Source of the DNA: a virus
DNA length: 33,997 nucleotides
IMG/VR virus record: IMGVR_UViG_3300050821_004497
Span: 1 to 33,997 of that record
Reading direction: 5' to 3' (one strand)
Shown one piece after another: positions 1 through 33,997 of the stretch; position 1 is the stretch's first letter; the number at the start of each line of letters is the position of its first letter. The position numbers and the translations under genes were made by a program. The notes under the pieces are model-generated. The model worked only from the letters and a program-made list of their open reading frames with translations, was not told where the DNA came from and did not search any database.

Positions 1-99
1 CCCGAAGTAAGGCGGACTCGTCACCACGCAATGTACGGACTCACGCGGCAGCGTGCGCAGCACGTCGCGACAATCGCCCTTGAGGATTTGCACTGTCAT
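1..99 (-). CDS. DNA methyltransferase, N-terminal fragment (cut by window edge)
   Basis: Only the first 33 codons lie in the window. The peptide begins MTVQILKGDCRDVLRTLP and ends in TSPPYFG. TSPPY is the catalytic motif IV of amino-methylating (N4-cytosine or N6-adenine) DNA methyltransferases, and the 'GDCRDVLRTLP' stretch just before it is the usual start of that family. Its ATG overlaps the stop of the upstream lysozyme-domain virion gene as ATGA, so it is probably co-translated with the late operon. Phages use such enzymes to protect their DNA from host restriction, but specificity cannot be read from this fragment. The motif order (TSPPY near the N terminus) fits the beta-class. The rest of the gene lies off the left end. 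Confidence 0.8.
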   Translation of the reverse strand, partial: MTVQILKGDCRDVLRTLPRESVHCVVTSPPYFG

Positions 100-2489
100 C
101 CCCGAATCCCCAATGTCGGCGGATTGACAATCTCAGGCATCGACCGCGGCACTTGCGGCATCGGCGCCGCTGGCGCCTTGCGCGTCGCCCATCCCTTGTC
201 GACCGCCATCTGGATCGCTTTCTCCCGCGTCACGTTGCCGTCGCGATAGGCCTTCTGCAGATCGTCCAAGGATTTGATCTTGGTCTCGTCGAATCCCGTA
301 TCTTTCTGGTCATGGTCGGCGATAACGTCGGCGTACCAGTCTTCCGGCTTCCTTCGGAATCCCTTGATGGCCGCGCCGAGATAATCGGGGCTATCGGGAT
401 TGAACAGCGATTGCGCCGACTTTCCCGACCTGCGCTCCGCGTCGTACTGAGGAAGAACTTGGGCAAGGAATTTCAGATAGAGTTCGTCGCCCTTCGGGTC
501 TTTGATGTGAAGGCCTTCGTCCGAACCTGTGATCTGTGCTCGCGCGTTCTTTAGGAACTGCGCTTTCATTTCCGATTCGGCGACGCCTTCCGGCGATTTG
601 TGCGCCTGGATTTCGGTTACGAGTTTGTCAACACCTTTGACCGACAGGTCGCCGTTTGGGCCGACGTGGCTGTAAAGCTGCGACTCGTCGGTAATGCGAT
701 CTGCGTCACCGTCGGGCAGATGGATTTTCCGGTAGAGATCATAAAATCCAGAGCCGTATGACTTTTCCTCGTGTTCTTCCGTGCCCTTGAGTTTCAGAAG
801 CTGCTCGCCCATGCGCTCCTTGGCTTCGCGGGTCATGTTGGGAGCGGCATTGATGTCGTCGAGCGTCACGGGTTGGTTGCCGTGGATGGCGAAGAAGAAT
901 TTCAGTTCCTCGCCGTCGCTGGCGACCTTTTGCGCCTTCTGTTCCAAAGCCTCGGCGCGGCTCATCATCGAGATTCGCGCCAGCGTCTGCTGCAAGACCT
1001 GCTGCTGCAATTCCGGTCTATCGGCGAACAGCGGATCGCTCATAATCTTCTTTGCGACGTCGGCCGGATCGGCCGGCGTGACCGGCGCCTCGCCGTTATT
1101 GATGGCGATGTTCTTCTGAAACCGCTGTACGAATGACGCGGTCTGCGCGTTGACCTGCAACCCACCAGGAAGCGAAGTCCACTCGCCGCTCAAGGCTTGT
1201 CCAACGGCCGCGAGAAACCGCGGATTGTCCCTGTGTTCCTTCAAATCCTGATCGAGATTTCCCGACAATTCCCCGAACGGTTTGAAGGCGTCGCCTTGGT
1301 ACGCCTTGGCGTAGCGCTGGGAAGCGAGCTTTGCGGCGAATTGATCCTGCGATTCCGGGCTGATGTCGGTCAGATTAAACTTGTCCCGGTTAGCGTCCCA
1401 TGTGGTTTTGGTGATCTGATAACGTCCAAAACCCGAAGTGGGACCGAACTGTGCCGGCGTCATCACGCGGGGATGGTCGCTATAGTCGAAGTCCGGTTGG
1501 ACCTCCTTGATGGACCTCCCCCCGTACATCGTGTCGTAACCGCCTCCGGGGGTTTCGCTGCCGTGGATGGTGTCCAGAAGTCCCCGCATTTCCGGGGAAA
1601 GCGTCATATCGACGGAGCGACCTTCCTGGGTCGAATAGTAATCCGCCAAGCGATTGACCGAGCGCTTTTGCGCTGCTGCTCTGACAAACTTGTCAAGCGC
1701 CAGTCGCGTGCCCGGATCAATCTGGGAACTATAGCGCTCGAAGATTTTCAGCGCAGTTGAGATATTGTCCGGGTCTTTCGGGTTGGTCATCGCGGTCTCG
1801 ACCCAATTCTTGACCGCCTGACCTTTCATCTTCGACACGTCAACATCGAGCGCGTTCTTTTGCTCGGGATCGTCCAGATTGTTGTAGCGCTGGTCAAAAT
1901 GATTGTGCGCCTCGGCGTTGACCACGCCGATCTGCCTGTCGAGTTCACCAAAATCGACACCGCCGCCGCCCTGGATAGCAAGGCTCCCGACGTCTGTAGC
2001 TGACGTGATATTGTTGCCGGCGACCTTTGTTCGCCACTGCGTTAATTGCGTAGTGGCATGAGAAGTTGCCTTCTCGATCATATAGTCGAACGAGCGACGT
2101 AGATTCTGCGAGACGAGAGACTTGGTGTAGAGATTGCCGGCTTGGCTTTCGGTTTCCTGCTGAATCGCCCGCAATTTTTCTTTCAGTATGGGCAGATTGT
2201 CCTGGGCCGCGCGGCCCTCTAATTCCATGTGAGAGGAAGTCAGACCTAATCCCTTATCGACAGCATCACTATGGAGTTCGGCCGCGTGCGTCTGGTCGTT
2301 GAGCTGATTAAATTCGGTTACAGCCGAGATCGCGGTATCGCCGGCAGTGGTAAGTCCGTGACCAAATTCCTTCTTCGCCTCAGCGCCGAATCCTCCAAAC
2401 ATATTCGGCGACGTCGAAATGCGCTGGTAATCGTCCGGCGCACCGGACGGATTGACCTCGGGAACCATAATATCGAGCGCGCCGGGCAT
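96..2489 (-). CDS. Internal virion protein with lambda-R-type lytic transglycosylase domain
   Basis: This 797-residue protein has a cell-wall-cleaving domain at about residues 302-440. The signature is LLDTIHGSETPGGG, then GGYDTMYGG, DYSDHPR, FGRYQITKTTWD and ISPESQDQFA. This order matches the lambda R endolysin (GH104: YDVIVGG, DYSDHPRK, GRYQL, FSPKSQDA), and Glu312 sits where the catalytic Glu is expected. The flanks are long, polar and helix-rich. In T7-like phages the ejected core proteins gp14-gp16 include a transglycosylase that opens peptidoglycan during DNA entry. Position directly after gp13- and gp14-like genes supports the same role here, rather than host lysis. The domain is central rather than N-terminal as in T7 gp16. 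A second possible start is the Met eight codons in. Confidence 0.8.
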   Translation of the reverse strand: MPGALDIMVPEVNPSGAPDDYQRISTSPNMFGGFGAEAKKEFGHGLTTAGDTAISAVTEFNQLNDQTHAAELHSDAVDKGLGLTSSHMELEGRAAQDNLPILKEKLRAIQQETESQAGNLYTKSLVSQNLRRSFDYMIEKATSHATTQLTQWRTKVAGNNITSATDVGSLAIQGGGGVDFGELDRQIGVVNAEAHNHFDQRYNNLDDPEQKNALDVDVSKMKGQAVKNWVETAMTNPKDPDNISTALKIFERYSSQIDPGTRLALDKFVRAAAQKRSVNRLADYYSTQEGRSVDMTLSPEMRGLLDTIHGSETPGGGYDTMYGGRSIKEVQPDFDYSDHPRVMTPAQFGPTSGFGRYQITKTTWDANRDKFNLTDISPESQDQFAAKLASQRYAKAYQGDAFKPFGELSGNLDQDLKEHRDNPRFLAAVGQALSGEWTSLPGGLQVNAQTASFVQRFQKNIAINNGEAPVTPADPADVAKKIMSDPLFADRPELQQQVLQQTLARISMMSRAEALEQKAQKVASDGEELKFFFAIHGNQPVTLDDINAAPNMTREAKERMGEQLLKLKGTEEHEEKSYGSGFYDLYRKIHLPDGDADRITDESQLYSHVGPNGDLSVKGVDKLVTEIQAHKSPEGVAESEMKAQFLKNARAQITGSDEGLHIKDPKGDELYLKFLAQVLPQYDAERRSGKSAQSLFNPDSPDYLGAAIKGFRRKPEDWYADVIADHDQKDTGFDETKIKSLDDLQKAYRDGNVTREKAIQMAVDKGWATRKAPAAPMPQVPRSMPEIVNPPTLGIRG

Positions 2490-3014
2490 CTAGGCACTCA
2501 TGGAGTATTTTGCGTAGGAGCCGCCAGCCGACGACGCTCCACTGAGGAAAGTCCCCAAGGCCGCGACCGGCGCCGCGTCGCTCGCCTGTTTGGATTCCTG
2601 GGTGAGCAAACCAGATTCCGCAGTGTCCGACGTCGCCGCAACCTCGTAACCATACGCCTTCTTCGCCGCGTTGGAGCGGATGGTCAAAGCATCGAGCATC
2701 CCAAGTTCCGATTCCGCCGCGCGCACCTTCGGCGCGGAGCCGGTATTGACGTCGATACCCGACGATGCCTGACGGGCCTTTGTCATCCCCACGGCGCCGC
2801 GGGTCTTCAATCCCTGGTTAGCCGCTTCGATTTCTCCAGCCTGCGTCTCCATGCCGGCGTTAAGCATCGCCTGCTTGGCGTTGTTGGCTGCGACCTGAGC
2901 CTGATAGGCAGCGTTGGAACTCTGCGCCTCCATGGAACTGTATTGGCCGTATGCGGAGATACCCGCGCCCGCAATGGCTCCAACGAGCGCGATCGGTGCA
3001 ATGGCGGCGCCCAT
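2490..3014 (-). CDS. T7 gp14-like internal virion protein
   Basis: A 174-residue protein that opens MGAAIAPIALVGAIAGAGIS, a glycine/alanine-rich hydrophobic segment. The rest is an Ala/Gln/Asn-rich helical stretch (SSNAAYQAQVAANNAKQAML) with little predicted core. This layout is typical of podovirus ejection proteins of the T7 gp14 type, which leave the virion at infection and enter the host outer membrane. The ATG at 3014 was chosen because it lies one base after the TGA of the upstream gp13-like gene; a longer frame reaching 3053 would run into that gene. The next gene starts one base after this stop. Assignment rests on composition, size and position rather than on a diagnostic motif. Confidence 0.65.
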   Translation of the reverse strand: MGAAIAPIALVGAIAGAGISAYGQYSSMEAQSSNAAYQAQVAANNAKQAMLNAGMETQAGEIEAANQGLKTRGAVGMTKARQASSGIDVNTGSAPKVRAAESELGMLDALTIRSNAAKKAYGYEVAATSDTAESGLLTQESKQASDAAPVAALGTFLSGASSAGGSYAKYSMSA

Positions 3015-3015
3015 A

Positions 3016-3567
3016 TCAAAACCCCATGTGGAATCGGCAATAGAGCGAACCATTCAATCCCAACGGCTCGGCTTTATCTACCGTGAAACCAAGAATCTTA
3101 AGGAATTTCACCGCCTCTTTGTAATTGGCCGCCACGAACGATTCGAGCTTCGGTCGCAATCGCATCATGGCGGCAAGCTCGCGCTTGCCAACCCGGACAA
3201 ACGAGAACGGGACTTGCTCGACCAGCGCCGACGTGTGCAGCCACGGCACGCCGAGATCGGACAACGGACTGACGTTCTCCCGCAGCGCAACCGCCAAGCC
3301 CCACACCGCGGCGACTTCGCCGTGGATCAAGGCTGCGCGGCACATCACGGAATTGCGGTATGCACGATAAAGCGCCTTCTTGACGCCAAAGCCCAAGTTC
3401 TCGATTTCCCTGCGGTCGGCATCCCGCAAGGTTTTGCCGAGGGCAACGATGTGCTCGGGCTGGCACGGCACGATGGCGTAGCCCGAGGTGATAACCGCGT
3501 CGGCTCGATGGAAGCGCGTCAACGGTGCGCCGTTGAGTTTGGGGATGAGCGAGTGGATTTCAGCCAT
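3016..3567 (-). CDS. T7 gp13-like (DUF2833/GNAT-like) virion-associated protein
   Basis: A 183-residue protein starting MAEIHSLIPKLNG. Features include HIVALGKTLRDADRREI, the 'CRAALIHGEVAAVWGLAV' strand pair, PWLHTSALVEQVP and FVAANYKEAVKFLKILGF near the C terminus. That pattern resembles phage Gp13-family proteins, which have a GNAT-like fold and are virion-associated in T7. The ATG at 3567 overlaps the TGA of the upstream tail gene (ATGGCTGA), which decides the start; a longer frame to 3606 would overlap that gene further. Whether it has acyltransferase activity cannot be told, as no clear acetyl-CoA loop is visible. Its place between tail tubular protein B and the gp14-like gene is the standard podovirus order. 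Confidence 0.65.
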   Translation of the reverse strand: MAEIHSLIPKLNGAPLTRFHRADAVITSGYAIVPCQPEHIVALGKTLRDADRREIENLGFGVKKALYRAYRNSVMCRAALIHGEVAAVWGLAVALRENVSPLSDLGVPWLHTSALVEQVPFSFVRVGKRELAAMMRLRPKLESFVAANYKEAVKFLKILGFTVDKAEPLGLNGSLYCRFHMGF

Positions 3568-6500
3568 TGGGCACGTCGCCAAGTTCCAACTCGGGAATGA
3601 ACGCAAGGATTTCAGCCGGCAGCGGGAGCGTCTGCATCACTGCTACCATGCCCGGAGAGGCCTGTCCGGTCGTCGTGGAATAATCCCCCGCCACCACCTC
3701 GTACTTGTCGCCACAGAACAGCGGCAGCGCGTTGCCGGCTCCTGCGAGCATCTGAGGTTCGGTCATGGCGGTCATCAAATTGGGACTCACGTTCCACGGC
3801 AGTTCCGCCTGACCCGGCTGTAGTGATGCAATCGGCTGGTCCTGGCCGAACAAGAGCCCACGGCTAAACGCCAGTCGCGTTGTCACACCCTGGATTCTCT
3901 TGCGCTTGCCCTGAATCATCTCGCCCGGCATGTCGGCGTGCATCGATTGGGCCTGTGCGATGAAGGGCAAGCCGATGAGGATCTGGCTCGCCGCGTTCGG
4001 CAGGACAACCGAACCGTCCGCCGCAACGGTAAGATTCAAGACCGGAAAACCGTCGCACAGCGCATTGACGGTCATCCCCTTCAAATGTTCGAGGCCGAAG
4101 ACCGTCGCGACGGGGGTGGTGATGGTCCACGTCCCCGGAATAGCGGGAACCGGCATGTTGAAGGGATCGTTTGGCAGCGTCGTGGTGATCGCGGATTGCG
4201 GAGGCACCTGCGCGATGATTTGCGTCGGCGACACGTAGGCCGACACCGTTCCGATTCCGCCGCCCATTCTAAGCACCTGACCGACAACTCCTGTCGTGAC
4301 GCCATCGAACACGTTCTGGTCCGCCGTGACGGTCACGGAATTGTCGGCGATGAGCGATATGATCGCGCCGGAGCCAGTCGAGTCCGTGATCTGCAGCTGC
4401 GGCTGCTGATACTTCGTGCCGCCGAAGAGATTGACGCTGGTAATGACGCCTCCCGTCAGGCCAAACGTAGCGGTTCCGCCCGAGCCGACCCCGGCCTGGT
4501 CAACCACGACGCCCACGGGCGCCGTGTACAGTGTTCCGCCCTGGATGATGGCCGAGAGTTTTGGAACTCCACCCCCGACCGCAGCCGAAGCCGACAGCGT
4601 CGCATTCGGCGCCGGCTGCGGCAATGCCGTCGCGGAATCCAGGCAATAGGACTGTTCCACATTCGCCCACAATCGATTGTCCATCCGCTCCTGCATGTAA
4701 ACCCACTGGTTTACACCGCGGATGAAACGCTTGACGATGAAGTACGGCGCGTTTGCCGGTTTTTCCGAAGCAACAGCAACCGAACAGAACAGCCCATTGG
4801 TGTCGTGGCGCGCAAAGCCTCTGACCTCCTGTTCCTGCACGTAGGTCAGAGAAATCAGTTTGCCGTCGTTTCGCACAATCCACTGGATGCGATACGGATT
4901 GAAGCACCACGCCCATTCGCGGACCTCAAACCCCTGGAACAGATGCGACGACAGCACCGACACGTCTTGTCCCGTATAGATGTTGAAATAGAAATTGTAA
5001 TTGACCTCGTTGATCGATCCCGAGAGTGAATCGGGATAGAGCAAATTGTAGCGGATGCGTTGCGGCGGAACCGTCGGCGAACAGCCTAAGCCCTCCTGCG
5101 CTATCGCTTGTTGCGAGGCCGGCGTGATCGGCGAGTTCTGTCCTCCGGCTCCCGAGACCTGCCAAGTGGTTTTGCCCGTAAAGGTGACAAGCCCACCCGG
5201 CATCGGCAGCATCCACTGCACGGTATTGATCTGCTCAGCCCATGGCGTTGTTACGATCGCGTCGGAATCGATCGGCGGGTCGCCCTCGTCGAAATTAGTG
5301 AACGCGCCGGGCTGCGAGAAAAACTCCGTGTCAGGCTGATTGAGCGTGGCCGCATAGGCGCGGCGCTGCTGAAAGTATGCAACAACACCCGGATAGGTGC
5401 CGCTCTGCGGCCCTACTACGAGAGTACCAACGGCGCCGGAGCCAGTGCCGGAATCGGCAAAGACCGCCGTATCTGTCGAGAGATAGCCGAAGCCCGGATT
5501 CTCAACAAAGACACCGACAATTCCCCCTGAACCAGACAACGTGATATTTGCCACGGCGGTCGAGATTGCGTTGTTTCCCACCGGATCAGTAACCGGAATT
5601 GCCACGGTCGACTGGCCGGGAGGTGGAAATTGTGTTGTTCCAATCAGCGCAACGTCGATCGTCGTTCCGGTATGGGCCACGATGATGCCCATGGCCGTCC
5701 CGGCGCCGACCTGCTGGCTGACGACGACACCGTTGATGACGAAAGGATTTGCGGCAAACGTGATGCGCTGGCCTGTGAGCGACGCGCCGATGATCGGGAT
5801 ACCGACAAACCCCACGCCCGTCGCGCTCGTGATCGAGACCGACGCAGTCGCCGCAGTGTAGAGCGTGCCGAACTGCGACATCGCGATATTGAGAATCTGC
5901 CCGCGCGCAAATGGATTAGCGTGCTGTGGCGGAACGATATTGAAGTCGGCGATGATATTGGTGTCCTGCCAGCTGTTGGTGTTCGAGGAACCCACGTAGC
6001 CGAACAGCTGACCTCCAAAATTATTTCCGCTGTTAGTGTAGTCGGGTGCTGCGCGATAGAAATTATATTTTGACGCACCCGTGACGGCAGAACAAGTGAT
6101 GCTGTTGGTGCCGAACTGCCCTGCTATGTCGACGACGTTCTTGACCACGCCGATCGGGGAGGGCTGGCTTTCCTCGCCGGTATTTGCATCGACCGCAGTT
6201 GCGACATAGCCGTAAGCCGCAGGCCCAGGTCCGGTGGCATAGGCCGTTCCGGTTACGGTGCAGGCGTTCGGCGCCGCGATCGATGACGCAAACTGCGGGG
6301 GACCGATGGTCCAGTTGTTCGCTGCAATCCGAGACAATTCCTGCGGCGGATATTCGGTCTGGGTATCTTGGTTGACCAAAGTGAGCGACATCACGTCGGC
6401 GCTTTGCGTGAACTTCAGATAAGGCAGGTCGACCGCATGATACGGAGTAGCCAGCGTGTAGAGCCGCGCCGCAGTTCCTCCCGCCGTATAGGCGCCGTAG

Positions 6501-7012
6501 GCGATGGAGTTTATTGGACTGCCGAAAATGTCGTTGATGGTCACGGTATTTGGTGCGGCAACCGCAACCGTGACAGTGCGGCCGTTGAGTTGCGTCATCC
6601 CTCCAATGCCGATGAGAAAGATTTGATCGCCCGCCACATAGGCATGGCCTGGAATCGTCAGGCTGCAGGGATTGGCTCTGGTAGCCGCGGTAATTGCAAG
6701 CGCGTTTTCCGTGACATAGCCACCATTGGCGACCACGCGCATGTATTGTTCGCCAAACTCCAGAATGTAGGACTGGAAGATGTTGAAGGTGAATTCGATA
6801 TTTCGGGGTGGAGTGGAATTTGCACTGGCGGGTTGCTTGCAGACGCCGACGTAGGCGAGCCCGCCGCGGGAGAGTAAACCACCTCGATACGAGACAAAAA
6901 AATTGCGTGCCACCGAGCACGCACTATGCCATTTTGCTAAATCGAGACGTCCGTAAAGTGAAGGCGAAACCTCGCCCGCCGAAAACGAGGATTTAAGAAT
7001 CGGGGCGGTCAT
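3560..7012 (-). CDS. Tail tubular protein B-like (tail nozzle) protein
   Basis: A 1150-residue protein beginning MTAPILKSSFSAGEVSPSLY, followed by GRLDLAKWHSACSVARNFFV and RGGLLSRGG. This opening (F-x-GE-x-SP-x-x-x-GR-x-D, then a conserved RN-F-x-x-RGG) is characteristic of podovirus tail nozzle/tubular B proteins corresponding to T7 gp12. The middle is rich in Gly/Thr/Val repeats that look like stacked beta or Ig-like modules (for example GVGSGGTATFGLTGGV). A conserved core follows the repeats: YFQQRRAYAATLNQPDTEFFSQPG, then LSYVQ-like and TWQVSG segments. It should form the distal tube through which DNA leaves. It is larger than T7 gp12 (about 790 residues) because of the inserted repeats. 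It starts four bases after the tubular A stop. Confidence 0.75.
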   Translation of the reverse strand: MTAPILKSSFSAGEVSPSLYGRLDLAKWHSACSVARNFFVSYRGGLLSRGGLAYVGVCKQPASANSTPPRNIEFTFNIFQSYILEFGEQYMRVVANGGYVTENALAITAATRANPCSLTIPGHAYVAGDQIFLIGIGGMTQLNGRTVTVAVAAPNTVTINDIFGSPINSIAYGAYTAGGTAARLYTLATPYHAVDLPYLKFTQSADVMSLTLVNQDTQTEYPPQELSRIAANNWTIGPPQFASSIAAPNACTVTGTAYATGPGPAAYGYVATAVDANTGEESQPSPIGVVKNVVDIAGQFGTNSITCSAVTGASKYNFYRAAPDYTNSGNNFGGQLFGYVGSSNTNSWQDTNIIADFNIVPPQHANPFARGQILNIAMSQFGTLYTAATASVSITSATGVGFVGIPIIGASLTGQRITFAANPFVINGVVVSQQVGAGTAMGIIVAHTGTTIDVALIGTTQFPPPGQSTVAIPVTDPVGNNAISTAVANITLSGSGGIVGVFVENPGFGYLSTDTAVFADSGTGSGAVGTLVVGPQSGTYPGVVAYFQQRRAYAATLNQPDTEFFSQPGAFTNFDEGDPPIDSDAIVTTPWAEQINTVQWMLPMPGGLVTFTGKTTWQVSGAGGQNSPITPASQQAIAQEGLGCSPTVPPQRIRYNLLYPDSLSGSINEVNYNFYFNIYTGQDVSVLSSHLFQGFEVREWAWCFNPYRIQWIVRNDGKLISLTYVQEQEVRGFARHDTNGLFCSVAVASEKPANAPYFIVKRFIRGVNQWVYMQERMDNRLWANVEQSYCLDSATALPQPAPNATLSASAAVGGGVPKLSAIIQGGTLYTAPVGVVVDQAGVGSGGTATFGLTGGVITSVNLFGGTKYQQPQLQITDSTGSGAIISLIADNSVTVTADQNVFDGVTTGVVGQVLRMGGGIGTVSAYVSPTQIIAQVPPQSAITTTLPNDPFNMPVPAIPGTWTITTPVATVFGLEHLKGMTVNALCDGFPVLNLTVAADGSVVLPNAASQILIGLPFIAQAQSMHADMPGEMIQGKRKRIQGVTTRLAFSRGLLFGQDQPIASLQPGQAELPWNVSPNLMTAMTEPQMLAGAGNALPLFCGDKYEVVAGDYSTTTGQASPGMVAVMQTLPLPAEILAFIPELELGDVPNG

Positions 7013-7015
7013 TTC

Positions 7016-7804
7016 TTAAATCACAAATCCGCCGGGAAACCCCATGCTTTGCCAGCCATAGAACGTCAGCGCCGTATCCCATAGGCCGTAGCTGGTGAGA
7101 CCTCGAACAGCGAGCCAATCGGGGACGCGGTCAGTTGAAGTAATTCCTTCGTTGCCGTCAGAAATTCTGGCCTGCTGTACGATGCCGGTAGCAATCTGGA
7201 TTTGCTCCTTGAGTACCTGGGCATTGCGCGCCAGCGGATTGACCAGCCACGCCCCAAGCGTCGCGATTGCGGCCTCTTGAAAATGAACGTCCCACAAATC
7301 GACGTCAGGTTCGCGACGTGTATAGACGATCTGCGCAAACTCAAGGTCCGTCAGGATGCACTTGATGTGGTTGCCGTTGGCATCCGTATCGTTTGCGACG
7401 ATGAACTTGTAGCCGGGATTGCCCCACGGCCAAACCGGCGCAACCTGTACGCCGGCCGGAAATGGATTTGATCCTCCGCTCTGCGGCGGATTGCAGAGCA
7501 GATAGCGCGCGAGCAAGCAGTCGGATGGATAGGCATAGCTATACTGCCAGGGAACAGGAGGAATTGGGAGCGTTGTACCATTCGGGTTTTCTGGCGTTCC
7601 TTGTGCCGCCTTTAGAAGAGACCCCGCCTGTTGAGTCCGGGCAAAATTCCAATGGGCTGCCCTTGCCAAACTGTCCATACGCAGTTGAAATTGTCGCGCG
7701 ACAACAATAGCGTTTGGCGCCGGCAACGGCGGCGCCAATGACGTGATGGAGAATCGAGCCCCGATGTTATCGAGGCTGATGTTGGCGAGCGTAACGTCGT
7801 CCAT
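7016..7804 (-). CDS. Tail tubular protein A-like (head-tail adaptor)
   Basis: A 262-residue protein. The N terminus MDDVTLANISLDNIG leads to RQFQLRMDSLARAAHWNFAR, a helix, then YSYAYPSDCLLARYL. A later segment, EFAQIVYTRREPDVDLWD, precedes FQEAAIATLGAWLVNPLAR, and the end is Gly/Trp-rich. The arrangement 'NxALxxIG ... Y..R...L....W.FA ... Y..P.D.LR' is that of tail tubular protein A (T7 gp11), which forms the ring between portal and nozzle. The gene lies directly upstream of the nozzle gene, as in T7-like and BPP-1-like phages. The first ATG is used. No frameshift or truncation is visible. Confidence 0.75.
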   Translation of the reverse strand: MDDVTLANISLDNIGARFSITSLAPPLPAPNAIVVARQFQLRMDSLARAAHWNFARTQQAGSLLKAAQGTPENPNGTTLPIPPVPWQYSYAYPSDCLLARYLLCNPPQSGGSNPFPAGVQVAPVWPWGNPGYKFIVANDTDANGNHIKCILTDLEFAQIVYTRREPDVDLWDVHFQEAAIATLGAWLVNPLARNAQVLKEQIQIATGIVQQARISDGNEGITSTDRVPDWLAVRGLTSYGLWDTALTFYGWQSMGFPGGFVI

Positions 7805-7807
7805 CGA

Positions 7808-8230
7808 CTAGCGCTGTACACCCGGCGGCGGCGCCACGGTTCTCGGCTCGGGCGGTGGGGCATTGGAAGGTGCCGCGCCGGCGAACAGCGGTTCCGCAGG
7901 TTGCGGCGGCGCAGGAGGATGTGCCGCATCGGCCGGCGCAAACGGCAGCGGTGCGTCGGACTTCAGATCGTCCTTGTCCTTCGCCTCGGCCTCCTCGATC
8001 TTTTCCTGCTTGCCCAAGCGCTCTTTGGTCCGCTCGGATTCCTCGTCGGCCGCCTTCTTCTGCGCCTCGGTATGGGCCGGCTTGTGGTCGGCTACCTCCT
8101 TGAGATTCGGACCCGGTTGCCATGTGTCGGGATCGTGTTCGATGGCGACGATGCTTCCCGCCTCCTGGATCGCGTTATTGATCCAGCTTTTGGTGAGAAC
8201 TCGGAAGTGCTTGGTTACCAACTTCGACAT
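7808..8230 (-). CDS. Hypothetical phage protein, charged with Pro-rich tail
   Basis: A 140-residue protein with no recognised family. The N-terminal third (MSKLVTKHFRVLTKSWINNA) looks folded. Residues about 55-95 are a highly charged Lys/Glu helix (ERTKERLGKQEKIEEAEAKD), and the C-terminal 45 residues are Pro/Ala-rich (PPAPPQPAEPLF). Start and stop overlap those of its neighbours: the upstream stop and this ATG share bases (TAATG). It lies between the staple-like gene and the tail adaptor, so a head-completion or virion-accessory role is possible, but this is inferred only from position. Confidence 0.6.
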   Translation of the reverse strand: MSKLVTKHFRVLTKSWINNAIQEAGSIVAIEHDPDTWQPGPNLKEVADHKPAHTEAQKKAADEESERTKERLGKQEKIEEAEAKDKDDLKSDAPLPFAPADAAHPPAPPQPAEPLFAGAAPSNAPPPEPRTVAPPPGVQR

Positions 8231-8610
8231 TAGCGTTGCTCCCTTTCTTCGATGTGGGTGAGTGTGCGTACCTCGCCGGGCACAACGCTCGGCACTGGTT
8301 CAACTTCGCTCGGGGCGATAGGTTGCGGTTCCTTGACCTTGCTGCGCTCCGCGGCAGCGTCGGCTTCGGCCTTCTGGTCTTTGGTGTGGCCAACGGGCTG
8401 GTCGGGGATGACGTCGTACAGCGGCACATCGACCATGTCGCCGATAGCGCGGTTGGCGTCGATCGCCGGATCGGTCGAATAGTCGATCTTGTCGACGGTC
8501 TTTCTCACCGCGCGATGCGGTCCCTTCATGCCCTCGGGCAGAATCACTTCGTCGCCGGTCTCGTATATCTTGCCGGCAAAGAAGCATTTTTCCTTCATCC
8601 TAATTCGCAT
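8230..8610 (-). CDS. Hypothetical phage protein with small beta N-terminus
   Basis: A 126-residue protein. The first 30 residues, MRIRMKEKCFFAGKIYETGD then EVILPEG, resemble the small beta-barrel-like proteins often found near phage tail or capsid genes, where a short 'GxxYxxGDxVxLPE' turn is common. The C-terminal half is disordered, rich in Glu/Lys/Pro (KVKEPQPIAPSEVEPVPSVV). The ATG at 8610 lies two bases after the stop of the staple-like gene, which fixes the start; a longer frame to 8874 would lie over that gene and is a shadow. Function unknown. Confidence 0.6.
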   Translation of the reverse strand: MRIRMKEKCFFAGKIYETGDEVILPEGMKGPHRAVRKTVDKIDYSTDPAIDANRAIGDMVDVPLYDVIPDQPVGHTKDQKAEADAAAERSKVKEPQPIAPSEVEPVPSVVPGEVRTLTHIEEREQR

Positions 8611-8612
8611 GG

Positions 8613-8984
8613 CTATGCCGCCTTCTCGTCGCCGCCGTACCAAGCCTTGTGGCGCATTTCCGTGGCTTCCTCGTCCTCGTTCTCGGTCGCGAGGTGGGTG
8701 ATCTGCAACTCCACCCGGCAGCAATTCTCCTTGGTGCCGTCGGCCTCCACGCGCTCGTTCTGCGACACCGACGTCACCTTCGCCATGGCGACGAAATGGA
8801 TCATCATGCCGACCTTGGGCAGTTCGCCGTCGAGGCCGAGCTTTTCCAACTCTTCCTCGGTCAAACTGATACACAGTCCATAGGGATAGACCGGCGCCGA
8901 AGGGGCTTCGATGGCCTTCGGCATGTCCTCCTTGATCTCTTCCTGGTCGCGCGCCATGTCGATCATTGTTGAGAAACCTGCCAT
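8613..8984 (-). CDS. Possible capsid staple/accessory protein with WYG tail
   Basis: A 123-residue protein. The core reads YPYGLCISLTEEELEKLGL, LPKVGMMIHFVAMAKVTSVS, then CCRVELQITHLA. The order 'YPYGLxIxLxxxxLxKLG ... LPxVGxxxxxxAxAKVTSVS ... xxLQITxL' recurs in short phage proteins that are often labelled capsid staple or decoration proteins; I make that link from memory. The C terminus ends KAWYGGDEKAA, one of several WYG tags in this window. The upstream sequence AAAGGATAAAATCCC before the ATG provides a good ribosome binding site, so this may be the first gene of a translational block. The capsid-surface role is tentative. Confidence 0.55.
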   Translation of the reverse strand: MAGFSTMIDMARDQEEIKEDMPKAIEAPSAPVYPYGLCISLTEEELEKLGLDGELPKVGMMIHFVAMAKVTSVSQNERVEADGTKENCCRVELQITHLATENEDEEATEMRHKAWYGGDEKAA

Positions 8985-9019
8985 GGGATTTTATCCTTTT
9001 GGTTAAGAGTTGGCACTCA

Positions 9020-10597
9020 TCACGGCACCCCCGGTATCAACTGCACCACGATGTTTTCGAGGGTCATGGTGTCGGTCGCGGTGGCGAGTTGCATGTTCAT
9101 CACGAAGTTTTGGCTGGTTGTGGTGTCAATGGCACCAAACACAGGTGCGGCGGCGGCGCCAGCTAGCGGCGTCGCGGGAATAGGTGCTTGGACATTAGCC
9201 ACTCCACGATTGCAAAACCCAACCTCCTGGCCACCGCCAAGGGCAGTCGTTAGATTGTTGACAAAGAAGTTGTAGGACGAAAAACTGGACGTGAGCGTCT
9301 TTGCTCCTGCGCTGTTATTGTTGCTCCACGCCGCCTTTCTGACAACGGTTCCGTTCACTCCGATTACATTGCCCGCAATCGCCAGCGTATAGCCCGCGAT
9401 GTTACTGCCCGTCGTCTGCGTATAGGCCCCGGGGCCGGTCGTGGCAAAAGCCGTGGGAGAGCCGGGGATGGTCGGCGTGCCGGACGTGTAGGTGTTGTTG
9501 AACACCGTCGCTGCGGTGGTCGAGGAAAACGTCGCGTAGTACCAGCCTGCCGCACTAGCAGCGGCAATCGCTCCGGTAGGCATCCACACATAAGCGTTCG
9601 GGTAAGCCGTCGCGACAGCGGTCAGGCCAGTCAGCGCACCGTTGTTCGCCATCGAGCCGGACGACACCAACACGAACGGGATGTGAGATTGGCCGAGAGT
9701 TTGTGGCGTCGTGATTGGGTTGACAGAGAATTTTGTGAACGTCAGCGGATCAGTCCCGACCGTATTGACCGTCGAAGTCAGCAGCCACGACGTGGTGCCG
9801 TTCACGGTGCCGTTGACGACCGGAATAGCGCCAGTGTTGTTGATGTCGCTCGGCGCATCGTAGTCGAGCGCGCGGGTCAATATCGGCGGCAGGATGCCGG
9901 TCTGGACCTGCGTGACGTAGTAGATGCCGTTAAAAGCGCCGGACGGCGACTGCGTGTCGTTCTTCACCAAGAGACGCTGGCCGAGCGCCGTGAAGGTGAA
10001 GCCGTCGATCACGACAGCCGTGTTCACCGAGCCGGTGAACGTCGCACCGATGCCGGCAACACCGTTGTTGTAGGTAAATCCGCTGGTGTTTGCCGCCGCT
10101 GTGGTCGCGGCTTGAACAGCGACCGCTGGGTTGACACCAGCCACCGCGTTAGCGATTGCTGTAGTGACATAAGCTGTGGTCGGGATTGTGGTTGAATTAT
10201 CAGTCGCGGCCGGTGTTGGGGCTGTAGGTGCTCCGGTTAAGGCTGGTGACACCGTCCCGGCTGGGCCGCCCGTGCCCGACGATGCACCCCCTAGCAGCGT
10301 CGCGACGCCAGCGCCCGGCGTGACCGTCGCCAACGCGCCGAACGCGGTGCCGTTGGTCTTAAGGCAAGTAATAGCGCCGCCGGCCGCTGCCGTACAATCT
10401 CCAGACACCAGTGAGAAAACATAAGTCGCCGCCTGCGACGGCGTACATTTGCGATCGGCACCACCTTGCACGCAATAGAGCAATTCCGAGCCGGCCAGCG
10501 CGGACGCCGCAGTCATGGCGGCAACCGTGCTGTCAGCAGCCCGCACTGGCGACGCGAGTGCAAGGACGGCGGCGAGCGCGATCAGAAATCTTCGCAT
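9020..10597 (-). CDS. Secreted or tail-fibre-like protein with Sec signal peptide
   Basis: A 525-residue protein. The first 22 residues (MRRFLIALAAVLALASPVRA) form a textbook Sec signal: two Arg, a hydrophobic Leu/Ala core, and a VRA cleavage site. The mature part is Gly/Ala/Thr/Ser-rich, with stretches such as TPAATDNSTTIPTTAYVTTA that are common in phage tail-fibre or collar regions, followed by a beta-rich body (GQRLLVKNDTQSPSGAFNGI YYVT pattern, then LTRALDYD). The latter is the 'G.RvLVKdqt...NGiYvV....w.RA.D.d' module of phage tail-fibre/tip proteins. A receptor-binding role fits, but a signal peptide is odd for a protein assembled in the cytoplasm. Three neighbours share this oddity. 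Confidence 0.65.
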   Translation of the reverse strand: MRRFLIALAAVLALASPVRAADSTVAAMTAASALAGSELLYCVQGGADRKCTPSQAATYVFSLVSGDCTAAAGGAITCLKTNGTAFGALATVTPGAGVATLLGGASSGTGGPAGTVSPALTGAPTAPTPAATDNSTTIPTTAYVTTAIANAVAGVNPAVAVQAATTAAANTSGFTYNNGVAGIGATFTGSVNTAVVIDGFTFTALGQRLLVKNDTQSPSGAFNGIYYVTQVQTGILPPILTRALDYDAPSDINNTGAIPVVNGTVNGTTSWLLTSTVNTVGTDPLTFTKFSVNPITTPQTLGQSHIPFVLVSSGSMANNGALTGLTAVATAYPNAYVWMPTGAIAAASAAGWYYATFSSTTAATVFNNTYTSGTPTIPGSPTAFATTGPGAYTQTTGSNIAGYTLAIAGNVIGVNGTVVRKAAWSNNNSAGAKTLTSSFSSYNFFVNNLTTALGGGQEVGFCNRGVANVQAPIPATPLAGAAAAPVFGAIDTTTSQNFVMNMQLATATDTMTLENIVVQLIPGVP

Positions 10598-10598
10598 A

Positions 10599-10811
10599 TC
10601 AGCAGCCTCCGGCTAGACAAATTCTGCTTGCGGCGTCGGTTTGCAGGAGACGCGACGTACCATCGACCAACAGCAATAGATTGGTTGGCGCAGCACCGCC
10701 GCCAGCACCCCACGGCGGCACATGACCAGCGGGCGACATGATCCACGGCTGCGCCCATGCCGCTCCGAACAGTGCCAGCGTGATGAGCGATGCGAGCAAC
10801 AATACGCGCAT
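10599..10811 (-). CDS. Small exported protein (Sec signal peptide)
   Basis: A 70-residue protein starting MRVLLLASLITLALFGAAWA, a clear signal peptide with probable cleavage after AWA. The remaining 50 residues are short and Gly/Pro-rich with 'NLLLLVDGTSRLLQTDAASR' and end CLAGGC. The ATG at 10811 lies two bases after the stop of the 139-residue exported protein, so the pair look coupled; a longer frame to 10991 runs over that gene. The stop lies one base before the start of the 525-residue signal-peptide protein. Function unknown; the mature part is too short for a catalytic domain. Confidence 0.6.
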   Translation of the reverse strand: MRVLLLASLITLALFGAAWAQPWIMSPAGHVPPWGAGGGAAPTNLLLLVDGTSRLLQTDAASRICLAGGC

Positions 10812-10813
10812 GG

Positions 10814-11233
10814 TCAGAACTGCGTGTAATAGACGATCGCCTGCACCGCGACGCCCGCAGACACGTTGATGCACAGATCGTTGGAGGCGGGAACGGGAGG
10901 AAGTCCGGTATAGACCGGAAGATGATCGACGTCCCCGGTCTGCGCGGTGAAACGAAACGCCGGCGTCACTGCGGTAGTCCCGGTGCCACACGTTCCGCCA
11001 GTGCCGTACTCGAGCTTCACGGTTGCGATGCCGTTGGAAAAGAAATTGAAGCCGCAGACGTAGATTTGCTTGGCGGCAACGCCGGTTACGAGTTTGGTGT
11101 CACCGCTCGTCGAGGCATCGTACTGCGCCGACTGATTGCACCCAGCCATCTGATTCGGTGAGACCGAGATACCTTGCGCGGATGCGTAGCCGCACCACAA
11201 CAACATCAGACCGGCGGCGATCAGTTTGCGCAT
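10814..11233 (-). CDS. Exported cysteine-containing small protein
   Basis: A 139-residue protein with a signal peptide (MRKLIAAGLMLLWCGYASA, cleavage after ASA). The mature part contains four cysteines (in AGCNQ, YVCGF, GTCGT and DLCIN), compatible with two disulfides in the periplasm. The pattern YDAST...KQIYVCGFNFFSNG, 'VKLEYGTGG', and the C-terminal 'NVSAGVAVQAIVYYTQF' recur in small proteins near tail genes of other phages, as I recall them, but no function is established. A ribosome-binding-like AAAGG lies just upstream of the ATG. It is probably the first gene of the exported trio that continues leftward. Confidence 0.6.
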   Translation of the reverse strand: MRKLIAAGLMLLWCGYASAQGISVSPNQMAGCNQSAQYDASTSGDTKLVTGVAAKQIYVCGFNFFSNGIATVKLEYGTGGTCGTGTTAVTPAFRFTAQTGDVDHLPVYTGLPPVPASNDLCINVSAGVAVQAIVYYTQF

Positions 11234-11294
11234 GGTCTTTCTACCTTTCGAAAATGAGGTGGCGGCTTCGCCCGATTGAGCGTGAACTATGACA

Positions 11295-11312
11295 CTTCCG
11301 GGTTATCACACC
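11295..11312. other. Perfect 6-bp stem hairpin in the gap before the exported trio
   Basis: The sequence CCGGGT-TATCAC-ACCCGG forms a hairpin with a six-base loop within the 170-base gap 11234-11403. No T-run follows on either strand, so it is not a convincing intrinsic terminator. Nothing else is visible in this gap. Confidence 0.3.
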
Positions 11313-11403
11313 CGGACCCAAGCAATCCCCGCCAGCATCGGGCGCGTTTATGACCTACCGGCCGCCCTCGGACCAGGTTGGATCTGGATCGCTCGGGTCA
11401 ACT

Positions 11404-11706
11404 CTATGCAGCAGCCGCGGGTGCGGCGCCGGGTGAAGCGGCGGCAGCGGCAGGTGGCGCGGCACCCGGAGCCGCAGCAGGCGCAGCTGCGGCAGCGGGA
11501 GCCGCAGCACCCGCGGCTTGATTCTCGGCCATAGCCTCCGCGGCCTGGCGTTCCTCCATCTGGGAGTGCTCGTCCTCGTGGAGTTTATGCACGCCGTCGC
11601 GCGCCTTCTGGTGGCGCGCGTGCATCTCCTTGCGCTCGCGGGCGTGGCGCTCGTGGGTGCCCTCGGGCTTACCGGACTCTTTCTTGCCGCCGTACCAATC
11701 AGCCAT
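11404..11706 (-). CDS. His-rich, Ala/Pro-tailed small protein with N-terminal WYG tag
   Basis: A 100-residue protein beginning MADWYGGKKESGKPEG. Residues 18-47 form a strongly charged helix with seven histidines (18, 21, 29, 32, 40, 43 and 47) among Arg, Lys and Glu. The last 38 residues are almost only Ala, Pro and Gly. The ATG at 11706 overlaps the stop of the iron-sulfur protein gene (ATGGCTGA), giving strong evidence for coupling. The histidine cluster could bind metal, which is suggestive beside an Fe-S protein, but this is inference. The WYG motif is at the start here, while in its relatives it is at the end. Confidence 0.6.
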   Translation of the reverse strand: MADWYGGKKESGKPEGTHERHARERKEMHARHQKARDGVHKLHEDEHSQMEERQAAEAMAENQAAGAAAPAAAAAPAAAPGAAPPAAAAASPGAAPAAAA

Positions 11707-11887
11707 TTTTCTCTCCGTACCATTCGCGCGGTTTGCGCTTGAAGAATTTGCACCAGCCGGTCGGCTGGATTTCACCTATCACCGCAGAACACCGATCGGG
11801 CTCGCGGAACATCTCGCACTTTCCACATCGCTCCGAACCATTGGGGCGGTCGCGGTAGTGGACGTCCTTCTTACTTGCCTTTGCCAT
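11699..11887 (-). CDS. High-potential iron-sulfur protein (HiPIP)-like miniprotein
   Basis: A 62-residue protein with four cysteines at 21, 24, 33 and 46. The region CSAVIGEIQPTGWCKFF fits the classic HiPIP signature C-x(6,9)-[LIVM]-x(3)-G-[YW]-C-x(2)-[FYW] exactly, and the preceding pair is C-x2-C within 'HYRDRPNGSERCGKC', the usual start of the short HiPIP form. HiPIPs bind one [4Fe-4S] cluster and carry electrons. No signal peptide is seen, so it would stay in the cytoplasm or the virion. The C terminus is REWYGEKNG. The frame overlaps the previous gene by 17 bases and the next by 8, so it belongs to a dense coupled set of tiny genes. A redox role in a phage is unexplained. Confidence 0.8.
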   Translation of the reverse strand: MAKASKKDVHYRDRPNGSERCGKCEMFREPDRCSAVIGEIQPTGWCKFFKRKPREWYGEKNG

Positions 11888-12038
11888 ACCAGCGCTCGCC
11901 GCGCGGTTCCTTCGGCTTCGCCTTTTCCTCTTTCATGGCCTTGGCGTCCTTGCGGACCTTGGCAATCGGTTTCTTCGCCATCGATTTTTCTCCTGGAACG
12001 GTACGTCGCGCCATGTCGGCGAGGGTGAGGGAAGCCAT
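11871..12038 (-). CDS. Small basic protein with capsid-like leader and WYG tail
   Basis: A 55-residue Lys/Ala-rich protein. Its first eight residues, MASLTLAD, are identical to those of the major capsid protein, followed by a similar 'RR..P..K' spacing. The DNA of this leader is also nearly the same as the capsid gene start. The tail is ERWYGKGK. The ATG at 12038 overlaps the upstream stop as TGATG, which supports starting with the capsid-like leader rather than at a later Met (MARR or MAKK). The rest is a basic, probably helical region (KVRKDAKAMKEEKAKPKEP) that could bind nucleic acid. Function unknown. Confidence 0.55.
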   Translation of the reverse strand: MASLTLADMARRTVPGEKSMAKKPIAKVRKDAKAMKEEKAKPKEPRGERWYGKGK

Positions 12039-12253
12039 CAATCGTAAAGCCCAGACGGTATCTTCCGCAGACGCTGTAGCGCCGCCCAATCGAATGAGGC
12101 TTCGATGCTTTTCCCGTTAGCGGTCTCGCGTTCGACCGAGCGTAGGAACTGCCGAGCAAGCACCGCCAAGTCATCGTCAGGATCACCAAAATGGCGATCA
12201 AGCACCGCATGTGCGAGCTTTACTGCATGGTCAAATTCTTTATTCTCGCTCAT
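12038..12253 (-). CDS. Small hypothetical phage protein
   Basis: A 71-residue protein. Its sequence, MSENKEFDHAVKLAHAVLDR then PDDDLAVLARQFLRSVER, suggests two or three amphipathic helices and no cysteines or signal peptide. The stop overlaps the ATG of the next gene (TGATG), and its own ATG directly follows the stop of the VSxAQR-type gene. Function not recognised. Good coupling on both sides makes it a real gene. Confidence 0.6.
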   Translation of the reverse strand: MSENKEFDHAVKLAHAVLDRHFGDPDDDLAVLARQFLRSVERETANGKSIEASFDWAALQRLRKIPSGLYD

Positions 12254-12448
12254 TCAATCCTCCTTGGCTTTGCCGTACCATTTGCGCGCCGGTTTGCCGT
12301 CCTTGACCTTCGCGGGCAGCGAGCCGCCCGGATCGGATTCGGTAAACTCTTTCGCCACCGCGGCCTTGATGCCACGCTTCGCGGCGGCCTTGGGATTCTT
12401 CTTCGCCCACCACATCAATCCGCGTTGAGCTTGGCTGACGATGGGCAT
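12254..12448 (-). CDS. Small VSxAQR-type phage protein with WYG tail
   Basis: A 64-residue protein starting MPIVSQAQRGLMWWAKKNP, followed by a basic helix and 'VAKEFTESDPGGSLPAKVKD'. Short phage proteins beginning MPxVSKAQRxxM and ending with a 'GKLPxxV' segment are widespread in tailed phages of unknown function; this matches that layout. It adds a C-terminal DGKPARKWYGKAKED. The gene lies just downstream of a probable intrinsic terminator, so it may have its own promoter or depend on readthrough. Confidence 0.65.
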   Translation of the reverse strand: MPIVSQAQRGLMWWAKKNPKAAAKRGIKAAVAKEFTESDPGGSLPAKVKDGKPARKWYGKAKED

Positions 12449-12459
12449 TGCGTCACCTC

Positions 12460-12489
12460 AAAAGCGGCGGATGCCCGAAAGCATCCGCC
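12460..12489 (-). terminator. Intrinsic terminator after the 428-residue exported protein
   Basis: On the minus strand a perfect nine-base stem GGCGGATGC-(TTTCGG)-GCATCCGCC is followed by GCTTTTG. It lies about 30 bases after the stop of the exported fibre-like protein and just before the start of the VSxAQR-type gene. The four-T run is short, so termination may be partial. Confidence 0.65.
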
Positions 12490-12518
12490 AGTTTGGGGGG
12501 ATACACCACGGCTACAAA

Positions 12519-13805
12519 CTAGAGATCGGCGCTGAAGTTGACATTCGCCGCCGTATTGGCACCGACGAGCTGCGAGGAACCGCCAGCAGTCACGGTCGCG
12601 CCGGTTGTGCATGTCACCTTGCCGGCAAAGATCGACGTCGAGGACGCAACGACCGCGAAGCCGGTACATGCCGTCGGGGATCCCGCGGTCGCGGTATCGC
12701 CGAAAGCGGTAGAAGCCGACGCGGTTGCGGTCGGCGCGGCGCGCATGGGCACCGGGAACTGGATCGGGCACACCACCGCCGCCGTCGTCGTCGCCTGACA
12801 CAGCGTAATCGGCACCGTGTTCGCGACGTTGTCGGTGATCTGGTAGTAGGCGCGATATTGCAGGAGTGCTTCGAGCGCCGCAGGTCGACGGTCGAAGGCC
12901 GTGCAGTTGATGGTGGTGCAGTTATAGCCGACGGTCGTTGAGACCTTCGGCGCCAAGGCAAGATTGCGCGTCAGCTGGACGCCGGAGAACGCGATGTAGT
13001 CGTTCGCGCCTGCAGTACCGACCGGAGTAAAGCACAGCGCAACACCCACCTCCGTCGCGGTCACTGGAATGTTTCCGACTGCGGCATAGCGCCCATTGGT
13101 GGCGCTGATGGGGATGACTGCCGCCGTCGCATTGGCCTGGCCGGTCCAACCCGCACCGCCACCGCCGCCGCCGTTAAGACCCTTGGCGAGCGCAGCCGTA
13201 CCCTCATCGGCTCCCGTGCCATAAATGATGTAGGCCGTCATGTTGCTGGAAGCGGCAGAGAAGTTTGCGCCCGCGGTGGCGTGGAAGTCGAGTTCTACGG
13301 TCGCACCGGCCGTCTGGTAGGAATTGGCCGATTCCACCTCCTGCGCCATACAGACCTGGATCACACCAGTTTGACCCGAGGTGCGCGCCATCTTGAACGC
13401 ATATTGAAAGCCGCTCGGCGGCAAGTCGCCCGCGGTCGAATCGCGCGACACCGTCATTGCCGTGGCAGTGCCCGACCAATAGGCCCAGCGATCGGGACCG
13501 CCGTAGGTCAGCGTCGTCGTGACCGATGCGCCGGTCGTGCCGCGCTGGAACAGATTGGTGGTTGCATCGCCGCCGACCAGCAAATTGTTGCGCGTCGGCT
13601 GTGCATTACCGAAGCCGGCCAACGATGCCGTGTTCACGTAGCACGACACCGTGCAGGGAAATTGCAGCGGGACCTGTTCGGTGCCGAGCAGGTTTGTGAT
13701 CTGCTGCATGCCCTGGCTGACGGCCGGGGCCGGAAGGAAGTAGGCGCCGAGCGCAAAGAAAGATGCACAGAGCGCAGCGACGCCGAGGCGTTGCAAAAGT
13801 TTCAT
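12519..13805 (-). CDS. Exported or tail-fibre-like protein with Sec signal peptide
   Basis: A 428-residue protein. The start MKLLQRLGVAALCASFFALG continues to AVSQ, a plausible Sec signal (basic start, hydrophobic core, AVS cleavage). The mature part contains NLLVGGDATTNLFQRGTTG, then a jelly-roll-like beta region (RWAYWSGTATAMTVSRDST, GFQYAFKMARTSGQTG, CMAQEVESANSYQTAG) that resembles carbohydrate-binding or tail-fibre modules seen in phage proteins of the 'N.l.GG....w..G......... .yv.DrW' type. Later come AFDRRPAALEALLQYRAYYQ and Ser/Thr/Ala-rich strands. A terminator follows it. A receptor-binding role is likely, but the signal peptide is puzzling. Confidence 0.65.
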   Translation of the reverse strand: MKLLQRLGVAALCASFFALGAYFLPAPAVSQGMQQITNLLGTEQVPLQFPCTVSCYVNTASLAGFGNAQPTRNNLLVGGDATTNLFQRGTTGASVTTTLTYGGPDRWAYWSGTATAMTVSRDSTAGDLPPSGFQYAFKMARTSGQTGVIQVCMAQEVESANSYQTAGATVELDFHATAGANFSAASSNMTAYIIYGTGADEGTAALAKGLNGGGGGGAGWTGQANATAAVIPISATNGRYAAVGNIPVTATEVGVALCFTPVGTAGANDYIAFSGVQLTRNLALAPKVSTTVGYNCTTINCTAFDRRPAALEALLQYRAYYQITDNVANTVPITLCQATTTAAVVCPIQFPVPMRAAPTATASASTAFGDTATAGSPTACTGFAVVASSTSIFAGKVTCTTGATVTAGGSSQLVGANTAANVNFSADL

Positions 13806-14000
13806 GGTCTATATCGCCGCTCGTCGCGGCGCTCCTGGTTGAAGTGAAAAACGATAGGGCCGGTGCTTTGCACCTTCCCTCGCGTCATGAGATCGAAGCG
13901 TGTTGCTCCACCGCGACCCGGCCCGCTTTGCCCCGTTACTTTCGCTTTGGGGAGCGTGGCACTACCTCACGCTGATAGCTACCTCAGCGCCGCGAGTTCG

Positions 14001-14020
14001 AGGGTGCCAGATGACACCCT
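14001..14020. other. Hairpin in the gap 13806-14061
   Basis: AGGGTG-(CCAGATGA)-CACCCT forms a six-base stem in the 256-base gap before the fibre-like gene. No T-run follows. The same gap also contains, on the minus strand at about 14036-14056, codons for RAWYG out of frame with the preceding gene. No complete gene was seen. Confidence 0.3.
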
Positions 14021-14061
14021 GCTGGGGGCCTTGCGAGCCGTACCAAGCCCTTGTGGTGTTC

Positions 14062-14691
14062 CTATCCCGTCGCCGACGACGGCGAATCGGTTGCGTTGGA
14101 GTTGGACAGCGGCATCTGCGGCTGCGGCGTTCGCTGTCCGGGCCGGCGCTGCCGCGGAGCGTTCGGCGAAGGCGGTGCAACGCTCGCGGCCGGCGGTGCG
14201 CGCCCGGCTTCCATCGGATAACCCTGCGAGTGTGACGAGAACGGCATCGGCGCCTGGTCGCCCTGGCGCATCGGCCGGACTGCAGCGTTGACCGGATGAA
14301 GCTGGCCCCTGCGGGTTTCGGCAAGCCGCGATGCCAAGAGCATCACGCTGCCCCACCACTGATCCTTGGAGATCATTTCGTCGCCTTCCTTCGGGCGAAG
14401 CGTGTAAGCGGCCTCGTTGATGCACTCCTGCGGGATCGCAGCCGCACCGCTCCTTGGCATCGTCGCATGCCAGCGCTCGAGCGCGTCGCCTGCAGCCTTG
14501 TTGAGCGGCTTCCAGGCATCGGACGGCGTCTGGTCCGTCGAGAAATGGTGTCCCGGTTCGATCAGCGTGGGACCGACCTGGCCGGTCTCGTCGGACGCCA
14601 TGATGATGTAGCACTGCGTCAGCGCCTCGTAGGTCGGCGCCTCGATGCGATGGCCGCCGTCGGCGATGTAAAATTCGGGGAGCGTATCCAT
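14062..14691 (-). CDS. Hypothetical phage protein with Pro-rich C-terminus
   Basis: A 209-residue protein. The N-terminal half looks folded: YIADGGHRIEAPTYEALTQ, CYIIMASDETGQVGPTLIEP, HFSTDQTPSDAWKPLNKAAG, and 'LRPKEGDEMISKDQWWGSVM LLASRL'. From about residue 150 it is Pro/Ser/Gln-rich and probably disordered. No family was recognised. It follows the capsid and cement genes, separated from them by the plus-strand HNH remnant and two long hairpins. Just after its TAG stop the minus strand encodes RAWYGSQGPQQG in the next frame, so the C terminus may have been shortened by an indel. Confidence 0.55.
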   Translation of the reverse strand: MDTLPEFYIADGGHRIEAPTYEALTQCYIIMASDETGQVGPTLIEPGHHFSTDQTPSDAWKPLNKAAGDALERWHATMPRSGAAAIPQECINEAAYTLRPKEGDEMISKDQWWGSVMLLASRLAETRRGQLHPVNAAVRPMRQGDQAPMPFSSHSQGYPMEAGRAPPAASVAPPSPNAPRQRRPGQRTPQPQMPLSNSNATDSPSSATG

Positions 14692-14715
14692 TGGTGTTTG
14701 TCCTTATGAGGATTT

Positions 14716-14760
14716 GCGCTGCGCCCCGCGTGGGTCTGCGGAACCGACGGGGCGCAGCGC
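14716..14760. other. Long hairpin (13-bp perfect stem) upstream of the 209-residue gene
   Basis: GCGCTGCGCCCCG at 14716-14728 pairs perfectly with CGGGGCGCAGCGC at 14748-14760, with a 19-base loop. It ends about 25 bases before the minus-strand ATG at 14691. There is no T-run, so an mRNA stability or processing element, an attenuator, or a remnant of a mobile-gene border are all possible. Confidence 0.55.
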
Positions 14761-14841
14761 GTTCACGACTTCGGTGGGAGGGTTCCAGGCACCGAGCCGT
14801 TAGGGGTTGCAGGGGTAGCACAGACAGGGTACATTAGGCGA

Positions 14842-14874
14842 GGTCGCAAGCGTTGCTGCGCTTTGCGACCTCTG
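14842..14874. other. Second long hairpin beside the HNH gene
   Basis: GAGGTCGCAAGCG at 14842-14854 pairs with CGCTTTGCGACCTC at 14861-14874, broken by one bulged T, with a TTGCTG loop. It lies 28 bases before the HNH start codon. Neither strand shows a T-run after it. Confidence 0.5.
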
Positions 14875-14901
14875 ACCACACCGAGCTTGAGGGAGCCCGA
14901 C

Positions 14902-15513
14902 ATGGCTAATACTAAAATCTCCCAATTTCATCGTCCGCGCAAGATCGGCAAGTCCCTAACCGCCGAACAATTACGCGCGCTTGTTCACTATAATCCCGAG
15001 ACCGGCGCGTTCACTTGGCTGCGGCGGGACGAACGGGACCATTACGATCGCACTTGGAACAGCAATTGGGCAGGAAAGATTGCTGGTTGCACAAAAACCG
15101 GAACAGGTTACACGATCATCGCCATTTACAACTAAATTTACTTGGCGCACCGACTCGTTTGGCTTTATCAGATTGGCCGGTGGCCGGCTAACTGCATCGA
15201 CCACATCAACATGAATCGCGCGGACAACCGTTTCGTAAATCTCCGCGAAGCAACACACTCCGAAAACCACTACAATCGCACGATCCAATCAAACAACAAA
15301 GCCGGACTGAAAGGCGTTTATTTTCACAAGTTCAGCAAACGATGGCACGCTCTCATTACGCACGAGGGACGCAAAATCTCGCTCGGCTATTACGCCACAC
15401 CGGAATTAGCAAGTGCTGTTTATCGAGGTGCCGAGAAAATCCTGCGTGGGGTTTGGTCCGATGTAGATCGTGAGAAAGGAAAGACCCCTCTCACGATCTA
15501 CGAAGTCAATTAA
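14902..15513 (+). pseudogene. HNH-AP2 homing-type endonuclease broken by an in-frame stop
   Basis: The plus-strand frame would encode about 203 residues but has a TAA at 15133-15135. Before the stop: MANTKISQFHRPRKIGKSLT, then the NUMOD-like 'LVHYNPETGAFTWLRRD' that opens this family. After it, in the same frame: LAHRLVWLYQIGRWPANCID, HINMNRADNRFVNLREATHS (the HNH core with DHIN and NR..NLR), and an AP2-type DNA-binding domain GLKGVYFHKFSKRWHALITH. Only the stop separates 'IIAIYN' from 'IYLAHRL', so a single base change (AAA or GAA to TAA) would explain it. A TTG at 15142 could restart the second half. The ribosome site GAGGGAG precedes the ATG. It is opposite to all neighbours, as expected of an invading gene. 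Confidence 0.8.
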
Positions 15514-15535
15514 AAAGTGGCTACGACGCCACTTT
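15514..15535. terminator. Bidirectional terminator between HNH remnant and cement gene
   Basis: AAAGTGGC-(TACGAC)-GCCACTTT is a perfect eight-base stem at the meeting point of the plus-strand HNH gene and the minus-strand cement gene. On the minus strand it is followed by TT AATTG, giving a CCACTTTTTAATT end. It overlaps the cement gene's stop codon. Confidence 0.7.
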
Positions 15536-16081
15536 GAAATTTGACCCATAATACGGAAGACTCGACTGCGCGTCCTCGTCGCCGAGCGTGACATCGGCAT
15601 TGACGGTGCCGGCGGTCGCCGAAGTCGAGACCACATAGTTCAACTGCACAAACCGCGGCAGGCCCGCTCCGGTCTTGCGCATCGGCCAATCGAACGACGC
15701 GATGCGGGTGTTCGCCGTGAGAAGAGCAAGCGCAATCGTGTCGGTCTGGATGTACGTCACGAAGGTCAAGTCCGACCGCAGACCGGAAACGTGCGACGTC
15801 GCATTTTCCGGGGCGCCCTGGAACTGCACCTGCAACGACACGATGGTCAGGAACGCCGTGCCGGTATTGACGATGACCCTCGGCGTGCCGGGGCCTTTGC
15901 CGATGCCCAAGTCCTCGCCGAAATAGGTCTCGTTGACCGGGAAGATATAGCCGGCCGGGGTAGGCGTGTAGGTCGTGGTCAGAAGCTGGCCGGTCAGTTG
16001 ATCGTAGAAATTCGTCGATTGTGCCGAAGCGGTGATCGCCTGGGCGTTTGAGAATTGGAGGTTCGCGTCGAGCATACCCAT
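15521..16081 (-). CDS. Bbp16-like capsid cement protein
   Basis: A 186-residue protein starting MGMLDANLQFSNAQAITASA. The 'D..l.FSdAQAiTasA.STN' opening, followed by 'DLGIGKGPGTPRVIVNTGTA', beta strands (FLTIVSLQVQFQGAPENATS) and the end 'RFVQLNYVVSTSATAGTVNA DVTLGDEDAQ' pattern, matches the Bbp16-type cement protein of BPP-1-like podoviruses. Such proteins bind the outside of the capsid lattice and strengthen it. It follows the major capsid gene by 61 bases, and GGAGAG lies eight bases before the ATG. The Met at 16081 was preferred over an unsupported longer frame reaching 16228, which would overlap the capsid gene. Confidence 0.75.
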   Translation of the reverse strand: MGMLDANLQFSNAQAITASAQSTNFYDQLTGQLLTTTYTPTPAGYIFPVNETYFGEDLGIGKGPGTPRVIVNTGTAFLTIVSLQVQFQGAPENATSHVSGLRSDLTFVTYIQTDTIALALLTANTRIASFDWPMRKTGAGLPRFVQLNYVVSTSATAGTVNADVTLGDEDAQSSLPYYGSNFKVAS

Positions 16082-16142
16082 CGGGTGCTCTCCTTTCGAT
16101 TGAGGTTTTGAGGGGAGCGCCGCCGAAGCGGCACCCGTTGGG

Positions 16143-17174
16143 TTACGAAACCGTCGCTTCGGTATCGAGGATCTGGTCGACCACGCCGATTCCGACGTTG
16201 CGGAAGTTGACGATCGGACGGCCGGCATAGTCCTCGGGCCGGAGCAACACGTTTTTATCTCGTATTGCTTGTATGTCGGCGTACTCCCGAAGGGTGCGGT
16301 CCATGATGAACTTCAAACGCACCGCCGGAGCGATGCGGTCGGGAGCGTCGGTCTTGGTGATGCCCGAAACCATCCGCCCGGCAGTCGGCAGACGAACAAC
16401 CGCCTTCGAGAAGATGGCGAAGATGTCCGGGGGCGTGGCGCCCGCGAGACCCGCGGTCGTGGTGTCGAAGTTCGCCATGCGGACGACATAGCGCCAGTCC
16501 TCGATCGCCAGACCGCCGTTGCGCGAGAAATACGACGTGTAGGCCTCGTAACGGCGAGAGGAAGAGTCATAGGCCGGAACCACGTCGCCCTTGTTCTCGA
16601 AGATCAGTCCCGCTTTTGTACCCTTCGGGTAAATCTGGTAGCAGGTCTGATCGCCCAAACCCAACAGCCACGCCGACGTATTCGAGTTGCCGGTTCCGCC
16701 GGCATTGAACACGTTGACGCCGTTCGGCGTGTTGGCGATCGCCGAGAAGTACGTCGAGAAGCCCGAGAACTGCGCGGGAGTGGTCCAGGAATTGCCGTAC
16801 ATGAGATAGCCGGTCCACTGCTGGGACATGCCTTCCATGTGGGCGACGTCTTCCTTCTCGCGGTTGGCGTTGGTGTTTCCGCCGAGGTCCGCGAGTTTCT
16901 TGTCGATCTGGGAATAGGCGTCCAGCATCGCCATGCCGAAGGTCAGTTGCGCGGCGTTCGACTTGGTGTAGCCGACGCCCTGGTTGAAGCGACGGAGCGT
17001 GCCTTGCGGGAGCGACGTGCGCAGCGTGACGACGTGTCCGGTGGTGAGGTTGCCTTCCACCATGGGCATTTCGTCGTCAAGCTCGTTGCATTGCGACATG
17101 AGTTCGGCCATGTCCGCGATTTTCCCCGAGGGGTCCATGCGGCGGCCGATGTCGGCGAGGGTAAGGGAAGCCAT
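16143..17174 (-). CDS. Major capsid protein (BPP-1-like)
   Basis: A 343-residue protein, the length usual for this family. It begins MASLTLADIGRRMDPSGKIA and continues with MVEGNLTTGHVVTLRTSLPQ, YSQIDKKLADLGGNTNANRE, EDVAHMEGM, and WLLGLGDQTCYQIYPKGTKA. The same order (ATLTLADLAKR.DPdG, EGNlPTGH.TTvRTgLP, ysEVDk.laDLnGNtaafR, IYPKGSKAGL) is that of the BPP-1-type HK97-fold capsid protein. No N-terminal delta domain for cleavage is seen; a separate scaffold gene lies upstream. AGAAAGG precedes the ATG by about nine bases. The first eight codons are also found as a leader of a tiny gene at 12038. Confidence 0.85.
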   Translation of the reverse strand: MASLTLADIGRRMDPSGKIADMAELMSQCNELDDEMPMVEGNLTTGHVVTLRTSLPQGTLRRFNQGVGYTKSNAAQLTFGMAMLDAYSQIDKKLADLGGNTNANREKEDVAHMEGMSQQWTGYLMYGNSWTTPAQFSGFSTYFSAIANTPNGVNVFNAGGTGNSNTSAWLLGLGDQTCYQIYPKGTKAGLIFENKGDVVPAYDSSSRRYEAYTSYFSRNGGLAIEDWRYVVRMANFDTTTAGLAGATPPDIFAIFSKAVVRLPTAGRMVSGITKTDAPDRIAPAVRLKFIMDRTLREYADIQAIRDKNVLLRPEDYAGRPIVNFRNVGIGVVDQILDTEATVS

Positions 17175-17198
17175 GAGCGTGAAACCTTTCTGTTGGTG

Positions 17199-18128
17199 CT
17201 AGGCTGTCTTGGCGTCGACCTTGTCGTACCAACCGCGACTGCCTGCATCCTTGGCCTGCCGCTCGCTGAGCGGTTTGCCATCGTTGACGGGTTCGGGTTC
17301 CGCAAACACGCGATAGAGCGCATTGAGCATCTTGATCGTCAGGCGATGGTGCGAGACCCCGCCCTTGTCCATGACGCCAATGAGTTCCGCCGCCTCTTCC
17401 TTGGTAAAACCGGGGATGAGGCTTTCGAGCGCGTACTTGGCATTGCCCAGCGAAGTTTCGATGCGGTTGCCGCCGAGTTCGGGGTCGTTTTTGAGTTCGT
17501 TGACCCGCGTCTCGACGAGCTTGTTCCACACGTTGATCTGATTGTCCGACACGGCCTTGGCGACGCGCTGGATTTCCTCGAGGTGGAAGTTGACCGCATC
17601 CTGCCTGAATGTTGCCAGTGCAGCATGGGGATCAGTCTTCGCGGCGATCTCTGCTTTACCAACGATCTCGTCGAACTTTGCGACGCGAGCGTCGTCGAGC
17701 TTTACGCCTTCGGGGATTGCGAGCTTGTCGTAGGTCGGCGGCGCCTGCGGCTCCTTTGGAGCCTCGGGCTTGGTCTCAGGTTTGGTCTCTGGCTTGGCTT
17801 CCACCTTCTCCTTGCCGTCGGCTTCGGGCTTTTTCTCCGGCTCGGTTTTTGCTTCCGGCTTGGGAGGCTCCTTGGCTTCGGGCTTGGTCTCGGGCGGCTT
17901 ACTCTCGCTTTCCGCGGGAGATTTCTCAGGCTCGGGCGCCTTCGCCTCGGCCTTTGTCTCTGGTTTGGGTTCGGGTTTGGGCGGCTCGGCCTTCACCTCG
18001 GCCGGCGCGGTATCCTTGCCATTCGTAGGCGGCGCAAACTCATGCTTGCCGGAATCGGCGCCAGCCAATGGCGACGCTGGCAATCCAGCGGTCTCGGCTG
18101 CGGGTTCACTCTTCTGTTCGCCGGCCAT
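17199..18128 (-). CDS. Scaffolding protein with long E/K/P-rich linker
   Basis: A 309-residue protein directly upstream of the capsid gene, as for podovirus scaffolds (T7 gp9 position). Residues about 45-130 are an almost pure Lys/Glu/Pro/Ala repeat (KPETKPEAPKEP-type units), probably an extended linker. The C-terminal half is helical: FDEIVGKAEIAAKTDPHAAL, FHLEEIQRVAKAVSDNQINV, YALESLIPGFTKEEAAELIG and MDKGGVSHHRLTIKMLNALY. That last segment, a short 'H...iraL...g' helix pair, is typical of scaffold C termini that touch the capsid. It ends RGWYDKVDAKTA, a variant of the WYG tag. It overlaps the upstream Bbp19-like gene by 23 bases. Confidence 0.75.
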   Translation of the reverse strand: MAGEQKSEPAAETAGLPASPLAGADSGKHEFAPPTNGKDTAPAEVKAEPPKPEPKPETKAEAKAPEPEKSPAESESKPPETKPEAKEPPKPEAKTEPEKKPEADGKEKVEAKPETKPETKPEAPKEPQAPPTYDKLAIPEGVKLDDARVAKFDEIVGKAEIAAKTDPHAALATFRQDAVNFHLEEIQRVAKAVSDNQINVWNKLVETRVNELKNDPELGGNRIETSLGNAKYALESLIPGFTKEEAAELIGVMDKGGVSHHRLTIKMLNALYRVFAEPEPVNDGKPLSERQAKDAGSRGWYDKVDAKTA

Positions 18129-18510
18129 CGTTTGCTTCCTGTTGCTCGTTTTGCTTCTTGAGCCGCGCGTCGCGCAGCTCGCGTTCGCGTTCCTGTTCCT
18201 GCAGCATCTTCATGTACTGCTCGGGATGACGCCTCATACGATCGTGCCACCAGGCGCCCATGTTGCGCTCGCCGATCTTGGCGAAGGTCCGGTGTACGTC
18301 GGTATTTCCATTGATGTCGGAAGCGATGAACTCGCCCTCAACACCCGCCACGTCGAAGACAAAGCGGTAGAGAAAGTCGCGGCCCTTCTCGTGATTCATC
18401 CAGATGCGAACGGTCTCGTCGTCCTCGCGCTCGCGGATCTGCGCCTGCAGCCGTTGGGCTTCGATCGCCTGTGGGTCTCCGGCATCATAGACGCCTTGGT
18501 CTTCAGACAT
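18106..18510 (-). CDS. Bbp19-like phage protein
   Basis: A 134-residue protein. The middle contains 'WMNHEKGRDFLYRFVFDVAG' and 'RTFAKIGERNMGAWWHDRMRR HPEQYMKML', a layout of W-x(4)-GR-xF-LY-x-L-(11)-G-V and 'GERNxGxxLLxDI..a.PE.y..M' that matches the Bbp19-like domain of BPP-1-type phages. N and C termini are highly charged coils (AIEAQRLQAQIREREDDETV; EQERERELRDARLKKQNEQQ). Its function is not established; its constant place just before the scaffold and capsid suggests a head-assembly role. It starts two bases after the stop of the preceding small gene. Confidence 0.75.
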   Translation of the reverse strand: MSEDQGVYDAGDPQAIEAQRLQAQIREREDDETVRIWMNHEKGRDFLYRFVFDVAGVEGEFIASDINGNTDVHRTFAKIGERNMGAWWHDRMRRHPEQYMKMLQEQERERELRDARLKKQNEQQEANDGRRTEE

Positions 18511-18512
18511 CG

Positions 18513-18758
18513 TTAGGCGGTAGCATTGAGCGGTTTACCGTCTTTGCCCTTCTGCCACGCTCGATAGAGCATTGTGGCATCGAGGATGATGATCTCGTCG
18601 TATTCAGCCGCGTAGGAGAACGCGGTCTTTTTGGCTTGCTCAAACTGTTCAAGCGAAAAGCCCGTCAGATATTTTATCTGATCGCCACGCCTTGCCAACA
18701 GCCACAGGCTGACTGAACCGGGCTGCTGCACTCCGGGCATCGGCTCGTCAGTAACCAT
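18513..18758 (-). CDS. Small hypothetical phage protein with DGKP tail
   Basis: An 81-residue protein: MVTDEPMPGVQQPGSVSLWL, LARRGDQIKYLTGFSLEQFE, then AYDE-like acidic patch 'YAAEYDEIIILDATMLYRAW', ending QKGKDGKPLNATA. The ATG at 18758 overlaps the upstream stop as TGATG, which selects this start over a longer shadow frame to 18887. The DGKP tail echoes those of the scaffold and the VSxAQR-type protein. Function unknown. Confidence 0.6.
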   Translation of the reverse strand: MVTDEPMPGVQQPGSVSLWLLARRGDQIKYLTGFSLEQFEQAKKTAFSYAAEYDEIIILDATMLYRAWQKGKDGKPLNATA

Positions 18759-19186
18759 CACGATTTCGTCTCCGCAGCGTCCTTGATCGCCGAATCCACG
18801 CGCGGCTTGCCCGCCACGTACTCCGCCCACGCCACAAACCCGCGGATCATGGTCTTGTCGTTGCCGAAGCCGGTGAGTTCCAACCACTTCTTGAAACCCG
18901 GCAGTGACACTTCAAGCCCGTCGACCACACCGGCCGTGAGTTTGAGTTTCAGGTCGAGTTCGGCGCCGAAGTATTCCATCGCCTCCGCGGCGCCGCGGGG
19001 GGATGGTCCATTGCTCAAGGCATTGGCGATGTGGAAGCGCGCCGTCGCGCCCGCGTGTCGTGCGGCCTCGAGCAAGCCGCGGCGGAACTTGTCGTCGACC
19101 TCTTTGCGGATATGCGCGCGCCCGCCCTGGCTGAACGCCGCGAGCGTGTCCGGCAGGTCTTTGAATCGGGTGTGGAGCGGTTGCAT
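18758..19186 (-). CDS. Hypothetical phage protein, possible head-completion role
   Basis: A 142-residue protein: MQPLHTRFKDLPDTLAAFSQ, RRGLLEAARHAGATARFHIA, LDLKLKLTAGVVDGLEVSLP, GFKKWLELTGFGNDKTMIRG, ending in a Lys/Asp helix. Helix-rich, with no cysteines. The ATG is fixed by a TGATG overlap with the gene before it. It lies between the portal group and the capsid group, so a structural role is possible, but I do not recognise the family. Confidence 0.6.
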   Translation of the reverse strand: MQPLHTRFKDLPDTLAAFSQGGRAHIRKEVDDKFRRGLLEAARHAGATARFHIANALSNGPSPRGAAEAMEYFGAELDLKLKLTAGVVDGLEVSLPGFKKWLELTGFGNDKTMIRGFVAWAEYVAGKPRVDSAIKDAAETKS

Positions 19187-19422
19187 CAAATCCTCGGCGG
19201 ATAACCGTTCGGGCCGATGTTGGAGCGGATACCCCAAGCCGGCTGAAACCACTTGCCGTTCTTGAAACCTCCGGGCGAATAGATCACTTCCGTCTCGATT
19301 CCAAGATAACCCTGCTCATACCAGAACTCCCGGATACGATCGGCGGCGCGCTCGGCAAGGTGTCTGTCCCAAGAATCATCAAGCGGCTTGTGCTTGGGAT
19401 TTGCCAAAACCTTATCGAGCAC
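19186..19422 (-). CDS. Hypothetical phage protein (GTG start)
   Basis: A 78-residue protein when read from the GTG at 19422, which lies ten bases inside the end of the preceding gene. Sequence features: LDKVLANPKHKPLDDSWDRH, LAERAADRIREFWYEQGYLG, GIETEVIYSPGGFKNGKWFQ. Longer upstream reading overlaps the neighbour in a different frame and has shadow-like Arg/Cys composition. The aromatic-rich C terminus could be a small beta fold. Function unknown. Confidence 0.55.
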   Translation of the reverse strand: MLDKVLANPKHKPLDDSWDRHLAERAADRIREFWYEQGYLGIETEVIYSPGGFKNGKWFQPAWGIRSNIGPNGYPPRI

Positions 19423-19993
19423 GGGCAAACCCCGGCGGCAGGATGATCGAAGGCGACGGCATCGCCATGATGCGCCTTGCACGGGAGGCATCCGGCTGCA
19501 GGCGATTCTCCGGCAGCAACAGCCTTTTGAACTTGTGCTCGTGGCGTTCCAGCTGCTGCGCCATGAAGGACCACGACCAATCTCCCCGGAAGCACGTCGC
19601 AAGCTGGCGCATGCCGCCGGTCGCCTGCTTCATGCCGTCGAGGAATCTCCGTCGCGCCTTGACCCACGAATAGGCCTCGCCGCGCACGTTTCCCATCTGC
19701 TCTTGTTTCATCGCAAGGTCGTGGCCGGCGAGGGTAACAGCGTCGCGGCGCATCTTCGCCAAGATGGCTGCAATGTCGATCCAGATCGAAGCCTTGACGG
19801 TCTCGCCCTTGGCAAGATGCTGGCAGGCGTCCTCGGCCATCTTCAAACCCTCGATGACGCGCTCGATCGATTCCTTTTCGATCATCCGCACCGCGCCAGC
19901 AGGAGGTAGCGGATCGCCGTCGCTTCCCCGGACAACAAGGTTGTTCGGGTTTGCCGGATCGTCCGGTTCGTAGGTCTTGACGTCTTCGGTCAT
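19412..19993 (-). CDS. Hypothetical phage protein, helical
   Basis: A 193-residue protein with MTEDVKTYEPDDPANPNNLV at the start, then an amphipathic helical stretch (MIEKESIERVIEGLKMAEDA, IDIAAILAKMRRDAVTLAGH, FLDGMKQATGGMRQLATCFR) and a basic C terminus (KFKRLLLPENRLQPDASRAR). The ATG at 19993 overlaps the upstream stop (ATGA). The family is not recognised. The basic tail might touch DNA, but this is a guess from composition. Confidence 0.6.
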   Translation of the reverse strand: MTEDVKTYEPDDPANPNNLVVRGSDGDPLPPAGAVRMIEKESIERVIEGLKMAEDACQHLAKGETVKASIWIDIAAILAKMRRDAVTLAGHDLAMKQEQMGNVRGEAYSWVKARRRFLDGMKQATGGMRQLATCFRGDWSWSFMAQQLERHEHKFKRLLLPENRLQPDASRARRIMAMPSPSIILPPGFARAR

Positions 19994-20181
19994 TGCATCG
20001 TTCCGCTCGGCGAACCAAACATGTCGAGAAATTCCGCGTGGCTGAGCATCACCCATGCCCGGACTTTAGAGCCAACGAGTTGCGGCATGACAGCAACAAA
20101 ACTATTCGCGGCGAATGTTTCCTTCATACCGGCCAGCATGCCGAGCGTGCGGTCGATGAGAAGTTGCGTCATCGGACTCAT
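19990..20181 (-). CDS. Small hypothetical phage protein
   Basis: A 63-residue protein, MSPMTQLLIDRTLGMLAGMK, ETFAANSFVAVMPQLVGSKV, RAWVMLSHAEFLDMFGSPSG. ATGA overlaps at both ends tie it to its neighbours. It is mostly hydrophobic and helical but lacks a clear membrane segment. Function unknown. Confidence 0.6.
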   Translation of the reverse strand: MSPMTQLLIDRTLGMLAGMKETFAANSFVAVMPQLVGSKVRAWVMLSHAEFLDMFGSPSGTMQ

Positions 20182-20309
20182 TGTTTGCGGAGCCTCAAGT
20201 CTTCGAGCGCCTTGTCGAGATAAACCACATTGCCGTCCTTGTCCTTCGACACATAGGCCGGGAACATCTTGCCGTTACAGTCTGGTGCCATGACGACTTT
20301 GCGACTCAC
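20178..20309 (-). CDS. Tiny hypothetical protein (GTG start) after the portal gene
   Basis: A 43-residue protein: GTG start, then SRKVVMAPDCNGKMFPAYVS, KDKDGNVVYLDKALEDLRLR, KQ. The GTG overlaps the portal stop (GTGA) and the stop overlaps the next ATG (ATGA), so it is well anchored despite its size. The Asp/Lys/Gly turn 'KDKDGNVVYLD' looks like a short beta hairpin. A very long frame through the same stop (to 21569) runs inside the portal gene and is a shadow. Confidence 0.55.
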   Translation of the reverse strand: MSRKVVMAPDCNGKMFPAYVSKDKDGNVVYLDKALEDLRLRKQ

Positions 20310-22126
20310 TTGCCAACCCCCGGTGGCTGCGCACCACCTGTGTTTCCTAGCAGAAGCTGCAGCGCATTCAAGCCGCCGCCGGTATCGGTCTGCGACAAGT
20401 TCTGCGCGGCGGATGCCATTGCGGGCGTGACCTTCTCGGCCATGTGCGCCTGGTTCGCTGCTTGCGCCGCCTGCTGCCTCTGTCCGCGGATGGTCTTCAT
20501 CGTGTTTGGATCGTTCCAGTCCTCGGGCGGATACTCGACCGCTTCGCCGTAATCGCGGATGAACTTGTCCGAATTGATATTGTCGAGCACTCCCGGCATC
20601 GCCGCTTCCATTCGGCCCGCCATGACCATCGTTCGTTCCATGCCGGCGGTCTTTGCGGCCTGTTGGATTAGTGCGAGCTTGGAAACAAACTTGACCTGGA
20701 TCGGTACGTTGCGCATCGACATCGGACGTGGAGGAACGAGACCGCGGCGATTCATGATCGACACGACGCGCTGCAGTCCGATCTGGTCCTCGCGCAGATT
20801 GCGTTCGATGACGGGGCCGAGCCTCAGAAGTTTCTCGCCGCGGCGCTCGGTCAGTTCCAACTCGTTCCGCGGCTGCACGCCTTCCATCTGCGAGATCATC
20901 AGGAACGTATCGTTGTGAAACCACTTCTCCACGCGGGTCTGAAGTCGTTCGATGATCTTGTCCCCGAACTCGATGAACCTCGGGTCGGGCTCGTACATTG
21001 CCTTCATGCCGCCGGAGGTGGTTAGATTCGGAACGTAAGTGACCTTGTTTGGCAAGGTCGACGCTGGTTCGTTCTTGAGTGAAGCATCTGCGAGCATCGA
21101 AGGCCGAATGCCCTTGTCGATTGCCTCTGCTACCCGTTCCGTCAGTCGATTGAGCTGCCGCACATCGGGCAGCGCATCCTGACCGAGCCCCCGACCATAA
21201 GGATCGTTCGCCCGCTGCGTCCATGGGGCGTACATGAACGGCTTTTCGCGGTAGCCTTTGACGGCAAGAGGCTGCGGAGACGACATGCCGCGGAGCCAAT
21301 AAACCTCGCGATATGCGAAGCCGCCTGGAATAACACCCAGTTTGGGTTTCTGACCGTATTGCTCGGCCGGGAAGTTTGGTTCGATGCAGTGCGCAACGAT
21401 GAACTCCGTGTTCAACTGTTTCGAGTTCCACAGTTCGCCAACGTCGGTGCCCGCTACTGCCTTGGGGCTGAAGCGCTGGACGATTGCGCGGACGGTCAAG
21501 ACAAATTCGCGATAGAACGTCTCGATCGAATTGTTGTTTGCACAGGCTCCGAAATACTCGCCGAAGCACGGCACCTGGCAGTCGATGACCCTATCCCGGT
21601 CTTCGTAAATGAGCATCGGCGCCGTGCCGAACGTGATCTGATCCTCGTAGAACTGGTATTTCCGGTCGTAATAGTTCGAGCCTGCGAGCACCTCGTAGAT
21701 GCGTCTCTGGAACTCGTTGAGCCAGAGCTTGCCGCCTTCGTCGATCTCGAAGCCCTCGGGCGCGTCGAGCTTGAACCATATCTTTGTTGGCGACGAAAGG
21801 CCGTCCATCATCCCGGATGCACAAACGCCGATTGCCTGCGTCGCCGTCGAATCAACCACGTTCTGGTTGATCGGTAGGCCTCGCGTCATGTTGTTCGGGG
21901 TGATGACCCAGAAGTATCTCCTGGGAAGCATCTCGTTGGCGATTTCGCCCGCGTGCATCCACCACGGAGTTCGCCATTGCCGAAGGCCCCACAGCTGCAC
22001 CTCGAGATAGCTGCGGAAGTCCTCCCAATCCTGATTAGAGGTCCACGTCTTCCACGGAATGATGGCCGGCGTCTTCGCCAGCATGGATGCGTTGGCATCC
22101 TCGAAGAAGGCTAGAGCCTCGACCAT
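20306..22126 (-). CDS. Portal (head-tail connector) protein
   Basis: A 606-residue protein of the podovirus head-tail connector family. It contains WEDFRSYLEVQLWGLRQWRT, LPRRYFWVITPNNMTRGLPI, VVDSTATQAIGVCASGMMDG LSSPTKIWFKL, and the hallmark NDPYGRGLGQDALPDVRQLN at about residues 307-326 (PYGRG at 309-313), followed by long helices at the C terminus ending in a Gln/Ala-rich stretch. Twelve copies form the channel at one vertex through which DNA is packaged and to which the tail adaptor binds. It begins one base after the stop of the small Pro-rich gene. Confidence 0.85.
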   Translation of the reverse strand: MVEALAFFEDANASMLAKTPAIIPWKTWTSNQDWEDFRSYLEVQLWGLRQWRTPWWMHAGEIANEMLPRRYFWVITPNNMTRGLPINQNVVDSTATQAIGVCASGMMDGLSSPTKIWFKLDAPEGFEIDEGGKLWLNEFQRRIYEVLAGSNYYDRKYQFYEDQITFGTAPMLIYEDRDRVIDCQVPCFGEYFGACANNNSIETFYREFVLTVRAIVQRFSPKAVAGTDVGELWNSKQLNTEFIVAHCIEPNFPAEQYGQKPKLGVIPGGFAYREVYWLRGMSSPQPLAVKGYREKPFMYAPWTQRANDPYGRGLGQDALPDVRQLNRLTERVAEAIDKGIRPSMLADASLKNEPASTLPNKVTYVPNLTTSGGMKAMYEPDPRFIEFGDKIIERLQTRVEKWFHNDTFLMISQMEGVQPRNELELTERRGEKLLRLGPVIERNLREDQIGLQRVVSIMNRRGLVPPRPMSMRNVPIQVKFVSKLALIQQAAKTAGMERTMVMAGRMEAAMPGVLDNINSDKFIRDYGEAVEYPPEDWNDPNTMKTIRGQRQQAAQAANQAHMAEKVTPAMASAAQNLSQTDTGGGLNALQLLLGNTGGAQPPGVGK

Positions 22127-22348
22127 CTAGCCCGTTGTCAGTCCCGGCGTCGCCGTCATCGGCTTCACCAGATCGCCTTGGGCCGAAGTCTTCACGGTCC
22201 CCCCTGCAGCACCACGCGCTTTCGCCAACTCACTCGCGCCGGCTTGCGCGACCTCGGGCTTGGCAAGCGTCGGCGGGATCGCCGCCGGGGGGATCGGCGG
22301 CGGCGGGGGTGGCGATGCGGCTTGTGATCCACCGAAGATTCCGCCCAT
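22127..22348 (-). CDS. Small Gly/Pro-rich phage protein
   Basis: A 73-residue protein starting MGGIFGGSQAASPPPPPPIP, then a helical 'AQAGASELAKARGAAGGTVK' and a Thr/Ala-rich end. Tiny proteins beginning MGGxFGG followed by a Pro run and an Ala-rich helix are common immediately before podovirus portal genes. No function is known; the start may be an assembly or ejection signal, but that is not established. Starts eight bases after the stop of the gene before it. Confidence 0.6.
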   Translation of the reverse strand: MGGIFGGSQAASPPPPPPIPPAAIPPTLAKPEVAQAGASELAKARGAAGGTVKTSAQGDLVKPMTATPGLTTG

Positions 22349-22356
22349 GCTTCACC

Positions 22357-22680
22357 TCACGCGAAAGGATGATAGTCGGATTCAATCTCACGCGGATGCT
22401 CGGGCAGACCGTAGCGATACTGCTCGTAATCGATCTTCCGAGCCAGCAACTGCGCCCTACCGCGCATCTGTATTTCGAGCAGGGTCAACTGATGCACATC
22501 CATCGCGGTAATGATCTTTCGAGCGAGGTCCTTGCCGATGCAATCGCGCAGCGCGATGTAGTCGATCAGGCGGTCACGCAGCGCCGGTTCTTCGGAGAGG
22601 ATAGGACGCTGCGGCGAGTTCACATAGGTCCGCGAGTTGGGCAGTCGGAATGCTGGCTGCTCTTTCAGTTCAGCGCTCAT
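22357..22680 (-). CDS. Hypothetical phage protein downstream of TerL
   Basis: A 107-residue helical protein: MSAELKEQPAFRLPNSRTYV, then ILSEEPALRDRLIDYIALRD, CIGKDLARKIITAMDVHQLT, LLEIQMRGRAQLLARKIDYE. The ATG at 22680 overlaps the TerL stop (ATGA), selecting it over a longer frame to 22746. No family recognised. It sits where packaging-associated small genes are usual. Confidence 0.6.
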   Translation of the reverse strand: MSAELKEQPAFRLPNSRTYVNSPQRPILSEEPALRDRLIDYIALRDCIGKDLARKIITAMDVHQLTLLEIQMRGRAQLLARKIDYEQYRYGLPEHPREIESDYHPFA

Positions 22681-23495
22681 CGCTGCCCATACGCAAACGG
22701 CCGATACTCGCTCTCGAAAGTGCCTTGCTGCTTTCCCGTCGTCCAAAGATGCGCCGGCCTAATCGTCGCGACCGCCAATCCCGACATGACGAGATAGCGC
22801 GTGTCGTCCATCAAGTGGTCCTGCTGGCCGTCCTTGATCTTGCCGTTCTCGTCGCGCTGGTAGAACCGATATTCCTTGATCCAGTTCAACAGCGTGCGAA
22901 AGACTTTCAGGCGCCCGGTCGAGAGCCGTTGCCACACCGCGACAATACCCGATTCCGGTCCGGTCAGCGTGTTGTCGGCGATGGTGAGATTCAGCCCGAG
23001 CTCGTTGACGTAAATGTTGAACAACTGCGAACCGTCCTTCTGCCCACGACCTCGAGCGGCAGGATCGATCACGCCCGGAATCCAAGCGCCTCTTGCTTTG
23101 ATCGCTTGCGCGTGGATCGCGGGTTCGGCCTGTCCGCGGTAGTGTTCGCCGTAGAGATACACCACGTCGTTGTCGCGGTCCCAGGCGCCCCACAATGCTG
23201 CAGTCCGTTTCCAGCCGACGTCGAGCGCGTAGCATTGCGGCATCCAGTCGGGGATGACAAACGGGTCACAGACAAATTCCGATTCGGGGACCGGATAGAC
23301 CGCGCCCGAGCCGAGCGAAGGTTTTCCAAGGGAGCGGGCTTCAAACTCGTGCGGCGGGATGCGCCCCTTCTCTTCGGCGATCATCTCCGGGGTAAGATGG
23401 GGACAATCATGCCAGCCCGCCATCACTACAAAGCGGGATCGCTTTTGGATCACTTCTTCTGGCGAACCAGAGGACAGGGATGGCGCGTCGCTCAA
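22677..23495 (-). CDS. terL: Terminase large subunit, C-terminal (nuclease) part
   Basis: A 272-residue frame that holds the second half of TerL. It contains FVVMAGWHDCPHLTPEMIAE, SLGKPSLGSGAVYPVPESEF, then the RNase H-fold nuclease with acidic residues in YALDVGWKR (D92), GVIDPAARGRGQ (D144) and QDHLMDDTRYLVM (D230/D231). It lacks an ATPase domain, which is encoded separately at 27665-28483. The apparent start is TTG, with AGGA seven bases upstream, so it may be translated as its own subunit. Alternatively the codon after TTG (AGC) is the first exon-2 codon of a spliced gene. The HNH stop (TGA) overlaps the TTG. Joined to the N part it gives about 544 residues, normal for TerL. Confidence 0.85.
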   Translation of the reverse strand: MSDAPSLSSGSPEEVIQKRSRFVVMAGWHDCPHLTPEMIAEEKGRIPPHEFEARSLGKPSLGSGAVYPVPESEFVCDPFVIPDWMPQCYALDVGWKRTAALWGAWDRDNDVVYLYGEHYRGQAEPAIHAQAIKARGAWIPGVIDPAARGRGQKDGSQLFNIYVNELGLNLTIADNTLTGPESGIVAVWQRLSTGRLKVFRTLLNWIKEYRFYQRDENGKIKDGQQDHLMDDTRYLVMSGLAVATIRPAHLWTTGKQQGTFESEYRPFAYGQR

Positions 23496-23883
23496 AGTAA
23501 AAATCCTCGCTGTCTATACCAAACTTCTGGCCGCTTGTCTTGTTTGCTGCAGTTGCGGGTTACACAAAGCATCTGCAAATTACTTCGGTTATTTGTTCCA
23601 CCAAGGGCCACAGGTACGATGTGATCGACCGTTGGTTTGTCGCCCAATCTCTTTCCACAGCCTGCGCAGCAATGCCGCTGCGCTTTGAGGATCACCACAA
23701 TATCGTTGTCACTGTAGGAACCAGCCGCTCGCAACCGATGCTTACGCTTGCGTTGGTTTTTAGCTTTGATCGCCTTGCCATGCGCGGACGCTTGGTAAAG
23801 GCGCCTATATTCGAGCATACTCAGCCGATTTATAGCGCGGTAGCGTTGTGCGTACTCGCGGCTGATATGCGGTTTGTTTGCGT
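23492..23883 (-). pseudogene. HNH endonuclease, C-terminal part (cut by transposon)
   Basis: This is the 3' part of an HNH gene whose 5' part lies 3.6 kb away at 27461-27626. The catalytic core is here: CCAGCGKRLGD, VDHIVPVALGGTNNRSNLQM and CVTRNCSKQDKRPEVWYRQR, giving the D-H, N and the zinc-binding Cys. The last Cys pair is spaced C-x4-C rather than the usual C-x2-C. Removing the transposon and one target-duplication copy joins 'ARARRRKY' to 'HANKPHISREYAQRYRAINR' without a frame change, giving a 185-residue protein. Without that, the surviving part could only start at an internal Met (at 23818). Located inside TerL. Confidence 0.85.
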
Positions 23884-23891
23884 GATATTTC
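23884..23891. repeat. Target-site duplication, left copy (GATATTTC)
   Basis: GATATTTC immediately precedes the left inverted repeat, and the identical octamer follows the right repeat at 27461-27468. Eight bases is the duplication length known for IS1595-family insertions. Confidence 0.9.
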
Positions 23892-23916
23892 CGGCATTAG
23901 GTAGCAAACTCACCTA
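23892..23916 (+). repeat. Left terminal inverted repeat
   Basis: Twenty-five bases, beginning CGGCATTAGG and ending CTCACCTA, exactly complementary to 27436-27460. They mark the left end of the transposon. Confidence 0.92.
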
Positions 23917-23960
23917 GCAACCTATCGGCCTATCCTGCCCGCTAAGCTACTGTCCTCGCC

Positions 23961-24119
23961 ATGAATTGGCTTCGGGACCTGCACCAGAACCTAAGCTTTA
24001 AGCTCGGATACGTGCGCGGGCGGCGCGGGAAGCCGTTTAGCTGCCCGTGGTGGGCGGACCAGGTCGTTTACGCCATGGGCCATATGGAGGGATACAAACT
24101 GTATCTCGCCGACCGATGA
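23961..24119 (+). CDS. Small transposon-carried protein
   Basis: A 52-residue frame: MNWLRDLHQNLSFKLGYVRG, RRGKPFSCPWWADQVVYAMG, HMEGYKLYLADR. Its TGA overlaps the ATG of the next cargo gene (ATGA), evidence that it is translated. It resembles, from memory, short proteins beside transposases in Bradyrhizobium-like genomes. A 'KPFSCPWWAD' segment is its most distinctive part. No function known. It is the first cargo gene after the left end. Confidence 0.6.
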   Translation: MNWLRDLHQNLSFKLGYVRGRRGKPFSCPWWADQVVYAMGHMEGYKLYLADR

Positions 24120-24550
24120 ACGCCTTCGTTGTCTCAGGACTGGTCAAGCGCCGCGCCCAACTGGCTGGCGACATAGAGAAGGCGCACGAAGCCTTGCGCC
24201 AGATGGTTCTCGACCTGGAGAACCTGGACGCCACGATCCTGCAATTCGAGCCTGATTTCAAAATCGAGGCGATCAAGCCCAAGGCGTTCCGACCGCCGAA
24301 GGATTGGAGCAACCGGGGCCAGATGACCCGGATTTGCCTGTCCATCCTACGGCAAGCGAGCGAGCCGCTTACGGCCCGCGACGTTGCCCTGCAATTGCTC
24401 ACAGAGCGCGCGTTGAACCGCGAGGATCAAAAGCTCCTACGGCTCATGACTAAGCGTGTAGGCGTCGCGTTGAGGGGCCAACGCGAGAAAGGTGTTGTTA
24501 AAGCCGATCAGGGGCCGGGACAATACATGCTATGGGCGATTATTCGCTAG
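24116..24550 (+). CDS. Transposon-carried protein with winged-helix-like C-terminus
   Basis: A 144-residue protein starting MNAFVVSGLVKRRAQLAGDI. The first 50 residues form a coiled helix (KAHEALRQMVLDLENLDATI). Then comes a linker with 'AIKPKAFRPPKDWSNRGQMT', and a winged-helix-like end: ICLSILRQASEPLTARDVAL QLLTER, then LRLMTKRVGVALRGQREKGV and QGPGQYMLWAI. Such a fold would bind DNA. The ATG at 24116 was chosen for its ATGA overlap with the small gene before it; a longer frame to 24047 would overlap it. Related proteins are frequent in Rhizobiales, often near transposases, but have no defined role. Confidence 0.6.
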   Translation: MNAFVVSGLVKRRAQLAGDIEKAHEALRQMVLDLENLDATILQFEPDFKIEAIKPKAFRPPKDWSNRGQMTRICLSILRQASEPLTARDVALQLLTERALNREDQKLLRLMTKRVGVALRGQREKGVVKADQGPGQYMLWAIIR

Positions 24551-24613
24551 TTTCCACATGCAAACGTAGGTATTTAGACGCGCTGGAATCGGGGGGAGCG
24601 GGATGATTCTGCA

Positions 24614-25096
24614 ATGGACGATGTTGCGCTCGCCAATTACGTCACTGGTACGTACTTTGGGTATGTCGAAGCCGGTCGCCTAGACCCGGACGGCGCGAGG
24701 TTGCTTGGCGTCAAGCCGCATGTCGAGATTTGGTTTTCCGACTACACTCTCCTAAAGCTCCAAAAACGGCACGGCGATATTAATTTTTCGCATTATCGCC
24801 ACATGCCATCGCTTCTCCTCCACGGATTTCGCGCCCAAGGTCGGACGCCAAATGTTTTGGACGCTTGGTGGGTTAGCTTCGATGGCCGCGAATTTATTGG
24901 GTTTTTCGCCGCGCTAAAGGCGACCAAAAAAGGTGAGGTTTTTGTCGCCACGTTTCACCGGATTCATTTGAACGAGGCGCGACGGCTATGGAAACGCGCG
25001 TTACGCGATGGCCGTCTTGTTCGCGAGCAGGCTCTTGCCAGCACGCTTCTTAAGCCCGGAACGGACCACCTAAAGCCAAAAAAGAAAATGGCGTGA
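24614..25096 (+). CDS. Transposon-carried protein, possible BECR-fold nuclease
   Basis: A 160-residue protein. The centre reads HVEIWFSDYTLLKLQKRHGD, INFSHYRHMPSLLLHGFRAQ, then WWVSFDGREFIGFFAALKAT KKGEVFVATFHRIH. The order helix with 'L.KRHGDI', 'H...mP.LL..G', then beta strands with 'ALKATKKGEVFVATFH' resembles the barnase/EndoU/colicin/RelE-like (BECR) nucleases often found in phages and toxins. Potential catalytic residues would be the His and Lys/Arg in these segments. The match is only by pattern, so enzyme activity is uncertain. The C terminus is basic (LKPGTDHLKPKKKMA). Alternatives: an unrelated small effector. Confidence 0.5.
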   Translation: MDDVALANYVTGTYFGYVEAGRLDPDGARLLGVKPHVEIWFSDYTLLKLQKRHGDINFSHYRHMPSLLLHGFRAQGRTPNVLDAWWVSFDGREFIGFFAALKATKKGEVFVATFHRIHLNEARRLWKRALRDGRLVREQALASTLLKPGTDHLKPKKKMA

Positions 25097-25212
25097 GGAG
25101 GGGACTCCCCGTTCCCTCATTGCGCTCCGATCTTTCGATCGTGCTACGGCTGGGAGATTCACCGTGTCGCTCACGCTGCATATTGTGTCTCACAATTCGA
25201 CTCGCCACGCAA

Positions 25213-25246
25213 GGGTAATTACCCCATAAATACCCAGGTAATTACC
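25213..25246. promoter_or_regulatory. Twin palindromic operator upstream of the RHH-like gene
   Basis: GGGTAATTACCC (25213-25224) is a perfect palindrome. A second, GGTAATTACC (25237-25246), lies 23 bases away centre to centre. Both sit 15-48 bases before the ATG of the RHH-like gene at 25261. Paired palindromes at this place are typical of self-repressing ribbon-helix-helix regulators. Confidence 0.6.
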
Positions 25247-25260
25247 CTACGAGTTTGAGT

Positions 25261-25470
25261 ATGGCTCAGCCGGAAAAACTCTCTGAGTCCAGAGAGTTGA
25301 CCATTAAATTGCCGATTGAACAGGATGACTATTTGATCTTGCTCGGCACTTTAGGAAAGGGCGGCCGATCCAGAACAGAAATTGCAACTCACATCTTGGT
25401 TCGGGAACTACAGGCCCTCGAAAAAGAGGGGTATCACGAGCGGCGGTTACCTAAGCCAAAGTCGGACTAA
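25261..25470 (+). CDS. RHH-like DNA-binding protein (antitoxin or repressor-like)
   Basis: A 69-residue protein starting MAQPEKLSESRELTIKLPIE. The short strand ELTIKLP is followed by a helix DYLILLGTLGKG and then a turn and helix RSRTEIATHILVRELQALEK, the ribbon-helix-helix layout. Two palindromes lie just upstream. The ATG at 25261 was preferred to a TTG two codons earlier. It ends tail-to-tail with the transposase, sharing 20 bases with it. It could repress itself or partner the nuclease-like protein upstream, but there is a 164-base gap between the two. Confidence 0.55.
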   Translation: MAQPEKLSESRELTIKLPIEQDDYLILLGTLGKGGRSRTEIATHILVRELQALEKEGYHERRLPKPKSD

Positions 25471-26324
25471 TTGATCGCTGCCAATATCCCTTCCACTGAC
25501 GCGACACCGGATGCTTAAGAGCCGCATCAGTGATCGCCAGATAAAGCTCGCCAGTGCTTCGGCGCCGGTTGTCCTCACGCCACGCCATTTCCGATGAATA
25601 CGCCGCAAGGTACGGGCCAGCGATATGATGATGCGTTCCAATTTCGGCGCGGCGGAGCCGGGAGAAAAACGACTCTGCTTGATTGGTGCAGGCATCATCC
25701 GTCGAATAGGCTTCCGTGTGGTTGATGCGCTTCGTGAGATAGCGGGAGTGCAGCGTGTCCCAGCATGACGCCTCGTCTGCGTACACGATGCTTCCGGCTT
25801 TCACGCGGTCCTGAATAACCGGGAGCGACAATTCCTCAGAGCGGCAGACGTAGGGCAGCGACGATCCGTTCCGCTCCCGCATGATGACTACACAACGGCG
25901 CTTGCCGGATTGGTTTTTCCAGAGACGACGGTCGCGGCGGTTTTGCTTGTAGTTGGCCGGTTTGACGTAGCCGCCGAAATAGGCGCCGTCGATTTCAACG
26001 TCGCCAGAAACCTTGCGGTCCTTGATTTCGTCTTACGAAGATCGCGATTGCCAATAGGTAGTCGCGAACAGGCAGCTTGCGGCTGGCGAAGATCGTCCCG
26101 GACGTGACGCTGAATTGGTGCGAGCAAGATTTGCATTTCCAGAGCTTGCGCGTGCGGTAGCTGTAGAGGGCTGCGCAGCGGCACCGAGGGCAGTACGGCT
26201 CGCCCGCGTTGTCGGACCACCGGACCAATTGGAACGCCTCGTAGGCTTCCTCATCCGTCATACGGGCCACGGCCGCTAACGAGAGCGTCCGGGCCTGAGA
26301 GGAAAGGAGGAAATGCTGTGCCAT
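25451..26324 (-). pseudogene. IS1595 (ISXO2-like) transposase with internal deletion
   Basis: The N part, MAQHFLLSSQARTLSLAAVA, a zinc ribbon (CPRCRC, CKSC), and TSGTIFASRKLPVRDYLLAI is in one frame. The rest, DEIKDRKVSGDVEIDGAYFG, GYVKPANYK, SGKRRCVVIMRERNGSSLPY, ADEASCWDTLHSRYLTKRIN, ESFFSRLRRAEIGTHHHIAG and WKGYWQ, is in another. Between 'LAIAIFV' and 'DEIKDRK' (about 26030) roughly 35 residues normally present are missing, with a frame change. The first catalytic Asp (VEIDGAYFGG) and later ones remain. It is therefore probably inactive. The ends of the element are nevertheless perfect. Confidence 0.8.
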
Positions 26325-26342
26325 GGCGTTTATGCCATGAAC

Positions 26343-26390
26343 ATAGCATATACGCTATTGCAGTCAACAGGAAAATGTCATATATGCTAT
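26343..26390. promoter_or_regulatory. Repeated operator-like sites and promoter for the DUF6471-like gene
   Basis: ATAGCATATACGCTAT at 26343-26358 is a near-palindrome, and CATATATGCTAT at 26379-26390 repeats its core. They lie between the divergent transposase and DUF6471-like genes. TTGCAG at 26358-26363, 17 bases, then TATATG at 26381-26386 is a possible plus-strand promoter overlapped by the second site. A regulator acting on both genes is an inference. Confidence 0.45.
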
Positions 26391-26419
26391 GAATTATTCG
26401 CTTATGAAAGGACGGACCC

Positions 26420-26653
26420 ATGCCAGCCAAGCAACCCTCATGGGAAGACCGGGCAAAACGGTTCCTCAAGGCCGAATTGAAGCGGGCGGACATAAGCTAT
26501 CGGGAGCTTGCCGAACGGCTCGAAAAACATGGCCTTGAGGAAACCGAGGCCAGCATCGCCAGCAAGCTCAGCCGGGGCACATTCGCGGCGACGTTCTTCC
26601 TCGCATCTTTAGTGGCAATCGGTTGCGAGGCCGTGCAATTAGGGGACCTATAG
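26420..26653 (+). CDS. DUF6471-like small regulatory protein
   Basis: A 77-residue protein: MPAKQPSWEDRAKRFLKAEL, KRADISYRELAERLEKHGLE, ETEASIASKLSRGTFAATFF, LASLVAIGCEAVQLGDL. This matches the DUF6471 pattern 'FLKAELKRA.isY.eLaerL...G..eTEasIasKLsRGtFaatFflAsL.AIGc'. The helix-turn-helix-like 'SYRELAERL' followed by 'ASIASKLSRGTF' suggests DNA binding. Divergent from the transposase and with repeated sites between them, it may regulate the element. ATG preceded by AAAGGACGG. Stop just three bases from the convergent Dcd-fold gene's end. Confidence 0.7.
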   Translation: MPAKQPSWEDRAKRFLKAELKRADISYRELAERLEKHGLEETEASIASKLSRGTFAATFFLASLVAIGCEAVQLGDL

Positions 26654-26655
26654 TT

Positions 26656-27333
26656 TCATTTGATCGCAACAATCGCTCCAATTATTGCCATGCCGATTAC
26701 CAGCAGAACCGGGATCACCCATTTATAATGCCTCATTTCAGTGGTGAGCGACGTTACGTCGGATGTTAGAGTCCCGACGTTCGCACTGAGGGAGCGCAGG
26801 GTGTTTAGGACTTCCGAAAGGGCCATCCCTTCGCTTTCCGTAATAAATTCGATTTCCTCGGCGCCTAATTCCATCCTCCCTTGGTACGGCCCAGAATAGG
26901 GTTTTTGGGCGGGCTCCTCCAAGCGATGGAACTCGACGGTGAGAAGATCATCTTTGTACGGAAGCGAAACTGGTTTAGGCGTCAGATTCGTCATTCCGAC
27001 GATAAGACGGCCGTGAAATCCAGGATCAATTTGTGGACCCGTAGTGGCGATTATGCCTTTTCGCGCGTATTTAGAGCGAAGCCCAAAACGTGCGGCATAT
27101 TGCGGCCCAAGCTTAATTTCCTCCAAAACGCAAACAACACCAAAGTCTCCGGGAGAGAGTAGGATGTATCCGTCTTGTTTTATGTTGATCTTTTTCTTGG
27201 CACTCGTGGTGGCTCCCTGTTCGCCAACCCGCAGATCATAGCTTGCAGCCTGGACCTGACCCTTATCGAACGGCTCGATAAGAATATCACCCTTGGCGAC
27301 GGCCTCTTGAATTTGCCGATCCGTGAGAATCAT
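26656..27333 (-). CDS. dUTPase/dCTP-deaminase-fold protein with C-terminal membrane anchor
   Basis: A 225-residue protein. Residues 1-150 follow the dCTP deaminase/dUTPase fold: ILIEPFDKGQVQAASYDLRV, LRSKYARKGIIATTGPQIDP GFHGRLIVGMTNL, then LLTVEFHRLEEPAQKPYSGP. The catalytic Glu of dCTP deaminases (in 'VLEFYN') is replaced by Gly (G113), while the dUTPase-type Asp of 'ID..(Y/F).G' (D103) remains. Residues about 168-200 look like a coiled coil (VLNTLRSLSANVGTLTSDVT) and 205-222 a membrane helix (WVIPVLLVIGMAIIGAIVAI), so it is tail-anchored. Dcd-type enzymes are known to protect cells against phages by depleting nucleotides; whether this one acts so, or catalyses at all, is open. GGAGG lies ten bases before the ATG. 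Confidence 0.7.
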   Translation of the reverse strand: MILTDRQIQEAVAKGDILIEPFDKGQVQAASYDLRVGEQGATTSAKKKINIKQDGYILLSPGDFGVVCVLEEIKLGPQYAARFGLRSKYARKGIIATTGPQIDPGFHGRLIVGMTNLTPKPVSLPYKDDLLTVEFHRLEEPAQKPYSGPYQGRMELGAEEIEFITESEGMALSEVLNTLRSLSANVGTLTSDVTSLTTEMRHYKWVIPVLLVIGMAIIGAIVAIK

Positions 27334-27366
27334 AGAAGCCGAGCCTCCAAACTCGCCGAATCGGGT

Positions 27367-27394
27367 ATATTAGAACAAATCATGAATCCCGCAA
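27367..27394 (-). promoter_or_regulatory. Candidate promoter of the Dcd-fold gene
   Basis: On the minus strand TTGCGG (27394-27389) and TAATAT (27372-27367) are spaced by 16 bases, resembling a sigma-70 promoter. It lies about 34 bases upstream of the ATG at 27333, within the transposon, so the gene carries its own promoter. Confidence 0.5.
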
Positions 27395-27435
27395 TAGCTA
27401 CCTCGCAATTTGTCTGTGAATTGGCGTTGGGGCAA

Positions 27436-27460
27436 TAGGTGAGTTTGCTACCTAATGCCG
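27436..27460 (-). repeat. Right terminal inverted repeat
   Basis: Exact complement of the left 25 bases, ending CCTAATGCCG. It marks the right end of the transposon. Confidence 0.92.
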
Positions 27461-27468
27461 GATATTTC
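27461..27468. repeat. Target-site duplication, right copy (GATATTTC)
   Basis: Identical octamer to 23884-23891, directly after the right inverted repeat. It also lies inside the HNH coding frame. Confidence 0.9.
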
Positions 27469-27626
27469 CGCCGCCGCGCTCGCGCACAAGGTTTGCAGCG
27501 GCTATCGTAGCGAAAACTCGGATTGTTGCAGGCAGTCGTGTACTTGCACCGATAGAACTCCGAAAGCGGCTTACGCTCCCGGCACATGATGCACACTCGA
27601 TGACCGTCCGAAATCACTGTCCACAT
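27461..27626 (-). pseudogene. HNH endonuclease, N-terminal part (cut by transposon)
   Basis: The first 55 codons of the HNH gene: MWTVISDGHRVCIMCRERKP, LSEFYRCKY, then YDSRCKPCARARRRKY. The C-x2-C...C-x2-C zinc ribbon with 'RKPLSEFYR' is the usual start of this HNH type. At 27461 the frame enters the transposon and runs on for about 44 unrelated codons to 27330. The ATG at 27626 is 36 bases after the TerL-N stop. Continuing after the transposon at 23883 restores the frame. Confidence 0.8.
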
Positions 27627-27661
27627 AGGCCAAGTGAATCACGAAAGCCCCTGTGTCGCAA

Positions 27662-28483
27662 TCAAAAATCCACCTCTCCCGGCAACCGTCCACCCGGCAG
27701 GAACGCCTGCACCACGTCCGACATGCCCTCGAGCGGCGTGAAGGTTAGAATACCCATTCCCCGTCGGGTCATCAACCGGATCGAACACTCCGTGTAAATC
27801 TCGATCGGCGGTTCCTCGTCCAACCAGGCGCCGTCTTTCGCCGTGCCCTCGAACGCTCCGCGGCCCTGCTCGTAGCTCTTGAGCCCCAACGTCGACCAGC
27901 CGCCGAACTGGCTCTTGATCTGGATGGTGTCGATGAAGTCGGCAACGCCGCGTTTCCAGGTGATGGCGCCGATGTCGCTCTTGGGGATCAGACCCGTGCC
28001 GGCGACGCTCTTGAAGCGGCCGTTCCACTGCACCGGACCGAACAGCGTTTCCTTCTGGATGATGTCGCGGGTCGTTTCGTTGGTCTTTCCCGCGGCCCAC
28101 CAGTCGACGGGTCGGTTGAAGCGATAGCCAGGCCACCATTCGGGATAGCGGCCGGTCAGATGCAGCGCGGTTTCGTAGCCGCCCATGCCGAGGGTCTTGC
28201 CGACGCGGTTGGCGCAGAGCGCCATGCGCTCGCGATGCGGGGAACCGTCACACCCTTCGGGGCACCAGGTCTCGATCGGATCGTGCTCGCCGCCGGCCGC
28301 GAAAAACTCCATGTGGCGGGCGTAGAGTTCCCGCCGAAGAGGTCCGGTATCGGGATAGAGCCGATAGAGCGCCCGGTATGGATCACTCCGGGCGATGTTC
28401 TGCCGCAGCTTCGCCACCAACAGGCTCCGGCCCGTTGGGGATAGCTTCGAGAGCTTCGGCAAGAGCGCGCTGATCGTCGACAC
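27662..28483 (-). CDS. terL: Terminase large subunit, N-terminal (ATPase) part
   Basis: A 273-residue frame carrying the packaging ATPase: Walker A-like ANRVGKT (91-97), Walker B with acidic pair WLDEE (220-224), and motif III LTFTPLEG (246-253). It ends right after FLPGGRLPGEVDF at a TGA. The nuclease half is missing and lies at 22677-23495. In the intact family the next residues would belong to that part. The ATG at 28483 is inside the TerS gene (101-base overlap in another frame); an internal start is possible. TerL binds the portal and pumps DNA into the head. Confidence 0.85.
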   Translation of the reverse strand: MSTISALLPKLSKLSPTGRSLLVAKLRQNIARSDPYRALYRLYPDTGPLRRELYARHMEFFAAGGEHDPIETWCPEGCDGSPHRERMALCANRVGKTLGMGGYETALHLTGRYPEWWPGYRFNRPVDWWAAGKTNETTRDIIQKETLFGPVQWNGRFKSVAGTGLIPKSDIGAITWKRGVADFIDTIQIKSQFGGWSTLGLKSYEQGRGAFEGTAKDGAWLDEEPPIEIYTECSIRLMTRRGMGILTFTPLEGMSDVVQAFLPGGRLPGEVDF

Positions 28484-28985
28484 TCAACCCCGCAAAGAAG
28501 GCCCCGACGTTGACGACGTTCGTGGCTCCGGTTTGTTCCGGGGCGATGCCGCCCATGTGCTTCAAGAGCGTGAAATTGGCCTGATTCTTGTCCCAGAGCT
28601 TCAGTTTGGGATTGCCGTCTTCGTCCCACTCGATCGCCGCGAGCGCGTCCGTGAGTTCCCGCGGCAAGGTGGTGATGTCCTTGAGCTGCAGCTTGCCTTC
28701 GGGTCCGCGCTCGAAGAAGTCCACCAGGTTTGCGCGCCCAATTCGGTCGATGCGATTCACCACTGCGGCGATACGCACATCCCGGTATTCGAGCGCCTGG
28801 CCGAACAGTTCGCGAAAGCGGGCTTTGACATCGACGGTGTTGGAGAGACGTCGGGCGTTCTCGACACCAGGAGCATAGCCGGCGCGCTCGTAGGCCTTGG
28901 CTCGCGCCTTCGGGTCGCAGTCGAGTTCGAGTTCAACCCACTCCCGGACGAACAGTTCATGGCGGGGATTGACCAGCGCTCCCAT
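28383..28985 (-). CDS. terS: Terminase small subunit
   Basis: A 200-residue protein beginning MGALVNPRHELFVREWVELE, with 'KAYERAGYAPGVENARRLSN TVDVKARFRELFGQA', the 'NPRHE.F.......a..aY..AGY....NArrL..n..V.aRi.eL' pattern of phage small terminases. The C terminus is charged and probably disordered (ALAEALEAIPNGPEPVGGEA). The subunit recognises phage DNA to begin packaging. It lies directly before TerL and the two overlap. The 44-base gap upstream (28986-29029) shows nothing special. Confidence 0.75.
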   Translation of the reverse strand: MGALVNPRHELFVREWVELELDCDPKARAKAYERAGYAPGVENARRLSNTVDVKARFRELFGQALEYRDVRIAAVVNRIDRIGRANLVDFFERGPEGKLQLKDITTLPRELTDALAAIEWDEDGNPKLKLWDKNQANFTLLKHMGGIAPEQTGATNVVNVGAFFAGLSVDDQRALAEALEAIPNGPEPVGGEAAAEHRPE

Positions 28986-29029
28986 GACACGGTCGATTCA
29001 TAGCGATTCGCAACTGAGGCGGGATTGCC

Positions 29030-29437
29030 TCATTTCGGGAGCGGATTATAGCGGTCCCACTCGACCGAACGCAAGGAGATTGCTGCGACGGCCTTGGATG
29101 CTTCCCAATCGACCACAAATTCCTTGGCGGGTTCCCGGTCGAGCGCGGCGCGGACGGCTGCAGGGTCCGCAGTTGCTAAGTCGCTGAATTGCGCAGCAAA
29201 TTCGCTAGGTGCCACAAAGGACCGCACGGCTGCAGCGGTTGCTGCGCTCACTGGATATTGCTCGGGCATAGCCTCAACCGCGACCATCTGCGAGATCAGC
29301 GGCGCACGCCCCTTGGACAGCCGGTCGATCATCATCCGCACGAAGGTCGCCGAATCAATCCCTTCGTCGGCTGCGGCCTGTTCGACCCACGCCAGCTGCT
29401 CGTCGGTGAGTTTGAGCACCATGCGCTTGGCGGTCAT
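29030..29437 (-). CDS. RHH-like hypothetical phage protein
   Basis: A 135-residue protein. The first 45 residues (MTAKRMVLKLTDEQLAWVEQ, AAADEGIDSATFVRMMIDRL) resemble a ribbon-helix-helix: strand KRMVLKL then a helix, a short turn and a second helix. The rest is Ala/Val-rich with 'EFVVDWEASKAVAAISLRSV EWDRYNPLPK'. ATG at 29437 overlaps the stop of the small zinc-ribbon gene (ATGA). DNA-binding is a possibility. Its position before TerS could allow a role in regulating late genes, which is an inference. Confidence 0.55.
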   Translation of the reverse strand: MTAKRMVLKLTDEQLAWVEQAAADEGIDSATFVRMMIDRLSKGRAPLISQMVAVEAMPEQYPVSAATAAAVRSFVAPSEFAAQFSDLATADPAAVRAALDREPAKEFVVDWEASKAVAAISLRSVEWDRYNPLPK

Positions 29438-29583
29438 CGCTTCAAGTCCATGCGTTCAATGCACCCAACGCAAACTAACGCTGGCTCAGTGACCTGGCAG
29501 ATATCGCACAGAGCGCGCTTCGCACGCCGCGTGGCTTTTGCCGTGGCTGAACGCTTGCGGGATGGGGGTTTGGGCTTACGCAC
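29434..29583 (-). CDS. Small zinc-ribbon-like protein (GTG start)
   Basis: A 49-residue frame starting GTG, MRKPKPPSRKRSATAKATRR, AKRALCDICQVTEPALVCVG, CIERMDLKR. The pairs C26-x2-C29 and C38-x2-C41 form a possible zinc knuckle, and the first 25 residues are basic. GTG overlaps the stop of the NusG-like gene (GTGCGTAA), and the TGA overlaps the next ATG (ATGA). Such tight packing on both sides supports a real gene despite its size. Function unknown; nucleic-acid binding is plausible. Confidence 0.55.
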   Translation of the reverse strand: MRKPKPPSRKRSATAKATRRAKRALCDICQVTEPALVCVGCIERMDLKR

Positions 29584-30151
29584 GCTTGGCGACTTGGTAG
29601 ATTTCGAGGTCAACAGGAGTGGGCCTGCCGAAGAGGTTTACAGCAACTTTGATTCTAGTGGTCGGGTCAAGGTCTTGTATAGCCACGTCGAGGCCGTTTT
29701 CCACTACTCCCGGAAATGATGCGAAGGGACCAGAGGTGATCGTCACCTCGTCACCGATAGCAAACAGCACCCGCAGGCTCTTCTTGCCGTCGATGAGTCC
29801 CCCGTTTTCCTGGCTGCGCATGCGCGCGAGTTCGTGGCTTTTGATCCTCACCATGCGCTCGCCTTCGCAGGCGAAGCCGCCTATTCCAGCTTCGCTGCAG
29901 ATCGACGAGATTGAGGCTACGCCCTCGACCTGGACCAGCACGTAGCCTGGAAACATCGGGGCTTGCACTGGCATCTGGATATGGATTCCAGACATGCGCT
30001 GTGAGTGCGACAGTCGGCGCTGCGGCATCGGCCGAAGTTCCACGAGTTTCGGGTAGTAGCTCGGCACGCCGTAGCGCGCGAGGATCGAGAGCGCATGGGC
30101 GTCGGTGCCGCGGACCCTCCGGGCCATGAACCAGTCGGTTTCAGTCATCAT
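29576..30151 (-). CDS. NusG/RfaH-like transcription antiterminator
   Basis: A 191-residue protein with an NGN domain (MMTETDWFMARRVRGTDAHA, LARYGVPSYYPKLVELRP, MFPGYVLVQV) and a KOW domain (LFAIGDEVTITSGPFASFPG, VVENGLD...IKVAVNLFGR). The order 'W....v...... a...L...g...y.P......  ....lFPgY.fv......' then 'G..V.i..GpF....G.V' is that of NusG/RfaH. It likely binds host RNA polymerase to suppress pausing or termination across the long operon. The tandem ATG at 30151-30146 overlaps the upstream stop; the second ATG is equally possible. The last codons are shared with the start of the tiny zinc-ribbon gene. Confidence 0.75.
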   Translation of the reverse strand: MMTETDWFMARRVRGTDAHALSILARYGVPSYYPKLVELRPMPQRRLSHSQRMSGIHIQMPVQAPMFPGYVLVQVEGVASISSICSEAGIGGFACEGERMVRIKSHELARMRSQENGGLIDGKKSLRVLFAIGDEVTITSGPFASFPGVVENGLDVAIQDLDPTTRIKVAVNLFGRPTPVDLEIYQVAKRA

Positions 30152-30332
30152 CAAATTCGCCCATGATTCGCTGATCGCGCGCTGCGCTTTCTGGCGTGCC
30201 TGGCTGATCGTAATGATGACCGCTGCGGCAGGCCTTGCGCCGTGCAGCCTTGATGGCGACAGTCTGTGCTTGGCGCGCGGCACAGCGCTGCCGCTCGGCC
30301 TCCGATAGTGGCAGGCCGGATGCGTATCTCAT
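30141..30332 (-). CDS. Small basic hypothetical protein
   Basis: A 63-residue Arg/Ala-rich protein: MRYASGLPLSEAERQRCAAR, QAQTVAIKAARRKACRSGHH, YDQPGTPESAARDQRIMGEF. The ATG at 30332 overlaps the stop of the replication-type gene (ATGA), and the TGA overlaps the NusG-like start. It looks mostly helical. Function unknown. Confidence 0.55.
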   Translation of the reverse strand: MRYASGLPLSEAERQRCAARQAQTVAIKAARRKACRSGHHYDQPGTPESAARDQRIMGEFDDD

Positions 30333-31060
30333 GCGCTTTTGGCCTTGTGCCGCTCGCCCAGCCATCGAAACCAGTTGCCTCGTCCGCCCACACGGTTTTC
30401 AGGGAGTTTTTCAGCGCCGCACACCTCGCGGTAATCGTTGGCGTAAGCCTGCCACTCGGAAGTGCCGTGGTCGAACCATATCATGCCACGACCTTTTGCG
30501 CCATGCGGCGGCTTCGATCGGTTTCCTTTGGACGACCAGACTCTTGACTCTTTCTTTTGTTGGTTAAGTGCTTGCGTTTCAAAATCATCAACGATTCCGG
30601 GCAGTAGCGGCAAGTTTTGGCCCGCTTTTTGGCCCGGTTGTTGGTTCGCTTTGTGGCCCGCATAAAGCGTAGAGGCTTGAAATTTCTCATAGTTGCAAAT
30701 GGTTACCATGGTCATGGGGTAACCGATTATTGCCCCGTTTTTTGGTTCGGTTTTTGGCCCATTTAACGCTTTTCCCAATAAAACCATGCTTTCCGCAGCG
30801 AGCCGTTTGAGGAAACGGTCGACGTTCGACTTCGGCCAGTGCCAAGCGGCACTGAGCTGTCGGCGCGTTATGCACAATTGTCCGCGTTCAGTATGGATCG
30901 CACCAAATTTGTTGCGGTTGCCGCGCGGTCCCCACGCTGCGGCATTGATGAGCCATTCCCAGGCTTCGAGTCGCGAGAGAGGTTTTTTTGTTTGCAATAG
31001 CGGATGGTCGAAGATGGTTCGCGCTATTGCGATGTAACCGTGCCCCCGTTTTTGCCCCAT
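30329..31060 (-). CDS. Replication-type winged-helix protein
   Basis: A 243-residue protein: GYIAIARTIFDHPLLQTKKP, LSRLEAWEWLINAAAWGPRG, then 'IHTERGQLCITRRQLSAAWH WPKSNVDRFLKRLAAESMVL'. The layout 'rGy..i.R.i.dHp......ps..eAW.wLi..A', 'ERGQl..S.R.La..W.ws...V.rFl.rL...gmi' and 'ViTicNYekyQ' (VTICNYEKFQ) is common in phage replication initiators with winged-helix origin-binding. The middle has low-complexity repeats (ANQQPGQKAGQN). The C terminus is basic. The upstream start overlaps the stop of the GIY-YIG gene. Which origin it binds was not found. Confidence 0.65.
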   Translation of the reverse strand: MGQKRGHGYIAIARTIFDHPLLQTKKPLSRLEAWEWLINAAAWGPRGNRNKFGAIHTERGQLCITRRQLSAAWHWPKSNVDRFLKRLAAESMVLLGKALNGPKTEPKNGAIIGYPMTMVTICNYEKFQASTLYAGHKANQQPGQKAGQNLPLLPGIVDDFETQALNQQKKESRVWSSKGNRSKPPHGAKGRGMIWFDHGTSEWQAYANDYREVCGAEKLPENRVGGRGNWFRWLGERHKAKSA

Positions 31061-31635
31061 TAGCCCACCTGTTTTAATGCTGTGGTCGCAGCGTCTATTG
31101 CTTCCTGCACCTCAACAGTGAACCATTCTGCGCTCAGCCGCGACGAGCGTTTATCGGCGAGCAATTGGTGAGCTAATCTTTCAGCCTTGAAAGCCCGCGG
31201 TTCAGTCGTCGTATAGGCCCATCTCAACGTAATTGTATCGTCGAGCATTGCCATTTGAAGTGAGACAACGCGCGCCTTGACGTAGCGACTGACGCCAATT
31301 TTTACGCCGTGCTTTCCGGTCATCACATAAAGGCTTGCTTCTAAAAAAGTCCTTGGGTCGACTTCATTGATAATCTCTTCCCACGCTGCCTTTGGAAGTT
31401 GAAATAATACGGATGAATCTTCTAACTGCCATCCTACGCCCTGATTCCTATTGAGTTCTTGGAACGCCGCGAGAGTAGCTTCAACGCTCAAGCAGCACCA
31501 TCCCGCAATTTGATCCAACTCCACCCGTCCACTGCCGTCGTCCGCACCATTATCCGACAGCCAGATTGCACATAGCTTTGCTGCCGCTGTTTTTGGTGTG
31601 AGCATAAATGCCCACCTGGTTGCGCGTAAACTCAT
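31060..31635 (-). CDS. Winged-helix protein with C-terminal GIY-YIG (T5orf172-like) domain
   Basis: A 191-residue protein. Residues 1-90 look like a replication-type HTH (MSLRATRWAFMLTPKTAAAK, GRVELDQIAGWCCLSVEATL AAF). Residues about 100-185 form a GIY-YIG-like nuclease: LYVMTGKHGVKIGVSRYVKA (102-121), R122, then AERLAHQLLADKRSSRLSAE with E152 and H156, and EWF at 170-172. The order Y...G.(v/t)KIG.S....R...LQ...........E...H..l...r...EWF fits the T5orf172 subfamily, found in phages. Start chosen for the ATGA overlap with the methyltransferase. Whether it cuts DNA is unknown, but all expected residues are present. Confidence 0.65.
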   Translation of the reverse strand: MSLRATRWAFMLTPKTAAAKLCAIWLSDNGADDGSGRVELDQIAGWCCLSVEATLAAFQELNRNQGVGWQLEDSSVLFQLPKAAWEEIINEVDPRTFLEASLYVMTGKHGVKIGVSRYVKARVVSLQMAMLDDTITLRWAYTTTEPRAFKAERLAHQLLADKRSSRLSAEWFTVEVQEAIDAATTALKQVG

Positions 31636-32663
31636 TCCGCCGCCTGCGGTGTTTCGATGATCTCGCCAGTCTCGGGATTGTGTGGTGGCAGTGATTCGTT
31701 GCCCCATGCGGTCCATCCTGGTCGCGCGGGACCGCGTCGAAACAATTCCACCTTGAGTAACGTCGGAAACTGACGCTCAATGAGTTCGCAATAGTGGATT
31801 GGCTTTGCGCTGTGTCGCGTGGAGGGTTCTCGATACACTGATGGTTCTAATTGCTCCGGCAGCGGCGGCGGTACATTGCCGCGCTTCGCGATGAGCAACA
31901 TTTCGTGTCGATTGCGATTCCAATAGCCGGTCGCTATCTTCTCTTTGTCCCAAACATAATTGGTCACGTAAGCCCACGGCTCACCGGGCGACCATGCCGC
32001 AAAGATTTCCGGCGCGCGGAACAACCTCGGCGACGTGATCCACATGAACAGCAGAGCATCGTCGGCTACGATGTCTCTTATTGGCAGCGCGCAAATTTCT
32101 TCGACCGTCAGCGTCGGGTACTGATTTTGAGCCGACTTTTCGACGCCACGTTCTTCGGACCACACCTCGAAATGCCAAGGCGGATCCGCATAGATGATTC
32201 CAAATTTATTTTGCGGTAGCACTTGCTGGCGCCGGCCGAGTTCAGATTCGCGAGTGGTGCGGCGCTCCCGGCTCTGCATCACCTTGACGTCCCGGCGCTC
32301 CATGTCGGGCCGAATCACCTTCTGCTCGATCGCCGCGTCGAACGCTTTGTCGTCAAGTTTTGTGAGCTGGTAGAGGGTTCCCCACGCTGGCGGCAAAAGC
32401 GAAACACGTTTCGCGTCTGTAAGCCGGGGGTCTTTGGCGATTGCCATGAGCATCTGGGCCGTGCGGGGGGTGAAAGGTAGGTCTTTTTCGCACATTTCCT
32501 GCCATTTACCGTGCCCGATGGCGTGTCGCGCCTCGGTCAATAGCCGGCCGGCTTCGATGATGCCCTCGACACTGGCCTGCCAGCACGCCTTAATTCGGGC
32601 CGCCCACGCGCTCGGCGGAGCGTCCATGCCGGGTTGTAGTGCAGCGAGTTCGGCTCGGGCCAT
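31632..32663 (-). CDS. MT-A70-family adenine DNA methyltransferase with DUF3102-like N-terminus
   Basis: A 343-residue protein. The DUF3102-like N part (WAARIKACWQASVEGIIEAG, RLLTEARHAIGHGKWQEMCE) precedes the methyltransferase domain: FGIIYADPPWHFEVW with DPPW at 160-163, YPTLTVEEICALPI, ALLFMWITSPRL, NYVWDKEK and GYWNRNRHEMLLIAKRGNVP. The order matches the MT-A70 type, which methylates adenine at N6. DUF3102 is common in phages fused to such enzymes. It may protect phage DNA or mark it for other use. Start ATG at 32663 overlaps the previous stop (TGATG). A second methyltransferase begins at the left end of the window. Confidence 0.8.
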   Translation of the reverse strand: MARAELAALQPGMDAPPSAWAARIKACWQASVEGIIEAGRLLTEARHAIGHGKWQEMCEKDLPFTPRTAQMLMAIAKDPRLTDAKRVSLLPPAWGTLYQLTKLDDKAFDAAIEQKVIRPDMERRDVKVMQSRERRTTRESELGRRQQVLPQNKFGIIYADPPWHFEVWSEERGVEKSAQNQYPTLTVEEICALPIRDIVADDALLFMWITSPRLFRAPEIFAAWSPGEPWAYVTNYVWDKEKIATGYWNRNRHEMLLIAKRGNVPPPLPEQLEPSVYREPSTRHSAKPIHYCELIERQFPTLLKVELFRRGPARPGWTAWGNESLPPHNPETGEIIETPQAAE

Positions 32664-32971
32664 CAAATCAGCCCCTTTTGCCGCGCCATCCACTCCGGGA
32701 TTGTGACAACGACCACGCCGCCGCGGCCGGGCTCGAACTCGATTTGCGACTTTGGGAGCCAGATCGGTTGGCCGTTGTTGAGCGCCGGCTTTGCAGGATC
32801 GAGGACGCCAATAGCTTTCCCGGTTTGGGCTTTGAGCATCAAGGTGAGGTCGAGCAAATCCGACGCGCCGGTGACCCGCGGGCCTCTGCCTGGTCGTACT
32901 TGGGTCTCATTGTCGCCGAATCGCCCGCGCTCGGGCGGGGCGAACATATCGAAGGTGTCGCGCTGGCTCAT
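32663..32971 (-). CDS. Hypothetical phage protein upstream of the methyltransferase
   Basis: A 102-residue protein: MSQRDTFDMFAPPERGRFGD, LDLTLMLKAQTGKAIGVLDP, WLPKSQIEFEPGRGGVVVVT, IPEWMARQKGLI. The C-terminal 'IWLPKSQIE.......V.v.iPeWlA..KGLI' pattern recurs in small phage proteins; its role is unknown. It overlaps the DUF1937-like gene's end by four bases (ATGA-type) and the next start by TGATG. Confidence 0.6.
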   Translation of the reverse strand: MSQRDTFDMFAPPERGRFGDNETQVRPGRGPRVTGASDLLDLTLMLKAQTGKAIGVLDPAKPALNNGQPIWLPKSQIEFEPGRGGVVVVTIPEWMARQKGLI

Positions 32972-33342
32972 ACCGCCACCGGAAACCCGATCCGCCTCTT
33001 CATCGAAAGGCTATGCGGATCAAGGTTATATATGGGTTTGTTCATGTGAAGGAAGTAGTTGATTTCGTGGGCTATTCCTTCGCTCTTGTCCCAGCCGGCC
33101 ATCAGCGCGACGATCAGCGTGTCGCAACGGTCCATCATTAACTCGTTGTGTTTGTACCACAATTCGACTTGGAGGGGGTCAAGCGCCCCGTGGATGGCGA
33201 GGGGGTGGCTGTGGGCGATCGGCGAATAGACCATGACGCCGGACCATAGGAGTTTTGCGGCGATTCGGCAGGCGTCCTCGTGGGCGCGGTCGAGGCCGCC
33301 GCGGTAGTGGGTGTAAACTGTGGCAAGGTAGCCGAGGCTCAT
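32968..33342 (-). CDS. DUF1937-like (nucleoside deoxyribosyltransferase-fold) protein
   Basis: A 124-residue protein: MSLGYLATVYTHYRGGLDRA, HEDACRIAAKLLWSGVMVYS, PIAHSHPLAIHGALDPLQVE, LMMDRCDTLIVALMAGWDKS, EGIAHEINYFLHMNKPIYNL. The signature 'YLA..YTHy..Gl..A....c..aa.Li..G..v.SPIaHsHp.A' with 'cD.lIVa.m.GWd.S.Gi..Ei' matches DUF1937, which is related to nucleoside 2-deoxyribosyltransferases. It may act on nucleotides or bases; the enzyme step is not known. ATG at 33342 selected for ATGA overlap with the upstream stop; a longer frame to 33618 is a shadow. Confidence 0.7.
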   Translation of the reverse strand: MSLGYLATVYTHYRGGLDRAHEDACRIAAKLLWSGVMVYSPIAHSHPLAIHGALDPLQVELWYKHNELMMDRCDTLIVALMAGWDKSEGIAHEINYFLHMNKPIYNLDPHSLSMKRRIGFPVAV

Positions 33343-33557
33343 TGCTTTACGCTCCGCAGGGTGTCGATCGCCAGCGTCAGAGCTGCAACGGTGCCCCATT
33401 CCCTGGATAAGCGCTGCTGGCGTGCCCAGATGGCGTTGGTGTTGTGGGTGCCTAGGCCCTTTTCGGCGACGCGACGGGTGTGCAGAGCCCGGCGCTCGGC
33501 GTGTTTGAGGCGGGTCAGGAGGATGTCTATGACCTCTTCCATGGTGACTACAAACAT
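33339..33557 (-). CDS. Small hypothetical phage protein
   Basis: A 72-residue protein: MFVVTMEEVIDILLTRLKHA, ERRALHTRRVAEKGLGTHNT, NAIWARQQRLSREWGTVAAL. Helical, Arg-rich. The ATG at 33557 overlaps the stop of the repeat-bearing gene by ten bases; a later Met at 33542 is also possible. Function unknown. Confidence 0.5.
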   Translation of the reverse strand: MFVVTMEEVIDILLTRLKHAERRALHTRRVAEKGLGTHNTNAIWARQQRLSREWGTVAALTLAIDTLRSVKQ

Positions 33558-33997
33558 TCGCCGACGATCTCGCGCTTGAGTGCGCCAATCTTTTCATTGT
33601 CGCCGACGACAGCGCCAATCATCGCGACGATCCACCATCGCGATCCTTCCCATTTTGGCGGGATATGCGTGGCGTGCAGCGTACCGCCGTGACAGAGATT
33701 GAGTGGACCCGGCGCGGTGTGAATGATGCCTGGGGCGGCCGCGTCAATCTTTTTGGTGCCGCCGTTTGACGGCAGACCCTTTTCGTCGGATCGCCAAAAA
33801 GCGATCGTTGCTCCCTCGTGGCGTAGCGCAGCGAGCCGCGAGCGCAAAGTGTCTGGCCACTTCGATGCGAAAGCATCGACTGTGGCCAGCCAATATTCTT
33901 TGGACCCGTACCCGGACCCGTCCCCGGACCCGTCCCCGGACCCGTCCCCGGACCCGGACCCGTACCCGTACCCGTACCCGTACCCGGACCCGTACCC
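33548..33997 (-). CDS. Gly-dipeptide-repeat protein (cut by the right window edge)
   Basis: The frame stays open for 150 codons to the window edge and has no start in view. Its N-terminal visible part is a run of two-residue units (G-Y, G-S, G-D), such as GYGSGYGYGYGYGSGSGDGS, encoded by a 6-bp DNA repeat. It then passes into a folded-looking part: YWLATVDAFASKWPDTLRSR, LAALRHEGATIAFWRSDEKG, LPSNGGTKKIDAAAPGIIHT and CHGGTLHATHIPPKWEGSRW. The last has conserved-looking Cys/His. Similar Gly-repeat leaders followed by this type of domain occur in rhizobial-type phages, as I recall. A short reading starting at a TTG (33847) is not needed. Confidence 0.65.
   Translation of the reverse strand, partial: GYGSGYGYGYGYGSGSGDGSGDGSGDGSGYGSKEYWLATVDAFASKWPDTLRSRLAALRHEGATIAFWRSDEKGLPSNGGTKKIDAAAPGIIHTAPGPLNLCHGGTLHATHIPPKWEGSRWWIVAMIGAVVGDNEKIGALKREIVGECL
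33902..33997 (-). repeat. Hexanucleotide tandem repeat within a coding region
   Basis: On the minus strand, GGGTAC, GGGTCC and GGGGAC units follow each other through 96 bases to the window end, coding Gly-Tyr, Gly-Ser and Gly-Asp. Because the unit is six bases, copy-number change would lengthen or shorten the protein without shifting the frame. Confidence 0.85.

Follow-up and report, generated by a model that had tools for sequence, protein, structure and literature searches.

The window, the whole stretch of DNA analysed here (33,997 bases), is a viral contig from a soil virus of bacteria and, judged by its genes, an epsilon15/BPP-1-type podovirus. The head genes are ordered portal (phrog_332), scaffold, major capsid protein (MCP) and Bbp16-type protein and, with a gp10-like gene, give the epsilon15/BPP-1-type arrangement, the scaffold gene lying directly upstream of the MCP gene; portal, scaffold, tail and gp10-like genes all belong to epsilon15/BPP-1 families, and a terminase is also present. 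The gp10-like protein additionally matched the epsilon15 gp10 chain 3j40_N (E 7e-8), and the Bbp16-like protein gave weak matches only (8cjz_B, E 0.0012; 3j4u_H, E 0.19). MCP identity was at most about 40% to the best cultured relatives and 63–95% to uncultivated relatives (IMG/VR contigs). GTDB genomes scanned with the capsid alignment returned 127 pattern matches, none of them a relative, and an Rfam search of the window gave no match. The scaffold family carries the name 'protease' in PHROGs. Head genes and tagged proteins are listed in Table 1.

Table 1. Head genes and carriers of the terminal tag in the window
Feature	Coordinates	Strand	Match	Terminal residues
gp10-like protein, 123 aa	8613..8984	-	PF21628 Gp10-like, E 9e-11	ends HKAWYGGDEKAA; C-terminal KAWYGGDEKAA; WYG 8634–8642
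Family G, 100 aa	11404..11706	-		N-terminal tag MADWYGGKKE; WYG 11689–11697
Family D, 62 aa, four-cysteine, HiPIP-like	11699..11887	-		ends PREWYGEKNG; WYG 11714–11722
55-aa MCP-arm protein	11871..12038	-		MASLTLADMARR...RGERWYGKGK; C-terminal tag, WYG 11883–11891
71-aa protein	12038..12253	-		ends KIPSGLYD; possible degenerate tag, uncertain
Family B, starts MPIVSQAQ	12254..12448	-	phrog_16759, E 3e-7	ends ARKWYGKAKED; WYG 12272–12280
MCP, GP7/epsilon15 type	16143..17174	-	full-length PF20911 GP7, E 4e-88	
Scaffold protein, 309 aa	17199..18128	-	phrog_458, E 7e-12	RGWYDK close to C-terminus; tail motif SRGWYDK ~17220–17240

A terminal [R/K]-x-W-Y-[G/D] occurs in six proteins of the window, namely the scaffold, the gp10-like protein and four small ones, and in one of these it is N-terminal. 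All six WYG-type strings listed in the sequence-only reading were found at the termini given there. WYG as the motif in general was not borne out, and a phage-specific pair, [hydrophobic or R]-[Y/H], takes its place. DGKP, which it had placed with the tag, was rejected as a part of it: this string is a linker in some family B copies only, and as the end of the protein at 18513 it is not kept, the L003 relative reading NGKP. No homologues of the 71-aa protein were found in the relatives' loci retrieved.

Distribution and terminal position of the tag

The tag recurs in relatives on at least eight families, which look unrelated outside the tag (no all-against-all profile comparison was made). In addition to the scaffold and the gp10-like protein they include family B (MPPVSxAQRR), family C (KKWIKGAIKHPGALHRALG and shorter relatives), family D (four-cysteine, HiPIP-like), family E (MPWxGKSFxKHNKxL), family F (NPSGTLIDRKHPQ, in L008), the KGLW family (KGLWANIHAKRERI, in aquatic relatives and ctQRb9) and family G (HERHARER repeats), in which the tag is N-terminal; about 20 phages have homologues of family G, and these retain the tag of their own phage close to the N-terminus. 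Four cysteines are invariant in family D, and PF01355 HIPIP matched the window copy with E 0.04 (14.6 bits, under the Pfam gathering cut-off of 22) and the best of five members with E 7.7e-4. L245 has a fusion of the family B module to a head maturation protease, the module forming the N-terminal part of a NUDIX and protease protein from another phage group. With this fusion, and with gp10 as a putative virion protein, the tag carriers look like head proteins.

Of the scaffolds located among the 30 close relatives nearly all end RGWY, with TGWY and KNWY as variants. Cultured GP7-type scaffolds carry another pair at the same position (BPP-1 RRLYAASNMNP, epsilon15 SAFYPKK, phiV10 SAAEVLYGK, BcepC6B RAAKLYDKS, CP2 NRMYPDM, Carin1 EIMYPDLK), the lone exception among those examined being PfDIW6 (VDAFS). 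The gp10-like tails match the scaffold of their own phage: BPP-1 QRLYGASSMSA, epsilon15 DAFYPDGEDD, phiV10 SAAETLYGNGGE, BcepC6B RAAKFYANTPTT and CP2 ARMYADDPSMKD, the phiV10 pair reading SAAEVLYGK on the scaffold and SAAETLYGN on the gp10-like protein. When partners were shuffled, this agreement had p=0.004 for seven cultured phages, p=0.0009 with the window added and p=1e-5 in a permutation over 18 phages. Several GP7 phages have a gp10-like protein without a tag (L234, L238, L242, L256, L266). A conserved WY near the C-terminus of the internal virion protein (BPP-1 bbp12 type) was set aside, as it disagrees with the scaffold letters in the phages concerned. Epsilon15 gp10 has been putatively identified in infectious virions; the outer decoration density once assigned to it fits a 130-aa protein instead, so that the assignment is likely incorrect and the location of gp10 is left open (PMC9207676).

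The terminal motif is more frequent than chance would give. In called genes of 20 related loci, the density of WY[D/G] over the final 14 residues was 116 times that of the interior, and for the reversed dipeptide YW the ratio was 1.5. Every ORF with a terminal WY[G/D] in the initial 37 loci is on the capsid strand and the opposite strand has none, with the caveat that a handful of + strand ORFs are spurious. The string R[G/S]E[R/K]WYGK was met in seven stretches among 2.9 million viral contigs, in all of which a stop follows within two codons (six of the seven sit in relatives already known), and the scrambled control R[G/S]E[R/K]YWGK had one match in the same contigs. The tag is real, terminal and wider than first noted.

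Covariation within phages and dependence on capsid type

Each phage has its own version of the tag (WY, LY, RRY, VH, PLHDNPRS); where the letters of the scaffold change, those of the small proteins change with them. In L239 the pattern PLHD[N/H]xRS is shared by the scaffold (NPLHDNPRSRQ), family B (NPLHDHPRSPDR), the gp10-like protein (SPLHDHKRSR), the start of family G (TSPLHDNPRSRE) and the start of one further ORF (MANPLHDNPRSP). The tags of L228 read QRRYARGK, KRYGRGPK, AARRYSKG, QRRYGTDE and, N-terminally, AARRYAKN, with RRY on the scaffold, a C-like ORF, the gp10-like protein and family G and KRY on family B; those of L275 read ERRYRG, EKRFK and FKRYNS. L266 has VLYDHPTSTNN, AVLYNKKKT, SPLYTHPRSK and an N-terminal RLYDHPTSKK, and both L266 and L242 show LYD[H/N]P[T/R]S on scaffold and family G. 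RRxx[L/M]YG occurs on four proteins of L234 (RRQAMYGE, RRSALYGK, RRQTLYGK and an N-terminal RRSALYGK), and in L243 the pair is VH on scaffold and family B (RRVHSMT, KAVHART).

Agreement between partners was scored on termini of fixed length by BLOSUM62 local scores and compared with permuted partners, in phages picked for distinct tags and without a tree. Scaffold against family B gave p=1e-5 (18 phages), 7e-5 with one WY phage and 5e-4 with no WY phage; the scaffold C-terminal tail against the family G N-terminus gave p=5e-6, 1.5e-5 (one WY phage) and 1.5e-5. A motif-free search of all ORF tails, own against foreign scaffold, was noisy and of modest significance, the own-scaffold value exceeding the other-strand maximum in 27/43 (Fisher p=8e-4; 0.012 with one WY phage). 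In a column covariation scan of the MCP, positions that change with tag type could not be separated from phylogeny. Across unrelated proteins the tag follows the scaffold tail of its own phage through several changes of letters.

Presence of the tag follows the capsid type. Contigs were counted as 'with' when a GP7 MCP or a gp10-like protein lay on the same contig, and the tagged copies with and without this marker were 14/15 and 0/65 in the KGLW family, 16/24 and 0/23 in family B, 2/4 and 1/75 in family C, and 3/4 and 0/9 in family E. Pooled over these four widespread small-ORF families, 35/47 copies were tagged with the marker against 1/172 without it, the sole tagged outlier being a 506-aa protein. 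Without the GP7 capsid the same families end differently, for example ...FKESAKTAKK as against ...FKESAAEKLYGKDKDKK. These numbers count copies and not independent events: the GP7 contigs are mutually related, close relatives account for the majority of the 14 tagged KGLW copies, and the 'without' set consists partly of fragments from which the capsid gene might be missing. Since tagged copies are not independent, the covariation seen within single phages carries more weight. Untagged copies of families B, C or KGLW also occur in some GP7 phages (L260, L191, L092); together with the untagged gp10-like proteins above, they show that these proteins can do without the tag in some lineages.

The 55-aa protein has at its N-terminus a copy of the N-terminal arm of the MCP at the amino-acid level: it starts MASLTLADMARRTVPGEKS and the MCP starts MASLTLADIGRRMDPSGK, and the ATG of this arm protein overlaps the preceding stop (TGATG). 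The combination of arm copy and tag is also present in L003–L006 and L031. In L003 the arm copy and the MCP share MASLTLAD, and six of the first eight codons differ synonymously; an origin of the copy at the DNA level was therefore rejected, and it is the peptide that is kept, not the DNA. The N-terminal arm of the MCP is drawn as a helix by AlphaFold2, and the 80alpha scaffold docks its tail on the N-arm helix of the coat protein (PMC5644958). One idea is that an arm-bearing cargo bridges between tagged proteins; its role is unexplained.

Proposed docking role and alternatives

In the reading that we prefer, with a probability of about two in three, the tag is the capsid-docking tail of the scaffold, reused by small late proteins to enter the procapsid; data on binding or localisation are lacking. 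The extreme C-terminus of the scaffold would dock on the inner face of the GP7-type MCP during head assembly through an amphipathic stretch followed by [R/K]-x-[W/L/R]-[Y/H]-[G/D/N]. Small proteins with the same end residues (in family G, the same start) would dock at equivalent MCP sites and, once docked, may be taken along into the procapsid to become minor head proteins. The letters would change together in each lineage because a single pocket reads all tags. The MCP as reader, binding on the inside and loading as the purpose are inferred. Docking to a common partner, as suggested in the sequence-only reading, is supported by the covariation and by the absence of the tag from the same families without this capsid, although binding was not measured; of the two partners named there, the capsid is likelier than the scaffold, since the scaffold is itself tagged, and that the recruitment leads into the procapsid stays an inference.

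Structure prediction did not locate the site. With the scaffold tail tethered to the MCP (the TAG between the two in-frame genes read as Q), AlphaFold2 left the tail undocked at pLDDT 32–34, and the site possibly needs several MCP copies. For the window gp10-like protein, AlphaFold2 drew with low confidence a short helix (105–115) directly before WYG, and Foldseek found no match to this model in the PDB below E 0.4.

The tag could have a different reader (the portal, an ejection protein or the body of the scaffold) and still serve assembly or recruitment. This is unlikely, though it deserves to be kept in mind, as the covariation shows a common partner without identifying which and the AlphaFold2 model of the MCP gave no docking site. 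In known structures, however, scaffold C-termini contact the coat protein (80alpha, P22; PMC5644958, PMC12749128), and tag presence follows the GP7-type MCP, with the reservation that portal and MCP travel together. A role on the outer surface, with the tagged proteins decorating the shell as cement, is suggested by the name of gp10 as a 'decoration' protein, by the modelling of epsilon15 gp10 as a surface staple (3j40) and by the MCP-arm copy, since the N-terminal peptide of the BPP-1 MCP extends to the surface cement protein (PMC3863775). It is nevertheless improbable: the surface assignment of gp10 has been questioned as described above, in BPP-1 and Carin1 the Bbp16/gp8-type protein serves as the cement, and the scaffold, an inside protein, bears the same tag.

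Equally little speaks for a processing or turnover signal, that is, a site of cleavage, modification or degradation common to head proteins, for which only the PHROGs name of the scaffold family can be cited. The occurrence of the tag at either protein end (N-terminal in family G) argues against C-end degrons and end-specific processing, and agreement within phages with variation between them is not required by a protease or host ligase unless it coevolves. Chance, base composition, recent DNA duplication or overlapping start codons (TGGTATGG contains ATG) could produce such an ending, and one tag of the window does overlap the ATG of the next gene (MCP-arm protein and HiPIP-like protein, at 11887). 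The tag tyrosine is encoded by TAC in 121 ORFs and by TAT in 35, however, so that most tags have no such ATG; the scrambled and other-strand controls were empty or nearly so, and the letters covary across unrelated families. An origin of this kind is accordingly very hard to maintain.

A broader version of the docking reading, which we hold only tentatively and at somewhat less than even odds, is that the MCP of GP7 phages has a single pocket, which the scaffold tail was the first to use and which admits a changing set of small proteins by a private, co-evolving address label at either of their ends, as a viral counterpart of encapsulin cargo loading. If this broader version holds, several widespread small ORFs with MPPVSxAQRR, KKWIKGAIKHPGALHRALG, KGLWANIHAKRERI, KSFxKHNKxL or HERHARER would be head cargo, and the MCP N-arm copy carried by the cargo of one subclade would be a candidate docking partner for further tags. 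Small basic ORFs of the tag families occur in many phages without a known role, and the tag gives them a first testable placement, as head cargo. As a rule for GP7-type phages, the scaffold tail can be taken and the genome searched for the same tail, which predicts minor head proteins. The tag bears on scaffold-capsid recognition and gives phage-derived nanocages a natural loading code that is specific to the lineage; it also agrees with the doubt raised in the literature on epsilon15 gp10 as an outer decoration protein. No prior report of it was found in the open-access literature, subscription papers and preprints being mostly outside the search.

Comparison with known systems

Homology to the RIIK tail of 80alpha, the T4 capsid targeting sequence or encapsulin targeting peptides could not be shown for any of the three; the working may be comparable. 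The 80alpha scaffold and SaPI1 CpmB have a common C-terminal RIIK of the helix-and-hook kind that binds the N-arm of the capsid protein and the A/P cleft (PMC5644958). The short helix drawn at low confidence before WYG in the window gp10-like protein is a point of likeness. As in the present case, a short near-terminal motif of basic and hydrophobic residues is found on the scaffold and on an otherwise unrelated protein; there it binds an HK97-fold coat protein from inside (PMC5644958), whereas no binding has been shown for the WY tag. Sequence and phage group differ, and only two proteins are involved there, one of them from a parasite, as against five to seven proteins per phage here, some tagged N-terminally and with letters that vary between phages. 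RIIK itself was not met (tails read RGWYD, LYGK, RRY, PLHD), so this is not the 80alpha family and only the working is apparently similar.

The T4 capsid targeting sequence is the sole common feature of diverse small internal proteins and loads them into the precursor (PMC3012670). A diverse protein set with a common short tag is likewise seen here, encapsidation of the WY-tag carriers being inferred, but the T4 sequence targets the scaffolding core, whereas the WY tag is on the scaffold itself and usually C-terminal. Encapsulin targeting peptides, usually C- and sometimes N-terminal, are bound at the inner P-domain surface of an HK97-fold shell (PMC8229669) and are similar as short terminal motifs on unrelated proteins, though no pocket has been shown for the WY tag; encapsulins have no scaffold and form no virus particle, whereas this phage has scaffold, portal and terminase. 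The head modules epsilon15 gp7/gp10 and BPP-1 Bbp17/Bbp20 belong to the same MCP and gp10-like families as the window proteins. Scaffold and gp10-like protein are already alike in these cultured phages (AFYP/AFYP in epsilon15, RRLYAAS/QRLYGAS in BPP-1), where the tag is seen only on these two proteins; in the soil relatives four or more families of small proteins are tagged as well.

Tagged proteins and arm copies

Four-cysteine HiPIP-like proteins carrying the tag (the short terminal motif common to the scaffold and the small proteins) are encoded by several phages; an iron–sulphur protein inside a phage head would be unusual, if both the HiPIP-like identity and the head location hold. The copy of the N-terminal arm of the major capsid protein (MCP) with which other small proteins start reads MASLTLAD[MI]ARR in the window, L003 and L031, and its amino acids are preserved while synonymous codons differ. 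Modules of tagged families were also found in fusions, and the phrog_353 domain of the protein joined to the KGLWANIHAKRERI module is labelled toxin by PHROGs.

Features of the window and of compared phage loci (L-numbers)
Feature	Locus	Coordinates	Strand
Tagged HiPIP-like proteins	window	11699-11887	
	L008, L009, L022, L027		
MCP-arm copies	window	11871-12038	
	L003	16103-16369	
	L031	10727-10882	
gp10-like family	window	8613-8984	
	L057	7705-8040	
BPP-1-type internal virion proteins, WY-bearing ends	L047	16470-17165	
	L046	13053-14045	
	L048	5106-5717	
Family B module, NUDIX + head-maturation protease	L245	8449-11412	
KGLWANIHAKRERI module, phrog_353 protein	L098	10001-11770	
HNH_3/AP2 homing-type endonuclease	window	15142-15513	+
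Large terminase, two pieces (Terminase_6C, Terminase_6N)	window	22677-23495, 27662-28483	
HNH endonuclease	window, between terminase pieces	23492-23818	
IS1595-type transposase, two ORFs	window, between terminase pieces	25451-26324	
dCTP deaminase-like gene	window, between terminase pieces	26656-27333	
MT-A70-family adenine methyltransferase, DUF3102 N-terminal part	window	31632-32693	-

WY ends and untagged copies

WY recurs at the C-termini of BPP-1-type internal virion proteins (ADSWYRYS, ANQWYNYS and ANAWYQD; L047, L046 and L048), and these ends did not match the scaffold tails of the same phages. KGLW proteins of L092, L122 and L127 lack the tag and constitute a comparison set provided by nature; L092 has a GP7 MCP and the scaffold tail ALYSNQQNK.

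Two-piece terminase and endonucleases

The terminase pieces lie ~4.2 kb apart, and no intron was detected between them by Rfam search of the window. The HNH_3/AP2 endonuclease is encoded antisense to the head genes. An ORF between scaffold and MCP (L024:8933-9475) resembles it, as judged by eye.

The gp10-like family and cement proteins

The gp10-like family was anchored on epsilon15 gp10 chain 3j40_N, an assignment that is probably incorrect according to PMC9207676. In Carin1 and BPP-1, a protein of the gp8/Bbp16 type serves as the cement protein.
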